Part shown: piece after piece, positions 1 to 64,000 of the stretch
Numbering within the stretch: the first letter of the stretch is position 1
Layout: every line of letters starts with the position of its first letter
Program-made: the position numbers and the translations under genes
The notes under the pieces: model-generated
The model's input: only the letters and a program-made list of their open reading frames with translations
Told to the model about the DNA's origin: nothing
Database searches by the model: none
NCBI RefSeq assembly: GCF_008761635.1
Contig: NZ_CP044344.1
Span: 3,720,001-3,784,000, forward strand
DNA from: Nocardioides cynanchi
GTDB taxonomy: Bacteria; Actinomycetota; Actinomycetes; Propionibacteriales; Nocardioidaceae
DNA length: 64,000 nucleotides
Direction: 5' to 3'

Positions 1-96
1 CCGCACGTCGTAGTCGCGGGCGTAGCGGCCGAACTCGTCGAGCAGGAAGTCGGCGTTGTCCTCCGAGACCAGGAGGATGGCAGGGCGGTCGTCCAC
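1..96 (-). CDS. N-terminal fragment of a receiver-domain protein (thioredoxin-reductase-like fusion?)
   Basis: Only the first 32 codons lie in the window; the gene continues past the left edge. A GTG start on the minus strand gives VDDRPAILLVSEDNADFLLD and then an amphipathic helix. This is the beta1/alpha1 segment of a response-regulator receiver fold, with acidic residues after the first strand. In actinobacteria this kind of start is common in receiver domains fused to a thioredoxin-disulfide reductase, but a stand-alone regulator fits equally well. It diverges from truA across about 65 bp, so that gap should hold both promoters. The family guess is inference from 32 residues. Confidence 0.45.
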   Translation of the reverse strand, partial: MDDRPAILLVSEDNADFLLDEFGRYARDYDVR

Positions 97-161
97 CTGA
101 CCGATCGTAGGCCGCGACCGTGCAGACCGGTGGGCTCGGCACGGTCCTCTCCGCTCGTAGG

Positions 162-992
162 ATGCCGTCCGTGCGCCTGCGGATCGACCTCTCCTACGAC
201 GGGGGCGACTTCCACGGGTGGGCGATGCAGCCGGGGCTGCGGACCGTCGAGGCGGAGCTGGCGGCCGGGCTGACGACGGTGCTCCGGCTGCCCTCGGTGA
301 CGCTGGTGTGCGCCGGACGCACCGACACCGGCGTGCACGCCCGCGGTCAGGTGGTCCACGTCGACCTCGACGAGCACGTGCTCGTGGCGGCACGCGGGCG
401 CGACGCCGGCTCGCCGACCGAGGCGCTGGCTCGGCGGCTGAACGGGCTCCTGCCCGCCGATCTCCGGGTACGACGTGTGGTCGCGGCCCCGGACGGCTTC
501 GACGCCCGCTTCTCCCCGCTGTGGCGGCGCTACGCCTACCGGATCTGCGACGGCATCCCGGACCCGATGGAGCGCGGCCACGTGCTCGCCTGGCCCCGTC
601 CGCTCGACGTCGCGGCGATGAACGAGGCCTCGGCCGCCCTCCTCGGGTTGCACGACTTCGCCGCCTTCTGCAGGCGGCGCGCGGGCGCGACGACGGTGCG
701 TACCCTGCTCGACCTCGCCTGGCACCGCGACGGCGACCTGATCACCGGCCTGGTCCGCGCCGACGCGTTCTGCCACCACATGGTCCGCTCGCTGGTCGGC
801 TCGCTCGTGGCCGTCGGCGAGGGTCGCCGACCCCTCTCCTGGCCGGCCGACCTCCTCGTCGCCGGTGCCCGCGACGCGCGCGTGCTCGTCGTACCCGCGC
901 ACGGGCTGACGCTCGAGGAGGTCGCCTACCCGCCCGACGCCGACCTGCTGGCCCGGGCCGACCGCACCCGCGCCCGGCGGGAGGTGCCATGA
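162..992 (+). CDS. truA: tRNA pseudouridine(38-40) synthase TruA
   Basis: Isomerises uridines 38-40 in the anticodon stem-loop of many tRNAs in the cytoplasm. The N-terminus has LRIDLSYDGGDFHGWAMQPG, followed by CAGRTDTGVHARGQ, which contains the catalytic aspartate motif (GRTDxGVHA). The C-terminus has the FCHHMVRSLVGSLVAVGEG segment of the family. At 276 aa it is of normal length. The ATG at 162 is preferred to the upstream in-frame GTG at 120 because the conserved domain starts just after it; GTG 171 is also possible. Its stop overlaps the next gene by ATGA, so the two are probably translationally coupled. Confidence 0.93.
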   Translation: MPSVRLRIDLSYDGGDFHGWAMQPGLRTVEAELAAGLTTVLRLPSVTLVCAGRTDTGVHARGQVVHVDLDEHVLVAARGRDAGSPTEALARRLNGLLPADLRVRRVVAAPDGFDARFSPLWRRYAYRICDGIPDPMERGHVLAWPRPLDVAAMNEASAALLGLHDFAAFCRRRAGATTVRTLLDLAWHRDGDLITGLVRADAFCHHMVRSLVGSLVAVGEGRRPLSWPADLLVAGARDARVLVVPAHGLTLEEVAYPPDADLLARADRTRARREVP

Positions 993-1612
993 GCGACCAC
1001 CACTACTTCACCGCCGACCCGTCCGTGCCCTTCGCCCGCGAGCCGTTCAGCTGCGAGGTGTGGGGGCACCGGCTCGACCTGGTCAGCGGTTCGGGGGTCT
1101 ACAGCCGCGGCCGGCTCGACAAGGGCACCGCCGTGCTGCTGCGCGAGACCGAGCCGCCACCACCCGGTCACGTGCTCGACCTCGGCACGGGGTATGGCGT
1201 GATCGGGCTGGCCATCGCCGACGCGTGGCGCCGGGACGGCGTCGCCGCCGGTCCGGCCGGCGGGGTCACCGGGGTCGAGGTCAACCAGCGGGCGGTGCTG
1301 CTCGCCAACCAGAACGCCGCGGCGCTCGGCCTCCAGGACCGGTACGTCGCGTGCGAGCCCGACGCCGTACCGGCCGAGGTCGGCTTCGACGAGCTCTGGT
1401 CCAACCCCCCGATCCGGATCGGCAAGGCCGCGCTGCACGACCTGCTGCTCCGGTGGCTCGGCCGGCTCCGCCCGGACGGCAGGGCGGTGATGGTGGTCGG
1501 CAAGAACCTCGGCGGCGACTCGCTCCAGGCCTGGCTGACCGACCAGGGATACCCGACGACGCGCCTGGCCAGCTCCCGGGGGTTCCGCGTGCTGGAGTCG
1601 CGACCGGCCTGA
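989..1612 (+). CDS. Class I SAM methyltransferase, RsmC/RlmG-like (small domain)
   Basis: Predicted SAM-dependent methyltransferase of 207 aa. It has the glycine-rich SAM loop VLDLGTGYGVIGLAIADAW, an acidic end of beta2 (GVEVNQRAVLLANQNA) and the N6-type catalytic motif as SNPPIRIG, the NPP[IF]H-like signature of RsmC/RlmG 16S/23S rRNA guanine-N2 methyltransferases. It corresponds to the catalytic C-terminal half of enterobacterial RsmC, as is usual in actinobacteria. The start ATG overlaps the truA stop (ATGA). The downstream island begins within about 50 bp of its stop and, unusually, the first island ORF is open in the same frame. rRNA is the likely substrate; the exact base is not assignable. 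Confidence 0.82.
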   Translation: MSDHHYFTADPSVPFAREPFSCEVWGHRLDLVSGSGVYSRGRLDKGTAVLLRETEPPPPGHVLDLGTGYGVIGLAIADAWRRDGVAAGPAGGVTGVEVNQRAVLLANQNAAALGLQDRYVACEPDAVPAEVGFDELWSNPPIRIGKAALHDLLLRWLGRLRPDGRAVMVVGKNLGGDSLQAWLTDQGYPTTRLASSRGFRVLESRPA

Positions 1613-1653
1613 CCTGCGACTCGCCTCCCGGGATCGAGCCCGGTCGCCCGCGG

Positions 1654-1663
1654 CCCGGACGAT
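1654..1663. other. Candidate left island boundary (attL-like 10-bp direct repeat)
   Basis: CCCGGACGAT occurs here, 42 bp after the methyltransferase stop, and again at 24211-24220, 38 bp before the glmU start. The sequence between the copies carries all the mobile and defence genes. Removing it would join the methyltransferase gene to glmU across a short spacer. Ten bases is a weak match in GC-rich DNA, so the boundary is inference. Confidence 0.35.
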
Positions 1664-3214
1664 CAGGGGACCTTCCATCCGCAGCACAAGTGGGACGACG
1701 CTGTAGCTGCTGCGGAGGAATGGCGCTACGGCGAGGATCACCGTCGCAAGCACCACTCAACTTCGCTTCAGTCGGCGACCGGCGACGCGATTCAGCACCA
1801 GGACATCCCGGCGGGTGACCTCGACGAGGCCTTCACCGACGTCCGTCTCGCTCACCGGTTCGCAGCTGTATTCGAGTCCGAGTGCCGTCCGGTGGTCTTC
1901 TGCCACGGCGTCGGCTGGTTGAAGTGGGACGGCACGCGCTGGCGCCGCACCGACTCCGGGGAACTCAAGGGCACCATCCTGGAGTCGTCCACGCAATGGC
2001 TGGAGCGACTGGCCCAGCATCAGGCCCCTCGCAATCTCATCGAGAGGGTCATCCGGCTGCTCTACGAGAACCGGGCCCTGCGGATCGTCAAGGCGATGGA
2101 GGCCCTTTTCCGGGTCGAGGTGGGTGAGCTGGACAGCCACCCGGACCTACTGAACTGCCGCAACGGCGTCGTGGACCTGCGCACCGGTGTGCTCAGTCCG
2201 CACGACCCTGCGCTGTACATGACCAAGGTGACGCGCGTCGACTACGTGCCGGATGCCCGCTCTCGCGACTGGGAGAAGGCCAAGCAGGCTCTTCCTGCCG
2301 AGGTTGGCGAGTACCTGCTGGACCGGCTGGGTCAAGCCGCTACAGGGCATACACCGAGCGATGACCGGATCCCCTTCAACGTGGGAGTGGGCGGGAACGG
2401 CAAGTCCACGATGCTCGACCCGGTCCGCCTCTGTTTGGGCGACTACGCGGGAGTCGTGACCCAGAAGTTGCTGTTGGCCAACCCCAGCGAGCACCCCACC
2501 GAGTTCATGACTCTGCGCGGCCTTCGGCTGGTAGTGCTCGAGGAGCTACCGGAGCAGGGCCGACTGAACACGCAGCGCTTGAAGACGATCACCGGCACCG
2601 AGACCATCCAAGCGCGGGGGATGCGCCAGGACTTCGTGGAGTTCGCCACCACGCACGCTCTGGTCGTGAACACCAACCACGCCCCGATCGTGAACGAGAC
2701 CGACCACGGCACGTGGCGTCGCCTGATGCTGATCCCCTTCGAGCGCAAGTATCGAGCCGATGACGGCACGGTCGACCAGACGCTCAGGCAACGGATGAAG
2801 AAGCGTAAGGTCCTCGAAGCTGTCCTTGCCGAGCTGGTGAAGCACGCCCGTCACTGGTACGACAACGGGCAGGTGATGGCCTCACCTCCCGCCGTCATCG
2901 AGGAGGCCACGGCTGCGTGGCGTACCGAGTCCGACGACCTGGTCGGCTTCTTCCAGGAGCGCCTCGAGGCAGACCCCCACGCGGCCGTGCGCCTGTCGGA
3001 CGTCATGGACGCCTTCAACAGCTACCTGGAGAAGAAGGGCCATCGCATCCCCTGGAGCGAGAAGACCTTCTCCTCACGCTTGGCGTCGAACGAAGGTCTC
3101 CCGGTCCCCTTCGCCAAGGGGCAGCGCCAACGTCGCTACCTCAACCCCCTAGGAGGCCCGGTTCAGGGTCCCCACCCGGTCACGGTTTGGAAGGGGGTGC
3201 GCTTCCGGAACTAG
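1664..3214 (+). pseudogene. 5'-truncated P4-type phage/plasmid primase-helicase (D5_N + SF3 helicase)
   Basis: Replication initiation helicase of the D5/P4 family, missing its 5' end. The frame is open from the methyltransferase stop to 3214, but the first possible start codon is GTG 1892, inside the D5_N domain. The N-terminal primase-polymerase part is absent. What remains is D5_N (FTDVRLAHRFAAVF, WLKWDGTRWRR, CRNGVVDLRTG) and the SF3 ATPase with Walker A GVGGNGKSTMLD, Walker B-like LRLVVLEELPE and VVNTNHAP (sensor-like). The C-terminal part resembles the usual winged-helix end. It is probably a remnant of the mobile element cut at the left junction. A shorter intact helicase starting at 1892 is possible but would lack conserved sequence. 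Confidence 0.72.
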
Positions 3215-3433
3215 GCCCCCCGGCCCGTGCGCGGCGTGCAGCTTAGAGAGGATCCCTTTCTCCAAGTTGCTCTTGAGAGGTAGACGCTCGAGGACGCACA
3301 TCCCGCACAGGCCGGCACAGGAGTGGGGCGGAAGGCCGCCCACAGGGATGACACCACCGCCCGAGATGAGGCTCGCTGAGAGCCCAGGGATGGACGGCGG
3401 ATCGAGGTACCTCATGGAAGGAGAGATCAGACA

Positions 3434-3823
3434 ATGAGGGGGAGACCGGCGGTCACCTGTACCGCGACAGCGAAGACCACGGGGGAGCGGTGCAAGCGCG
3501 CCCCGATCCCGGGCGGGACGGTGTGCATGTTCCACGGGGGCGGCACAAGGAAGGCACGTGCCGCGGGGAAGCGGCGTCTCGCTGAAGCGATGATGCTGCG
3601 CGAGCTCGCGGCCGCCGAGAAACGACGCGAGATCCACGAGGCGGCTCTTGAACCGTGGGCGGACGACCCGGCGATCCGTCGCGTGAATGCCGTCGGGCGA
3701 GCGGATCCGGCGGATCTACGGAGAGTCGCCCGCGAGATGGCCGAGGGTGCACGGATCTTCCGTGCGGCGGCTCGCGCACTCGAACAAGAACAGCAAGAAC
3801 CGGAGGAGGACGAAGAACTGTGA
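3434..3823 (+). CDS. Small phage-type zinc-binding protein (HGG motif)
   Basis: 129 aa, function unknown. The N-terminus has CTATAKTTGERCKRAPIPGG, then TVCMFHGGG. The spacing of four Cys/His ligands (CxxTxxxxxRC...C..HGG) is typical of a short zinc knuckle common in actinobacterial phages and integrative elements, often near terminase or recombination genes. The rest is charged alpha-helix ending in an acidic tail (EQEQQEPEEDEEL). A strong Shine-Dalgarno (GGAAGGAGAG) precedes ATG 3434. It sits alone between the truncated helicase and the integrase. Confidence 0.6.
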   Translation: MRGRPAVTCTATAKTTGERCKRAPIPGGTVCMFHGGGTRKARAAGKRRLAEAMMLRELAAAEKRREIHEAALEPWADDPAIRRVNAVGRADPADLRRVAREMAEGARIFRAAARALEQEQQEPEEDEEL

Positions 3824-3892
3824 GGCCCGGTCGATGAGGAATGGTGGAACGTGCAAGTTCCGCCGACTTGGCGAGTTCGTTTAGTTGCAGAG

Positions 3893-3912
3893 CGTGTGCC
3901 ATCCGTGTGCCA
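3893..3912 (+). repeat. Tandem CGTGTGCCA pair, candidate integrase arm-type sites
   Basis: CGTGTGCCA occurs twice, at 3893-3901 and 3904-3912, an 11-bp period (about one helical turn), 160 bp before the integrase leader. A matching pair in inverted orientation (CGGCACACG at 23980-23988 and 23992-24000) lies at the other end of the island. Paired short direct repeats at both ends are what tyrosine-integrase arm sites look like; binding is inferred. Confidence 0.4.
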
Positions 3913-3980
3913 GTGGCTCCGCAGAGCGGGCGGAACGCCCAGATCCACGCCTGTTGATAGAGCTCGGGCGGCGGAAGCTG

Positions 3981-4038
3981 CCTGAGTCTAGATCAGGGAA
4001 TTTTCCTCCGTTCGCGGTCGTTGAAACCAGCAACGACC
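3981..4038. promoter_or_regulatory. Cluster of dyads upstream of the integrase (operator/arm-site candidate)
   Basis: Two dyads lie here: CCTGA-GTCTAGA-TCAGG (3981-3997) and GGTCGTTG-7 nt-CAACGACC (4016-4023/4031-4038, 8 bp perfect). The left half of the first, CCTGAGTCTA, is repeated directly at 4046-4055 just after the second. The set occupies the AT-richer 95 bp before the integrase leader Shine-Dalgarno, so it probably controls int expression or forms part of the recombination complex. Confidence 0.45.
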
Positions 4039-4074
4039 AGCAAACCTGAGTCTACAGAAACCAAGGAGACAACG

Positions 4075-4152
4075 ATGTTGGACCTTTTCAAGACCAACGG
4101 CACCAGCCCCCCGCAGGTGACGGGGGTGAGTCAGGTTGCCCCGCAAGCCTGA
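4075..4152 (+). CDS. 25-codon leader ORF overlapping the integrase start
   Basis: ATG 4075 follows an excellent Shine-Dalgarno (CCAAGGAGACAACG) and encodes MLDLFKTNGTSPPQVTGVSQ plus five residues before TGA 4150. The integrase frame, which has no better signal, starts at TTG 4136 inside it, 17 nt before the leader stop. This looks like translational coupling: ribosomes finishing the leader re-initiate on the weak TTG. Alternatively it could be a frameshifted N-terminus of the integrase. No known family recognised. Confidence 0.45.
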   Translation: MLDLFKTNGTSPPQVTGVSQVAPQA

Positions 4153-5419
4153 CCTGAACGACCGGACCCGTTACCACCACATCCGTGAGGTCCGCGGCAA
4201 GTACCGCGTGGTCATCGAGGTACGTGCGGAACCTCGTCGACAGGCGCAGCGCAGCTTCCCGACCACCTCCGGCGGCCTGAAAGAGGCCGTCGAGTGGCGC
4301 GACATCACGCTCGGTCAAGTCGCTAGCGGGACCTATGCACCCCCCGAGGCCGTCCCTCGTTCCAGGCAGGCCGAGCCGCCTGAAGCGGCCCCGGTGACCT
4401 TCGATCTGCTCGCCGACCGGTTCCTGGCCAGCAAGCTCGGCGAGATCCGCCCCAACTCGATCGATGGCTACCGCAGAGCCCTCGCCAGGGCGCGCCGCCA
4501 CTTCGCGGACACACCCGTCGAGGGGATCACCGCCGACGACGTGATCGCGCTGCGGACGGCGATGCTGAGTGAACCGACCCGGACCGGCCGGGTCGCGAGT
4601 CATCGCACCATCGTCTACACCCTGCTCGCGGTGCGGCTGGTGTTCGAGTACGGCGTGCGCGCCGGCCACCTCGCATCGAACCCTGCCGCCGGTGTGAAGC
4701 CTCCGCGCAAGTCCAGCATCAAGACCCGCACACCCGCGCCGGTCACCTGGACCGCGGACGAGCTCCGCCGCTTCATCGGGTACCTCGGGGAGGAGCCAGA
4801 CGTGACCGATCGCCACGACCCGCGCCACGGTGGCTGGGTCAAGCCGGCCTTCCTGCTCAGCGCCTGCGGCCTTCGTCGTGGGGAGGTCCTCGGGTTGTGC
4901 TGGGACGCTGTCGACTTCGAGCAAGGGACGGTGTGCGTGGAGGCCAGCCGCACCCGGACCGGCGGCTCAAACGGTGAGACCGATCGCGACGACGCCAAGT
5001 CCGGCAACTCGCGCCGCAGCGTGCACCCCGACGACCTGCATCCGGGCGTCATGGACGCCCTGCGAGACCTCCGCGAGGCACAGGCCAAGGACCGCGCCGA
5101 GCACGCCTCGTGCTGGGACAGTCCGGATGGCCTGGTGGTGGTCAACGTGTTCGGAGCCGGCGTCGACCCGGAGACGTACCGGACCCGGTTCAGGCGGCTC
5201 TGTAAGCGAGCAGGCGTCCCGGAGATTGGGTTGCACCGGATCAGACACACTCTGGCCAACCTCATGCACGACAACGCCGTTCCGCCCAAACGTGCTGCCG
5301 ACCTGCTCGGGCACAGCGTGGAAGTGCACTTAGCTCGCTACATCACCAATACCGAGTCCGGCACACTCGAGGCCGGACGTGCCGTGGGCCAGGCTCTCTG
5401 GCATCAGGACGGCGAGTAA
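4136..5419 (+). CDS. int: Tyrosine-type site-specific integrase
   Basis: Catalyses integration and excision of the island. At 427 aa it has an N-terminal DNA-binding region (about 1-60, Arg-rich beta strands as in AP2-like arm-binding domains). A core-binding SAM-like domain follows (about 85-180, FDLLADRFLASKLGEIRPNS...). The catalytic domain (about 200-420) has the first Arg in CGLRRGEVLGL, the H-x-x-R box as LHRIRHTLANLM (usually HDLRHT), LGHS, and the tyrosine in LARYITN. Translation apparently starts at TTG 4136, directly after an in-frame TGA and inside a well-initiated leader ORF, so output should be kept low. The next 238 bp carry no convincing gene. Confidence 0.9.
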   Translation: MPRKPDLNDRTRYHHIREVRGKYRVVIEVRAEPRRQAQRSFPTTSGGLKEAVEWRDITLGQVASGTYAPPEAVPRSRQAEPPEAAPVTFDLLADRFLASKLGEIRPNSIDGYRRALARARRHFADTPVEGITADDVIALRTAMLSEPTRTGRVASHRTIVYTLLAVRLVFEYGVRAGHLASNPAAGVKPPRKSSIKTRTPAPVTWTADELRRFIGYLGEEPDVTDRHDPRHGGWVKPAFLLSACGLRRGEVLGLCWDAVDFEQGTVCVEASRTRTGGSNGETDRDDAKSGNSRRSVHPDDLHPGVMDALRDLREAQAKDRAEHASCWDSPDGLVVVNVFGAGVDPETYRTRFRRLCKRAGVPEIGLHRIRHTLANLMHDNAVPPKRAADLLGHSVEVHLARYITNTESGTLEAGRAVGQALWHQDGE

Positions 5420-5657
5420 CAGCACGGACCCGCCGCTCTTGAGGTTCTTCCAGACGCAGCTTCAGGAGACGCGACCTTGCCTGAACCGCCACGCGGGCCC
5501 TGTCGGGGGTCGCCGCCCGGGACGGAGGATCCAGCACGACGGCGGCGTGGCGTTGCTGAGGTGTCCTGAGGCGGTGGCGAAGCAAGGATCGTTGTGGACC
5601 GAATCAGGACGCTCGAAGATAATTGGTGGCCCGGCATGCGAACGTCAAGGAGCCGAC

Positions 5658-6083
5658 ATGGTCACGACATTGCACACGGCGCAGACGTGGCGCGGTCCGG
5701 AGTCGTCGTCTCGTTGGCATCATGAGTCCACCGGGCGTGTTCTTCTGTACGAGCGTGACGGCAGGGTCACGCTTCAGACACGGTTATCGGTTTCGCAGGG
5801 TTGGTCCTCGGTGGGCATCGTTCTCGACGAACAGGTCTTTCGGGAACTCTTCAATACGATGTCCAAAGCTAATCCAGATTTGATGCGGGCCTTGTGCGCC
5901 CGAGCGATGGCCCCTGGCCGGCTGCTGTCTCCGACATATGGTCACCCGGAGGCAATCAGGTGGGCCAGGGAGTACGACGCGATTGATCCGTTGACGGAGT
6001 CTGTGCCGGAGGATCTTGAGCCCGCGGACGAGGTCGGCGAGGAGGACTTGCCTCTCTTGACGTTGGTCTCGGAAGACGAGTGA
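5658..6083 (+). CDS. Hypothetical protein (141 aa), acidic C-terminus
   Basis: ATG 5658 has an AAGGAG Shine-Dalgarno 6 nt upstream. The product starts MVTTLHTAQTWRGPESSSRW and has a central alternating beta-type segment (GRVLLYERDGRVTLQTRLSV). It ends in a strongly acidic stretch (VPEDLEPADEVGEEDLPLLT). No domain recognised, no membrane segment. It lies alone between integrase and the R-M genes. The low-complexity acidic tail would suit a small regulatory or DNA-mimic-like protein, but nothing in the sequence proves that. Confidence 0.55.
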   Translation: MVTTLHTAQTWRGPESSSRWHHESTGRVLLYERDGRVTLQTRLSVSQGWSSVGIVLDEQVFRELFNTMSKANPDLMRALCARAMAPGRLLSPTYGHPEAIRWAREYDAIDPLTESVPEDLEPADEVGEEDLPLLTLVSEDE

Positions 6084-6244
6084 TGGGTCCGATTCCCCGG
6101 CTCTGAGACCATGACTCGCGGACCCCACGCCACCTTCTGATCACGGTCCTGAAGTTCTGATTCCAGACACGGGCGACAGATCCGCCGTGCTCAAGGGCTG
6201 GCCGCATAGGTTGTTCCGGACGCTCGGGGCGACGAAGGGGACAG

Positions 6245-6520
6245 ATGGCACTCCAAGAGTTCGAGGACAAGATCACGTTGGTCCAGAGGGTGGCCGACCA
6301 GCGAGGCGTCCCGCACTGTCATTCGTCACGCTTCCGCGGGCAACGAGATTGTCGGCTCCTGCCGCTAACCTCTAGTGCGAAGGCTCGGCTTGACCAGACT
6401 GGAGTGCTTGTGTCGCGATCACGAGATGGCCGGTTCGCCGACCTGCGCCACACGTCGGCCGACGACCTCGCCCTCACAGAGCTGCTTTCCTCATCGTCGG
6501 CGACAGTGCGGCAACGGTGA
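6245..6520 (+). CDS. Hypothetical 91-aa protein coupled to the R-M operon
   Basis: ATG 6245 is preceded by AAGGGG. The product begins MALQEFEDKITLVQRVADQRG, a plausible helix, but the middle is Arg/Cys/His-rich and unlike a typical domain. The main support is position: its TGA (6518-6520) overlaps the GTG 6517 of the methylase gene (GTGA), suggesting coupling. It could be a controller-type small protein of the R-M cluster or a decayed gene. Function unknown. Confidence 0.38.
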   Translation: MALQEFEDKITLVQRVADQRGVPHCHSSRFRGQRDCRLLPLTSSAKARLDQTGVLVSRSRDGRFADLRHTSADDLALTELLSSSSATVRQR

Positions 6521-7170
6521 CGGTGAGGGGGACGGTTGTCGAGGAGCAGGTCGTGAAGTCGCGGCACCGCGTGAAGACCTACGGCGAGGTCTTCACCCCG
6601 CGTCACATGGTCGACCAGATGCTCGACCTGGTCCGTGAAGAGCTGGAGACCGGCCCCGACTTCGTCGACAAGACCTTCCTTGAGCCGGCGGCAGGCCACG
6701 GCAACTTCCTCGTGGCGATCCTGCGCCGCAAGCTCCATGCGATCGAAACGCGGTACCCGGCTGAGTCGTGGCCGGCGGAGTCGCTGTTCGCGCTTGCCTC
6801 GATCTACGGCATCGAACTTCTCGAGGACAACCACCAGGACGCGAAGGCGGTCATGCTCGCCGAGTTCCACAGGTTCCACGATGCCCTCGGCACCCCCTGC
6901 AGTCCGACGACCGACCTGCACCAGGCAGCGGCGTTCCTGATCGAGACGAACATCGTGCGCGGCAATACCCTGGCCGGCCAGACCCCGAGCGGGGAAGACA
7001 TCCAGTTCTCGTGGTGGCACCGGATCGACGGAAAGCCCGGCGAGGTGCAGCGCGATCCCTTTACCCTCGCCTCGCTCCGTGACGACGCTGGTTTCGATTT
7101 CACCGTCTACGACAGCTATCAGGCGTGCCGAATTGAGAGAGTTCACGAACAAGCAAAGACCGATGGCTAG
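6517..7170 (+). CDS. N6-adenine methylase N-terminal-type subunit (SAM-binding motifs only)
   Basis: 217 aa with the start of an Eco57I/type I-like N6-adenine methyltransferase: YGEVFTPRHMVDQMLDLV (motif X region, FTP) and TFLEPAAGHGNFLVAILRRKL (motif I, SAM loop, about residues 54-73). The second-strand region (ASIYGIELLEDNHQDAKAV) follows. It ends at YDSYQACRIERVHEQAKTDG without any [DN]PP[YF] catalytic motif, so it cannot methylate alone. GTG 6553, behind GAGGAG, is an alternative start. The end overlaps the next gene by 8 nt (ATGGCTAG). It probably works with the catalytic subunit at 10497, or is a specificity/cofactor module. Confidence 0.75.
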   Translation: MTVRGTVVEEQVVKSRHRVKTYGEVFTPRHMVDQMLDLVREELETGPDFVDKTFLEPAAGHGNFLVAILRRKLHAIETRYPAESWPAESLFALASIYGIELLEDNHQDAKAVMLAEFHRFHDALGTPCSPTTDLHQAAAFLIETNIVRGNTLAGQTPSGEDIQFSWWHRIDGKPGEVQRDPFTLASLRDDAGFDFTVYDSYQACRIERVHEQAKTDG

Positions 7171-10100
7171 CCCGAAGATCAGCACCTACCGCGAAGTTGT
7201 CCCGTACATCTACTCGTGGCGCACCCCAGACGTACCGAAGTACGACGGGTGGGAGAAGATCGGGTACACCGAGCAGGAGTCGGCTGACAAGCGCATCAAC
7301 CAGCAGGCATCCCAGCTCAACATCACGAAGATCAAGGTCTGGGCGTACAGGGCGGCGTTCATCACCGAGGACGGCGGGTCGTTCCGCGACAGCGACTTCC
7401 ACGCCTTCCTCAAGCAACAGGGCATCCCACGCGAGTTCGACCCCAACGCCACCCCGCACCGCACGGAGTGGCACAAGTTCGCCGGCGCCCCGAACACCAG
7501 CCAGCAGTACTTCTTCGAGTTCGCCTCGAAATCCTTCACCACACCGCTCGCTGCATCGCAGGACGACTACACGTTGCGGCCCGAGCAGCAGCAGGCGGTC
7601 AGCCAGGCGATGACGGCGTTCGGCCCGCACGGGTCCGGCGAGGTGCTCTGGAACGCGAAGCCGCGATTCGGCAAGACGCTGACGACGTACGACCTGATGC
7701 GGAAGATGGACGTCAAGCGTGCCCTGATCGTCACCAATCGCCCGGCCATCGCCAACTCCTGGTTTGACGACTACCAGCGGTTCATTGGCCACCAGACCAG
7801 CTACCAGTTCGTGTCCGACTCGCCGTCGCTCGCCCAACGCAGCCCGATGACCCGCGAACAGTGGAAGGCGTACTCACTGGAGCAGGTCGACCAGGACCCC
7901 CGCATCATCGATTTCGTCTCGCTCCAGGACCTCAAGGGATCGCAGTACTTCGGCGGCTCCTTCGACAAGCTCAAGCACATCGCGGACGCTGACTGGGACT
8001 TGCTCGTCATCGACGAAGCCCACGAAGGCGTCGACACGACGAAGACCGACGTGGCCTTCAACCAGATCAAGCGCAAGCACACGTTGCACCTGTCGGGCAC
8101 ACCGTTCAAGGCGTTGGCGTCGGGTCGCTTCGGAGAGGACCAGATCTTCAACTGGACCTACGAGAACGAGCAAACGGCCAAGGAGCAGTGGTCCGACGGG
8201 ACGCAGGACAACCCATACGCCCAGCTCCCGACCCTCAACCTGCTGACCTACCAGCTCTCCCGCATGGTCACCGACCGGCTCGCCGAAGGCGTCGCACTCG
8301 ACGAAGAGAAGGGGAACGTCGACTACACGTTCGACCTGGCTGAGTTCTTCTCCACCAAGGACAATGGCTACTTCGTCTACGAAGCTGACGTAGCGCGATT
8401 CCTGGACGCGCTTACGACGCAGGAGAAGTATCCGTTCTCCACCCCGAAGCTGCGTGACGAGATTAGGCACTCGTTCTGGCTGCTCAACCGGGTCGCCTCC
8501 GCCAAGGCGCTGGAGCGGATGCTCAAGAAGCACCCTGTCTTTAGCGAGTACACAGTCATCCTGGCGGCCGGCGACGGCCGGCCCCACACAGACGCCGGTG
8601 ATGGGCTGGACGAGGACGCCGATGACTCAGTGACCGTGGGCAAGTCCCTAGACAAGGTCCGCGCAGCCATCGCGAAGGCGGAGGCCGACGGCGGCAAGAC
8701 GATCACGCTGTCGGTGGGTCAGCTCACGACGGGCGTGACGGTGCCGGAGTGGACGGCGGTCATCATGCTGTCCAACTTGTCTTCGCCGGCTCTCTACATG
8801 CAGGCGGCGTTCCGGTCTCAGAACCAGTGCATGTTCATGCGGGGCGACAAGGTCTACCAGAAGAAGAACGCCTACATCTTCGACTTCGCCCCCGAGCGCA
8901 CGCTGACAATCTTTGACGCGTTCGCGAACAACCTTGCCCCGCACCCACCGATCGATGCCGGTGAGCGCAGGGAGAACATCCGTCGGCTGCTGAACTTCTT
9001 CCCCATCCTGGGCGAGGACACCGAGGGCCGCATGATTGCGCTCGACGCCGCTCAGGTGCTCACGTTCCCGCAGGTGTTTAAGGCCCGTGAGGTCGTTCGG
9101 CGGGGCTTCCTGTCGAACCTCCTGTTCGCGAATGTGTCCGGCATCTTCCGGGCTGTCGAGCACTTCCAGGACATCCTCAACCAGCTCCCCGTCGCCAAGG
9201 AGAAGAAGGTCGAGAAAGGCAAGCCGGTCGAGGTCTCGGTCCCGCCACCGACCACGGACGCAGACGGAAACGTTCAGGTCGACGTCGGCACCGTCATCAA
9301 CCCCAAGGTCGCCGAGCTGGGCAAGCCGGTCTACTCCGACGAGGACGTGCCGCCGCTCGACCCGGCCACGACGAAGGCGGCCGAGGCGGCTAAGCAGATT
9401 GCCGCGATCGTCACAGAGAAGGCGCGCGGGACACGGACCAAGGCCGCGGCCGAGTACGGCATGACAGCCACGCAGATCCAGAACGACGAGAGAGCCACCG
9501 AGGCGCAGGTGAAGGCCAAGGTGGAACGCGCGTACGTCGACCATCAGATCGCGCTCAGCCACATCGACGCCGAAGCCAAGGAAGCGGCGACCGAAGCCGA
9601 GTTCCAGGCGGTCGAGGCGAAGAAGGCCGAGGCGAAGGCCGAACTCGACGCACAGGTGCTCTCAATCTTCCACAACACGCTCGACACCGTCACCGAGACC
9701 GTCGTCAAGCGAGAGGAGACCAAGAAGGCCCAGAAGCAGGTCGACAAGACGATGGATGCGGCCCGCGACCACCTGCGCGGTTTCGCACGGACCATCCCGA
9801 TGTTCCTCATGGCCTATGGCGACCGGAACATCACCCTTGCCAGCTTCGACGACTACACCCCGGACGACGTGTTCCACGAGATCACGGGGATCACCGAGGA
9901 GGACTTCCGCAAGCTCCGCGACGGCCGCGAGGTCTCCGACCCAACGACCGGTGTAGTCACTAAGGTTCCGGGCCTGTTCGATGAGGCAGTGTTCAACCAG
10001 GCGATCCAGGAGTTTCTCAACAAGAAGGACGAGCTCTCCGACTACTTCGACCCCGCGCTCACCGAGGACATCTTCGCGTACATCCCGCAACAGAAGACCT

Positions 10101-10495
10101 CGCTCGTTTTCACGCCGAAGCCGGTCGTGCAGATGATGTGCGACACGCTAGAGGCCGAGAACCCGGGCATCTTCTCCGACCCAGACAAGACGTTCGCCGA
10201 CCTGTTCTCCACCGCCGGCCTGTTCCTGATGGAACTCGTGCGCCGGCTCGACAAGGGTCTGACCAAGACCTTCCCCGACCAGGACGAGCGGCTCCGGCAC
10301 ATACTGACGCGGCAGGTGTTCGAGATGAGCCACAACGAGATACTGCACGACATCACCTTGGAGGCCGTCAGCGGCGGAGTGCCGGATCGTCGAGCCTGGC
10401 TAGAGAATTCTGGGCACTTCCGGGTTGGCAACCTCGCCCGCATGACCCCCGAGGAACGAGAACAGATCGTGGACGACATGCTGGGAGACGACTGA
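7163..10495 (+). CDS. Restriction-type SF2 helicase with GIY-YIG-like N-terminus and methylase C-terminus
   Basis: 1110 aa. Residues about 10-90 read PYIYSW...EKIGYT...DKRINQ, the YIY/KIG(Y)T/Arg pattern of the T5orf172/GIY-YIG nuclease fold. An SF2 motor follows: Walker A AKPRFGKT (165-172), DEAH in LLVIDEAHEG (284-287), SAT-like LHLSGTPFKA, and a C-terminal RecA half with TTGVTVPEW and LYMQAAFRSQNQ. About 760-890 is highly charged helix. The C-terminus (about 969-1110) carries FTPKPVVQMMCDTLE and DLFSTAGLFLMELVRRL, a methyltransferase motif X and a degenerate motif I. So one protein joins putative cleavage, translocation and half of a methylase. ATG 7163 is chosen because the domain begins there and it overlaps the previous stop; the next gene starts 1 nt after its stop. 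Confidence 0.82.
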   Translation: MASPKISTYREVVPYIYSWRTPDVPKYDGWEKIGYTEQESADKRINQQASQLNITKIKVWAYRAAFITEDGGSFRDSDFHAFLKQQGIPREFDPNATPHRTEWHKFAGAPNTSQQYFFEFASKSFTTPLAASQDDYTLRPEQQQAVSQAMTAFGPHGSGEVLWNAKPRFGKTLTTYDLMRKMDVKRALIVTNRPAIANSWFDDYQRFIGHQTSYQFVSDSPSLAQRSPMTREQWKAYSLEQVDQDPRIIDFVSLQDLKGSQYFGGSFDKLKHIADADWDLLVIDEAHEGVDTTKTDVAFNQIKRKHTLHLSGTPFKALASGRFGEDQIFNWTYENEQTAKEQWSDGTQDNPYAQLPTLNLLTYQLSRMVTDRLAEGVALDEEKGNVDYTFDLAEFFSTKDNGYFVYEADVARFLDALTTQEKYPFSTPKLRDEIRHSFWLLNRVASAKALERMLKKHPVFSEYTVILAAGDGRPHTDAGDGLDEDADDSVTVGKSLDKVRAAIAKAEADGGKTITLSVGQLTTGVTVPEWTAVIMLSNLSSPALYMQAAFRSQNQCMFMRGDKVYQKKNAYIFDFAPERTLTIFDAFANNLAPHPPIDAGERRENIRRLLNFFPILGEDTEGRMIALDAAQVLTFPQVFKAREVVRRGFLSNLLFANVSGIFRAVEHFQDILNQLPVAKEKKVEKGKPVEVSVPPPTTDADGNVQVDVGTVINPKVAELGKPVYSDEDVPPLDPATTKAAEAAKQIAAIVTEKARGTRTKAAAEYGMTATQIQNDERATEAQVKAKVERAYVDHQIALSHIDAEAKEAATEAEFQAVEAKKAEAKAELDAQVLSIFHNTLDTVTETVVKREETKKAQKQVDKTMDAARDHLRGFARTIPMFLMAYGDRNITLASFDDYTPDDVFHEITGITEEDFRKLRDGREVSDPTTGVVTKVPGLFDEAVFNQAIQEFLNKKDELSDYFDPALTEDIFAYIPQQKTSLVFTPKPVVQMMCDTLEAENPGIFSDPDKTFADLFSTAGLFLMELVRRLDKGLTKTFPDQDERLRHILTRQVFEMSHNEILHDITLEAVSGGVPDRRAWLENSGHFRVGNLARMTPEEREQIVDDMLGDD

Positions 10496-10496
10496 C

Positions 10497-11531
10497 ATGG
10501 CCAAGAAGTTCGACGTCGTCATCGGTAACCCTCCCTACCAGGAGGAAGCCCAAGGCGAGGGCAAACGCGACACCCCCGTCTACCACCTGTTCATGGACGC
10601 GGCCTACGAGCTAGGGACCAAGGCCGTCCTCATCACCCCGGCACGCTTCCTGTTCAACGCGGGTTTCACGCCGAAGGCTTGGAACGAGAAGATGCTCACC
10701 GACCCGCATCTCACTGTGCCGATCTACGTCCGCGACAGCTCGGAACTGTTTCCGGGCACCAAGATTCGCGCAGGAATCGCCGTGACGTACCGAGACGCGG
10801 AGCGCGCCGCCGAACCTATCGAGACGTTCACGGCCTATCCCGAGTTGAACACGATCCTGCACAAGGTCCGCGAGTCAGGGACAGCGTTCATCGAGTCGCT
10901 TGGGATCACGAGCTCACGTTCTTACCGCTATACGGACAAGCTCTACGACGACCACCCTGAAGCGCGCGCCCTTCGCCCTGAAGGCAACGCTGCGCTGGTC
11001 AACACGAATGCCTTTGAGCAGTTCTCGTTCCTTTATCACGCCGATCCGCCGTCGGACGGTTTCGATTACGTTCAGGTCCTCGGAGTGATCAAGAACAAGC
11101 GGTTTCGCCGTTGGATCCGTAGCGACTACATCGCCGGCCCGGAGAGTTTCGGCAGGTACAAAGTTGCGCTCCCGAAGGCTAACGAGACCAACAAGTTTGG
11201 CTGGATGGCGGCCCCCGAGGTCGTGGAGCCAGGTGTCGCTGTTACCCAGACGTTCCTGACCATCGGCTCGTTCGCGACCGAAGCGGAGGCGAAGGCATGC
11301 TTCGCCTACGTGAAGACGAAGTTCGCCCGAGCCATGCTCTACGTACTCAAGGTGACCCAGGACAACCCTCGCGCCACCTGGAAGTTCGTCCCGGCCCAGG
11401 ACTTCACGACGGCATCAGACATCGACTGGACCAAGTCGATCCCCGAGATCGACGCCCAACTCTGCGAGAAGTACCGCCTTGATCCTGAGGAGACCGCCTT
11501 TGTCGAGGGCAAGGTCGCGTCGATGGAATGA
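10497..11531 (+). CDS. Eco57I-family DNA methyltransferase catalytic/target-recognition subunit
   Basis: 344 aa beginning almost directly with the catalytic motif: KKFDVVIGNPPYQEEAQ (motif IV, NPPY). Then KAVLITPARFLFNAGFTPKAW (motif V/VI region) follows. The C-terminal half is the usual target-recognition/TRD part of the family (KNKRFRRWIRSDYI..., RYKVALPKANETNKFGWM). Motifs X and I are missing from this chain. They occur at the end of the preceding helicase and in the 217-aa protein at 6517. It therefore most likely assembles with one or both of these to methylate adenine-N6. It lies 1 nt after the helicase stop and is the last intact gene of the plus-strand operon. Confidence 0.8.
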   Translation: MAKKFDVVIGNPPYQEEAQGEGKRDTPVYHLFMDAAYELGTKAVLITPARFLFNAGFTPKAWNEKMLTDPHLTVPIYVRDSSELFPGTKIRAGIAVTYRDAERAAEPIETFTAYPELNTILHKVRESGTAFIESLGITSSRSYRYTDKLYDDHPEARALRPEGNAALVNTNAFEQFSFLYHADPPSDGFDYVQVLGVIKNKRFRRWIRSDYIAGPESFGRYKVALPKANETNKFGWMAAPEVVEPGVAVTQTFLTIGSFATEAEAKACFAYVKTKFARAMLYVLKVTQDNPRATWKFVPAQDFTTASDIDWTKSIPEIDAQLCEKYRLDPEETAFVEGKVASME

Positions 11532-11942
11532 TCGCCGGAGCAGCGGGCCCACGCGGCACCGAACAGAGCCAACTCCCGAGGTTCTGCGATCGATCGTCGG
11601 CTGCACGACCAGACGCGAGCGTTGGCCGACCGGGTCATGGAGATGTTGGTCGAAGGCACGAGAAGACGGACACTTGTTCGACCTGTTCTTCGCCAAGCCG
11701 GACTTGCAGGCGATGCTCCTGCAGTACCTCGCCAGCATCTAAGACGAGTGCCGCGCCGAAGTAGAGTGGCTGACCGCTTGCCACACCAGCGCACCAGAGG
11801 GTCAGGGGTCGGGAAGAGCACCGGAGACCCGATCCGGTCGCCTTCGTCGCGACTGCCAGGAAGACAGCGACCAGATCCGAACTCCAAGGTGGAGCCGTAT
11901 CGGATCTTCCATTGGGGCGGCGTACCCTTGGCAGCAAGGGCC
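11532..11942. other. Gap between the convergent R-M and defence operons
   Basis: 411 bp between two converging operons. Apart from the broken coding remnant at about 11560-11770, nothing recognisable is seen: no clear terminator with a T-run, and the short ORFs here are frame shadows. Composition matches the island rather than the chromosome. Confidence 0.5.
11560..11770 (+). pseudogene. Frameshifted C-terminal remnant of an unidentified protein
   Basis: Two reading frames together give a sensible protein end: DRRLHDQTRALADRVMEMLVEG in one frame, then (after a shift near 11660) REDGHLFDLFFAKPDLQAML and LQYLASI in another, stopped by TAA where a TAC codon would continue as YDECRAE. The pattern (frameshift plus nonsense) is that of a decayed gene. 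The parent family is not recognised; it could be the missing end of another R-M component. Confidence 0.35.
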
Positions 11943-14900
11943 CTACGGTGCCATGTGGGTCCTTCGGGCCTGGGGGACGTCGGGAGTCGAAACGTAGGCT
12001 TGGCCTACGCTGAGCTTTTCGATCTCTAGGCTGAGATCTTGACCGGTGCGCCCCCGTAGATAGCCGGCGACCTGCTTGCTGGCCGGGAAATTGGTGCGGA
12101 AGACGATCTTGGTGCCCGCATTTCCCACGACATCCTTATGGAAGTCGGCCGCTCCCTGGCTCGCCACGACAATGACTACGCCGTATTTCCTGCCCTCTTT
12201 CATCAGCTTCGGGAGAGTGACGTCCTTCGCCAGACGGTGTGCCTCATCGAGTACGACGGCGAGCTTGAGCTTCCCGTCCTGCGGCCACTGGAACATGTCG
12301 CGGTAGACCTTTCGTAGCAGGAAGGCTCCGGCCGCCAGTTGCACCTGCTCTAGCGTGATGGAGCTGACGTCGATGACCATGCCGCTTGCGCGCGGGTCGA
12401 ACGTGCCAACTGCATCTTCCGCGAACAGCCCGAAGTCGGTTAGCGGCCGGATGCGTTCGCGGGCGTGCTTGCCCTTCGCTGCGGCCTCGATGGCTTCGAG
12501 CTTGTCGGCGAAATGCTCGACTGTGGGCGCCTGCGGAGTCGTGCCGTCGACGACATCTTTGTAGGCCTCCTGAATGGCCTTGTACACGTGCGATTGCTGG
12601 ATTTCTCCCAGACTCGCGACGTAGGCGACTATCTCGGCCGTCTCGAACGCCAAGGAGTTGAGCACCGGGCCTGTCTCGAGGACGCCTTCGAAGGGGCTGA
12701 AGGGGAGCCCGTGGCTGGCGTCGATCACGCTGGCACCCGGTGGCGGGTCGGTGGCCATGTCACCGTGGAAGTCCAACAGCAGCGACGGCAAGCCCGCTTC
12801 GGAGAACGCACGAACGATGCGTCGGGTCGTCACCGACTTGCCCTGTCCAGGTATGCCGACGACGAAGGCGTGCGGGCTGCCCTTAGTGCTCACCGACCAG
12901 ACGACATCGCCTCCCTGACCGTCCTTGCCCAGCACGACGTCCAGCGTCACTGCCGAGGTCGTCGTCGAGGCGGGAGTGAGCTTCAGTTCGGGCTCCGGGA
13001 CAGCTTCAGGTTCGAGTTCAGGGACGGGTTGGGGCTCGGCTCCCGGTTCGGGTTCGGCTTCGGCCCTTGCCTCCGAGCTTGGCGTCGCCGGCGTCTCGTC
13101 GAGCGTTTCGTCCTCGGCGTCCTCGGGGAGCACGAACGCATCGTCGCGCTGCGGGTCGAACTTCGTGGAGAAACCGGCCTGGCCCAGGTCGGCGGCGGTC
13201 AATACGGCGATCGGGACCTGACGGTGCTGCGCCGGGATGCCTGCCGCACCGTGGAGGCTGATGACGTAACCGTGCAAAGAGATCTCCACGGGCGCGCCGG
13301 TCTCGAGATGCCGGTCGATCAGCTTGTGGACACCTGCGAGCTTTTCCGGTGACAGCGTGCCGCTCACCGCGGCCCGCTCGGCGTAGTAGTGCAGCATGCC
13401 GGCGAGCCGCGCACGCTGGAGCGCGGCGTCGACACGCGGGGGGTCGGTCGCGAAGAACCTTGACACCAGCAGGCGCTTGGTCTCCTCGAGCTGGTCGACA
13501 ATGTCGTCGGCGAGCTGTGTTGGGAGCGCCGCCGCCTTACGGGACTTCACCTCGACACACTCGATCCGCAGGCCGTTGCGCAGCACCCGCACCAGCAGGA
13601 GGTCGCACCGTCGCGCCGCATGATCAACTTCGCGTGCTTGCCGTCCAAAGATCTCGTCGTGTGAGTCGACAGGAACGATAATGGTGTCGTCCAGCTTCCT
13701 GCGGGCATCCAGGTGAGCCACGAGGGCGGCAAGGCTCACCGCTTCTCGCGCGAAGGATTCGCTTCCTTGCAGCCTCAGCACGAGGCGGCCGGAGATCGTG
13801 AGCAGCTTGTCGATGACCAGGGTTATCGACTGGTCGAGAGCGTCGAGGCCGAGCTCCTCCATCGCGTGCCCGAGGATTTGGGCGACTTCGGTGCGATGTT
13901 TCGTCGTCACCGTTAGGCGGTGGCTGAGCCCCTCGATGAAGTCCGGGGCGTAGTCGAGCATGTAGCTGTGACTGCCGAGTCCGATCGCGATTGGGTCTTC
14001 GTACAAGTCGAGCCCGACGAAGCGGTCGAGCGTCAGAACCCAGTCCGACAACTCGTGAAGCACGCGGATCGCCTGTAGGCCGTCGGGTTCGATCCCGATC
14101 CGCAACGCCGGAGGGGCGTGCAAGCCGAGTGTGGAGCCGAGCGCTGCCTGATGTGACTTGTGCGTCTCCACGACAGCTCGCCCTGGAGCCTCCGGTGTCG
14201 AGGCCAGCGCCGGTGACGCCAACCAACCCGGTTTGCCATCGACGGCCACTCGCGTCGTGATGACCGGTGTGAGCAGGTCGTGAAATGCCGTGAACCGGTC
14301 CGACCCCTCGTCAACAGCTGGGGCGAGTTCGAGTGTCGCCACATCCTGGATCAGCGCAACGTGGGCGGCACGATCGTCGGTAACGAGCGCCCCTGGCTCA
14401 CGCATCGCGAGCCCGAGGGGTGGCGCCAGGTGGCTCTGACGCCCCGGCACCTGGGCGAGCTGCAGAGTGTGCTGCAGCTGCGCCAGTCGCGGCAGCGGAG
14501 CGGCGAAGCCGGCGTGACGGCCGTAGGCAACGACTTCCACTCGCGGCGGGGCCGCGGATGCAACTTCGTCAGCCGCGGCCGCGACGTCGACGAGCGATTC
14601 GACAGCCAGGCCGAGCACTTCGCCGTCGCCGGGGTTCATCGCAGCGAGGCGAAGTGCCTGCACTTCCGGGTGCGACTGGCGGAAGTCCCTGAGTCGGCTC
14701 GACACCATCTGGGCGACGGAGTCCAGCGCCTTCGATTCGCGCGGCATATCCAAGGCGGCGTAGACGACCGACGCCACCGCTTCGGGGGCAGCGAGATTGG
14801 GCTCGAGGAGGACAGCCGAGCCAAAGGCGACCTCGTCGAAGTAGACGAGGACCTTGCCGTCGGCGTTGGGGCCGGCAAAGGGGAGGTTCGTCGGCCGTAC

Positions 14901-16787
14901 GCGGGCGAAAAGCGCCTCGTCGACCACCAAGCGGCGAGCCTTCGCGCCGCCGAGCGAAACGAGGTCCGTGCACCACGTTTCGACGACACCGTAGTGCGCC
15001 GCGATCCAGCCGAGCCGGAGTGGGTGGATCGGCAACACGACGACGGCCCGCTCGGTGCCGACCGACGTACCCACTTCCAGTGACAGGGTGTCGAGCCGCA
15101 GCAGCGCTTCCCGCAGCGCCCCGTCGGAGGAATCGAGGGCACGCTTGTAGGTCTGCACGTAGTCGAGTGCTGCCTGCCGAGCGGCCGCGTCCCAGCGGAA
15201 GACCTCAGGCACGTCATGGGGAGCGCCCTGCGCGAGAAGCGTGAGAAGCTCCTTGCGCTTCTTGGAGAACGCCAAGGGGAGGTCCCAGCGCTGCACTGTC
15301 ACGTCGGCAGGGTCGATGGGGTCGCCGTACTCGGAGGTCGCCTCTAACGCCGTGACGCTGGGTTCGGCGATCACGCGGCGCTGTAGTTGCACCAGGATCG
15401 GTGCGATTCGCACCTGTGCCCCCAGGTGCTTCCCGATCCGTACCGAGAAGACCCGACCGCCGAAGTCCCACGCCTGCATGTCGACGTCGGTGTTCAAGGC
15501 ACCGGAGAGCACCGCGTGCAGCTGGGCCTCCGCCAAGGAGCCCGCTGAAGGTTGGCGGGTCAGCCGTTCCGCTAGTGACTCCTCGAAGATGACTTCGAAT
15601 TGGTCACTGTCCCTGACCGCCGGCGTCCCGTCTGTGAGCAGCATCGGGGTGCCGTTGGCGTCGAGTGCGGTGATGCGAACGACGAACAATGCGCCCGCCG
15701 CGAGGTCGTCGGCACCCAGCTCAAGTTTCAGGGTGGCGGACAGGCGTGTGCCCTTGATCTTGGTCTCGAGCGTGGAGGGAGTACCGTCATCGCGGAGGTC
15801 CTCCGGTGGCAGGAGTTCGAGAAGCCAGTTTGCGACGTCGCTTGGCTTGCCCGGCCGAGTCTTCCACCGGAGTCCGATCGAGCTCGGGTTGTCCTGTGAC
15901 GTCTGCACGAAGAGGGCTCCGTCGTCCGTCGCCTGTAGCTTGCTGAAGGCCTCTACGCCGCCGTCCGGTTTGGTGAAACTGTCTAGCTGAAGATCAATGA
16001 GCGCGGACTCGACCTCGCTATCGAGTGGTATGCCGGCGAGGGTGATGCCGTGTTCCTCGAACAGCTTGCGCGTCCAGCCGATCGTGTCGCGGAGATCGGC
16101 GACCGCGGGATTAAGCACCCCGACCAGCTTCTCGAATACCTCTCCCTGGGCGACGCGAGCCTTGCGCAGTCGCTCGCGGACCGTCGCGGTCGCCACGGCA
16201 GGCCTAGCCACCTGGGCGACCAGATCGGCATTGCGATCCAGATTGGCTCGCAGCTGCGGCGGCTCCGACGTGTCGACGATGAGACCGACCCGCCACAACT
16301 CCTTTCCGAAGTCGGCGGAGTCTTCGGACTCCAGCACCGCTGCCAGGAAGTCGAGCCTTGCCTCGATCGGCACGCGCGACCTCCGCAGCACGAGCGTGAC
16401 GGGCAGTTCCGGCCAGCGAGATGCGACTTCGTGCTTGAGGCGCGTTGCGACCTCCTCCAGCTCTCGGACGAGGGGGAGACGTTCGAACGAGTTGTCCAGG
16501 GAGCTCGCAGCATGGGCCAGGCCGGGCGGGACCATCAGAACGAAGGCGTGGGTCTTGTCGTTGCGGATGCCGACCGCGGACTCGACCGTCACGGCGTCTT
16601 CCTGGTCTTGCACAGCAAGTACAGCGATCCGTACCTTGGCTGCGTCGACCTCCTGCCGGACGAGCGCGGCCAGTGCGAAGGCGTCCTCCTCGAGGATGTC
16701 GTCGACGCGGACACAGTGGCCCGCCTCGGCGCCCCGCACCGAGGCGACGATCCGGGAGGCGAGCGCCTCGAGCACTCGGCTTCTCAT
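11943..16787 (-). CDS. Giant HerA/FtsK-type ATPase, MAD8-like defence protein
   Basis: 1614 aa. The first 1200 residues match no fold I recognise: mixed alpha/beta with many acidic helices. A Pro/Glu-rich linker (EAEPEPGAEPQPVPELEPEA region) leads to a C-terminal HerA/FtsK motor. The motor has Walker A GIPGQGKS (1311-1318), DFHGDM, Walker B VVLDEAHRLA (D1514/E1515) and ASQGAADFHKDVVGNAGTKI (sensor/arginine region), ending in a region with NFPASKQVAGYLRG. Such ATPases translocate DNA or feed it to nucleases. Size and architecture fit MAD8 of MADS; DptH of phosphorothioate-dependent restriction has the same plan. The ATG overlaps the upstream stop (ATGA). Last gene of the operon. Confidence 0.78.
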   Translation of the reverse strand: MRSRVLEALASRIVASVRGAEAGHCVRVDDILEEDAFALAALVRQEVDAAKVRIAVLAVQDQEDAVTVESAVGIRNDKTHAFVLMVPPGLAHAASSLDNSFERLPLVRELEEVATRLKHEVASRWPELPVTLVLRRSRVPIEARLDFLAAVLESEDSADFGKELWRVGLIVDTSEPPQLRANLDRNADLVAQVARPAVATATVRERLRKARVAQGEVFEKLVGVLNPAVADLRDTIGWTRKLFEEHGITLAGIPLDSEVESALIDLQLDSFTKPDGGVEAFSKLQATDDGALFVQTSQDNPSSIGLRWKTRPGKPSDVANWLLELLPPEDLRDDGTPSTLETKIKGTRLSATLKLELGADDLAAGALFVVRITALDANGTPMLLTDGTPAVRDSDQFEVIFEESLAERLTRQPSAGSLAEAQLHAVLSGALNTDVDMQAWDFGGRVFSVRIGKHLGAQVRIAPILVQLQRRVIAEPSVTALEATSEYGDPIDPADVTVQRWDLPLAFSKKRKELLTLLAQGAPHDVPEVFRWDAAARQAALDYVQTYKRALDSSDGALREALLRLDTLSLEVGTSVGTERAVVVLPIHPLRLGWIAAHYGVVETWCTDLVSLGGAKARRLVVDEALFARVRPTNLPFAGPNADGKVLVYFDEVAFGSAVLLEPNLAAPEAVASVVYAALDMPRESKALDSVAQMVSSRLRDFRQSHPEVQALRLAAMNPGDGEVLGLAVESLVDVAAAADEVASAAPPRVEVVAYGRHAGFAAPLPRLAQLQHTLQLAQVPGRQSHLAPPLGLAMREPGALVTDDRAAHVALIQDVATLELAPAVDEGSDRFTAFHDLLTPVITTRVAVDGKPGWLASPALASTPEAPGRAVVETHKSHQAALGSTLGLHAPPALRIGIEPDGLQAIRVLHELSDWVLTLDRFVGLDLYEDPIAIGLGSHSYMLDYAPDFIEGLSHRLTVTTKHRTEVAQILGHAMEELGLDALDQSITLVIDKLLTISGRLVLRLQGSESFAREAVSLAALVAHLDARRKLDDTIIVPVDSHDEIFGRQAREVDHAARRCDLLLVRVLRNGLRIECVEVKSRKAAALPTQLADDIVDQLEETKRLLVSRFFATDPPRVDAALQRARLAGMLHYYAERAAVSGTLSPEKLAGVHKLIDRHLETGAPVEISLHGYVISLHGAAGIPAQHRQVPIAVLTAADLGQAGFSTKFDPQRDDAFVLPEDAEDETLDETPATPSSEARAEAEPEPGAEPQPVPELEPEAVPEPELKLTPASTTTSAVTLDVVLGKDGQGGDVVWSVSTKGSPHAFVVGIPGQGKSVTTRRIVRAFSEAGLPSLLLDFHGDMATDPPPGASVIDASHGLPFSPFEGVLETGPVLNSLAFETAEIVAYVASLGEIQQSHVYKAIQEAYKDVVDGTTPQAPTVEHFADKLEAIEAAAKGKHARERIRPLTDFGLFAEDAVGTFDPRASGMVIDVSSITLEQVQLAAGAFLLRKVYRDMFQWPQDGKLKLAVVLDEAHRLAKDVTLPKLMKEGRKYGVVIVVASQGAADFHKDVVGNAGTKIVFRTNFPASKQVAGYLRGRTGQDLSLEIEKLSVGQAYVSTPDVPQARRTHMAP

Positions 16788-18433
16788 TCGCCCTCCCTCA
16801 AGTTGACCAGCGGGTTGAGAACCCGCTGGGCGCTAAGGTCGTCGCTTAGGCCTTCGAAGACGCCGAGCAGCTGAAGCCGATACTTGAAGGCCTCAAGGTT
16901 GTGCGCCGCAGCCGCCCGGTTCTCCGCCGAGTCCAGCCCTGCCGGCGGCCGATCGACCAAGAGCCCGAACCGACTCTGGAGCTGATCGAGCACGTCGCGG
17001 ATCGGGAGTTCGGCGAGGGCGGGTCCGCCTCCTGAGCGGGCGAAGATGACCGCGAGGAGCGACGCCAGCAGCTTGTCCGACGGCGCGTATGTCCATGACG
17101 GCCGCGCCTTGAGTGCACCTGCCAGGATGCCAACGTCGGTCTTGATTCCGCCGGTCGACCAGAACCACTTGAACGCGTTCTCGTAGCCCCGCTTCTTCAG
17201 TGCCTCGACGAGCACGTCGGTGAGCCGGTCGGCGATCGGCCTGGAGTCTGCGGCCATCGCGGCGAGGAACGGCGTCGTGTCCTCGTCGTCCGTCTGCGTG
17301 TTCTCCTGCTCGACCAGTGAGAAGAGGTATTCCAGGTGGGCCTCGACTTTGGGCGCTTCCTTCGACCTTGCGAGCTGAGCTAACTTCTCCGCAGCGCTGG
17401 TCGCGTCGTCCTCGAAGATCGGCTTGGAGACCGGGGCGGTGCGCATCGACAGCAGGTAGAGGCGATCCCAAAAGAACTGCCGAGTGACCTCAAGGTCCCG
17501 CTGCACGCATTCACGAGCCAGTAGGTCCGACTGCGATCCCTTGTCACCGGTAAAGTCAACGTACTGCTCCAGCGGATTCGAGGCGGAGGGCCCGGCCATG
17601 TCGGCGGTGAGTTCCCCTTCGGTCTCAATCAGGGCACGGGTGGCAAGAGCTGAGCGCAACGGCAGCTGGAAGAGCCGCAGGCCGATGATGGCGGCGAGGT
17701 GTTGAGACATCACTAGGGCGGGCGCTCGATCACCGTACGCCTGGATGTAGTCGAGGACGTCGGTCCCCAATGGCCGTGTTGCCGCCGGGACCGGCGAGTC
17801 GATGGCGAGGTCCTTGTCGGGCGACGCTGTCTTCTCCTCGAACTCCTCCAGGAAGTACAGGGAAAGCAGGGCTGTGATGTCGAGGTCCGCGGCGCCGTCG
17901 TACGACGGTCCCCACTTCGGCGGGTCGCTGAAGTCCACGCCGCGCCCAAAGGCGGTCTTGAACCGCTCATGGATCCACGTCTTCGCCTTGCCCTCGCCGT
18001 CTTCCGGGCGACGAGCCATCGCTTCACGCAGCAGCTCGCGGTAGACGATCAGGTCGGCGCCGCGGTGCCGGCTGCGAGATGGGAACCCTGCACGGAAGAC
18101 GGCGACCGTCGTGGGGCGGAAATACTGCATCTGCTCAGTTGCGCGGCTGAGGCCAGCTCGGCCCATCTCGACGACCGATGCCCGTAGCCAGCCGTCTAGG
18201 ACGGCCTGACCGCGGCCGTCACCGAAGCCGACGAGACGGTTACTGCGGCCGAGCGCGGCGCGCTTCTCGTCGTACTGCTTGGCGGCAGCGAGATTGGTTG
18301 CGGTCCGCCCCTGCTTGATGGCCATCTCGAATATCTGGGTGAGCATGCGCTCGACGTCAGTGTCGTTAGTGTCGACGACGGTGAGCTCACGGAACGTGAA
18401 CGTGCGGAGGTTCTTCGGCAGGTCGACCTTCAT
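16784..18433 (-). CDS. 549-aa defence protein of unknown fold, MAD7-like
   Basis: No nucleotide-binding or catalytic motif is visible. The N-terminus is MKVDLPKNLRTFTFRELTVV, then RSNRLVGFGDGRGQAVLDGWL, a segment resembling a small beta/loop core followed by helices. The rest is almost wholly helical and acidic, as in a scaffold or adaptor. It sits between the kinase and the HerA ATPase with ATGA overlaps on both sides, so all three are made in concert. In MADS, MAD7 occupies the same place with about this length; I assign it mainly on position and size. It lacks the P-loop expected of DptF. Confidence 0.6.
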   Translation of the reverse strand: MKVDLPKNLRTFTFRELTVVDTNDTDVERMLTQIFEMAIKQGRTATNLAAAKQYDEKRAALGRSNRLVGFGDGRGQAVLDGWLRASVVEMGRAGLSRATEQMQYFRPTTVAVFRAGFPSRSRHRGADLIVYRELLREAMARRPEDGEGKAKTWIHERFKTAFGRGVDFSDPPKWGPSYDGAADLDITALLSLYFLEEFEEKTASPDKDLAIDSPVPAATRPLGTDVLDYIQAYGDRAPALVMSQHLAAIIGLRLFQLPLRSALATRALIETEGELTADMAGPSASNPLEQYVDFTGDKGSQSDLLARECVQRDLEVTRQFFWDRLYLLSMRTAPVSKPIFEDDATSAAEKLAQLARSKEAPKVEAHLEYLFSLVEQENTQTDDEDTTPFLAAMAADSRPIADRLTDVLVEALKKRGYENAFKWFWSTGGIKTDVGILAGALKARPSWTYAPSDKLLASLLAVIFARSGGGPALAELPIRDVLDQLQSRFGLLVDRPPAGLDSAENRAAAAHNLEAFKYRLQLLGVFEGLSDDLSAQRVLNPLVNLREGE

Positions 18434-21400
18434 GCGTTCGCGCCTTCCCGTGTGATGACGCCATCGACGATCTTGATGGCATCGGGGCGCCCGGCTGGGT
18501 CGACCACTTGGACGCGATGGGCCGGAGTCGTCCGCAGCACGTTGCCGAACGCGCTTAGCTCCAGCTTCACCGCATCGGAGCCGGCGTCGCCGAGGATCTC
18601 GCCCTCGGCCGCGCGCCGGACAAGCTCGTAGGAGTCGAGCGTCAGCACGATGGTGCCAAGTGCGTGCGACAGCTTGAGACCGTCGGGCTGCTGTTCGACG
18701 TATGTCGCGTCCGTTGGGAGCGGCTCGAGTGTGAACTCCTCTGCCGGGATTTCGCGAAGGACCGACCAGCCGGCACTTTCGCCGTCAAGCAGGGCGAGCG
18801 CGGATCCTCGGTAACCGTGCGCCCCGAGCACGCGGCTGAGTCCGAGCAGGACTTTGGCAAGCACGAACTCAATGTCCTCACGCCCGTCAAGGACGCCGAC
18901 GAACTCGTCGAAGAACCGGTACGCCCGAACCTCGCCGCGGCCCACGCCGCTCTGCCCGGCGCCATCGAAGAAGAGCTGCCGCTTCTCTGAGCCCGGACGG
19001 CGTCCGCCATCGAGGACGAACCTGCCGTCGCGCAGCGCACGCTCGACGCCAGGGGCGCTCAACAGGTCTGGGTCGACGGTCGCCCACTCGGCGACGAGGT
19101 AGTCCTGGTTGCCTGCGTCGAAAGCGACGTCGAAGACCCGGGAGTCGTCCGTCATCCGCAGGTCGCGCCCGTCTGCGAGCGCGGCGTGGATGTCTTCGCA
19201 GCCTCGGTCGCCGGTGATCGTCCAGGCGATGGCTGACCGAACGTCGCGAAAGGTCGCTCGACGCTTGCGGCGCAGGTGCGAGATCGACACTAGTTCCAGT
19301 AGCGGGCTCTTGCCCGCCTCGCGCAGCAGGTTCCGGTTAGCGAGAATCGGACACACGCCTCGAGCTGTACACGTCCGGCAGTCGGTCCACAGCGCCGGAG
19401 CCACGAACGAATCGAGGACGGCGCCTGCCAGCCCGTGGTCGTCAGGCGCGGTGGGTGCCACGGACCGGCGCTTGAGGTCCACGATCGCGATCCTGGGCGT
19501 GTCGGTTGGTTGGCCCTGCGAGTAGCGGCTCACCGCGACATAGCAGTCCGGGAAGACGTCTTGGTGGGCCACGAAGAAGTTGAGAAGCCTGCCGTCATTG
19601 ATCGCGACGAGGGCGGTGTGTTCGGCATCGCCCATCAGCGCCTCGCTGAGGATCTCGTCAGACGTCTTCCCGTCACGCGCCTCGCTTGCGTCGTAGACCG
19701 CGGCGTACGTGCGGCTGCCGCGCTTCATTCGCCAGCCCGCCGCCGTCGGCTCCACGACGTCGTGAGCGCCTGTCTCGAACAGATACTCGCGCAGCGTGTA
19801 TAGGTAGGAGGTCTTGCCGTCCCCTGGGTTGCCGGTCAGGAGGACGACGTCGAGTTCGCCGGCCAGCACGCTCGGAGTGAGGCGGGTGTCGAGCCGGGTC
19901 TCGACATATGTGTGTCGTGCGAACTCGTCGTCGAGTCCGCGGTTGCCGGCGTTGCCCACGGCGCTCCCGCGATATAGCCGACGCAGGCTGAGCACGGTCG
20001 GGTTGATAGCCTCGCGGCCCTCCTCGACCTTTGCAGCGGCGACCGTCTTGAGGTACGCCGCGAAGCTCGCGGCAGTCACCGGATCGCCGTCCAGGAGCCG
20101 GTCTTGAGGACTTAGTGCCACCAACTTGAAAAGCGCATTCGCGACTGCGGCGCCGGTTGGGCCCCAAGTCTCCTCTTCCTCGGCGGTCAGTGGATCGAGC
20201 TCGTTCTTATCCCAATCCCTGAACGGCGGCCGGCCGAGCATCGCATGGAGCAGGCTCGCTCCGAGTGCGTACAAGTCAGCGGACACCGACCAGTTTCCGG
20301 TTGCTACCTCGGGGGCCATGTACCAGGGAGTCCCCACAACAGAATGCGCGTCGGCTCGGGCGACCGAGAGCCCGAAGTCGATCAGGACTCCATGGCCGTC
20401 GTCGCGCACGACGATGTTGTTGGGCGAGATGTCGCGGTGCAGCTGGCCTTCGTCGTGAAGGTAGGCAAGCGCTTCCAGAATGTCCAGAGCGATCTTGCGG
20501 TAATCCTCCTCTGTCGCCGTACGCTCCTGACCCAGCTCCTTCAGGGTTCGGCCCGCGATGTAGTCCGATACTAAGTAGACGGGCGGCACCGGTGAGAAGT
20601 CCCAGACCCGCGCACAGCGCGGGTGGTGCAGTTTCGCCGCCGCTTCAAACTCCAATTGCGCATTCGCTACCGCCTCGGCCGCGTGATACTGCTTGATGAC
20701 GCGCTGAGCGTTCACCTGGGTGTCGGTCGCCAGCCACGAGGACGCGAAGCCGCCTTGACCGAGCATGCGCTCGATGCGCCAGCGCCCGTTCGGCCCGACG
20801 GCATTGCCGACGGCGAACAAGTCAAGTGGCCCCTCCTCGCCACTAGCGCCTGGCGCCGCGGGTGGAGTACCGGGTGGTGACGGCGGTGGCGGCGGCTGGA
20901 GGAGCTCCCGCAGCTTCGCTGCGACCTCTGCTGCCTCGGGGCGGTCGGCCAGCTCGTCGGCCAGGCATTCGGCGAGGAGCTGAGTGACGGCGTCGAGTTG
21001 GGCGACGGCAGACGCAGCCGCCTTGATCACAGCGGAATCCTTGACGGCTACATCTCCGTTGATCCACCACAGCAGGGTCAGCGCGAGGGAGTAGACGTCT
21101 GCTTTCGGGGACGCCCCGCCGATGAACTGGGCGACTTCGGGCGCGCGGAAGGGGACCGAACCGTCGACGGTGTCGGCCACGATCGGTCCGACTGTGACCT
21201 GACTATCTGCATGTGCGAGGTAGAAGTCGCGGAAAAGGACCCGGTCGTTCTTGCCGACCAGGACGCGTTCAGGCATCAGGCCGCGGTGCGCGACCCCTGT
21301 CTGGTGCACCTCGGCGAGGGCGTCGAAAGCGTCGAGGACGATCCCGGCGGCCCGCTCGGTGAGGCCGTGGCCGCGCTTGACGTCGAGCTTGCCTGCAGCG

Positions 21401-22239
21401 GCGTGGCGGGCGAGAGAGACGCTCGGGATCGGCCGCGTCGGGAGGACGATCCAGCGCCGAACCTCATCGACGAACGTCGCCTCGACCGGCCAGGAGCGCT
21501 GGATGTCAGCGATCTTCTTCGTGGCCTGGCGCTCGTGCGTCACGAGCTGCTGCACGTCGATGCCTAGTCCCCAGCCGTCCATCGGGTACGCCCGCAGCAG
21601 TGCGGGATCGCCATCGCTGTCCTTGGCGTAGAACACGCGCGAGCGTCCTACACCCTCGACCTCCGATTCGACATCGAACGGTCCGAGCTTCAACGGCTTG
21701 GTCTCCCGCACACTCAGTCCGCTGACGAAGTCGATCACCTTGTGGCGGATCTGCTGGAAGCCGGTGACGCCGCTATCGGCGTGCTGCAAGACCTCGGCGG
21801 CTTCCGAGAGCGGGAGGATCTGGTCGTCGTCGTACGGGTAATTACTGGTGTCGAGATCAAGTTTTGGATGCGAAAGAACAACTCGCGCTTCGACAAGGTG
21901 GCTCCCCTTGGCGGCCGCGCTGTAACCAGGAATCGCGCTCTTGAGTACACCGGCGAGGATCTTGGCGACCTGGCTGTTGCGGCCGATGGGGCTCTGCCGA
22001 AGCTCACCCTTAACCAGCCAGCCGCCATTCTCGACCTGGATGGCGGGACCCCAATGCTTCTGCTCAAGCACGAAGACGCGGTTGGCCCCGACGACGAGCA
22101 GGTCGATGTCGTCCTTCTGTGGCGTCGGCAGGGCTCGGCCCGCAACGATTACCCAATCGGCGGGCAACTCGGACGCCAAGGTCTCGGCGGTATCCCGCTC
22201 ACCCGGGCCTACATAGGAGTAGACGACTAGCTCAGCCAC
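18430..22239 (-). CDS. NERD-pseudokinase-kinase-P-loop signalling protein, MAD6/PglW-like
   Basis: 1269 aa, domains in order. (1) NERD nuclease-like, about 10-110, with D46 and E59-x-K61 (DIDLLVV...LEQK) intact. (2) Kinase fold, about 190-445, degenerate: HRD reads HRG (318-320) and DFG reads DFY (338-340), though APE remains. (3) Pro-rich linker 449-465. (4) Active-looking Ser/Thr kinase, about 485-735: LGQGGFASSW, K516, HRD 601-603, DFG 621-623, APE. (5) C-terminal part with P-loop GNPGDGKT (803-810) and a CxxC-x5-C cluster (954/957/963). BREX PglW and MADS MAD6 are large NERD-kinase proteins; the length and the neighbours favour MAD6. GTG start; 8-nt overlap with the helicase gene upstream. 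Confidence 0.8.
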   Translation of the reverse strand: MAELVVYSYVGPGERDTAETLASELPADWVIVAGRALPTPQKDDIDLLVVGANRVFVLEQKHWGPAIQVENGGWLVKGELRQSPIGRNSQVAKILAGVLKSAIPGYSAAAKGSHLVEARVVLSHPKLDLDTSNYPYDDDQILPLSEAAEVLQHADSGVTGFQQIRHKVIDFVSGLSVRETKPLKLGPFDVESEVEGVGRSRVFYAKDSDGDPALLRAYPMDGWGLGIDVQQLVTHERQATKKIADIQRSWPVEATFVDEVRRWIVLPTRPIPSVSLARHAAAGKLDVKRGHGLTERAAGIVLDAFDALAEVHQTGVAHRGLMPERVLVGKNDRVLFRDFYLAHADSQVTVGPIVADTVDGSVPFRAPEVAQFIGGASPKADVYSLALTLLWWINGDVAVKDSAVIKAAASAVAQLDAVTQLLAECLADELADRPEAAEVAAKLRELLQPPPPPSPPGTPPAAPGASGEEGPLDLFAVGNAVGPNGRWRIERMLGQGGFASSWLATDTQVNAQRVIKQYHAAEAVANAQLEFEAAAKLHHPRCARVWDFSPVPPVYLVSDYIAGRTLKELGQERTATEEDYRKIALDILEALAYLHDEGQLHRDISPNNIVVRDDGHGVLIDFGLSVARADAHSVVGTPWYMAPEVATGNWSVSADLYALGASLLHAMLGRPPFRDWDKNELDPLTAEEEETWGPTGAAVANALFKLVALSPQDRLLDGDPVTAASFAAYLKTVAAAKVEEGREAINPTVLSLRRLYRGSAVGNAGNRGLDDEFARHTYVETRLDTRLTPSVLAGELDVVLLTGNPGDGKTSYLYTLREYLFETGAHDVVEPTAAGWRMKRGSRTYAAVYDASEARDGKTSDEILSEALMGDAEHTALVAINDGRLLNFFVAHQDVFPDCYVAVSRYSQGQPTDTPRIAIVDLKRRSVAPTAPDDHGLAGAVLDSFVAPALWTDCRTCTARGVCPILANRNLLREAGKSPLLELVSISHLRRKRRATFRDVRSAIAWTITGDRGCEDIHAALADGRDLRMTDDSRVFDVAFDAGNQDYLVAEWATVDPDLLSAPGVERALRDGRFVLDGGRRPGSEKRQLFFDGAGQSGVGRGEVRAYRFFDEFVGVLDGREDIEFVLAKVLLGLSRVLGAHGYRGSALALLDGESAGWSVLREIPAEEFTLEPLPTDATYVEQQPDGLKLSHALGTIVLTLDSYELVRRAAEGEILGDAGSDAVKLELSAFGNVLRTTPAHRVQVVDPAGRPDAIKIVDGVITREGANA

Positions 22240-23863
22240 GATCAGGAATCCCGTCGTACTGGTCGGGCCACAGCCACCGGCGCACGTAAGTCTCGTCCGT
22301 GCTGAGGATCTTGAGATAGCTATTGTCGCGGGTGTAGGTGACGAGGAGCTGGTCCTTAGCCCGGGTCGCGCCCACGAAGGCCGCTCGGCCCACCCTTACC
22401 GCATCGCCGTCGGCGGGATCAAAGGCCGGGAGGGTGTCGAGGCCGAAGAGGAAGACGACCGGGAACTCGTGGCCCTTCGCCGAGTGAGGCGTGATGATCT
22501 TGACCGTGTTCGTCGTGCGGTCGAACGCCTTCTTATCGTCCTTAGACATGACCGCCGTGTAGGGGATCTCTAACGCGTCAAGCGCGGGCCTGATCTGACC
22601 GATCAAGCCCTTGTACCTGGGAATGACAACGGCCATGTCGCCCGGCTCGCGATCTCCGCTGGACCGCATCAGGTGGGCCTCCCACGCGATCGCGGCCGCT
22701 TGCTCAGCTGGGGAAGCAGCCCAGATCAGGTCGACGGGCTCGCCGTCCGGTGCCTGATCCATCGAGGCGACCGTGAATTCGTCGTTGAGGCCCCCGACGG
22801 CCCCAAGGATGCTGCGGGTGCTGCGGTAAGGCCGACTGAGATGTAGCTCCTCGACCCCGCGTTCCTTGATGACCCTCGGGAGATCATTGTCGCCATAAAG
22901 TGATTGGGCCTTGTCACCAGCCATCACCATGCCACCCCGGCTGGGTTCCAGTCCTTCATACACGATCGCGAGCCATGACTGGTTGAAGTCCTGAACCTCG
23001 TCAAGGAGCACGGCTTCGGCGATGGGCCGCCTTCCGCTCAGTCTCGCCTGTGCGAGATTCCGGCTGTTCGCTGCCTCGTTGGTGAAAGAGAACTGGACCC
23101 CGAACTCGGAGGCGAAGGGCCACATCGTCGTCACCTCGACATTGCCGTAGCCCGCCACCAGGCTCTTGAGGTACGGCACCAGCGCGTTATTGAAACAGAG
23201 AAACTTGATCCGCCAATCCGGGTGGTGCTCGGACAGCCACCGTGCTCGAGCGGCGAGCACCAGTGTCTTGCCGCTGCCCGGCGGCCCCTGCACGCGCGCG
23301 ACGTCGATGTCGTCACGCTGCGCAATCGAAGCCTGCGCGGCATCGAGCGTGACCCGCAGCCTCTCGCGCTCCTCAGCACCCTCGTCATGAGCGCCACGAC
23401 GGAAAGTCGTCTCAAACGTGAACGTCGGCTCCAGCAGCTCGGCGATCGCAGCAGCGAGCTCCTCGTCGAGAGGCTGGGCTGGGACGGCTGTTAGCCAGGC
23501 CAGATCGATCAGTTGGGCGGGACCGATGCTCGTGCGTCCGCCAACCCCGAGGGTTGGCTCGGGGAGTTCGCGGTGGGGATTCAGCACCACCCGCCCGACA
23601 GGGGTTGCCGCGTCCAGCCGCAGAGTCTGGCGCAACGTGTGCACCTTCTCGTTGAGACGGAGGAAGGGAGCGGGATCGCCCACATCGACTCCCGACTCAT
23701 CGATGTCGACCGCCACAAGGCCGATCTCTGGGTGGAGCACCACGAGGCTCGGCTCGCCTTCGCCCGCAAGCAGGACCGCCCGGCCGCCAGTATCCACGAG
23801 CTGGCTGGTAAGCGTGTGGACCACAGTCTGAGCGTCGATCGTGGCGGCCGAACTTGTCGCCAT
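22232..23863 (-). CDS. UvrD-like SF1 helicase with degenerate NERD-like N-terminus
   Basis: 543 aa, first gene of the defence operon. Helicase motifs: Walker A QGPPGSGKT, motif II LLDEVQDFNQSWL, III GDKAQSLYG, IV-like RPYRSTRSI, V TPHSAKGHEFPVVFLFG, VI VGATRAKDQLLV. The first about 170 residues contain SLVVLHPEIGLVAVDIDESG, which lines up with the NERD core (VVLHPExGLLVxEVKG) but has lost the E-x-K catalytic pair. ATG 23863 lies 9 nt after GGAGG; TTG 23872 and GTG 23869 are possible alternatives. MADS as I know it does not include this helicase, so it may be a lineage-specific addition. Confidence 0.8.
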   Translation of the reverse strand: MATSSAATIDAQTVVHTLTSQLVDTGGRAVLLAGEGEPSLVVLHPEIGLVAVDIDESGVDVGDPAPFLRLNEKVHTLRQTLRLDAATPVGRVVLNPHRELPEPTLGVGGRTSIGPAQLIDLAWLTAVPAQPLDEELAAAIAELLEPTFTFETTFRRGAHDEGAEERERLRVTLDAAQASIAQRDDIDVARVQGPPGSGKTLVLAARARWLSEHHPDWRIKFLCFNNALVPYLKSLVAGYGNVEVTTMWPFASEFGVQFSFTNEAANSRNLAQARLSGRRPIAEAVLLDEVQDFNQSWLAIVYEGLEPSRGGMVMAGDKAQSLYGDNDLPRVIKERGVEELHLSRPYRSTRSILGAVGGLNDEFTVASMDQAPDGEPVDLIWAASPAEQAAAIAWEAHLMRSSGDREPGDMAVVIPRYKGLIGQIRPALDALEIPYTAVMSKDDKKAFDRTTNTVKIITPHSAKGHEFPVVFLFGLDTLPAFDPADGDAVRVGRAAFVGATRAKDQLLVTYTRDNSYLKILSTDETYVRRWLWPDQYDGIPDRG

Positions 23864-23979
23864 CGCCACCAACCTCCCAGACGTCAGTCACCGTGTGCGG
23901 GCCCAGGCTAAGCGATCCTCACGTGGCGCGGGCGACATCCGGGCGATGCTCGGCTCCAGAAGCCTTCCGCCAGATCAGT

Positions 23980-24000
23980 CGGCACACGGTGCGGCACACG
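23980..24000 (-). repeat. Inverted copy of the CGTGTGCC pair, candidate integrase arm-type sites
   Basis: CGGCACACG at 23980-23988 and 23992-24000 (12-bp period). Read on the minus strand this is CGTGTGCCG-CAC-CGTGTGCCG, nearly the sequence and spacing seen at 3893-3912 upstream of the integrase. The opposite orientation at the opposite end of the island fits arm sites of a left/right attachment complex. Confidence 0.4.
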
Positions 24001-24210
24001 AATCGGATGTCGAACCCCCTCCACGGTCTTCCAGCCAACTCCAATCCTTCGCGATTCTGAGCGTGAATCGTGGACTGAATTCGGCCGATCTCGACCCTGA
24101 ATCGAAATTCAAAGTCAGGCGGGCCCTGCCGGCAGACCAACCGGGGATCGGTGCTCAAGGTTAGAGCCCGCCCGACGGGGCAGCACGTCGACCACCCGCG
24201 AGATCAGCCT

Positions 24211-24220
24211 CCCGGACGAT
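24211..24220. other. Candidate right island boundary (attR-like 10-bp direct repeat)
   Basis: Second copy of CCCGGACGAT, matching 1654-1663 in the same orientation. It lies between island sequence and the glmU start at 24258. A boundary here gives an island of about 22.6 kb. Weak because only 10 bp match. Confidence 0.35.
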
Positions 24221-24257
24221 GGCCGCACCCCCACGAGCAAGGCATAGGTTGGACCCC

Positions 24258-25709
24258 ATGCCCAGCGACCTGACCGTGATCGTGCTCGCCGCGGGTGGGG
24301 GCACCCGCATGAAGTCCGGGACGGCCAAGGTCCTGCACGAGATCGGGGGCCGCAGCATGGTCGGCCACGTGCTGACCGCGGTCCGGGCGCTGGAGCCCAC
24401 GCGGATCGTGGCGGTCGTGGGCCACCAGCGCGACCAGGTGGGCCCCCACATCCAATCGCTGGCCCCCGAGGTGACCCTGGCGGTCCAGGAGGAGCAGCAC
24501 GGCACCGGGCACGCCGTCCGGATCGCGATGGACTCCCTGGCCGGCTCACCCGGTACGACGACCGGCACCGTGATCGTGGCTGCCGGCGACACCCCGCTGC
24601 TGCGCGGTGACACCCTGCGCGACTTCGCCTCGGAGCACGAGGCGGCCCAGTGCGCGGTCAGCGTGCTCAGCGGGGTCGTCGGCGAGCCCCACGGCTACGG
24701 CCGGATCGTGCGCAACGACGAGGGCGACGTCGAGGCGATCGTGGAGGAGAAGGACGCGACCCCCGTGCAGCGCGAGATCGCCGAGATCAGCTCGGGCATC
24801 CTCGCCTTCGACGCGGCCTTCCTCGTGGAGTCCCTGCCCCGCCTGGGCAACGACAACGCCAAGGGGGAGTACTACCTCACCGACGTCGTCGGCCTGGCCC
24901 GCGACGCCGGCCTGGCCGTCGGCGCCTTCCCGATCGACGACGTGATGCAGACCGAGGGGGTCAACGACCGGCTCCAGCTGGCCAACCTCGGCCGCGAGCT
25001 CAACCGGCGCACCCTCGAGGGCTGGATGCGCGAGGGCGTCACCGTGATGGACCCCGCGACCACCTGGGTCGACTCCGGGGTGAGGCTGGCGCCCGACGTG
25101 ACCCTGCTGCCCGGCGTCCAGCTGCTCGGCGCCACGGTCGTCGGCACCCACACCGTGATCGGGCCCGACAGCACGCTCAAGGACTGCGAGATCGGCCGCC
25201 ACGCCCGCGTGGTGCGCTCCCACGCCGAGCTCGCCGTGATCGAGGACCAGGCCAGTGTCGGCCCCTTCGCCTACCTCCGCCCCGGTACGACGCTCGGGCA
25301 GGGGGGCAAGATCGGCACCTTCGTGGAGACCAAGAACGCCCGGATCGGTGACGGCGCGAAGGTCCCCCACCTGTCCTACGTCGGTGACGCCGACATCGGT
25401 GCGGGCACCAACATCGGCGCCGGCACGATCTTCGCCAACTACGACGGCACCAACAAGCACCACACCACGGTCGGGAAGGGCGCCAAGACCGGCGCCAACA
25501 ACACCTTCGTCGCGCCGGTGACGATCGGCGACGGCGCGATGACCGGCGGCGGTGCCGTCGTGCGACGTGACGTGCCGCCGGGTGCCCTCGCCGTGTCCGG
25601 AGGTCCCCAGCGCAACCTCGAGGGCCGGTCCCACGTCCGGCGCGAGCCGCCCACGGCGCCCGACGCGCCCCACGTGGAGGACGCCGCCGCCGGTGGGGGA
25701 GAATCCTGA
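24258..25709 (+). CDS. glmU: Bifunctional UDP-GlcNAc pyrophosphorylase / GlcN-1-P acetyltransferase
   Basis: Makes UDP-GlcNAc for peptidoglycan: acetylation of glucosamine-1-phosphate, then uridylylation. The 483 aa have an N-terminal nucleotidyltransferase domain with VIVLAAGGGTRMKS (G-x-G-T-R-M-x-S/K) and QEEQHGTGHAV. The left-handed beta-helix acyltransferase domain starts at about 255 (hexapeptide repeats such as IGPDSTLKDCEIGRHARVV). The active-site region has GTFVETKNARIGDGAKVPHL and IGAGTIFANYDGTNKHHT. ATG 24258 starts the domain exactly; the longer in-frame extension back to 24219 would run into the island junction. prs follows 3 nt after the stop. Confidence 0.96.
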   Translation: MPSDLTVIVLAAGGGTRMKSGTAKVLHEIGGRSMVGHVLTAVRALEPTRIVAVVGHQRDQVGPHIQSLAPEVTLAVQEEQHGTGHAVRIAMDSLAGSPGTTTGTVIVAAGDTPLLRGDTLRDFASEHEAAQCAVSVLSGVVGEPHGYGRIVRNDEGDVEAIVEEKDATPVQREIAEISSGILAFDAAFLVESLPRLGNDNAKGEYYLTDVVGLARDAGLAVGAFPIDDVMQTEGVNDRLQLANLGRELNRRTLEGWMREGVTVMDPATTWVDSGVRLAPDVTLLPGVQLLGATVVGTHTVIGPDSTLKDCEIGRHARVVRSHAELAVIEDQASVGPFAYLRPGTTLGQGGKIGTFVETKNARIGDGAKVPHLSYVGDADIGAGTNIGAGTIFANYDGTNKHHTTVGKGAKTGANNTFVAPVTIGDGAMTGGGAVVRRDVPPGALAVSGGPQRNLEGRSHVRREPPTAPDAPHVEDAAAGGGES

Positions 25710-25712
25710 CCC

Positions 25713-26696
25713 GTGAGCGCCAAACGCAAGCTGACCACCAAGAAGCACCTGATGGTCTTCTCCGGGCGGGCTCACCCGTCGCTGGCCGAGGAGGTCGCGG
25801 TCGAGCTCGGCATCGGGCTGGTGCCGACGCAGGCGTTCGAGTTCGCCAACTCCGAGATCTACGTCCGCTACGAGGAGTCGGTCCGCGGCTGCGACGCCTT
25901 CGTGATCCAGAGCCACACCGCTCCGATCAACGAGTGGATCATGGAGCACCTGATCATGGTCGACGCGCTCAAGCGGGCCAGCGCCAAGCGGATCACCGTG
26001 GTGATGCCCTTCTACGGCTACGCCCGCCAGGACAAGAAGCACCGCGGCCGCGAGCCGATCTCGGCGCGGCTGATGGCCGACCTGTTCAAGACGGCGGGCG
26101 CCGACCGCCTGATCACCGTCGACCTGCACGCCGACCAGATCCAGGGATTCTTCGACGGGCCGGTCGACCACCTGATGGCGCTGCCGATCCTGGCCGACTA
26201 CGTGCGGGAGAAGTACGGCGAGCAGCAGCTGGCGGTGGTCAGCCCCGACGCCGGCCGGATCAAGGTCGCCGAGCGGTGGTCGGCTCGGCTCGGTGGTGCG
26301 CCGCTGGCCTTCATCCACAAGTCACGTCGTACCGACCGTCCCAACGAGGTGGTCGCCAACCGCGTGGTCGGTGACGTCCGCGGCCGGATCTGCGTGCTGG
26401 TCGACGACATGATCGACACCGGCGGCACCATCGTCCAGGCCGCCGAGGCGCTGATGAGCGACGGCGCCGCGGGCGTCGTGATCGCGGCCACCCACCCGAT
26501 CCTGTCGGGCCCCGCGGTCGATCGGCTCAAGAACAGCTCGGTCACCGAGATCGTGGTCACCAACACGCTGCCGATGTCCGACGCGCAGCGCTTCGACAAG
26601 CTGACCTGCCTGTCGATCGCCCCGTTGCTGTCGCGGGCGATCCGCGAGGTCTTCGAGGACGGCTCGGTCACCTCGATGTTCGAGGGTCACGCCTGA
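25713..26696 (+). CDS. prs: Ribose-phosphate pyrophosphokinase (PRPP synthetase)
   Basis: Forms PRPP from ribose-5-phosphate and ATP for nucleotide, His and Trp synthesis. The 327 aa include FANSEIYVRYEESVRG, the catalytic KKHRGREPIS flexible-loop region, TVDLHADQIQGFFD (Mg/ATP) and the PRPP-binding loop LVDDMIDTGGTI. GTG start at 25713, three bases after the glmU stop, giving the standard actinobacterial glmU-prs operon. It is convergent with pepN, 7 bp away. Confidence 0.96.
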   Translation: MSAKRKLTTKKHLMVFSGRAHPSLAEEVAVELGIGLVPTQAFEFANSEIYVRYEESVRGCDAFVIQSHTAPINEWIMEHLIMVDALKRASAKRITVVMPFYGYARQDKKHRGREPISARLMADLFKTAGADRLITVDLHADQIQGFFDGPVDHLMALPILADYVREKYGEQQLAVVSPDAGRIKVAERWSARLGGAPLAFIHKSRRTDRPNEVVANRVVGDVRGRICVLVDDMIDTGGTIVQAAEALMSDGAAGVVIAATHPILSGPAVDRLKNSSVTEIVVTNTLPMSDAQRFDKLTCLSIAPLLSRAIREVFEDGSVTSMFEGHA

Positions 26697-26703
26697 GCGG
26701 GCC

Positions 26704-29139
26704 TCAGCCGGCCGCTCGCACCAGCAGCGCGACGTCGTAGTCGTCGACCCGGTCGCGCCAGCCGCGCCGCAGCACCGTGTTGTCGGTGCCCGCCGACGCG
26801 GCGTCGAGCCGGTCGCGGAACTCCTGGAGCCGGGCCACGGCCATCGGGATCCGGGGTACGGCGAAGCCGATGTCGGCGGCGAAGCTCTGGCTGCGCTCGG
26901 CCACCCGCGGCGCGTCCTCGAGGTAGCGGTCGAGGTACGGCGCGCACAGGTCCTCCTGGCCCGGCGTCCACAGGCCGGCGACCAGCGCGTCGAAGTCGCG
27001 GTTGGAGGTCGTCGGGTCGATGATCTGGCGCCACGCGTCGGCCTTCGCGGCTGCGTCGGGTCGGCTGGCCAGCGCGGTGAGTGACGCCTGATGGCCGCTC
27101 GAGGAGCGGTCGGCCGCGGCCTCGGTCGCGACCAGGTCCGCACCGGCGGCACCCAGCACCACGAGGCGGCGCACGGCGACCCACCTGGTGTCGCGGTCGA
27201 TCTCGAGCCCGGGCCGGGCCCGGCCGCTCTCGAGCCAGTCGCCGAGCAGGGTCACGTCGCGGGTGCTGGCCGCTAGGCCGCGCATCGCGGCCAGGGCGCG
27301 GTCGCCGTCACCGGCGTCGAGCGCGGTGGTGCACACCGACGCCACCGACGCCTGGGCGGCCGCCAGGGCCTCCGGCGAGGTCCACTGCGTCAGCACCATC
27401 CCGCGGACCCGGCGCAGCACCGAGTCGAAGACCACCGGGTCTCGCTCCCGGCCGAGGTGCGCCTCGACGACGCCCATGAACGCCGGTGCGGTCAGCCGGC
27501 CCGAGCGCACGCGGGTGAACGCGTTGGACCACGCGACCGCGCGCTGCAGCGGCTCGGAGAGCTCCGAGAGCCCGTCGACCAGGCCCTGCCAGGACGCGTC
27601 GTCGAGCAGCACGTCGGCGTAGGCCTCGTCCGCAGCGTTGGGCAGCACCGGCAGTCCCGCGAACGACGTCAGCGCGACCGGCTCCGAGCCGAGGTCGACC
27701 AGCGTCGTACCCGGTCCGGCGGAGCCGTCCAGGGCCGCCACGGTGAAGCGGTGCGGCCGCGACCCGTCGCGCTCGAGCACGGGGACCTCGCCGTCGCGGC
27801 TGACCCGGATCGTGTCGAAGCCGGTGGTCCGCAGGTAGGCCTCGGCCCAGCCGCGGACGTCGCGGTCGGTCACCGAGTCGAGCGCCTCGAGGAAGTCGGC
27901 GAGCTCGGCGTTGCCGAACCGGTGCCGGGTCAGGTAGACGTTGGTGCCCTCCACGAAGGTCTCCCAGCCCAGCCAGATCACCAGCTGGTGGAGCACCGAG
28001 GCGCCCTTGGCGTAGGTGATCATGTCGAAGTTCGTGAACGCGGTGTCCACGTCGACCAGGTGCTCGGCGTCCTCGGCGATCGGGTGCGTCGACCGGCGCG
28101 CGTCGGCGGCGTAGCCGGTGGGCTTGCGGTTGAGCGAGAAGTCCGGCCACGAGCCGGCGACCCCGGCCTCGTGCGCGACGTGGTAGCCCATGAAGTCGGC
28201 GAAGGACTCGTTGAGCCAGGTGTCCTGCCACCACTTCATGGTCACCAGGTCGCCGAACCACATGTGCGCCATCTCGTGCGCGATCACGGTGGCCCGGTCC
28301 ACCACCTCGCCGGCGTCGGGCTGGTTGCGCGGGAGGTACTCGTCGCGGAAGGTCACGCAGCCCGCGGTCTCCATCGCGCCCCAGTTGTGGCCCGGGCCCA
28401 TCACCTGGTCGTAGGAGTCGAACGGGTAGGGCTCGTCGAAGGTGCGCGTGTAGAAGTCGAAGCAGGCCTCGGTGACCTCCTTCATGTTCTCGAAGTCGCG
28501 GTCGAGCTCGGTGGCCAGCGACGCCCGCGCGTGCCAGCCGAAGGGCAGCCCGGCGTGCTCCCACGTGCGCGAGGCCCACGGTCCGGCGCACACCGTGAAG
28601 AGGTACGTCGAGATCGGCGGCGTGGTCGTGAACCGCCACGCCGCGCCTTCGTGGCTGTCCAGCCGGCCGTTGCCGAGCACCGTCCAGTCGGCGGGTGCGG
28701 TGACGGTCAGGCTGATCGGGGCCTTGAGGTCCGGCTGGTCGAAGCAGGCGAAGACCCGGTGCGCGAGGTCCATCCCGGCGTACGCCGCCACGTAGGTGGC
28801 GTCGTCCGCGGGGTCGGTGACGGTGTGCATGCCGTCGCCGTCGTTGACGTAGGGGATCCGGGCCTCCACGACCACCTCGTTGACCGGCTTCAGGTCGTGC
28901 AGGGTGATCCGGGTGCCGTCGTACGCCGGAGCCGGCACCGCCGCGTCGTTCACGGTCAGCCGGAGGTCCTGGGCGTCGGCCAGCTCGAGGAAGGTGGTCG
29001 CCCGGGGATCCTCGAGGTCGAAGGTGACCGTGGTGCGGCAGCCGAAGGTCTCGCGCGAGGTCAGGTCGAGGTCGATGGCGTAGGCCACGCGGGAGATCCG
29101 GGCGGCGCGGGCACGGGCTTCGTCGTAGGTGAGGGACAC
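26704..29139 (-). CDS. pepN: Aminopeptidase N (M1 zinc metallopeptidase)
   Basis: Cytoplasmic aminopeptidase releasing N-terminal residues from peptides. The 811 aa contain the exopeptidase motif GHNWGAMETAG (GxMEN variant, here GAMET) and the zinc site HEMAH (288-292) with the third ligand in WLNESFADFMG. The C-terminal ERAP1-like helical domain is present in full. GTG start. The GAMEN-to-GAMET change is seen in some actinobacterial members. It is transcribed against prs, interrupting the usual prs-rplY neighbourhood. Confidence 0.93.
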   Translation of the reverse strand: MSLTYDEARARAARISRVAYAIDLDLTSRETFGCRTTVTFDLEDPRATTFLELADAQDLRLTVNDAAVPAPAYDGTRITLHDLKPVNEVVVEARIPYVNDGDGMHTVTDPADDATYVAAYAGMDLAHRVFACFDQPDLKAPISLTVTAPADWTVLGNGRLDSHEGAAWRFTTTPPISTYLFTVCAGPWASRTWEHAGLPFGWHARASLATELDRDFENMKEVTEACFDFYTRTFDEPYPFDSYDQVMGPGHNWGAMETAGCVTFRDEYLPRNQPDAGEVVDRATVIAHEMAHMWFGDLVTMKWWQDTWLNESFADFMGYHVAHEAGVAGSWPDFSLNRKPTGYAADARRSTHPIAEDAEHLVDVDTAFTNFDMITYAKGASVLHQLVIWLGWETFVEGTNVYLTRHRFGNAELADFLEALDSVTDRDVRGWAEAYLRTTGFDTIRVSRDGEVPVLERDGSRPHRFTVAALDGSAGPGTTLVDLGSEPVALTSFAGLPVLPNAADEAYADVLLDDASWQGLVDGLSELSEPLQRAVAWSNAFTRVRSGRLTAPAFMGVVEAHLGRERDPVVFDSVLRRVRGMVLTQWTSPEALAAAQASVASVCTTALDAGDGDRALAAMRGLAASTRDVTLLGDWLESGRARPGLEIDRDTRWVAVRRLVVLGAAGADLVATEAAADRSSSGHQASLTALASRPDAAAKADAWRQIIDPTTSNRDFDALVAGLWTPGQEDLCAPYLDRYLEDAPRVAERSQSFAADIGFAVPRIPMAVARLQEFRDRLDAASAGTDNTVLRRGWRDRVDDYDVALLVRAAG

Positions 29140-29235
29140 GCTCTCGACCCTAGGCGAACCCTCCGGGGGCGTGCATCCTGGTTGTCCGAGCGGCCGGGAC
29201 GTGATGACGATTCGCGTCGTACCGCTCGCGCTGTC

Positions 29236-29241
29236 TAGACT
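29236..29241 (+). promoter_or_regulatory. Candidate -10 element for the rplY transcript
   Basis: TAGACT follows a stretch of GCTCGCGCTGTC between the divergent pepN and rplY genes. A start just downstream would leave a leader of about 170 nt carrying the palindrome, terminator-like hairpin and repeat described separately. No clear -35, so this is tentative. Confidence 0.3.
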
Positions 29242-29266
29242 CTGGCAGTTGCCTCGGCGAGGGAAT

Positions 29267-29282
29267 CCCTTGGATCCAAGGG
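29267..29282 (+). promoter_or_regulatory. Perfect 16-bp palindrome in the rplY leader
   Basis: CCCTTGGATCCAAGGG reads the same on both strands. It lies within the presumed 5' leader of the L25 gene, 31 bp before a terminator-like hairpin. It could be an operator on DNA or one stem of an attenuator in RNA. Confidence 0.45.
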
Positions 29283-29312
29283 CGTCCGTGATCGACAGGG
29301 CCGGCTGATCTC

Positions 29313-29345
29313 ACGCCGCGCTGACCCGGTCGCGCGGCGTTTCTC
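29313..29345 (+). terminator. Intrinsic terminator/attenuator hairpin upstream of rplY
   Basis: ACGCCGCGC (29313-29321), a 10-nt loop and GCGCGGCGT (29332-29340) form a perfect 9-bp GC-rich stem followed directly by TTCTC. No plus-strand gene lies between prs (2.6 kb away) and this site, so it can only act on the rplY leader. This suggests attenuation rather than end-of-operon termination. Confidence 0.5.
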
Positions 29346-29365
29346 ATGCCGAGGCCAAGAGCCCC

Positions 29366-29391
29366 GGTGGTCGAGCTGAGTCGAGACCACC
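29366..29391. repeat. Inverted repeat GGTGGTC...GACCACC (REP-like)
   Basis: GGTGGTC (29366-29372) and GACCACC (29385-29391) around GAGCTGAGTCGA. Short dyads of this GGTGGTCGAG/CTCGACCACC type recur in actinobacterial genomes as interspersed repeats. Here it lies between the hairpin and the Shine-Dalgarno of rplY and could also be part of the leader. Confidence 0.35.
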
Positions 29392-29415
29392 ACACGACGC
29401 ACGAGGAGACATGAG

Positions 29416-30117
29416 ATGGCCGCCGACAAGATCACCGCAGAGCTGCGCACCGAGTTCGGCAAGGGCGCCGCCCGCCGGATCCGCCGCGAGCACAAGATCC
29501 CCGCCGTCGTGTACGGCCACGGCAACGACCCGATCCACCTGACGCTGCCGGGCCACGACACCATGCTCGCGCTCAAGCGGGGCGGCAGCAACGCACTGCT
29601 GGAGCTCGACATCGACGGCAAGCCGCAGCTCGCCCTGGCCCGCGAGGTGCAGGTCGACCCGCTGCGCCGCGTGCTGGAGCACATCGACTTCGTGGCCGTC
29701 CGTCAGGGCGAGCGGGTGACTGTGGACGTCCTGGTGCAGCTGGTCGGCGACGCCGGCCCCGACACCCTCGTGGTCACCGAGAACACCACGGTGCAGGTCG
29801 AGGCCGAGGCCACCCACATCCCCGAGAGCATCGAGGTCTCGATCCAGGGCCTGCCGGTCGGCACCCAGATCCACGCCTCCGACCTCCGCCTCCCCGAGGG
29901 CACCACGCTGCTGGTCGACCCGGAGACGCTGGTCGTCAACATCACCGCCGCCCAGTCCGAGGCGCAGCTGGAGGCCGAGCTGGCCGAGGCCGAGGCCGAC
30001 GCCGGCATCGTCCACGAGCCGAGCGACGACGACGTGGCCGAGGCGCAGGACGAGGCCGCTGCCGAGGACGCCGACCGCGAGAGCGGCAGCGAGTCCGCGG
30101 GCGACTCGAGCGAGTGA
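29416..30117 (+). CDS. rplY: Large-subunit ribosomal protein bL25, Ctc type
   Basis: Binds 5S rRNA in the large ribosomal subunit. The 233 aa comprise the L25 domain (about 1-92: ITAELRTEFGKGAARRIRR..., IPAVVYGHG), the C-terminal TL5/Ctc beta domain (about 93-185: DVLVQLVGDAG, IEVSIQGLPVGTQIHASDL, LPEGTTLLVDPETLVV) and a highly acidic tail (about 190-233). Long Ctc-type proteins are usual in actinobacteria. ATG 29416 follows CGAGGAGACATGAG. Expression is probably controlled by the structured leader upstream. pth follows 86 bp later. Confidence 0.95.
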   Translation: MAADKITAELRTEFGKGAARRIRREHKIPAVVYGHGNDPIHLTLPGHDTMLALKRGGSNALLELDIDGKPQLALAREVQVDPLRRVLEHIDFVAVRQGERVTVDVLVQLVGDAGPDTLVVTENTTVQVEAEATHIPESIEVSIQGLPVGTQIHASDLRLPEGTTLLVDPETLVVNITAAQSEAQLEAELAEAEADAGIVHEPSDDDVAEAQDEAAAEDADRESGSESAGDSSE

Positions 30118-30203
30118 GGCTGCCGCGCCGGCCGGGGTGGCTGCGACGCAGCCCAGCCTCGGCCCGCGCGACCGCTGACCGGACGACCGTGGGAGCAGGT
30201 GAC

Positions 30204-30806
30204 ATGGCTGTGGGTGAGCGGGGCGAGGTATGGCTCGTCGTCGGCCTGGGCAACCCCGGGCCGTCGTACGCCGGTCACCGGCACAACATCGGCTATCTCG
30301 TCGTCGACGAGCTCGCCGACCGGATGGGTGCGCCGTTCCGGGCCCACAAGTCCGGCCGGGCCGACGTCGTGGAGGGCCGGCTCGCAGCGCCGGGGACCGA
30401 CGGTCCCCGCGTGGTGCTGATGCGGGCTCGGACGTACATGAACGAGACCGGCGGTCCGGTCTCGGCGCTGGCGAAGTTCTACAAGGTGCCGCCGGAGCGG
30501 ATCGTGGCCGTGCACGACGAGCTGGACCTGCCCTTCGACTCCATGCGGGTCAAGCTCGGTGGTGGCGACAACGGCCACAACGGCCTCCGCAGCATGCGAG
30601 CCTCGCTCGGCACCGGCGACTTCCACCGGGTCCGGATCGGTGTCGGCCGCCCACCGGGCCGCCAGGACGTGGCCGACTTCCTGCTCACGAACTACTCCGG
30701 CGCCGAGGGCAAGGCGATCCCCCTGCAGGTCGTCACGGCGGCCGACGCCGTCGAGTCGCTGGTATCCGACGGGCTGGAGCGCACCCAGTCGCGGTTCAAC
30801 TCCTGA
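30204..30806 (+). CDS. pth: Peptidyl-tRNA hydrolase
   Basis: Recycles peptidyl-tRNA that drops off ribosomes. The 200 aa start EVWLVVGLGNPGPSYAGHRHNIGY, with the catalytic histidine in GHRHN (H20-type position). RTYMNETGGPVSALAKFY and VHDELDLPFDSMRVKLGGGD-NGHNGLRSM are family signatures. ATG 30204 is chosen because homologous sequence starts there; the open frame upstream to 30114 is Arg/Ala-rich and unlikely coding. It is the second gene of the rplY-pth pair, conserved in actinobacteria. Confidence 0.95.
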   Translation: MAVGERGEVWLVVGLGNPGPSYAGHRHNIGYLVVDELADRMGAPFRAHKSGRADVVEGRLAAPGTDGPRVVLMRARTYMNETGGPVSALAKFYKVPPERIVAVHDELDLPFDSMRVKLGGGDNGHNGLRSMRASLGTGDFHRVRIGVGRPPGRQDVADFLLTNYSGAEGKAIPLQVVTAADAVESLVSDGLERTQSRFNS

Positions 30807-31220
30807 GCCCCATTACCACCCGTTCAGGGGCGTTTCGCGCCCGAGACGTGGAATTTACCCAACTAGTGACGTCGTGGACTGGCGTTTTCGGCAGTCCTTG
30901 CGGAGAATGGTTCCCGGCAGGACCTTCGACTCGGGGGAGTCGTCGATCATCGATCACTGGTGCTGCCATGGGACGAGACCGCAGAGGTCTCGATGGGGGA
31001 AATTGATCGTGGAGTTCGTCTCCTCGGCACTGCCGGGGACACCTATGGCGACGGCCGTGCGTTCCACGCACCGCTGCGCGATCGTTGTACGGCCAAGCGC
31101 CGTTTCTTGCACCCCGCGACCCAGTCGTCGGGCTCACGCCTGCCGGCTGACCGTGAGGTACTCCCGCCCAGTAACGCTCCGGGTGTCGCCCGGAGCTTCC
31201 AGGGAACAGGAGATTTCATC
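30807..31220. other. Leader/intergenic region with hairpins before the secreted protein
   Basis: 414 bp without a convincing gene. Three dyads are visible: GGACTG/CAGTCC (30876-30897), CGAGACC-GCAGA-GGTCTCG (30974-30992) and GCTCCGGG-TGTCG-CCCGGAGC (31176-31196). The first may end the pth transcript. The last lies 24 bp upstream of the next ATG, before its Shine-Dalgarno, and could act on translation or transcription. Confidence 0.45.
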
Positions 31221-31709
31221 ATGAACAAGCCAAGCAGGCGCGCAGTAGTCCGTACCGGTGTCTGGGCGGTCCCCGTGGTCGCCACGGCCGCCGCCGCTCC
31301 GGCCTTCGCCGGGACCAGCACACCGCCGGTCGACGTCGAGGGCGTCGGTTCGGGCTGCAAGCTGCCCGGTCACAGCACGCACGACGGTGAGACGTTCTAC
31401 GGGTACCGGATGGTCGTCACGTTCGACAACAACACCACGACCAACCAGGACATCCAGCTCATCGACTTCACGATCAGCGGCAAGTCGGTCACCGGCTTCC
31501 CGACCGGCTCGATCCTCACGCTGACGCCGGGGCCCAACCCCGAGCTTTTCATCGTGACCAGCTCGGCCAGCTCGCAGCGCACCGCAGTGATCACGTTCGA
31601 GTACAAGGGGACCATCATCACCAAGACGGTCACCTTCCCGGACTTCAACCCCTGCAAGTGCACGCCCAAGGACGCAGACCCGACGCTGATCACGTCGAAC
31701 TGCTCCTGA
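31221..31709 (+). CDS. Tat-type secreted small beta protein, unknown function
   Basis: 162 aa. The N-terminus MNKPSRRAVVRTGVWAVPVV with AAAAPAFAG is a twin-arginine signal peptide with an AxA-type cleavage site near residue 30. The mature part (about 130 aa) is Thr/Ser-rich beta structure (FYGYRMVVTFDNNTT..., AVITFEYKGTIITKTVTF) with Cys residues at GSGCKL, PCKC and SNCS that could form disulfides. Short secreted proteins with this signal are common in Nocardioidaceae. Shine-Dalgarno ACAGGAG. No catalytic motif; role unknown. Confidence 0.7.
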   Translation: MNKPSRRAVVRTGVWAVPVVATAAAAPAFAGTSTPPVDVEGVGSGCKLPGHSTHDGETFYGYRMVVTFDNNTTTNQDIQLIDFTISGKSVTGFPTGSILTLTPGPNPELFIVTSSASSQRTAVITFEYKGTIITKTVTFPDFNPCKCTPKDADPTLITSNCS

Positions 31710-31733
31710 CCCAGGGCGCTACTGTTCGGTCCC

Positions 31734-32501
31734 GTGACCGACTCCGATCGCCCTCTCGTCCACGACGACCATGCACTGGCGGCCTGGCTGGCCTCAACGG
31801 CCGGCCAGCGGTTGCTCGAGGTACGAGAGGGCGGTCTGGTCGGGCGTGAGCTGAAGGACGCCGGTGACAGGGCTGCCCACGAGCTGTTGGTGGCGCTCTT
31901 GGCTCAACACCGGCCCGCGGACGCCGTGCTCTCCGAAGAGGGAGCCGACGACAAGCGGCGCCTCAGCTCGCCCCGGGTCTGGATCGTCGACCCGCTCGAC
32001 GGCACGCGCGAGTTCTCCGAACCGCCGCGTGCCGACTGGGCGGTCCATGTCGCCCTCTGGGAGAACGGCGAGCTGACGGCAGGCGCCGTTGCGCAGCCCG
32101 CCCTGGGGGAGACCTTCTCCACCGGTCAGCCACCCGTGGTGCCGCCCCGGACGAGCACTCGTCCGCGGATCGCGGTGTCGCGGACCCGGCCACCGGCGTT
32201 CGTCGCGGCTCTGGCGGCCGAGATCGACGCCGAGCTGGTGCCCATGGGCTCGGCCGGCGTCAAGGTGATCTCGGTGGTCCGTGATCTCACGGACGCCTAT
32301 GTCCACGCCGGAGGCCAGTACGAATGGGACAACGCCGCCCCCGTGGCGGTGGCTCGTTCCGCCGGCCTGTTCTGCTCACGGGTGGACGGCTCGGAGCTGC
32401 GCTACAACCAGGACGACGTGTCCCTGCCCGACCTGGTGGTCTGCCGGCCCGAGCTGTCCGACCAGATCCTCGACTTCGTACGCCGCCACGGCACCGACTG
32501 A
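31734..32501 (+). CDS. cysQ: 3'(2'),5'-bisphosphate nucleotidase / inositol monophosphatase family (CysQ-like)
   Basis: Mg-dependent phosphatase, 255 aa. Family motifs: the metal-binding Glu in LSEEGAD, WIVDPLDGTREFSEP (DPxDGT) and the second signature YEWDNAAPVAVARSAG (WDxAAP). These fit CysQ, which removes the 3' phosphate of PAP/PAPS or acts on inositol phosphates; the substrate cannot be told from sequence. GTG start at 31734, 24 bp after the secreted protein gene. A small GACCCG-CTGA-CGGGTC hairpin follows the stop. Confidence 0.82.
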   Translation: MTDSDRPLVHDDHALAAWLASTAGQRLLEVREGGLVGRELKDAGDRAAHELLVALLAQHRPADAVLSEEGADDKRRLSSPRVWIVDPLDGTREFSEPPRADWAVHVALWENGELTAGAVAQPALGETFSTGQPPVVPPRTSTRPRIAVSRTRPPAFVAALAAEIDAELVPMGSAGVKVISVVRDLTDAYVHAGGQYEWDNAAPVAVARSAGLFCSRVDGSELRYNQDDVSLPDLVVCRPELSDQILDFVRRHGTD

Positions 32502-32517
32502 GACCCGCTGACGGGTC
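32502..32517 (+). terminator. Short hairpin after cysQ
   Basis: GACCCG (32502-32507), loop CTGA, CGGGTC (32512-32517), starting directly after the stop codon. There is no T-run, as is common for actinobacterial terminators. Weak support. Confidence 0.3.
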
Positions 32518-32597
32518 GCACCGCCGACCCTCCTGACCTCGGTATCTGAGGACCGACGAGCAGCCTCCTGATGTCGACACCGATCCAGGAGGCCGGC

Positions 32598-32804
32598 ATG
32601 TGGGACACCGTGGTCGAGACCACGTCTCACCTCTCGCACGAGATGCCCTGCCCGTGGTGCCGGCACGCGTCCCACTCGTTCCTGCCGTGCTCGGACCGGT
32701 GCCGGTGCACAGGCTGGCGCGTCCTGCGTGAGGCCGAGCCGGTCGCCGCTCTCGCCGCCGATGGGAACCGCGCGCACGTCGCGGGCGTCCCATCGGCATG
32801 CTGA
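32598..32804 (+). CDS. Small Cys-rich (zinc-knuckle-like) protein
   Basis: 68 aa from ATG 32598, which sits 7 nt after a perfect AGGAGG. MWDTVVETTSHLSHEMPCPW is followed by CRHASHSFLPCSDRCRC. Six Cys and several His in 25 residues suggest a metal-binding knuckle. Short proteins with the start M-x(2)-V-I/V-E-x-x-SHL-x-HEMPC and a LPCS motif are, to my knowledge, recurrent in Nocardioides. Its TGA overlaps the serpin start (ATGCTGA), so it is coupled to it. Function unknown. Confidence 0.58.
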   Translation: MWDTVVETTSHLSHEMPCPWCRHASHSFLPCSDRCRCTGWRVLREAEPVAALAADGNRAHVAGVPSAC

Positions 32805-34105
32805 CCCGACGCGACTCGCTTCGACTGCTCGGCCTCTCCTCGCTGGCCGTCTCGCCCCTCCTCGCCGCGTGCGGCGACCGCGGCGCCGGCGCCGCGCCTG
32901 CCGGTGACTCGATGCAGGGGCTCAGGCTGGTCAGCGCCCAGGTCTCGCGGAGTGCGGGCGACGCCGCCGCGATCCCCGACGTGGTGACCGCTATGGGTGG
33001 CTTCACCGCCGACCTGTGGAGCCACCTCGGCACCCCCGGCGACAACCTCGCTCTCTCGCCGTACTCGATCGCGGTGGCCCTGGCGATGACCGCGAACGGT
33101 GCCGCGGGCCGCACCCAGGCGCAGATGCTCGACGTGCTCCACGTCGGCTCCCTGGCGTCGTACAACGCCGGGATCGACGCGCTCACCCAGCAGGTGCTGG
33201 CCCTGGCAGGTCCGGTCACCCAGGCCGACGGGACACCGGACGAGATCGCACTGGCGACGGCCAACCAGCTGTTCGGTGACGCCGAGACCCAGTGGGGCCG
33301 GGCGTTCCTCACCGTCCTGGCCAAGGAGTACGGCGCGGGGATGCGGACCGTGGACTTCCGGACGGCAGCCGAGGCGGCGCGGCAGCTGGTGAACCAGTGG
33401 ACCGCGAGCCAGACCCACGACCGGATCCCGACCATCCTCCCGCCGGGAAGTGTCGACAGCACGACCCGGCTGGTGCTGGTGAACGCGCTCTACCTGAAGG
33501 CGCCCTGGGGCGACCCCTTCGACAAGTCACTGACGGCGCCACGGGCCTTCACCCGCGCCGACGGCTCGCGCGTCCAGGCGCCGATGATGCAGGGCGACCC
33601 GGCCGGGGCCGGGTTCGTGTCCGGGTCGCACTACACGGCCGCGCGCCTCCCCTACGCCGGCGGGAAGCTGGCCATGACCCTGGTGCTTCCCGACACCGGG
33701 TACGAGACCGAGGCCCTCGCCGCCCTGCTCGGTGACGGCCTCACGGCCGCGGGCCAGCCGGGCGTCCACGTGGAGCTCCCGCGCTTCACCTTCCGCACGC
33801 CGTCCGGGCTCAAGCAGCCCCTGATCGAGCTGGGGATGCCACTCGCGTTCGGTGACCTCGCGGACTTCTCCCCGATGTCGCCGACCACCCCGCTGCTGAT
33901 CGACGACGTGCTCCACCAGGCCTTCGTGGCCGTCGACGAGAGCGGCACCGAGGCCGCGGCCGCCACAGCTGTCGTGATGCGCGAGACCAGTGGCTCGGTC
34001 GGCGGACACACGCTGGTCTGTGACCGGCCGTTCCTCTTCGTCGTCCACGACACCGCGCACGGCACACCGCTCTTCGTGGGTCGGGTCGCCGATCCCACGA
34101 GCTGA
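32798..34105 (+). CDS. Serpin-family protease inhibitor, lipoprotein
   Basis: 435 aa. Signal peptide with lipobox SPLLAAC (Cys 25), so the mature protein is anchored on the outer face of the membrane. The serpin fold follows: DNLALSPYSIAVALAMTANG, ATANQLFGD, LVNALYLKAPWGDPFDK and LPRFTFRTPSGLKQPLIELGM. The reactive-centre hinge is FVAVDESGTEAAAATAVV, small-residue-rich and thus able to insert as in inhibitory serpins. It ends DRPFLFVVHDTAHGTPLFVGRV. P1 falls near the MRETS stretch, but the exact residue is uncertain. It would inhibit extracellular serine or cysteine proteases. Confidence 0.88.
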   Translation: MLTRRDSLRLLGLSSLAVSPLLAACGDRGAGAAPAGDSMQGLRLVSAQVSRSAGDAAAIPDVVTAMGGFTADLWSHLGTPGDNLALSPYSIAVALAMTANGAAGRTQAQMLDVLHVGSLASYNAGIDALTQQVLALAGPVTQADGTPDEIALATANQLFGDAETQWGRAFLTVLAKEYGAGMRTVDFRTAAEAARQLVNQWTASQTHDRIPTILPPGSVDSTTRLVLVNALYLKAPWGDPFDKSLTAPRAFTRADGSRVQAPMMQGDPAGAGFVSGSHYTAARLPYAGGKLAMTLVLPDTGYETEALAALLGDGLTAAGQPGVHVELPRFTFRTPSGLKQPLIELGMPLAFGDLADFSPMSPTTPLLIDDVLHQAFVAVDESGTEAAAATAVVMRETSGSVGGHTLVCDRPFLFVVHDTAHGTPLFVGRVADPTS

Positions 34106-34166
34106 CCCGGAGGACGACCCCCGCGCGTCGCGTCGCGGTCTCGCCGGCGTCAGCCGATCGCGAGCG

Positions 34167-34964
34167 TCAGCCCGAGGCGCGCAGGCGATCCAACGTGGAA
34201 GCACGGAACTCCCGCGGCCTGCGAAGGATCTGCAGATGCAGCTCCTGGGTCTGGGGCGACGGGTCGGTGCCCAGCTCCTCGGCGAGATGGACGCGGCAGT
34301 CCTCGAACACGCGCAGGGCCAGCCCGACCTCTCCCAGCTCGGCATGAGACCGCATCAACGACCGTGTCGCTGCCTCGACCGTCGGGTCGAGGCGCACCGC
34401 AGTCGTGGCGAGGTCCTGCGCCTCGCGCAGGAGGCCGAGCTCGAGGGCGGCCCGAGAGGCGTCGCAGAGCGTCGTCACGTGCAGGGCCTTGAGCGCGTCC
34501 CGCTCCGCCACTGCCCAGGGCGCGTCGTCCTCGTGGGCGTAGAAGTCACCGGCGTAGAGAGCCAGGGCTGCGCGGGCGTTGGTGAGGACCTCCGCCGACG
34601 CCGACGACCGGGCCGCGAGCTGGGCTCGCTGCGCCAGGGCCCGGAAGGCGTTCACGTCCACCCACGCGTTGCGCAGCGTCAGGGCGGCGTGGTCGCGAAC
34701 GACGCACGGCTCCCCGACGGTGCGCCTGATCTGACTGGCCGCGGTGCCGAGGCTGTTGCGGGCGCGATCCACGGTCACGTCCGGCCACAGCTTCTCGATC
34801 AGCCCCGACACCCGGACCGGTTGACCGTTCTCGAGCGCCAGGAGACGCAGCAGGTCGCGCGTCTTGCCGGTCCGCCACTCCTCCTGCATCACTCGGGTCC
34901 CATCGGAACGATGGACCTCGAAGCCTCCGAGCAGGCGGATACGAATCTCGCACTTCTGGTGCAT
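34167..34964 (-). CDS. SARP/BTAD-domain transcriptional regulator
   Basis: 265 aa from ATG 34964 (the upstream frame to 35006 lacks homology). It has an N-terminal OmpR-like winged helix (about 5-90: EIRIRLLGGFEVHRSDG, TGKTRDLLRLLALENGQPV, LIEKLWPDVTVDRARNSLGT) and then the bacterial transcriptional activation domain (about 95-245, TPR-like helices: ALALYAGDFY, RDALKALHVTTL, LGLALRVFEDC). SARP proteins bind direct repeats near -35 and often act near their own genes. It converges with the serpin gene and lies 120 bp downstream of the two-component pair, which has the same orientation. Confidence 0.82.
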   Translation of the reverse strand: MHQKCEIRIRLLGGFEVHRSDGTRVMQEEWRTGKTRDLLRLLALENGQPVRVSGLIEKLWPDVTVDRARNSLGTAASQIRRTVGEPCVVRDHAALTLRNAWVDVNAFRALAQRAQLAARSSASAEVLTNARAALALYAGDFYAHEDDAPWAVAERDALKALHVTTLCDASRAALELGLLREAQDLATTAVRLDPTVEAATRSLMRSHAELGEVGLALRVFEDCRVHLAEELGTDPSPQTQELHLQILRRPREFRASTLDRLRASG

Positions 34965-35084
34965 GGCCCCCCCGAGCCTTTTGCTTTCACAGCCCCCCGA
35001 CTGCAAGGCTCAGGTTAGTAGTTCAGTGGCCGTCTGTCTCCCCGGAGTTTGCCCAAATTTTGATTTCCCCGGCGTGTCGCGCCG

Positions 35085-35771
35085 TCATTCGGCTGACGGA
35101 CGACTAGGGGGCCGCGAGGGTGGCACCCAACCCGCCTTGCGAGCGGCTCCGACGGCCGCCAGCTGACTGGTCACCTCGAGCTTCGCCAGGATCGACTTGA
35201 CCTGGGTCCGCACCGTGGCCTCCGACACGAACGAGGCGTCGGCGATCTCGCGGACGGGCTGGCCGTCCATCAGGTGGGCGAGCACCTCGATCTCTCGTGC
35301 CGTGAGGAGCTCGAGCCTCCGGCGAACGGTCTTGACCACCTCACGCTCGGTGTAGAAATGGGTGATCAGGCTCTGCCGCTCCTCACCGGTGTGCACGTGA
35401 CGACCGTCGGCCACCAGCCGGAGGGCGGACAGGATCTCCTCGAGTCGTGCCGACTTCGACAGCACCGCCCGGGCACCCTCGCGCAGGCACTGACCCCATC
35501 GCGCTCGGTCGGTGCTCCCGGTGACCACCACCACCGAGATGCCCGACCGGGTCAAGGGTGCAACCAGGCGGGTTCCGTCGCCGCCGGCGCCGAGGTCCAG
35601 GTCGAGCAGCGCGATGCCGGGGTTCATCCGCATCACGCTCGTGAGCAGCTGGCCGGGCATCGCCCGCTCCTTGACGGGAATCCGGCGAACGTCGAACCCC
35701 TCTCGCGTCAGCGTCACGTCCATGGCCTCAGCGAAGAGGACGTGGTCCTCGACCAGTGCGACGGTGGTCAC
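35085..35771 (-). CDS. LuxR-type (NarL/FixJ) response regulator
   Basis: 228 aa from GTG 35771, which overlaps the kinase stop (GTGA); ATG 35789 is an alternative. Receiver domain: VALVEDH, phospho-acceptor in GIALLDLDLG, and SVVVVTGST. The C-terminal LuxR HTH reads ELLTAREIEVLAHLMDG, then VREIADASFVSEATVRTQVKS and ILAKLEVTSQ. It is the partner of the adjoining sensor kinase. Targets are unknown; the dyads at 36.9-37.3 kb next to the pair are candidate sites. Confidence 0.87.
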   Translation of the reverse strand: MTTVALVEDHVLFAEAMDVTLTREGFDVRRIPVKERAMPGQLLTSVMRMNPGIALLDLDLGAGGDGTRLVAPLTRSGISVVVVTGSTDRARWGQCLREGARAVLSKSARLEEILSALRLVADGRHVHTGEERQSLITHFYTEREVVKTVRRRLELLTAREIEVLAHLMDGQPVREIADASFVSEATVRTQVKSILAKLEVTSQLAAVGAARKAGWVPPSRPPSRPSAE

Positions 35772-36832
35772 GTCCGCGCGGCCAGGCATGGCGTCGACGC
35801 GGCGCTGGGGCGCAGGACAGTGGTGAAGGTGGCCCCTCGTCGGTCGGCGGGCGGGTCGAGGAAGAGGTCACCGCCCATCTGTCGTGCCAGCCGGCGTGCG
35901 ATGTCGAGCCCGATCCCCTCCCCGGGCGACTCCGACCCGCGGACTCCCCGGTCGAAGAGTCGGGGTGCCAGGTCGCGGGGCACTCCGGGCCCGTCGTCCG
36001 ACACCGTCAGGAGGATCTCGCTCGGGCGGCTCTTCACCTGGACCGAGACCTCCGCTCCCGGAGCGTGCCGTGCGGCGTTCTCCAGGAGGATGTGCACGAT
36101 CTCGGCGATGTCGTCCCCACGACCGATCGCCGTGACCTCGGCCGCCTCCCAGGCGACCCGATGGCCGCGCAGCCGCAGGGTCTGGACGAGCGGCTCGATC
36201 ACGGAGCCGACGTCGACGGGCTCGTCGACTGCCGGGGCGGTGTCCTCGTCCCGGAGGATCCGCTCCAAACGGGTGATCTCCCGGTCGTAGAGGACCTCCA
36301 GACTGCTGCGCTCGGCCGTCGACAGCTGGACGTCCGGGTTGCTGAGCAGCCGGTGGGTGAGGCCGATCCCGGCGACGGTGGCGCGAACCTCGTGGAGCCG
36401 GTCTCGTGCGTCGTGGGCCTTGATCAGCATCGGGTCCAGGTCCTCGTCGTGGACCGGCGGGGCCACGGGGGACTGCTCGCTCGCGGAGGACGGCCGCAGC
36501 CGGCGCGCCGTCCAGACGACCACCCCGAGCTGAGCGAGCAACCAGGTCGCCACGAGCAGCGTGCTGATGTCGGAGGGCGGCCCCAGGACCACCAGCACAA
36601 CGGCCAGGACCGGTGCGGACAGGGTGAGCGCGGCCAGCCCGGGCGGCACCGGCCGCGGCGTGGACCGGGATCGCCGTGCGGTCACACCCTCGTCGAGCCC
36701 GATCCGAGGTTCGGGCCGAGCCGGACCGTCGGGGTCCGTGAAGGCGCGGTCCAGCGGCCGGTCGTTGCCGGCAGATGGGCCTCCCCCGTGTGTCCCAGGC
36801 CCTGGAAATCGTCTGAAGTCGTCGATGCGCAT
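35768..36832 (-). CDS. Membrane sensor histidine kinase
   Basis: 354 aa from ATG 36832, 5 nt after a GGGGGG Shine-Dalgarno. It has a Pro/Arg-rich cytoplasmic N-terminus (about 1-75) and two membrane segments with almost no external loop (about 77-98 and 103-123). A dimerisation helix follows with H in DRLHEVRATVAG as probable phospho-acceptor, then HATPase: LLENAARHAPGAEV (N box), VSDDGPGVPRDLAP (G1) and GIGLDIARRLARQMGG (G2). Lack of an extracellular domain suggests intramembrane or cytoplasmic sensing. GTGA overlap with the response regulator. Confidence 0.85.
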   Translation of the reverse strand: MRIDDFRRFPGPGTHGGGPSAGNDRPLDRAFTDPDGPARPEPRIGLDEGVTARRSRSTPRPVPPGLAALTLSAPVLAVVLVVLGPPSDISTLLVATWLLAQLGVVVWTARRLRPSSASEQSPVAPPVHDEDLDPMLIKAHDARDRLHEVRATVAGIGLTHRLLSNPDVQLSTAERSSLEVLYDREITRLERILRDEDTAPAVDEPVDVGSVIEPLVQTLRLRGHRVAWEAAEVTAIGRGDDIAEIVHILLENAARHAPGAEVSVQVKSRPSEILLTVSDDGPGVPRDLAPRLFDRGVRGSESPGEGIGLDIARRLARQMGGDLFLDPPADRRGATFTTVLRPSAASTPCLAART

Positions 36833-36924
36833 GGTTTCCCCCCGTGTGCGGTTCCATGAAGTCATGCGCGCCCAAAACATTTGGTAAAAGCGCGTCAAAT
36901 GGGGCGCCCGGAACCGAGGTGGGA

Positions 36925-37049
36925 CCCACCAGCCGTGTCCGGAGTCCATCGCCCTTTCGGGGGAAAGCGCTACAGCGGTGGGTCCGGCACCTCGTCAGGT
37001 TTTCCGAGGCGGCACAACTTCGGCTGACCTCGGCGCCACGGCTGGTGGG
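36925..37049. repeat. 13-bp inverted repeat enclosing about 100 bp
   Basis: CCCACCAGCCGTG (36925-36937) and CACGGCTGGTGGG (37037-37049) are perfect complements, separated by 99 bp containing CCTTTCGGGGGAAAG. It could be the closing stem of a structured RNA on either strand or a pair of protein-binding half sites. Confidence 0.45.
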
Positions 37050-37238
37050 CCGTCGGGGATGCGTCAGCGGATAGGCACCAGACTGGTGGCGCCGGATCGT
37101 CCTCGGCATCCTCAATCGAGGGGGATCTTCGATCGGAGTCGAGCCTCGGAAGGGCGGCTGCCCCGCGCAGGGTCCGGTTCCTGGAGACGGCGCAGCGGCG
37201 AGGCGGGAGTGCGTCCAGCTCGGCCTGACCGACCCCAG

Positions 37239-37268
37239 GGTCGAGTAGTCCGATCGGACTACCCGACC
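37239..37268. promoter_or_regulatory. 18-bp perfect palindrome with flanking arms (operator candidate)
   Basis: GTAGTCCGATCGGACTAC (37245-37262) is a perfect palindrome, flanked after a 2-bp mismatch by GGTCG/CGACC (37239-37243/37264-37268). It lies about 60-75 bp upstream of the probable promoter of the gene at 37424 and suits a dimeric regulator such as the neighbouring NarL-type protein. Confidence 0.45.
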
Positions 37269-37423
37269 TAGGCCGATCGGGCGCCGCGACGCGCCGAGGC
37301 GGGCACGGGCTTGACGTGGGCTCCGTTGTCGTCCTAAATACGACTAAGTCAGTAGACATACTGATGTTCTCGGGTCACTCGACCACTCGGCCGCGGCCGT
37401 CCCTTGTTCGAAGAGAGGTGCTC

Positions 37424-39208
37424 ATGCGCACACGCCTGCGCGTTCTCGGTGCCACCGTCACGACGGCTGTCGTCGCGGTCGCCGTGCCCCTGGTGACATC
37501 GTCCCAGGCCCATGCCGCCCGGTTCACCGGCGGTGACGTCGTCGTCTACCGGGTCGGTAGCGGCGGCGCCTCACCCCTGACCAACGCGGCCGCGCCGGTG
37601 TTCCTCGATGAGTACGCGCCCGGCGGCAGCCTGGTCCAGTCGGTGGCCCTCCCGACGACCGCGGCGGAAGGCAACGCCCGCCTCACCGCCAGCGGCCAGT
37701 CCCGGTCCGAAGGCCTGATCGACCGGTCGGCCGACGGCCGGTTCCTCGCGGTCACGGGGTACGACGCCGCCGTCGGAGCAACCGGACCGAGCGGGGCGTC
37801 CCTGACCGCCTCCGACCCGGCCCAGGTCGGACGCGTGGTCGGCCTGGTCGACGCCAACGGCACGGTCGACACCACGACGGTGCTCACCGGGGCGGGAGTC
37901 ACCAAGATCATCCGCTCGGCGACCACCACCGACGGCGAACGGCTCTGGGCCACCGGCGGGAACGGCGGCGTCGTCACGACCAACCGCGGCTCCAGCGCCG
38001 CCAGCACCGTCGCGGGCAGCGCGACCAGCAACCTCAGCGCCCTGACCGTCCAGGGTGGACAGCTGTTCAGCAGCGGCATCTTGACCGACCGGCTCGCCCG
38101 CATCGGCACCGGTGTGCCGACCTCGGGTGCCCTCACCGACCTCCCGGGGCTCCCCGACAACCTGCTGACCTACGGCTACGCGCTGGCCGACCTGACCCCG
38201 GACGACTACGCCGGAACCGGTCTGGACACGCTCTACATCGCCGACGGCTCGGCTCGCGGGGGGACCGTCGACAAGTACCGCTGGAACGGCACGACGTGGG
38301 CGTCGGCCGGCTACGTCGACGTCGAGGGCGCCTTCGGCATCGTCGCCGACGTACAGGGCGCCTCGGTCAGCCTGGCGGTGACCACCCCGACCTCGCTGGT
38401 CACCCTCACCGACCCCGCCGGCGCGGCCGCGTCGTTCGCCCCGTCCGCGCCGACCGTGCTGGCCACCGCCGCCCCCAACACCGAGTTCCGGGGGGTCGCC
38501 CTCGCGCCGACCGCGGCGGCCGGCCCCTCGGTCTTCCTGCGGACGCCTGCCGCCGGCAGCAGCGTCCCGCTCGGCGGCACCGTCAAGGTCTCGGCGTACG
38601 TCGCGTCGCCCGCCGGCGTGGGCGCGGTCGAGGCGAAGCTCGGGAGCGGCGCGTTCGTCGCGGCGACCCAGTCCGGCCACGTGTGGACCGCCCAGGTGCC
38701 GACCACCGGGCTCAAGACCGGGGCCGCGACGGTCACGTTCCGGGCCACCGACACCGCAGCCACGCCGGCCACGACGACCGTCACCCGCTCGGTCACGCTG
38801 GGCGGCTCCGCCGTCCCGGCCGGCAACCTCCCTGCCGGCTCCTACCCGTGGTCGGCCAAGAAGGTGAAGCTGGCCGGCACCTGGAAGTCCTACCGGACGT
38901 CGCACTCGCCGTCCGGCAAGGGTGAGAAGTCCGCGAAGAGGAAGTCGACCGCGACCGCCAAGGTCTACGGCCACGGCGCCACTCTCACCTTCGACCGCTC
39001 CGCGAAGGCGGGCAAGGTCAAGGTCACCGTGGACGGCAGGAGCACCACGCTCGACCTCTACAACAAGGCCGGCAAGCCCCTGAAGAAGAGCTGGAGCTTC
39101 TCCGGCCGTCTGAAGAGCCACACGGTCGTCGTCACGGTGCTCGGCAAGAAGGACGCGGCCAGCAAGGGCCTCTGGGTCCTCCTCGCCGCACTGAAGGTGA
39201 AGGCCTGA
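37424..39208 (+). CDS. Secreted Ala/Thr-rich surface protein, probable beta-propeller plus Ig-like domain
   Basis: 594 aa from ATG 37424. A signal peptide (about 1-33, ending SSQAHA) is followed by seven-odd repeats of YVWTN/propeller-like strands (GGDVVVYRVGSG, DRSADGRFLAVTGYD, VYRWNG-like DKYRWNGTTWASAG). About 385-460 is Ig/Big-like (VFLRTPAAGSSVPLGGTVKVSAYV). The C-terminal about 90 residues are Lys-rich (KKVKLAGTWKSYRTSHSPSG...), a possible wall- or polysaccharide-binding end. No sortase motif. It begins a long run of same-strand envelope genes. Function unknown. Confidence 0.7.
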   Translation: MRTRLRVLGATVTTAVVAVAVPLVTSSQAHAARFTGGDVVVYRVGSGGASPLTNAAAPVFLDEYAPGGSLVQSVALPTTAAEGNARLTASGQSRSEGLIDRSADGRFLAVTGYDAAVGATGPSGASLTASDPAQVGRVVGLVDANGTVDTTTVLTGAGVTKIIRSATTTDGERLWATGGNGGVVTTNRGSSAASTVAGSATSNLSALTVQGGQLFSSGILTDRLARIGTGVPTSGALTDLPGLPDNLLTYGYALADLTPDDYAGTGLDTLYIADGSARGGTVDKYRWNGTTWASAGYVDVEGAFGIVADVQGASVSLAVTTPTSLVTLTDPAGAAASFAPSAPTVLATAAPNTEFRGVALAPTAAAGPSVFLRTPAAGSSVPLGGTVKVSAYVASPAGVGAVEAKLGSGAFVAATQSGHVWTAQVPTTGLKTGAATVTFRATDTAATPATTTVTRSVTLGGSAVPAGNLPAGSYPWSAKKVKLAGTWKSYRTSHSPSGKGEKSAKRKSTATAKVYGHGATLTFDRSAKAGKVKVTVDGRSTTLDLYNKAGKPLKKSWSFSGRLKSHTVVVTVLGKKDAASKGLWVLLAALKVKA

Positions 39209-39261
39209 TGAGGACGCCCGGCACCCACCCGACACCCACCCGGACCAGAACAGGAACCCCG

Positions 39262-40377
39262 ATGTCCCGACGTACCCTGCGTGCCGGCCTGGCCGCCGGC
39301 GCCGCCACCCTGCTGACCCTGACCGGAGTGGCGGCGCACGCCGACCCGAACCCGACGGACCCTGGCACGCCGATCAGCGGCAAGTCCCAGACCGAGCTGT
39401 ACGCCGCCGTCGGTGCCGACGCGTTCGCGGAGCTGACCAACAACGTGGTCAGCGCCTACGACGCGCAGGCGCCGGCGCCGGCACACCTGCTGGAGTCGTA
39501 CGACGCGGTCAACCCGGTCACGGGGCAGACGCCCGAGACGATCACCACCAAGCCCGGTTGCCCCATCTCGCGACCCAACGGCGCCAACGGCGGCTTGAGC
39601 GCGATCCTGCTCAACCAGAAGAGCACGGTCGACAACACCAGCTACTGCATCGACTGGGTCCGGTCCAGTCGCGCGAAGAAGACCGACGGCACGGAGGCCG
39701 GACTGACGTTCTACGCCCAGAGCCAGGACGCGGTCTCGTACGCCGTGGTCGGCAACGCCTACGCACCGACGACGCCGCTGACGACCGCCCAGCTGAAGGA
39801 CATCTTCGAGTGCACCGACACCGACTGGAGCCAGGTCGGAGGCCAGGCGGGTCCGATCCACGTCTACCTGCCGCCCGCCTCCGCCGCGACCCTGACCTTC
39901 TTCCTGCAGGCGATCGGGACGACGCTGAACAACGTCCAGGCGGGCTGCCAGGGCCTGCCCACGGTGTTCTCCCAGCAGCAGAACGACGGCCGGACCATGA
40001 ACGGTGACCCGATGGGCATCGCGCCGTACGCCGTGACCAAGTGGGCCGCGCAGAGCAACCAGGCGCCCGGCATCGCCGACAACCGCGGAGGCACCCACAT
40101 CGGGCTGGTCAACACCACGACGTCGCCGATCACGACCACGGTGCTGAACAACGTGACGTACGACGTCCTCAACCCCGCGTTCACCACCGGTGACAGCACG
40201 GCGTTCGGCCGGCTGTTCTTCAACGCGGTCCGCAACGACGCTCCGCAGGACCTGAAGGACGTGTTCAAGGCGGGGGGCTTCCTCTGCCAGAACCAGGACG
40301 CGTTCCTGGTGCCGTTCGGCAACACGCCCCTGGGCAACGACCAGAACGCCGCGCGCTTCTGCGGCCAGGCCAGCTGA
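39262..40377 (+). CDS. PstS-like periplasmic-binding-fold secreted protein
   Basis: 371 aa from ATG 39262 (AGGAACCCC upstream; ATG 39208, overlapping the previous stop, is less likely as it adds a Thr/Pro stretch before the signal). The signal peptide ends GVAAHA. Type-2 periplasmic-binding features resemble those of phosphate-binding proteins: SQDAVSYAVVGNAYAPTT, LTTAQLKDIFECTDTDWSQV (typical PstS 'TxxQLxDIF') and INVYLP-like IHVYLPPASAATLTFFLQ. There is no lipobox. It lies upstream of a complete pst transporter. Confidence 0.72.
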   Translation: MSRRTLRAGLAAGAATLLTLTGVAAHADPNPTDPGTPISGKSQTELYAAVGADAFAELTNNVVSAYDAQAPAPAHLLESYDAVNPVTGQTPETITTKPGCPISRPNGANGGLSAILLNQKSTVDNTSYCIDWVRSSRAKKTDGTEAGLTFYAQSQDAVSYAVVGNAYAPTTPLTTAQLKDIFECTDTDWSQVGGQAGPIHVYLPPASAATLTFFLQAIGTTLNNVQAGCQGLPTVFSQQQNDGRTMNGDPMGIAPYAVTKWAAQSNQAPGIADNRGGTHIGLVNTTTSPITTTVLNNVTYDVLNPAFTTGDSTAFGRLFFNAVRNDAPQDLKDVFKAGGFLCQNQDAFLVPFGNTPLGNDQNAARFCGQAS

Positions 40378-40482
40378 GTCGGCGTCATCGATCCAGAACC
40401 CCCGATGGTGGCGGGCCCGAGGCCCCGGGCCCGCCACCGGCACGAACACCAGCACCACCACCGAGCAACGGGAGAGCAGCAC

Positions 40483-42750
40483 ATGTCGATCGCGCCGATC
40501 CGACGACGAGCACGCCACAGGACCACGGCCGTCCCCGTCGTCGGGGGACTGCTCGTGCTCGGGCTGCTGGCGCTCGCCACTCCGGCGGTCGCGCACCCGT
40601 CGGCCACGGCCGGCTCCGACGGTCCCGTCACCGTCCCGGCGCCGGGAGCCGGGGACGGGGCGACGGTCACGGTCAGCCGGACCATCGGTCTGGTCAACCA
40701 GACGGTGCGGGTGTCGTGGTCGGGGTTCCGGCCGAGCTCGGCGACCCGGCTCCAGAACAGCGGCGACTCCCTCGACGTCAACACCGAGAACCCGGTCCGC
40801 GTCTACGAGTGTCGCGGCGCGGACCCGGCCAGCTCCAGTGACTGCTACGGGTCTCCGGGCTTCCGTGGGGTGGACGCCACCGCCACCAACCCGGCGATCC
40901 CGGCGGTGCCGCCGTTCACCTACCCGGGTCAGACCGACGCCTTCGACGCGACCCCGGACGGTCCCGCGAACTGGCAGGACACCGTGACCGGCGCCGACGG
41001 CACCGGCCAGGTCACCATCCAGCTGTTCACCAAGCGCGAGTCGGCGGCCCTGGGCTGCGACGCCGGGGCGCCGTGCTCCCTGGTGGTGGTCCCCAACTAC
41101 GGCCGTCCGCAGGGCGACACCGAGGACCTGCTCGACGCGCCGTGGGCGTGGGCGAGGCGCACCGTCGTCCCGCTGGGCTTCCTGCCGGTGGACGACGCCT
41201 GCCCCCTGAGCGGCTCGTCCCTGCGGGTCGAGGGCAGCCCGATGGTGGCCGACCTGCTGGCGACCTGGCGAGGTCGCACCTGCACGCTGGCCGACCACCC
41301 CGTGACGCTCGACTACACCTCGATCGGTGAGCCACAGACGCGAGGCGACGTCGCCTCGGGCACCACCGACACCGGGCTGGTCATCGACCCGCTGGACGCG
41401 GACGCTGCGGCGACCGCGGGAGTCGTCTACGCGCCGGTCACCGTGACCGGGCTGGTCGTCGCCTTCCAGATCGACGACGCACACGGACGGCCGGTCACCT
41501 CGATGCACCTGAACGCGCGGCTGGTCGCCAAGCTGATCACGGCGTCGTACCGCTCGGGAGGGGACCCGGCGGTGATCGACAACCCGGTCAACATCTTCCA
41601 CGACCCCGAGTTCCTGAAGCTGAACCCCGGCGTCGACTGGCCCGGCGGTGCGCCGGGCAACCACCCGCTGCTGCTCGGCGACCTGTCGGACACGACGCTG
41701 GCGCTGACCCGCTGGATCGCCAGCGACCCCGACGCACGCGCGTTCCTCAAGGGAAAGCCCGACCCGTGGGGGATGACGGTCAACGCCACCTACAAGGACC
41801 TCGACTTGCCCTTCGCCGGCTACCCGCTGCTCGACCAGGCGCTGTCCTCGACGTTCCAGCCGATCCAGGGCATGGACGCGCTGGCCCGCCAGCTGTCCAT
41901 CGCCCAGTTCCCCGGCGCCCTGGTCACCCAGGAGAACGGCCAGAACGTCGTGACCAAGCAGCCGCGGCAGAACCCCGGCGCCCGGGAGGTCTTCGGCATC
42001 ATCGACGCTGCCGACGCGGCGAAGTTCCTGCTGCCGACCGCCTCGCTCCAGAACGCGTCGGGTGCGTTCGTCGCTCCCACGACCGCGAGCCTGCAAGCCG
42101 GGATCACCCACGCCGTGGTGAACGCCGACGGTGTCACCCGCAGGGTGGACCTCGCGTCGCAGGACCCCCACGTGTACCCGTTGACCCTCCTGGTCTCCGC
42201 GGCGCTGTCCACCCACGCCGACAAGGCGGCCCGGGGCCTGATGGCCGACTTCCTCGACTACGTGGACGGACCGGGACAGGTGCCGGGCCAGCGCGTCGGG
42301 CAGCTGCCCCCCGGACACGCGCCATTGACCAAGGCCCTGCGCGCGGAGGTGACCCGAGCTCGGGCCGCGGTGCTCGCCGGCCCTTCGACGGAGCCCACCG
42401 TGGACCCTTCGCCGACCGACACCCCGCCCAGCTCGCCGACCGACCAGCCGACCACACCGGTCGGTCCGGTCGGGCCCGTAGGTCCGGCCTCGGGCCCCGG
42501 TGACGCCACCGGCTCCCTCCCGCTCACCGCGCCCTCGGACGGCGCCTCACCGTCGGCCGGCGCCACGCCCCCTGCGTCGACCGAGGCCGCCGCCGCCCCG
42601 CAGATGGTGGCCGTGTCGTCGGAGTCGACGACAGCGCGCCAGCTGCTGCTGCCGGTCCTGCTCGGTTTCGCCCTGCTCGGCCTCGTCGCGGGTCCGGCGC
42701 TGCTCTGGCTCGGTCGCTCGGGACGGGGGCCGCAGTGGCTGCAGCGATGA
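40483..42750 (+). CDS. Large membrane-anchored surface protein with PBP-like region
   Basis: 755 aa. Signal/TM (about 14-38, ending PAVAH), then a beta-rich domain with paired Cys (VYECRGADPASSSDCYGSP, CDAGAPCSLVVV). A second half contains PBP-type-2-like elements (MHLNARLVAKLITASY, HDPEFLKLNPGV and, near the end, VYPLTLLVSAALST). A Pro/Thr/Ser linker (about 625-705) leads to a single C-terminal membrane helix (LLLPVLLGFALLGLVAGPAL) and a basic tail. So it is held by its C-terminus outside the cell. ATGA overlap with the sortase-like gene. Function unknown; probably works with the transporter downstream. Confidence 0.68.
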   Translation: MSIAPIRRRARHRTTAVPVVGGLLVLGLLALATPAVAHPSATAGSDGPVTVPAPGAGDGATVTVSRTIGLVNQTVRVSWSGFRPSSATRLQNSGDSLDVNTENPVRVYECRGADPASSSDCYGSPGFRGVDATATNPAIPAVPPFTYPGQTDAFDATPDGPANWQDTVTGADGTGQVTIQLFTKRESAALGCDAGAPCSLVVVPNYGRPQGDTEDLLDAPWAWARRTVVPLGFLPVDDACPLSGSSLRVEGSPMVADLLATWRGRTCTLADHPVTLDYTSIGEPQTRGDVASGTTDTGLVIDPLDADAAATAGVVYAPVTVTGLVVAFQIDDAHGRPVTSMHLNARLVAKLITASYRSGGDPAVIDNPVNIFHDPEFLKLNPGVDWPGGAPGNHPLLLGDLSDTTLALTRWIASDPDARAFLKGKPDPWGMTVNATYKDLDLPFAGYPLLDQALSSTFQPIQGMDALARQLSIAQFPGALVTQENGQNVVTKQPRQNPGAREVFGIIDAADAAKFLLPTASLQNASGAFVAPTTASLQAGITHAVVNADGVTRRVDLASQDPHVYPLTLLVSAALSTHADKAARGLMADFLDYVDGPGQVPGQRVGQLPPGHAPLTKALRAEVTRARAAVLAGPSTEPTVDPSPTDTPPSSPTDQPTTPVGPVGPVGPASGPGDATGSLPLTAPSDGASPSAGATPPASTEAAAAPQMVAVSSESTTARQLLLPVLLGFALLGLVAGPALLWLGRSGRGPQWLQR

Positions 42751-43745
42751 CGCCCGTGTCGCCCGGCCAGCCGGTCGCCCCGGTGGTCGAGCCGGTGGTC
42801 GACCCGAGCGCCGGCGAGAGCGGGATCGCCGGGACCGCACGCCGCCGGATGCTCCGGCTGGTCGGGTCTCGCCGTCCCGAGCCGCCGGCACCGCCCGTCG
42901 CCCCTCCGCTCGCGACGCCTCCCGAGCGCCGTCGGGTGACGACGGCCACGGTGGTGGCCGGAGGCCTGCTCCTGGTCACCGGGCTGGTCCTGGCCTTCGC
43001 CGGCTACCTGCTGGTCGGCTCCGGGCTGGCCGCCAACCGCAACCAGGGCGTGATGTACGACCACCTGCGCACCTCGCTGGCCCAGGCCACGGTCCCCGTC
43101 TCGGCACCGATCGCCGCCGGCACACCCCTCGGTGTCGTCAGCGTGCCGACCATCGGGCTGGAGCAGGTCTTCGTCGAGGGCAGCTCGTCCGAGCAGACCC
43201 TGAACGGCCCGGGGCTCACGACCGGCTCGGTGCTGCCGGGCCAGACCGGGCTCTCGGTGCTGGTGGGTCGCCGGGCGACCTTCGGAGCGCCGTTCGCCCA
43301 CCTGGACCGGCTGCACCCCGGTGACCGGATCGACGTCACCACCGGCCAGGGCAGGTTCGCCTACGTGGTCGACCTGGTGCGCACCAGCGACGCGCCCGCG
43401 AGCCAGGTGCGCGTCGTACCGTCGCGGCTGACGCTGGTCACCTCCGATCCCGCGTTCACACCGGACCGGAAGCTGGTCGTCTCGGCGCACCTGACCGGCA
43501 ACGCGCTGCCCGCGAGCACCGGTACGACGGCGCCGGCCTCCGACCAGCCCGGCCACGGCAGCCACGACCGGGCCGTCGAGCTGCTGCTGTGGTGCCAGCT
43601 GCTCCTGCTCGTCACGGTCGCAGTGACCTGGGCGGCCCTGCGGCTGCCGGGCCGCGGCCTGTGGATCGGAGCGGTGCCCGTGCTGCTGGCGATCCTCTGG
43701 AACGTGTTCGAGAACCTCGCCGTCCTGCTTCCCAACACCCTGTGA
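42747..43745 (+). CDS. Sortase-fold membrane protein lacking catalytic residues
   Basis: 332 aa. Pro-rich N-terminus, TM (about 66-90), sortase E-like barrel (about 118-255), then two C-terminal TMs (about 270-325). In sortases the active His sits in an xGHR-x-T-x-G-x-PF motif; here it is LVGRRATFGAPF with Arg 175 at the His position. The active Cys of TLxTC is Ser 233 (TLVTSDP). Both catalytic residues are gone, so transpeptidation is unlikely. A binding or scaffold role in the surface complex is inferred. The start overlaps the stop of the preceding surface protein (ATGA); pstB starts 8 nt after its end. Confidence 0.72.
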   Translation: MTPVSPGQPVAPVVEPVVDPSAGESGIAGTARRRMLRLVGSRRPEPPAPPVAPPLATPPERRRVTTATVVAGGLLLVTGLVLAFAGYLLVGSGLAANRNQGVMYDHLRTSLAQATVPVSAPIAAGTPLGVVSVPTIGLEQVFVEGSSSEQTLNGPGLTTGSVLPGQTGLSVLVGRRATFGAPFAHLDRLHPGDRIDVTTGQGRFAYVVDLVRTSDAPASQVRVVPSRLTLVTSDPAFTPDRKLVVSAHLTGNALPASTGTTAPASDQPGHGSHDRAVELLLWCQLLLLVTVAVTWAALRLPGRGLWIGAVPVLLAILWNVFENLAVLLPNTL

Positions 43746-43753
43746 AGGCCGAC

Positions 43754-44596
43754 ATGACCATCCTCGACGAGACCCCCTCCGACCAGACCCTCAGCCTGCC
43801 GGCGGTCCAGGACGCCCTGCCTGGTCGGCCGGCGACGCTGGTCGCCGAAGGCGTCAGTGCCTGGTTCGCCGACCACCAGGTGCTCGAGGACGTCACCCTG
43901 ACCATGCCGGCCGGACGGGTCACGGCTCTGATCGGACCGTCGGGCTGCGGGAAGTCGACCTTCCTGCGGATCCTGAACCGGATGCACGAGTTGGTGCCCG
44001 GTGCCAGCCTGGCCGGCGGCGTCCGCCTCGACGGGGAGGACATCTACGACGCCGGACGCCGGCCGATCGAGAGCCGTCGGCGGATCGGGATGGTGTTCCA
44101 GAAGGCCAACCCGTTCCCGACGATGTCGGTCCACGACAACGTGCTGGCCGGACTGGCCCTGACCGGGTGCCGGACCCGCGGTCGCGAGGACCTCGTGGAG
44201 CGGAGCCTTCGCAGCGCCGGCCTCTGGGACGAGGTGCGCAACCGGCTCGAGGCACCGGGGAGCTCGCTGTCCGGCGGTCAGCAGCAGCGGCTCTGCATCG
44301 CTCGCGCCCTGGCCGTGCGTCCCGACGTGCTGCTGATGGACGAGCCGTGCTCCGCGCTCGACCCGACCTCGACCCGACGGGTCGAGGAGACGATCCGGGC
44401 GATCGCCGGCGAGGTGACCGTGGTGATCGTGACCCACAACATGCAGCAGGCGCACCGGGTCTCCGACCGGTGCGCCTTCTTCCTGGCCGCCGAGGGACAG
44501 CCCGGCCACATCGTGGAGCAGGGCGACACCACCGACATCTTCGAGCGCCCGGCCGATGCCCGCACCGCCGACTACGTGAACGGACGTTTCGGATGA
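43754..44596 (+). CDS. pstB: Phosphate ABC transporter ATP-binding protein
   Basis: 280 aa ABC ATPase. Walker A GPSGCGKST (61-69), Q-loop RIGMVFQKANPFP (the FQKPNPFP motif of PstB), signature SLSGGQQQRLCIARAL, Walker B VLLMDEPCSALDP, and H-loop VTHNMQQAHRVSDR. These are the marks of PstB, which powers phosphate import. A roughly 25-residue N-terminal extension precedes the domain. It overlaps pstC by ATGA. Order here is pstB-C-A-S, the reverse of the usual pstSCAB. Confidence 0.93.
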   Translation: MTILDETPSDQTLSLPAVQDALPGRPATLVAEGVSAWFADHQVLEDVTLTMPAGRVTALIGPSGCGKSTFLRILNRMHELVPGASLAGGVRLDGEDIYDAGRRPIESRRRIGMVFQKANPFPTMSVHDNVLAGLALTGCRTRGREDLVERSLRSAGLWDEVRNRLEAPGSSLSGGQQQRLCIARALAVRPDVLLMDEPCSALDPTSTRRVEETIRAIAGEVTVVIVTHNMQQAHRVSDRCAFFLAAEGQPGHIVEQGDTTDIFERPADARTADYVNGRFG

Positions 44597-45597
44597 CGAC
44601 CACACCGGCCGGCACCCTGTCGGTCACCCGGCCACCCGTCGTACGCCGGAACCTCAGCTACCGCCCGACCGCGCAGGACCAGGGCTTCGTGGCGGCCGCC
44701 CGGGCGGCCGCCCTGTCCACCCTGGTGATCATGGGCCTGATCGGCTTCTTCCTGCTGATCGGGGCCTGGCCCGCCCTGCACAGCCAGGGCCTCGGCTTCC
44801 TCACCGAGAGCCAGTGGCTGCCCGAGACCGGCACCTTCGGGATCGCCTCGCTGCTCTGGGGAACCGTCCTGGTGGGCCTGTTCGCGCTGACGGTGGCGGT
44901 GCCCCTGGGCTTCGGAGCGGCCCTGTTCATCAGCGAGTACGCGCCCCGGTCGCTGCGGAAGCCGCTGGTCACGCTGGTCGACCTGATGGCGGCGGTGCCG
45001 TCGATCGTCTACGCCATGTGGGCGCTGTTCTTCCTCCAGGCGCACTTGCTGACGATCGCGCAGTGGCTGTCGGTGCACCTCGGACCGGTCCTCCCGTTCC
45101 TGCGGGTGCAGACGCCCGACTCGCCGTCGTCGTACACCTCGTCGGCCTTCATCGCGGGCATCGCGGTGGGCATCGTCGTGCTGCCGACGGTCACCTCGAT
45201 CATGCGCGAGGTGTTCGCCCAGGCGCCGATCGGCGAGCGTGAGGGTGCCATCGCCCTGGGCGCGACGCGGTGGGGCATGGTCCGGGCGGTGGTGATCCCC
45301 TTCGGTCGGGCCGGGATCGTGGGCGGCGTGATGCTCGGCCTGGGCCGCGCGCTCGGCGAGACGATCGTGGTCTACGCCATCATCTCGCCGATGTTCGGGT
45401 TCACGACCCATCCGCTCCAGAGCGGCACGAACACCATCGCCTCCCACATCGCCTCCCGCTACTCGGAGTCCGGCGGCCTCGCGCTCTCCGGCCTGCTCGG
45501 GGCCGGGCTGGTGCTCTTCTTCTTCACCCTGGTCGTCAACACCCTGGCCGGTGTCGTGGTCAGCCGATCGCGCTCCGGCGCCTCCACGGAGATCTGA
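44593..45597 (+). CDS. pstC: Phosphate ABC transporter permease PstC
   Basis: 334 aa, six membrane segments. The ABC permease EAA loop is REGAIALGATRWGMVRAVVIPFGRAGIVGG. SEYAPRSLRKPLVTLVDLMAAVPSIVYAMWALF is the PstC-type signature before TM3. It forms the channel with PstA. TGATG overlap with pstA and ATGA with pstB, so translation is coupled. Confidence 0.92.
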   Translation: MTTTPAGTLSVTRPPVVRRNLSYRPTAQDQGFVAAARAAALSTLVIMGLIGFFLLIGAWPALHSQGLGFLTESQWLPETGTFGIASLLWGTVLVGLFALTVAVPLGFGAALFISEYAPRSLRKPLVTLVDLMAAVPSIVYAMWALFFLQAHLLTIAQWLSVHLGPVLPFLRVQTPDSPSSYTSSAFIAGIAVGIVVLPTVTSIMREVFAQAPIGEREGAIALGATRWGMVRAVVIPFGRAGIVGGVMLGLGRALGETIVVYAIISPMFGFTTHPLQSGTNTIASHIASRYSESGGLALSGLLGAGLVLFFFTLVVNTLAGVVVSRSRSGASTEI

Positions 45598-46772
45598 TGT
45601 CGACGCTCCTGACCTCACAGCCGCCCGCGCCGACCGGTGACCAGCGCGTCGTACGACGAGAAGCGCCGCGGCGGGTCCGCCTCGGGGGAGCGGACCCCGA
45701 GCTGGTCTCCCACGTCGCGTCCGCGGCGTTCGGTGCGCTGGCGCTCGTCTGGCTGGTCTACGAGCGGCTGGTGCCGATGACCGGTGCGATCGGCTTCTGG
45801 CTCTGCTGGTACGTCGCGTTCCTGGTGTTGTTCGCGGCGGTCAGCGCGACCACCCTGGACCGGATGGGGGTGACCGACCGGATCGTCGGGGCCCTGGTCA
45901 CCACCGCGGGGCTGGTGATGGTGAGCTGTCTCGCAGGCATCGTGGTGTTCACCTTCGCCCGGGGCAGGCAGGCGCTGATGCACCTGAACTTCTACACCCA
46001 GACCACGGCGTACATCGGTCCCGAGGCGCCGCTCGACCAGGGCGGCATCTACGCGGCGATCGTCGGCACCCTCGAGCAGGTCGCGATCTCGGTGGTCCTC
46101 AGCGTGCCCCTCGGCATCGCCACCGCGGTCTACCTCAGCGAGGTGCGCGGTCGGCTGGCGCGGCTGGTCCGCACCGTCGTCGAGGCGATGAGCGCGGTCC
46201 CCACGATCGTGGCCGGCCTGTTCATCTACTCGATGCTGATCCTCAAGTTCGGGCAGGAGCGCAGCGGCTTCGCCGCCTCGCTGGCGCTCTGCATCAGCAT
46301 GATCCCGGTCGTCACCACGACCGCGGAGGTGGTGCTGCGCCTGGTGCCCAACGGCCTCCGCGAGGCCTCGCTGGCGCTCGGGACCACCCAGTGGCAGACC
46401 GTACGACGCGTGGTGCTGCCGACGGCCCGGCCGGGGCTGGTCACTGCCGTGCTGCTCGGGGTGGCGCGGGTGATCGGCGAGACCTCGCCGGGGCTGCTGG
46501 TCGCCGGCTCGACCAACGAGCTCAACTACGACCCCACGCACGGCCCGCAGCTCTCGCTTCCGCTGTTCGCCTTCACCTCGATGCGACAGCCGCTCGACAC
46601 CGCCATCGCCCGGGCCTTCGGCGCCTGCGTGGTGCTCCTGGTCCTGGTCGTCGTGCTGTTCGCCCTGGCCCGGATCCTCGGCGGTCGCGAGCCCGGTCAC
46701 ATCTCCCGCCGCCGGCGCCGTCGTCTCGCCGCGGCCCGCGTCACCACCACCGAAAGCGAGCCCGCCCGATGA
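45597..46772 (+). CDS. pstA: Phosphate ABC transporter permease PstA
   Basis: 391 aa, longer than typical PstA (about 280-300) because of an N-terminal extension with additional membrane helices. The core has AIVGTLEQVAISVVLSVPLGIATAVYLSEV, VEAMSAVPTIVAGLFIYS and the EAA loop LREASLALGTTQWQTVRRVVLPTARPGLV, ending with a GETSPGLLVAG segment as in PstA. A basic C-terminus faces the cytosol. It overlaps pstS by ATGA. Confidence 0.92.
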   Translation: MSTLLTSQPPAPTGDQRVVRREAPRRVRLGGADPELVSHVASAAFGALALVWLVYERLVPMTGAIGFWLCWYVAFLVLFAAVSATTLDRMGVTDRIVGALVTTAGLVMVSCLAGIVVFTFARGRQALMHLNFYTQTTAYIGPEAPLDQGGIYAAIVGTLEQVAISVVLSVPLGIATAVYLSEVRGRLARLVRTVVEAMSAVPTIVAGLFIYSMLILKFGQERSGFAASLALCISMIPVVTTTAEVVLRLVPNGLREASLALGTTQWQTVRRVVLPTARPGLVTAVLLGVARVIGETSPGLLVAGSTNELNYDPTHGPQLSLPLFAFTSMRQPLDTAIARAFGACVVLLVLVVVLFALARILGGREPGHISRRRRRRLAAARVTTTESEPAR

Positions 46773-48379
46773 AGAAGTCCACCTCCGTGAGCCTGACCGG
46801 CCGCCTCGTGCTGGCGGCCCTGGCGGCGTCGCTGGTCAGCCTCCTGCTGGTTCCGGCTCCGGCTCAGGCTGCCGACTACGTGCCGATCTCCGGAGCCGGC
46901 TCGACCTGGAGCCAGGTCGCGGTCGACGCCTGGCGCGCCGACGTCCGCGCCAGCGGCGTGGTCGTGAACTACGCCGGCACCGGCTCGACCGACGGTCGCT
47001 CCCAGTTCATCCAGGGCACGGTCGACTTCGCCAACACCGAGATCCCGTTCCAGAACCCACCGGAGCCCGGGCAGCAGGCCGAGATCCCCAGCCGTCCCTA
47101 CGCCTACCTGCCGATCGTGGCCGGCGGCACGTCGTTCATGTACAACCTGACCGTCGCCGGTCAGCGGGTCCGCGACCTGCGCCTCTCGGGTGACACGCTG
47201 GCCAAGATCTTCACCGGCGCGATCACCCGCTGGAGCGACCCCGCGATCACCCGGGACTACGGCAAGACCCTGCCCGACATCCCGATCATCCCGGTGGTCC
47301 GCTCCGACGGCGCGGGCGCCTCGGCCCAGTTCACCAAGTACATGGCCAGCCAGGCGCCGTCGGTCTACTGCCCCTTCATCCGCAGCAAGCTCAACCTGAG
47401 CGGCAGCGCCTGCCCCAGCGTGTCCTTCTACCCGGCGTTCGGGAGCTCCAAGGCGCAGAACGGCTCCAACGGCGTCGCCAACTACGTCGCCGCGTCGTAC
47501 GGCGCCGGGGCGATCGGGTACGTCGAGTACGCCTACCCGAAGCGGATCGACTTCCCGGTGGTCAGCCTCCTCAACAAGGCCGGCTACTACTCCCAGCCCA
47601 CGGCCGGCAACGTCGCCGTGGCGCTGACCAAGGCCAAGATCAACCCCGACCTCACCCAGAACCTCGACTCGGTCTACAGCAACCCCGACCCGCGGGCCTA
47701 CCCGATGTCGAGCTACAGCTACATGGTCGTCCCGACCTCGACAGCCGCGCCGTTCAACACCGACAAGGGGCGCACCCTGTCGACCTTCGTCAACTACTTC
47801 CTGTGCGGCGGCCAGCAGAAGGCGGACATCCTCGGCTACTCGCCGCTGCCCAAGAACCTCGTCGAGGCCGGCTTCCAGCAGGTGGCGCGGATCCCCGGTG
47901 CCGTGCCCTCGCCGTCGATCACGCAGTGCCACAACCCGGCCCTGGACATCCTCCACTCGGCACCGATGCCCGACAAGTGCATGAAGGTGGGCGCGACCTG
48001 CGACCCGTCGACGACCCCGAGCAGCGGCGGCACCCCGAGCCCGAGTGGTACGACGACGACCACGCCGGGCAGCAGCACCCCCGCCGGCGGCCTGCCCGGG
48101 TCGACCACCCCCGGGGGCACGGCCGCCGACCCGGGAGGCGGCCCGTCGGGTTCGGACCCCGGCGCGGCCGCACCGGACCCGCTGACCGGCACTCCGGCAG
48201 GTGGGACGGTGACCACAGCGGGCGGCGCCCTGACGGCGGCGGCCGGCACCCCGGTCAGCCTGGCGTCGTCACGGGCCGGCCAGCAGAAGGCGATCGGCTG
48301 GTTGGTGGCGGCGATGCTGGCGCTGACCGTGCTCGCACCACCGTTCCTGGTCTCGCGACACCTCCGTCGACGACCGTGA
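46769..48379 (+). CDS. pstS: Phosphate-binding protein PstS with C-terminal membrane anchor
   Basis: 536 aa. Signal peptide 1-34 (APAQA|ADYVP) without lipobox Cys. The phosphate-binding domain (about 38-400) has ISGAGSTWSQVAVDAWRADV, YAGTGSTDGRSQFIQGTVDF, FTGAITRWSDPAI, VVRSDGAGASAQFTKYM and AIGYVEYAY. A Gly/Pro/Thr-rich spacer (about 415-505) leads to a TM helix (about 512-530) and RHLRRRP. Most actinobacterial PstS are lipoproteins; here anchoring is by the C-terminal helix, as in the protein at 40483. GTGA overlap with the lytic enzyme that follows. Confidence 0.9.
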   Translation: MKKSTSVSLTGRLVLAALAASLVSLLLVPAPAQAADYVPISGAGSTWSQVAVDAWRADVRASGVVVNYAGTGSTDGRSQFIQGTVDFANTEIPFQNPPEPGQQAEIPSRPYAYLPIVAGGTSFMYNLTVAGQRVRDLRLSGDTLAKIFTGAITRWSDPAITRDYGKTLPDIPIIPVVRSDGAGASAQFTKYMASQAPSVYCPFIRSKLNLSGSACPSVSFYPAFGSSKAQNGSNGVANYVAASYGAGAIGYVEYAYPKRIDFPVVSLLNKAGYYSQPTAGNVAVALTKAKINPDLTQNLDSVYSNPDPRAYPMSSYSYMVVPTSTAAPFNTDKGRTLSTFVNYFLCGGQQKADILGYSPLPKNLVEAGFQQVARIPGAVPSPSITQCHNPALDILHSAPMPDKCMKVGATCDPSTTPSSGGTPSPSGTTTTTPGSSTPAGGLPGSTTPGGTAADPGGGPSGSDPGAAAPDPLTGTPAGGTVTTAGGALTAAAGTPVSLASSRAGQQKAIGWLVAAMLALTVLAPPFLVSRHLRRRP

Positions 48380-49113
48380 GCCGGGCCCGGTCCCGGTGGG
48401 TGGCCCTGGTCGCCGTGGCGCTCGGGCTGGTGGCAGCCCTGGCCCTCGGCGTGCGCGTGCTGCCCCGACCCGACCCGGTCCTCCGGGTCCCGCCGGACAC
48501 CCTCCTGGTCGCCGCACCGCGTGCCCACTCGCGCCCGGTGGCGGCCGCGACCCGCGCCACGACGGGAGCCACGACGGTGAGCCTCCGGTGGGTACGTCGT
48601 ACCTCCGCGGACACGGGGGTGCCGTGGCCGGCGGTCCGCGCCTACGGTGCCGCCACGCTCGATGTCGGTCGGTCGGACCCCGGCTGCCACCTGTCGTGGA
48701 CGACCCTGGCCGGCATCGGGTGGGTCGAGTCGCAGCAGGGGACGATCGGGGGTCGAAGGCTGGGGGACGACGGCCGCCCCGACCGGCCGATCTCCGGTCC
48801 CAGCCTGGACGGGAGCGCGGACCTGGCGGCGCTGACCGCGCGGTCGGGGGGCTGGCAGCACGCGGTCGGCCCCATGCAGTTCCTGCCCGGCACCTGGGCC
48901 CGGTGGGCCTCCGACGGCGACGGCGACGGCGTCCGGGACCCCGACGACCTGGACGACGCGGCTCTCGGCGCGGCGCGGTACCTGTGCGCCTCGGGCACGG
49001 ATCTCGCGACCGGGACCGGGTGGAGCGCCGCGGTGTTCTCCTACAACCACGCCGCCTCCTACGTCCTCGACGTCTATGCGGCCGCCCAGGAGTACGCCCA
49101 GCGAAGCTCGTGA
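48376..49113 (+). CDS. Lytic murein transglycosylase (SLT type)
   Basis: 245 aa from GTG 48376, overlapping the pstS stop. An N-terminal TM/signal helix (about 5-28) is followed by a short Ala/Arg linker and a lysozyme-like domain. The catalytic Glu is in TLAGIGWVESQQGTIGG; AVGPMQFLPGTWARWASD and VFSYNHAASYVLDV are SLT signatures. It would cleave peptidoglycan glycan strands outside the membrane. As the last gene of the pst-like operon it may make room for or anchor the surface proteins; this is inference. Confidence 0.85.
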   Translation: MSRARSRWVALVAVALGLVAALALGVRVLPRPDPVLRVPPDTLLVAAPRAHSRPVAAATRATTGATTVSLRWVRRTSADTGVPWPAVRAYGAATLDVGRSDPGCHLSWTTLAGIGWVESQQGTIGGRRLGDDGRPDRPISGPSLDGSADLAALTARSGGWQHAVGPMQFLPGTWARWASDGDGDGVRDPDDLDDAALGAARYLCASGTDLATGTGWSAAVFSYNHAASYVLDVYAAAQEYAQRSS

Positions 49114-49135
49114 TCTGCCAGCGAAGCTCCTGATC
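49099..49135 (+). repeat. Two tandem copies of a 17-bp unit
   Basis: CAGCGAAGCTC(G/C)TGATC is repeated with a 20-bp period at 49099-49115 and 49119-49135. The first copy codes the last residues and stop of the transglycosylase, so a short duplication extended past the gene end. A nearby variant (CATACCTCCTGAC) suggests decay of a third copy. Confidence 0.45.
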
Positions 49136-49207
49136 GGTCGGCATACCTCCTGACGCAGCGGCTGACCGCGGGACCGTCGGTACCGCCGTCTACCCTGAGT
49201 CGGGCAA

Positions 49208-49230
49208 CCCCCATCGCTCGCCGATGGGGG
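49208..49230 (+). terminator. 9-bp hairpin between the pst-like operon and mfd
   Basis: CCCCCATCG (49208-49216), loop CTCGC, CGATGGGGG (49222-49230). Perfect stem without T-run: a GC-type terminator of the upstream operon or a structure masking the GGGGG that could serve as Shine-Dalgarno for GTG 49237. Confidence 0.5.
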
Positions 49231-49236
49231 CCGCTC

Positions 49237-52811
<3,575 letters not shown>

Positions 52812-52812
<1 letters not shown>

Positions 52813-53531
52813 TGCTGGAGCGACACTCTCGCCGTCCGGTCGCCCGGTCCGTGACCCTCGCCGGCCTGGCCGTCCTGGGCCTGCTGCTGAGCGGCTGCGG
52901 CGGCTCGCTCGGCATCCACCCCGGCTCGGCCGTGGTGGTCGGCAGCGACTCGGTCTCCATGGACAAGATCGACACCGACTCGGGCCTGATCTGCCAGGCG
53001 TTCCTTCCCCAGCTCCAGCAGGGCGGCCAGAAGGTGCCGATGCGCTACGTGCGCCAGCTGGTCGCGACCAACCTCGCCCAGCGCGCCCTCGGTCAGCAGC
53101 TCGCCGACGCCTACTCCGTGCAGCCGACTCCGGACTACGCCAACCAGGTCACCCAGCTCACCCAGCAGTTCGCCTCCGCGACTCCCGAGATCCAGCGCGC
53201 CGTGATCGACGTCGAAGGAGGGTCCGCCTACCTCCAGAACGTCCAGGTCGCGGTCGGGCGCCAGCTCCTCGCGGCGTCCGGCAGCCCGTCCGCCTCGACC
53301 AAGTCCGCCTTCCAGCGGGGTCAGGTCGCCACCCAGGACTGGCTGCGCAGCCATTCCGCGACCATCGACCCGGTGTTCGGCGCGTCGGTCGACGGCGGTG
53401 CCTTCACGCAGGGCTACGACCAGACGTCGTACCCCCTCAGCACGCTGGCCGCGGCCGGCTTCCGCAGCACCAGCCAGTCCGCCGACCCGGCCTACACCAC
53501 GGGCCTGCCGCCCTCGCAGATCTGCGGCTGA
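52812..53531 (+). CDS. SurA/PrsA N-domain-like lipoprotein
   Basis: 239 aa. Signal with lipobox LLLSGC (Cys 29), so it is a membrane-anchored extracellular protein. After a short SVSMDKID segment come amphipathic helices typical of the SurA-N chaperone fold (LQQGGQKVPMRYVRQLVATNLAQRAL). No PPIase parvulin domain. A lipoprotein of this kind regularly separates mfd and mazG in actinobacteria. It overlaps the mfd stop, and mazG starts 2 nt after its end. Confidence 0.75.
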
Positions 53532-53533
53532 CC

Positions 53534-54152
53534 GTGGCCGCCCCGCAGCCGGGCGAGCCGCTGCTGGACTTCCGGGCCGACATGGAGCGGCTGCGAGCGG
53601 AATGTCCCTGGAAGCGGGAGCAGACCCACCGCTCGCTGGCGCGCTACCTCCAGGAGGAGGCCTACGAGGTGCTCGAGGCGATCGACACCGGCGACCCCGA
53701 CCACTTGCGCGAGGAGCTCGGCGACCTGCTGCTCCAGGTCTACTTCCATGCGGTGATCGCCGAGGAGGCGGGTGACTTCACCCTGGACGACGTCGCCCGC
53801 GGCATCGCGGAGAAGATGCGGCTGCGCAACCCGCACGTCTTCGCGGTCGACACTCCGACCACGCTGTCGGCCGCCGAGGTGAACGACCGCTGGCAGCAGA
53901 TCAAGGAGACCGAGAAGCCCCGCGTTACGCCGTACGACGGCATACCGGAGGCGCTGCCCGCCCTGCTGCTGGCCACCAAGGTGCTCGAGCGCCTGGGCGA
54001 ACCGGCCGCCGCGCTCCCGCCGGCCGAGCGCGACCCGGCGGACGAGACCGCGATCGGCGACCGGCTCCTCGCCGTCGTCTCCGACGCGCTCGCCGCCGGG
54101 GTGGACCCCGAGCAGGCGCTCCGCGCCGCCGTCCGCCGCCGCACCCCCCGCT

Positions 54153-54154
<2 letters not shown>
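53534..54154 (+). CDS. mazG: Nucleoside triphosphate pyrophosphohydrolase MazG
   Basis: 206 aa all-alpha NTP pyrophosphatase that hydrolyses (d)NTPs, probably house-cleaning. LRAECPWKREQTHRSLARYL precedes the metal-binding EExxE...ExxD set (LQEEAYEVLEAIDTG, LREELGDLLLQVYFHAVIAEE). NPHVF and WQQIKETEK are family features. Single-domain form. GTG start. It is followed by the 32-bp tandem array. Confidence 0.92.
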
Positions 54155-55755
<1,601 letters not shown>

Positions 55756-55759
55756 CCCG

Positions 55760-56362
55760 ATGGCCCAGCCCCGACCCCAGTCCCGGCCCCAGCCGGGACC
55801 CCGGCCGCGCCGGGCGCCGACGGGCCGTCCGGGCTCCCGTCCGGGGCTGCCCCGTCAGCGACCTCGCGCCACGGCCCGGGCGGCAGCGCCCGCCGCACCC
55901 GCGTCGGCGCCGCGCAAGCAGTCCCGCTTCACCGGCCGCGCGATGGTGCTGCTGCTCGTGCTCTCGGTGCTGACCATCTCCTACGCGTCGTCGCTCAAGG
56001 CCTACTTCCAGCAGCACAGCCAGATCCAGGAGCTCAAGGCCCAGATCGCCTCGAGCGAGACCAGCATCACCGCGCTCGAGAACGAGAAGGCACGGTGGCA
56101 GGACCCGGCCTACGTCAAGGAGCAGGCGCGGGCCCGCTTCGGCTACCTGATGCCCGGCCAGACGTCGTACGTCGTGATCGGGGCGAACGGCAAGCCGCTG
56201 GCCGCCCAGGCGACGCTGAGCGACCCGCGGACCTCGACCGCCGGGAAGACGCCGACGGCCTGGTGGACCACGGAGTGGACGTCGGTGCAGCTGGCCGGCG
56301 ACCCGCCGTCGGTGAAGCAGAAGCAGCAGCCGCTGAAGTACCTCGGCGGCAACCACCGGTGA
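55760..56362 (+). CDS. ftsB: FtsB/DivIC-type septum formation protein
   Basis: 200 aa. A long Pro/Arg/Ala-rich cytoplasmic N-terminus (about 1-58), one membrane helix (AMVLLLVLSVLTISYASSL, about 61-79), a coiled coil (QQHSQIQELKAQIASSETSI, TALENEKARW) and the DivIC motif (DPAYVKEQARARFGYLMPGQ). It forms the FtsQLB-like complex at the division septum. Five nt after the eno stop. Confidence 0.9.
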   Translation: MAQPRPQSRPQPGPRPRRAPTGRPGSRPGLPRQRPRATARAAAPAAPASAPRKQSRFTGRAMVLLLVLSVLTISYASSLKAYFQQHSQIQELKAQIASSETSITALENEKARWQDPAYVKEQARARFGYLMPGQTSYVVIGANGKPLAAQATLSDPRTSTAGKTPTAWWTTEWTSVQLAGDPPSVKQKQQPLKYLGGNHR

Positions 56363-56369
56363 GCGCCGC

Positions 56370-56933
56370 TTGACCCCCCGCGGCCGATCCGACGAGCCGG
56401 TCGCGGCCGCCGACCTGGCCGCGGTCGAGGCCCAGCTGGGCCGCCCCCCGCGGGGCACGCACGCGGTCGGGCACCGCTGCCCGTGCGGGCTGCCCGACAC
56501 CGTCGTCACCGAGCCGCGGCTGCCGGACGGTACGCCGTTCCCGACGACGTTCTACCTGACCTGCCCGCGCGCGGCCTCCCTGATCGGCACCCTCGAGGGC
56601 TCGGGGCTGATGCGTGAGATGGAGGGCAGGCTGGCGTCGGACGACGCCCTCGCCACGTCGTACGACGCCGCCCACCGCGCCTACCTGGCGGCCCGCGCCG
56701 AGCTCGGCGACGTCCCCGAGATCGCGAACGTCTCGGCCGGCGGGATGCCCGACCGGGTCAAGTGCCTGCACGCCCTCGCGGGCCACGCGCTGGCCGCCGG
56801 ACCAGGGGTGAACCCCCTCGGCGACGAGGTGCTCGACCTGCTCGGCGCCTGGTGGGCGGAGGGCCCCTGCGTGTCCCCTGCAGCCGACGCGACCCCGCCG
56901 AGCGTCGATCGGAGTCGGGATCACGATGGGTGA
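56370..56933 (+). CDS. DUF501 family protein
   Basis: 187 aa of unknown function, invariably near eno and ppx in actinobacteria. RCPCGLPDTVVTEPRLPDGT and FPTTFYLTCPRAASLIGTLE carry the family's paired Cys (CxC..., TCP) and suggest a metal site. GGMPDRVKCLHALAGHALAAG, with NPLGDEVL, is the second conserved block. TTG start at 56370 (no ATG/GTG fits). It overlaps the ppx start by 8 nt. Confidence 0.88.
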   Translation: MTPRGRSDEPVAAADLAAVEAQLGRPPRGTHAVGHRCPCGLPDTVVTEPRLPDGTPFPTTFYLTCPRAASLIGTLEGSGLMREMEGRLASDDALATSYDAAHRAYLAARAELGDVPEIANVSAGGMPDRVKCLHALAGHALAAGPGVNPLGDEVLDLLGAWWAEGPCVSPAADATPPSVDRSRDHDG

Positions 56934-57831
56934 GGTGGCCGCGATCGACTGCGGGACCAACTCCGTCAAGCTCCTGATCGGCGACCTGCCCGCGGTCTCG
57001 GTCCGGGAGTCGCGGATGGTGCGCCTCGGCCAGGGGGTCGATGCCACCGGAGCGCTCGCCGACGAGGCGCTGGCCCGGACGTTCGCCGCGGTCGACGAGT
57101 ACGCCGTCCTGATCCGCGCCCACGGCGTCTCCCGGGTCCGCTTCTGCGCGACCTCGGCGACCCGCGACGCCAGCAACGCCAGCGTGTTCACCGACGGCGT
57201 GCGGGAGCGGCTCGGGGTCGACCCCGAGGTGCTGTCCGGACCCGAGGAGGCCGCGCTGGTCTTCGCCGGCGCCACCCGCACCCTGCGGGACGAGCTCGAG
57301 CCGCCGGTGCTGGTCGTCGACATCGGTGGCGGCTCCACCGAGCTGGTGCTCGGCGAGCACGAGCCTGACAGCGGAGTGTCGATGGACATCGGCGCGGTCC
57401 GGCTGCACGAGCGGCATCTCCACGACGACCCGCCCACCAGCGCCCAGATCGCCGCCTGCCTGGCCGATGTCGACGCGCACCTCGACGCCTGCCCGGTCCC
57501 GCTCGCCGACGCCCGCACCGTGGTCGGCACCTCGGGCACGATCAAGACGCTCGCGGCCGGGCTGCTGCACCTGCCGGTCTACGACCGCGACGCCGTCGAC
57601 GGCGCCCACCTGACCACGGCCGACACCCTCGCCTTCGTCGACCGGCTGCTGGCGATGACGGTGGCCGAGCGGCGTGCGCTGCCCTTCATGCACCCCGGTC
57701 GGGCCGACGTGATCGCGGCCGGCGCGCTGATCTGGAGGCGGGTGCTCGAGCAGGCGCAGGTCGACCGCTACCTGGTCTCGGAGGCCGACATCCTCTACGG
57801 CATCGCCTGGTCCCTGGTCGACGGGCCATGA
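56926..57831 (+). CDS. ppx: Ppx/GppA family exopolyphosphatase
   Basis: 301 aa, the short actinobacterial Ppx. The ASKHA fold has the phosphate-1 loop [43 protein letters not shown], the second phosphate loop [14 protein letters not shown] and [14 protein letters not shown]. It hydrolyses polyphosphate termini or pppGpp-like substrates; which one cannot be told from sequence. The stop overlaps the UDG gene (ATGA). Confidence 0.9.
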
Positions 57832-58676
57832 CCCTGCTCCCGCACCCGGTCACCGGCGAGCGGTTCGCCAGCCCGGTGCCCCCGGGGACCGGCTGGCCCG
57901 ACGACCCGGCGGCCCCCGACACCCCGGTTGCGCGCACGGCCGCCGGCGTACGACGGCTGGCCGCGACCGACGACCTCGCCGAGCTCGAGGCCCGGGTCAG
58001 TGTCTGCTCCGCCTGCCCACGCCTGGTCCGCTGGCGCGAGGACGTCGCCCTGGTCAAGCGGGCGTCGTTCGCCGACCAGCCCTACTGGGGTCGGCCGATC
58101 GCCGGCTGGGGCGCGCCGACCAGCGGCCCCGGGGAGCCCCGGATCCTGATTGTCGGGCTCGCCCCCGCGGCCAACGGCGGCAACCGGACCGGACGGGTCT
58201 TCACCGGTGACTCGTCGGGGGACTGGCTGTTCGCGAGCCTGCACCGGGTCGGGCTGGCGACCCAGGGGACCAGTGTCCACGCGGGAGACGGTCAGCGGCT
58301 GGTCAGCGCCCGGATGATCGCCACGGTGCGCTGCGCGCCGCCGGAGAACAAGCCGACCGTCTCCGAGCGGGACACCTGCGCTCCGTGGCTCGACCGGGAG
58401 CTGGCACTGCTGGCGCCGCAGCTGCGCGTCGTGGTCGCCCTCGGTGCGTACGGCTGGGCCGGAGCGCTGCGCGGCCTCGCCGGCGCGGGGTACGCCGTAC
58501 CCAGGCCGAAGCCGCGGTTCGCCCACGCGGCGCAGGTCGCGCTCGCCCGCGACGGCCACGAGGTGCGGCTGCTCGGCTGCTACCACCCCTCGCAACACAA
58601 CACGTTCACCGGCCGGCTCACCCCCGCGATGCTGGACCACGTGCTCGGCGCGGCCCGCGAGCTGGCCGTGCCCTGA
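57828..58676 (+). CDS. Uracil-DNA glycosylase, family 5 (UDGb) type
   Basis: 282 aa. Excises uracil and related deaminated bases from DNA. Fe-S ligands appear in [14 protein letters not shown] and later Cys ([17 protein letters not shown]). Motif A is [20 protein letters not shown], with Ala where families 1/4 have Asp/Glu, as in UDGb. Motif B is [15 protein letters not shown]. It ends with a normal C-terminus. Last gene of the eno-ppx-udg run. Confidence 0.86.
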
Positions 58677-58744
58677 CCCGGTGCCGGCCCGGACGTCATA
58701 CGGTGTGGTCGCTGGCACGACCACCTCGGATGACGTCGCGCACG

Positions 58745-58818
58745 GCCCCCGTATCCCAATCGGCAGAGGAAGCCGCCTTAAAAGCGGTTCAGTCTGGGTT
58801 CGACCCCCAGCGGGGGCA
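58745..58818 (+). tRNA. tRNA with UAA anticodon (tRNA-Leu) with a short variable arm
   Basis: Cloverleaf: acceptor GCCCCCG/CGGGGGC, D-arm TCCCAATCGGCAGAGGAA (with a weak stem), anticodon arm GCCGC-CTTAAAA-GCGGT (anticodon TAA), variable loop of about 5 nt TCAGT, T-arm CTGGG-TTCGACC-CCCAG, discriminator A. 74 nt; CCA is not encoded (ACCC follows). Leu tRNAs usually have a long class II variable arm; this one is class I. Actinobacteria and their phages do carry similar short UAA tRNAs as far as I know. It lies between the UDG and a secreted glycosidase. Confidence 0.88.
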
Positions 58819-58949
58819 CCCGTCGGCGAGCCCGGTCACCGTGCCGGCCGAGGAGGTCTCTGGCCGATCGGCCCGACTTTCCGGCATCGGCCGAAACCGG
58901 GGCTGGACCTCAGGTACGGTTCGCCCGCACGGTAAAGACTCGGACAAGG

Positions 58950-60272
58950 GTGAGGTACGTGGGGCAGATGTGGCGCAGGACCGGATCCGGCTTCCGCCTC
59001 GGCACGGCGGTGGCTGCGGCGTCCGTGCTGGCGCTGGTCCTGCAGAGCGGGGGAGCGGTAGCCCGCAGCGCCGCACCGACCGGAGGTCCTGGTGTGGCCC
59101 GGGTCTTCACGCCCGCCCACGGGACCTCGGTGACCTCGGCGTTCTTCGGCCTGCACGCTCCTCTGCTCGGCACGTTGTTCCCGGTCGTGAATCCCGCCGT
59201 GGTCGACCTGACCACCAACAACGTCTACTGGCCGCAGCTGGAGACGTCACCCGGCGTCTTCGACTTCAGCACGCTCGACCCGATGGTGGCCCAGGCCGCG
59301 GCCAACCATGCCAAGCCGCTGCTCGTGCTCGGTGTGACGCCGGCGTTCCACTCCACCACGCCCGGGCTGTCCCCGGCCGAGGCCCAGCCGACGGTGCCGG
59401 ACCTGACCGCGTGGAAGGCCTACGTGACCGCGGTCGCCACCCGGTACACCGACACCATCGACTACCAGATCTGGCCCGAGCCCAACGTCAAGAACAACTT
59501 CCAGGGCACGCCCGCGGAGATGGCGACACTCGTGGTCGCCGCGGCCAAGATCATCCACGGCATCGCGCCGGCTGCCACCGTGGTGGCGCCGGCGATGGTG
59601 CTGCGGCTGAGGTCCGAGCGGGTCTTCATGGCGGCGTTCTTCGATCCTGCACGCAACGGCGGCCTGTCGATCGGCAACTACGTCGACGCGGCGGGCGTCG
59701 ACCCCTATCCGCTGATGAACGGCACCCCCGAGGACTCCATCGCCCTGGTCCTGAACGCCCAGAAGGTGCTGGCGGCCGAGCACGTGAACCTGCCGCTGTG
59801 GAACCTCGAGGTCAACTACTTCGTCCCGGTCGGGGGTGTGACTCCGGCGGCTCCGCCCAGCGACCGCACCGCCTCGTCGTACGTCATCCGGACCTACGTG
59901 CTCAACGCCGCGGCCGGCGTCCGGCGGGTCTACTGGCTGGGCTGGCTGCGCTACTTCAACCTCGGCATCTCGATGGTCGAAGCGGACGGCGTGACGCCGA
60001 CCGCCGCCGGCAACGCCTTCACCCGGGTCCGCGCCTGGCTGCTCGGCCAGCACGCACGTGGCTGCGCCTACGACAAGGTCAGCGGCGTCTACTCCTGCCA
60101 GTTCGTCCGGGACGGACGTACCAGCTGGGTCTACTGGACCCAGCTCGGCTCGGCGCACGTCCGGGCTCCGGCCGGGGTGCGCCACGTGCAGACGATGTAC
60201 GGCGTGACCACGAGCACCCGCCGCGGCGACCGGATCCGGGTGACCAACGCTCCGGTCTGGGTCCACCACTGA
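58950..60272 (+). CDS. Secreted glycoside-hydrolase-like (beta/alpha) barrel protein
   Basis: 440 aa (GTG 58950; ATG 58968 also possible). The signal peptide (to about residue 40) has AVAAASVLALVLQSGGAVA. The barrel is of GH5/GH39-type clan A: NNVYWPQLETSPGVFDFSTL, the acid/base Glu in DYQIWPEPNVKNNF, and a candidate nucleophile Glu in LPLWNLEVNYFVPVGG. A C-terminal beta domain follows. Substrate unknown; probably acts on an external polysaccharide. The promoter must lie in the 130 bp after the tRNA. Confidence 0.75.
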   Translation: MRYVGQMWRRTGSGFRLGTAVAAASVLALVLQSGGAVARSAAPTGGPGVARVFTPAHGTSVTSAFFGLHAPLLGTLFPVVNPAVVDLTTNNVYWPQLETSPGVFDFSTLDPMVAQAAANHAKPLLVLGVTPAFHSTTPGLSPAEAQPTVPDLTAWKAYVTAVATRYTDTIDYQIWPEPNVKNNFQGTPAEMATLVVAAAKIIHGIAPAATVVAPAMVLRLRSERVFMAAFFDPARNGGLSIGNYVDAAGVDPYPLMNGTPEDSIALVLNAQKVLAAEHVNLPLWNLEVNYFVPVGGVTPAAPPSDRTASSYVIRTYVLNAAAGVRRVYWLGWLRYFNLGISMVEADGVTPTAAGNAFTRVRAWLLGQHARGCAYDKVSGVYSCQFVRDGRTSWVYWTQLGSAHVRAPAGVRHVQTMYGVTTSTRRGDRIRVTNAPVWVHH

Positions 60273-60285
60273 CCCAGCCGGTCGG

Positions 60286-61065
60286 TCAGCCCCGCGGCTC
60301 GCTCGCCGCGAGGTCGCGTAGCTCGTCGAGCCAGCCGGCTTCGTTCGGCCACACCGACCGCACCAGCCAGGTGGCGCCCGCGGCCGCGAACTCGTCCGCG
60401 CTGTAGCCGGGGGTCCACTGGGCGACCAGGTCCCAGTCGTCGTGCGGGTGCGGGCCGACGTACGACGCGAGATCGTCGGGACTCAGGAACGGGCTGGCGA
60501 TCGGGACGTAGCCGTCCCAGGCCCTCGCCCGGGCCAGTGGGCGCCGGTTGGGTGCCCGGCCGGCGACCCAGATCGGGATGCGCGGACGCTGCACCGGCAG
60601 CGGGCGGACCGACGCCTCCACGTCGAGGTGGGCGCCGTGGTGGGAGACCCGGCCGTCACCGAGGAGCCCGGCGAGCACGGTCAGTGCCTCGTCGGTGATC
60701 GCCGCCCGCAGCTGGTACGACGGCTCGTCGCCGAAGTCGGAGAAGTCCAGATCCGGCGGGTCGCCCAGGCCGACGCCGAGCGTCGCGCGACCGCCGCTGA
60801 GGTGGTCGAGGGTGACCAGGTGCTTGGCGACCACCTGCGGCCGTCGCCTCGACAGCGGGGTGACCATGGTGCCGAGCCGGATCGTCGAGGTCTCCTGGGC
60901 GATCGCCCCCAGCAGCACCCACGGGTCGTGCACCTCCACCACGTCGTCCCAGCGCAGGTGGTCCCAGAGGAAGACGCCGTCCCACCCGGAGGCCTCGGCC
61001 CGGACTGCGAGGGAGACCACGTCGGCCGGGTCGGTGAACGGCGGGACACTGAGGCAGAAGCGCAT
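60286..61065 (-). CDS. LLM-class flavin-dependent oxidoreductase (luciferase-like)
   Basis: 259 aa TIM-barrel, shorter than most (about 300). Start RFCLSVPPFTDPADVVSLAV, GWDGVFLWDHL, TSTIRLGTMVTPLSRRRPQV-VAKHLVTLDHLSGGRATLGVG are typical of F420/FMN-dependent monooxygenases. The second half has the usual IPIWVAGRAPNRRPLARAR. Substrate unknown. It converges with the glycosidase gene 13 bp away. Confidence 0.85.
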   Translation of the reverse strand: MRFCLSVPPFTDPADVVSLAVRAEASGWDGVFLWDHLRWDDVVEVHDPWVLLGAIAQETSTIRLGTMVTPLSRRRPQVVAKHLVTLDHLSGGRATLGVGLGDPPDLDFSDFGDEPSYQLRAAITDEALTVLAGLLGDGRVSHHGAHLDVEASVRPLPVQRPRIPIWVAGRAPNRRPLARARAWDGYVPIASPFLSPDDLASYVGPHPHDDWDLVAQWTPGYSADEFAAAGATWLVRSVWPNEAGWLDELRDLAASEPRG

Positions 61066-61216
61066 CCGGCGAACCTAGCAACGGCCGCCGACCTCGCCCG
61101 GGCTGAGTGCCTGCTGAGAGCCGACCCTCGGCGCTCCGGTTCGGGGCTGCCGATCGGTAGGATCGAGGCAAGCGTCCGTCAGAGCGACGGGCGCGACGGC
61201 CTCCAAGGAGGAGACC

Positions 61217-62080
61217 ATGCAGAGCAACAACCCCGTCTTCCGCAACTCCGACGAGTTCAACGGCAAGTCCACCAACGCCTACGGCAACCAGGTGACCGGC
61301 GGCGCGTCGTACCCCGGCTACGGGCAGTCCGACCCGTCCACCTGGGGTACCGGCACGCCCGGCTCGCCCACCCACACCGACGCCGCGACCGGCCCGATGA
61401 CGGTCGACTCCGTCGTCCAGAAGACCGGTGTCACGCTGGTCGTGCTGCTCGTGGCGGCGTTCGCGACCTGGGTGATGACGCCCACCATCGCGAACACGAT
61501 GACGCAGGCGCAGCTCAACCAGCTGTACGGCGCGATGACGATCGGTGGCCTGGGCGCGTTCGGCCTCTCGATGGTGAACTCCTTCAAGCGGGTGATCAGC
61601 CCGGCCCTGGTGCTGGCGTTCGCCGCCCTCGAGGGCGTGGCGCTCGGTGCGTTCAGCAAGTTCTTCGAGTACCAGTACGGCGGCGGCATCGTGATCCAGG
61701 CGGTGATCGGCACCTTCGCGGCCTTCGCCGGCACCCTGGCGGCCTACAAGTTCTTCGACATCAAGGTCAGCAGCAAGTTCCGGATGGGCGTGATCGCGGC
61801 CATGTTCGGCATGGTCGGGCTGATGATGCTCCAGCTCGTGGTCGGCCTGTTCGGCGGCGACCTCGGGATCAGCGGCCTGACCGGGATCGGCTTCGTCTTC
61901 TCCCTGCTCGGCCTCGTGCTCGGCATCTTCATGCTGATCCTCGACTTCGACTTCGTGGAGAACGGCGTGCGCGCCGGCCTGCCCGAGCGGGAGTCGTGGC
62001 GGGCAGCCTTCGCCCTGACCGTCAGCCTGGTCTGGATCTACACCAACCTGCTGCGGATCCTGGCGGTCATGCGCCGCTGA
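61217..62080 (+). CDS. Bax inhibitor-1/YccA family membrane protein
   Basis: 287 aa. A soluble Gly/Ser/Thr-rich N-terminus (about 1-65) is followed by about seven membrane helices. LMMLQLVVGLFGGD and the pore/pH-sensor-type acidic helix FMLILDFDFVENGVRAGLPE with the conserved Asp pair mark this Ca2+-leak channel family. AAGGAGGAG Shine-Dalgarno. It overlaps the GDSL gene on the other strand by 14 nt (convergent). Confidence 0.9.
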   Translation: MQSNNPVFRNSDEFNGKSTNAYGNQVTGGASYPGYGQSDPSTWGTGTPGSPTHTDAATGPMTVDSVVQKTGVTLVVLLVAAFATWVMTPTIANTMTQAQLNQLYGAMTIGGLGAFGLSMVNSFKRVISPALVLAFAALEGVALGAFSKFFEYQYGGGIVIQAVIGTFAAFAGTLAAYKFFDIKVSSKFRMGVIAAMFGMVGLMMLQLVVGLFGGDLGISGLTGIGFVFSLLGLVLGIFMLILDFDFVENGVRAGLPERESWRAAFALTVSLVWIYTNLLRILAVMRR

Positions 62081-63068
62081 CCTCGCGGTCGTCGTCGGGA
62101 GAGTCCTCTGCGGAGGGGGCCTCTGGGACGGAGCGCAGCCGGGCCCGCCGGCGCAGCTCCACCCAGAGGCCCTTCTTGTCCCCGAGCTCGGTGCCCGGCG
62201 TCTCGGCGGCGGCGACGGCCGCGGCGGCGACCGGCATCGTGCCCTCGCCGGGGGTACGACGGCGCGGCTCGTCGGCGCCGAAGCCCAGCGCGCTCAGGGC
62301 GCTGGGCACCAGCACCTCGGCCAGGGCGCGATAGCCCTCCGCCGACGGGTGGAACTGGTCCGGCCCGAACAGCAGCGCCGGAGCGGCCGCGAAGTCGGGC
62401 CCGAGGATCGAGCCGAGCGAGACTGCGACGCCGCCCGCCTCGACCGTGGCGATCGCCTGGGCGGCCGCGAGCCGCCGCGACCACGAGCGCGCCACCTGCT
62501 TCAGCGGCGGGGGGATCGGCTTGACCGTGCCGAGGTCGGGGCAGGTGCCGACCAGCACCTTCGAGTCCGCCTCCAGGAGGCGGCGGACACCGTCGGCCAG
62601 GTGCCGCACCGACTGGGAGGGCCGCACCTGGTGGGTCACGTCGTTGGCGCCGACCAGGATGATCGTGAGGTCCGGCTCGGTGAGCAGCGCACGGTCGATC
62701 TGGCCGGCGAGGTCGGAGGACTGAGCCCCGATCCGGGCGAACGCCCGCAGGTGCACCCGCCGGTCGGCACCGGCCGCGATCCCGCTGGCCAGGTGTGCGC
62801 CGGGGGTCTCGACCGCGCGGTCCACGCCGTACCCCGCCGCGCTGGAGTCGCCGAGCAGGGCCACCTTGATCGCGGGGCCGGGGCGGCCCCGGCCGTACCA
62901 GCCGGTCGAGTCCGGTGGCGCCACGTCGGGGGCGTCGCCGATCGCGCGCCGGGCCAGGTTCGCCTCGGTGCGCAGCACGCCGTACAACCCGGCTCCGAGC
63001 ACGGAGAGACCACCGCCCCCGAACGCCGCGGCGGCGGCCAGCTTGCGTGCCGCAGCGGCCTTGCCCAT
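62067..63068 (-). CDS. SGNH/GDSL hydrolase
   Basis: 333 aa from ATG 63068; upstream in-frame sequence is non-coding-like. Hydrophobic N-terminus (signal/anchor, about 5-35). Block I VALLGDSSAAGYGVD (Ser in GDSS), block III LTIILVGANDVTHQV (GxND) and block V DQFHPSAEGY (DxxH) complete the catalytic set. It is an esterase/lipase or acylhydrolase of unknown substrate, probably exported. The C-terminal about 60 residues are Ala/Arg/Glu-rich. Confidence 0.85.
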   Translation of the reverse strand: MGKAAAARKLAAAAAFGGGGLSVLGAGLYGVLRTEANLARRAIGDAPDVAPPDSTGWYGRGRPGPAIKVALLGDSSAAGYGVDRAVETPGAHLASGIAAGADRRVHLRAFARIGAQSSDLAGQIDRALLTEPDLTIILVGANDVTHQVRPSQSVRHLADGVRRLLEADSKVLVGTCPDLGTVKPIPPPLKQVARSWSRRLAAAQAIATVEAGGVAVSLGSILGPDFAAAPALLFGPDQFHPSAEGYRALAEVLVPSALSALGFGADEPRRRTPGEGTMPVAAAAVAAAETPGTELGDKKGLWVELRRRARLRSVPEAPSAEDSPDDDREVSGA

Positions 63069-63254
63069 GCCTGCCAACCTACCGATCCCGCCCCCGGGTG
63101 AACCCCCTCGGCCCTCCCCACCGGCGAGGGAGCCCTCGCGCGTGACTCGGCTCACGGCGCGATGTTGGAACGATCTAACACGCCCGAAACATTGACCGGG
63201 GAGAGTGATGACGACGGGCCGGACCGTGGCCCGCCCCACCGGAAGGAGCCCGAC

Positions 63255-63371
63255 ATGAACGGCACCACGATCCGCACGTTCGGCCGGCAGCTGCTGCGCC
63301 GCGCCAACGACTACACGCTCTGGGCGTTCAACCCCCAGCCGGAGCTCTCCAGCCGCTACTCGCGCGGCTGA
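63255..63371 (+). CDS. 38-residue small protein with strong Shine-Dalgarno
   Basis: ATG 63255 follows GGAAGGAGCCCGAC. The product MNGTTIRTFGRQLLRRANDY then TLWAFNPQPELSSRYSRG is basic and amphipathic with a Trp/Phe/Pro-rich end. Length, Shine-Dalgarno and isolation suggest a true small protein. A probable promoter region with ATGTTGGAACGATCTAACA lies 80-95 bp upstream. Function unknown. Confidence 0.5.
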   Translation: MNGTTIRTFGRQLLRRANDYTLWAFNPQPELSSRYSRG

Positions 63372-63374
63372 GGC

Positions 63375-64000
63375 TCAGCCCGGCGAGCCGTCCGGCCACC
63401 ACCCCTTCGTCAGCAGGGCGAGGTGGGTGACCCGCGGCTCCCGGGCCGGGCCGCGGCCCCGACCGCGGCCGAGAGCACGGCGGACCACCGCAGCCTCGTC
63501 CTCGAGGTGGACGCCGTCGAAGCCGCACCGCTCGCCGAGTCGCGCCAGCTCCTCGCCCGAGAGCGAGGTGATCCACGGCTCGCCCACCGCGGCGACCCGG
63601 GCAGCACGCTGCTTCTCCCACGCCCGGGCGAACACCGAGGCGCGAGGGTCCTGGGCCAGGTGGTCGAGCACCACGGCGCAGTGGGGCAGCCCGGCCAAGG
63701 TGCCCAGGGTGGCGGTGATCGCGTCGAGGGTGAGGTACGGCGTGACGCCGAGCCACCACACGAGGACCGGCCGGCTGACGTCCACGCACCCCGCCAGGAC
63801 CTCACCGAGATCGTCCTGCTCGAACTGCGTCGAGACGTGGGACACCGTGTCCGGCACCGCGATGCCGGCCGCCGACAGCCGCTCCAGCTTCCAGGCCTGG
63901 GTGGCGGGGTGGTCGATCTCGACCACGCGCAGACCGGGGTAGGGGTTGCGGTAGGCGAAGGTGTCCAGGCCGGCGCCCAGCACCACCAGCTGGTCGAGCC
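63375..64000 (-). CDS. PPM1/LCM-family SAM-dependent methyltransferase (partial)
   Basis: Cut by the right edge: the N-terminus lies beyond 64000. The visible 208 codons start LDQLVVLGAGLDTFAYR, the SAM-binding signature of the family, then VVEIDHPATQAWKLERL. VLVWWLGVTPYLT is the usual E/WEGVxxYL block, here WLGVTPYL, with Leu-Gly replacing the common Glu-Gly. The C-terminal block is WITSLSGEELARLGERCGFD. Substrate unknown; many actinobacterial members belong to natural-product or lipid pathways. Confidence 0.82.
   Translation of the reverse strand, partial: LDQLVVLGAGLDTFAYRNPYPGLRVVEIDHPATQAWKLERLSAAGIAVPDTVSHVSTQFEQDDLGEVLAGCVDVSRPVLVWWLGVTPYLTLDAITATLGTLAGLPHCAVVLDHLAQDPRASVFARAWEKQRAARVAAVGEPWITSLSGEELARLGERCGFDGVHLEDEAAVVRRALGRGRGRGPAREPRVTHLALLTKGWWPDGSPG

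What the first reader, a model, noticed from the sequence alone, without database searches (positions are those of the whole stretch)
11943..23863. MAD6-7-8-like core without MAD1-5, led by an SF1 helicase: a possible new defence system
Seen: four co-directional genes with 4-8-nt overlaps encode an SF1 helicase, a 1269-aa NERD/double-kinase/P-loop protein, a 549-aa protein without motifs and a 1614-aa protein ending in a HerA/FtsK motor. Known: MADS has eight genes, with kinase MAD6, MAD7 and ATPase MAD8 adjacent and of about these sizes; PglW of BREX and DptH share parts. Inference: this is either a minimal/variant MADS or a separate system that has replaced MAD1-MAD5 by a helicase and a nearby R-M module.
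Basis: partly seen in the sequence, partly recalled or inferred. Interest (0 to 1): 0.85.

Follow-up and report, generated by a model that had tools for sequence, protein, structure and literature searches.

The report
Kinase-armed DndFGH operon with added helicase
This four-gene operon is a relative of a known bacterial anti-virus DNA-cutting machine (DndFGH, also the core of the MADS system) that has gained its own DNA helicase and carries no DNA-marking genes, so how it spares its own DNA is an open and testable question.

Summary
In detail: four overlapping minus-strand genes (11943-23872) encode an SF1 helicase, a NERD/double-kinase/P-loop protein, a 549-aa protein and a 1614-aa HerA/FtsK protein. 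Kinase and MAD7 pass the NCBIfam MADS cut-offs (461.1/460 and 450.5/410); MAD8 does not (36.7/175). It is not a MADS: MAD2 and MAD5 are absent genome-wide from all nine class genomes with this MAD7 type and present in all six with canonical MADS. Underneath MAD6-7-8 lies DndFGH/SspFGH: the kinase C-terminus matches SspF, the modelled MAD7 superposes on crystal DndG (Z 21; next 3.3), and MAD8 carries a conserved PD-(D/E)XK motif plus a HerA motor, as in DndH/SspH. Stand-alone DndFGH, including NERD-pseudokinase-kinase-DndF, was described in 2024 (PMC10853773). New here: kinase-G-H recurs in about 35 Actinomycetota and Chloroflexota loci with no other conserved neighbour. A UvrD-type helicase directly precedes it in 15 (one gain, two losses fit the tree). 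In a 395-genome sample that helicase never occurs without the triad. The nearby R-M module is not conserved. Likely function: a modification-gene-free, kinase-controlled, translocating anti-invader nuclease with a helicase subunit. Defence was not tested.

The parts
22232..23872 (-). Helicase gene (546 aa): N-terminal NERD-like stretch without the catalytic Lys, then a UvrD/PcrA-type SF1A helicase with all motifs intact
   Evidence: Pfam UvrD_C 2.6e-14; profile matches PcrA/UvrD (6e-34) and GajB in the PDB; motifs G196-T203, D291-D295, G319-Q323, Y349RST352, T461-F470, V500-L509 conserved in 13 rows
18430..22239 (-). Kinase gene (1269 aa), MAD6-like: NERD nuclease, pseudokinase, active Ser/Thr kinase, DndF/SspF-type P-loop domain
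   Evidence: NCBIfam MADS6 461.1 bits, cut-off 460; PADLOC SspF on residues 746-1269, E 3.5e-18
21865..22200 (-). NERD domain of the kinase protein (residues 14-125), catalytic E14, D46, E59-x-K61 kept
   Evidence: Pfam NERD 1.1e-10; residue conservation
20890..21672 (-). Pseudokinase (residues 190-450): HR[G/A] in place of HRD
   Evidence: kinase profiles match; degenerate motif in all rows of the alignment
20170..20790 (-). Active-type kinase (residues 484-690): G494/G496, K516, E530, H601-x-D603, N608, D621-F-G623 conserved
   Evidence: Pfam Pkinase 1.3e-45
18430..20004 (-). DndF/SspF-type P-loop kinase with lid (residues 746-1269): Walker A G803-T810, ND motif N881-D882, Cys cluster C954/C957/C963
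   Evidence: PADLOC SspF 63.6 bits, DndF weak; conserved residues
16784..18433 (-). MAD7-like gene (549 aa): DndG fold, predicted DNA-binding/target-recognition subunit
   Evidence: NCBIfam MADS7 450.5 bits, cut-off 410; AlphaFold pLDDT 91.1, pTM 0.91; Foldseek DndG 7exx E 1.5e-5; VIA Z 21.0 over 400 residues, next Z 3.3
11943..16787 (-). MAD8-like gene (1614 aa): DndH/SspH-type protein with nuclease motif and HerA/FtsK motor
   Evidence: PADLOC DndH 5.3e-19, mad8 1.4e-18; NCBIfam MADS8 36.7 bits, below cut-off 175
13488..13685 (-). PD-(D/E)XK nuclease motif region of the MAD8-like protein (residues 1035-1100): D1062 ... E1079-x-K1081
   Evidence: conserved in 31 of 32 homologues; SspH weak match; model resembles PD-(D/E)XK nucleases, Z 4-6
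11970..12965 (-). HerA/FtsK translocase domain (residues 1275-1606): Walker A G1314-S1318, D1514-E1515, R1533, sensor Q1544
   Evidence: Pfam DUF87 and HerA_C; conservation; PDB HerA, TrwB, weak DptH 7es4

Best explanation
A stand-alone, modification-gene-free DndFGH/SspFGH-type anti-invader complex in which the F subunit is fused to a NERD nuclease, a pseudokinase and an active Ser/Thr kinase, and which in this lineage has gained an SF1 helicase as a fourth gene. SHOWN by sequence or model: family identity of F, G and H, conserved catalytic residues, conserved gene order, helicase-triad association, absence of linked modification genes. INFERRED: F, G and H assemble on DNA; G (DndG fold) and the N-terminal part of H recognise DNA; the HerA motor of H translocates and its PD-(D/E)XK domain nicks or cuts; the kinase, with the pseudokinase as regulator and the P-loop as nucleotide sensor, restrains or triggers the complex instead of a protective DNA mark; the helicase unwinds or loads onto invader replication or end structures to open substrate for H; NERD is a second or back-up nuclease.
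For: F: residues 746-1269 match SspF at E 3.5e-18, with the ND motif and a Cys cluster like the Zn insert that PMC10853773 gives for DndF. G: MADS7 over cut-off, DndG crystal structure Z 21 with the next hit at 3.3. H: DndH 5.3e-19 and mad8 1.4e-18, nuclease motif in 31 of 32, HerA residues. Unit: triad in all related loci whose contigs reach far enough, no other recurrent neighbour except Thermogemmatispora synteny. Helicase: directly upstream in 12 of 32 loci with upstream sequence, plus own, G161 and G212; at E <= 1e-40 only 4 of 395 genomes carry it, all with the triad. MAD2/MAD5 absent, dndC absent in all 15 genomes searched. DndFGH is a translocating nickase complex (PMC11662687) and SspFGH damages unmodified DNA (PMC8092258).
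Against: No phage or plasmid test exists for this lineage. DndFGH and SspFGH are toxic to cells lacking the matching modification, so a modification-free version needs another safeguard, not shown here. Every variant genome tested has some DNA methyltransferase elsewhere, so an unlinked mark is not excluded. The nuclease fold rests on the motif plus weak structural matches. The helicase is missing from more than half of the triads, so it is an accessory, not essential to the core.
Confidence: 0.6

Rival explanations
1. A degraded or minimal MADS that lost mad1-mad5 and would work with methylation from elsewhere.
For: Kinase and MAD7 pass the MADS6 and MADS7 cut-offs; same gene order as mad6-7-8.
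Against: MAD2 and MAD5: 6 of 6 canonical genomes, 0 of 9 variant genomes. Canonical MADS and all variant loci fall on two sides of one fully supported branch, the variants spanning two phyla. Catalytic residues are intact, with no sign of decay.
Confidence: 0.08
2. The complex uses DNA methylation by an unlinked or neighbouring methyltransferase as self mark; in this genome the Eco57I-type enzyme at 7079-11531 would be the candidate.
For: FGH modules in Dnd and Ssp need a mark (PMC8092258, PMC11662687). Each of nine variant genomes has at least one DNA methyltransferase domain.
Against: The R-M pair is in none of the 35 related loci, is on the other strand, and a 69% relative was found in a viral contig. 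Among the variant genomes searched, N6_Mtase is only marginal in the own genome, and Eco57I, N6_N4_Mtase and DNA_methylase are each missing from at least one.
Confidence: 0.15
3. Abortive infection: the kinase and NERD nuclease are the effectors, killing the cell on sensing invader DNA, while G and H are only the sensor.
For: Active kinase and NERD residues conserved. PMC10853773 and PMC12839542 propose suicidal back-up roles for such fusions.
Against: H keeps its own nuclease motif and the FGH relatives act on invader DNA.
Confidence: 0.15

Closest known systems
Stand-alone DndFGH with NERD-pseudokinase-kinase fusion on DndF (Rakesh, Aravind, Krishnan 2024, PMC10853773)
   Same: F with NERD, inactive and active kinase before the P-loop core; G; H with REase and HerA/FtsK; decoupled from modification genes
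   Different: The helicase gene: text searches of that paper for UvrD and SF1 found no such partner. Here F is closer to the SspF than to the DndF profiles
MADS (MAD1-MAD8; Maestri et al. 2024, doi 10.1016/j.chom.2024.07.005, paper not held)
   Same: MAD6, MAD7 and MAD8 homologues in the same order
   Different: No MAD2 or MAD5 in the genome, no MAD1-5 in the loci; only about 25% identity in the kinase; MAD8 below cut-off; helicase added
SspABCD-SspFGH (PMC8092258)
   Same: F, G and H profiles match
   Different: No sulfur-modification gene of the DndC type in the genome; kinase and NERD fused to F; helicase
BREX type 2 PglW
   Same: NERD-pseudokinase-kinase order (PMC12839542)
   Different: C-terminal part is DndF/SspF-like, not the PglW one; no other BREX gene recognised in the flanks of the window operon
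Gabija GajB / PADLOC C3a187 (NERD+UvrD)
   Same: UvrD-type helicase family
   Different: Partnered with FGH, not with GajA

Membership tests
MADS | MAD6 kinase homologue over the NCBIfam cut-off | tested here: met
   461.1 bits against 460, marginal
MADS | MAD7 homologue over the cut-off | tested here: met
   450.5 against 410
MADS | MAD8 homologue over the cut-off | tested here: not met
   36.7 against 175; PADLOC mad8 C-terminal match 65 bits
MADS | MAD2 methyltransferase in the genome | tested here: not met
   no hit in the own genome; 0 of 9 variant and 6 of 6 canonical genomes over cut-off
MADS | MAD5 specificity subunit in the genome | tested here: not met
   no hit in the own genome; 0 of 9 against 6 of 6 over cut-off
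MADS | MAD1, MAD3, MAD4 | tested here: inconclusive
   no non-kinase, non-MAD7 cluster shared between canonical and variant flanks; not searched genome-wide
DndFGH/SspFGH | F: P-loop kinase with ND motif and lid | tested here: met
   SspF 63.6 bits, E 3.5e-18; N881-D882 and Cys cluster conserved
DndFGH/SspFGH | G: DndG fold (triple winged helix) | tested here: met
   DndG 7exx Z 21.0, rmsd 6.6, 400 residues; Foldseek E 1.5e-5
DndFGH/SspFGH | H: REase plus HerA/FtsK | tested here: met
   structural support for the nuclease weak
DndFGH/SspFGH | H: N-terminal SNF2 remnant, TRDs, dead methyltransferase | not tested
   N-terminal 884 residues gave no PADLOC hit and were not modelled
Dnd/Ssp with phosphorothioation | dndC-type sulfur-transfer gene | tested here: not met
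   no TIGR03183 match in any of 15 genomes
Any defence system | protection against phage or plasmid | not testable with these tools
   needs an experiment

The most novel reading that the evidence does not exclude
A distinct four-subunit DndFGH subtype in which a dedicated SF1 helicase and a kinase switch replace DNA modification as the basis of self/non-self discrimination: the helicase makes or selects the structure (fork, end or unwound DNA) on which the translocating nuclease acts, and phosphorylation holds the complex silent on host DNA.
Probability: 0.3. Interest if true: 0.72.

Novelty: new variant of a known kind. Interest (0 to 1): 0.52.

Why it matters
Characterised FGH modules poison cells that lack the matching DNA mark (PMC8092258, PMC11662687). 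A widespread FGH lineage with no linked marking genes, a fused kinase and an extra helicase makes two open questions testable: how a translocating nuclease spares host DNA without a mark, and what a kinase does in such a complex. It also links two named systems: the MAD6-7-8 core of MADS and DndFGH/SspFGH look like the same machine coupled to different marking modules or to none.

Tried and rejected
The PADLOC mad2 profile against the own genome gave 60 hits, mostly at one profile region, and rang in all 14 control genomes; the NCBIfam MAD2 model was used instead. The MADS paper is not held. PDB sequence search with the MAD7 and MAD8-nuclease alignments found nothing useful; the MAD7 relative appeared only by fold. 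Foldseek for the nuclease region had no significant hit (best FokI, E 0.019); VIA matches were Z 6.3 or lower, so the nuclease claim rests mainly on the conserved motif. MAD7 search in plasmids and viral contigs found no relative, so there is no evidence that the system is carried there. In one search my gene caller missed the G212 helicase; one search corrected this. The methyltransferase census was inconclusive for an unlinked self mark. No att repeat pair was found between the island ends. Literature searches found no paper joining MADS with Dnd FGH proteins or an SF1 helicase with DndFGH; subscription papers and supplements were not readable.

Full report
WHAT IS THERE. The window lies in a closed 4.0-Mb, GC-rich genome. 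Four overlapping minus-strand genes run helicase (22232-23872), kinase (18430-22239), MAD7-like (16784-18433), MAD8-like (11943-16787) with 8-, 4- and 4-nt overlaps. Their third-position GC (0.79-0.82) is below that of the genes to the right (about 0.95), as are a tyrosine-recombinase gene, a D5-type helicase gene and an R-M pair to the left: probably an acquired island.

FAMILY IDENTITY. NCBIfam puts MAD7 (450.5 bits, cut-off 410) and the kinase (461.1, cut-off 460) in MADS families, but the MAD8-like protein scores only 36.7 against 175. PADLOC adds DndH and mad8 for the HerA end and SspF for kinase residues 746-1269 (E 3.5e-18). The MAD7 model (pLDDT 91, pTM 0.91) has one significant Foldseek match in the PDB, the crystal structure of DndG, and VIA-align gives Z 21.0 (rmsd 6.6) over 400 of 440 residues, the next entry being 3.3. 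MAD6-7-8 is therefore kinase-fused F, G and H of the DndFGH/SspFGH kind.

ACTIVE SITES. Across 32 kinase homologues the NERD residues (E14, D46, E/D59-x-K61) and the second kinase (K516, H601-x-D603, N608, D621-F-G623) are kept, while the first kinase has HR[G/A] for HRD; the P-loop (G803-T810), an ND motif and a Cys cluster follow. The MAD8-like protein carries D1062...E1079-x-K1081 in 31 of 32 homologues, a PD-(D/E)XK signature; the modelled region resembles HamA, McrC and Hjc nucleases only weakly (Z 4-6). HerA motifs are conserved. The helicase keeps every SF1A motif and is closest to PcrA/UvrD and GajB; its N-terminus looks NERD-like but lacks the catalytic lysine.

NOT MADS. Six class genomes with high-scoring MAD7 carry MAD2 and MAD5 near it; the nine with this variant, own genome included, carry neither over cut-off anywhere. 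A kinase plus MAD7 tree separates the groups with full support (quick method, long branches present, unrooted). dndC is absent from all 15 genomes.

RECURRENCE. A profile scan of 84,980 genomes found 35 loci in Actinomycetota and Chloroflexota. Kinase-MAD7-MAD8 is kept wherever the contig reaches; no other family recurs widely in the flanks except Thermogemmatispora synteny. The helicase is directly upstream in 12 of 32 loci with upstream sequence; a Kineosporia locus shares 80-90% identity over all four genes. In 395 class genomes the helicase family (E <= 1e-40) occurs in four, all with the triad; by random draw among nine triad genomes that has p about 1e-7 (my arithmetic, lineages treated as independent). 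Three changes of helicase state explain the tree, for example one gain and two losses.

WHAT IT WORKS LIKE. DndFGH nicks and translocates, held off by phosphorothioation (PMC11662687); SspFGH damages unmodified DNA and is toxic without its mark (PMC8092258). PMC10853773 proposed stand-alone DndFGH and already lists the NERD-pseudokinase-kinase fusion. A phage kinase is reported to switch DndFGH off by phosphorylation (cited in PMC11662687), so a built-in kinase as safety or trigger is plausible but inferred. The role of the helicase (opening or choosing the substrate) is inferred from its motifs and its exclusive association with the triad.

LIMITS. No defence assay exists. Each variant genome has some DNA methyltransferase, so an unlinked self mark is not excluded. 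The MADS paper and supplements of the Dnd paper could not be read, so the helicase association or the MADS-DndFGH link may be recorded there.

Noticed in passing
window 7079-11531 (+): R-M pair: a ResIII/SNF2-type helicase protein that ends with methyltransferase motif I, followed after 1 nt by a 344-aa protein starting at motif IV (NPPY). The same two-gene split occurs in a 69% relative in a viral contig (L103 near 8370), so the split methyltransferase looks natural, not a frameshift.
   Followed up: partly
window 24107-24147 (-): Exact 41-nt 5' half of tRNA-Gln(TTG), ending in the anticodon loop, at the right border of the island; relatives of the genus have the intact tRNA a few kb upstream of glmU. 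The 3' half was not found in the window or 8 kb to its left, so the left border is unknown.
   Followed up: partly
window 1892-5419 (+): D5-type helicase gene and tyrosine recombinase at the left of the island; PMC10853773 reports D5 helicases with tyrosine recombinases in mobile operons from which some DndH motors were captured.
   Followed up: no
L028, L035 and L033 (G161, G142, G243): Next to the triad in three genomes lies a conserved cluster of a IIG-type methyltransferase and a DruE-like protein of about 2000 aa, with a further large protein, possibly a separate Druantia/DISARM-like system.
   Followed up: no
L062 and L063: Nearly identical four-gene systems in Nonomuraea and Microbispora with mostly different flanks: recent horizontal transfer.
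   Followed up: no
L076: Chloroflexota MAD8 homologue that has lost the D...ExK nuclease motif.
   Followed up: no
own genome C1:2970270-2975129 (L007): 1648-aa open frame with a long weak match to the PADLOC mad2 profile and weak N6_Mtase/Eco57I matches: probably another large R-M enzyme, not MAD2.
   Followed up: partly
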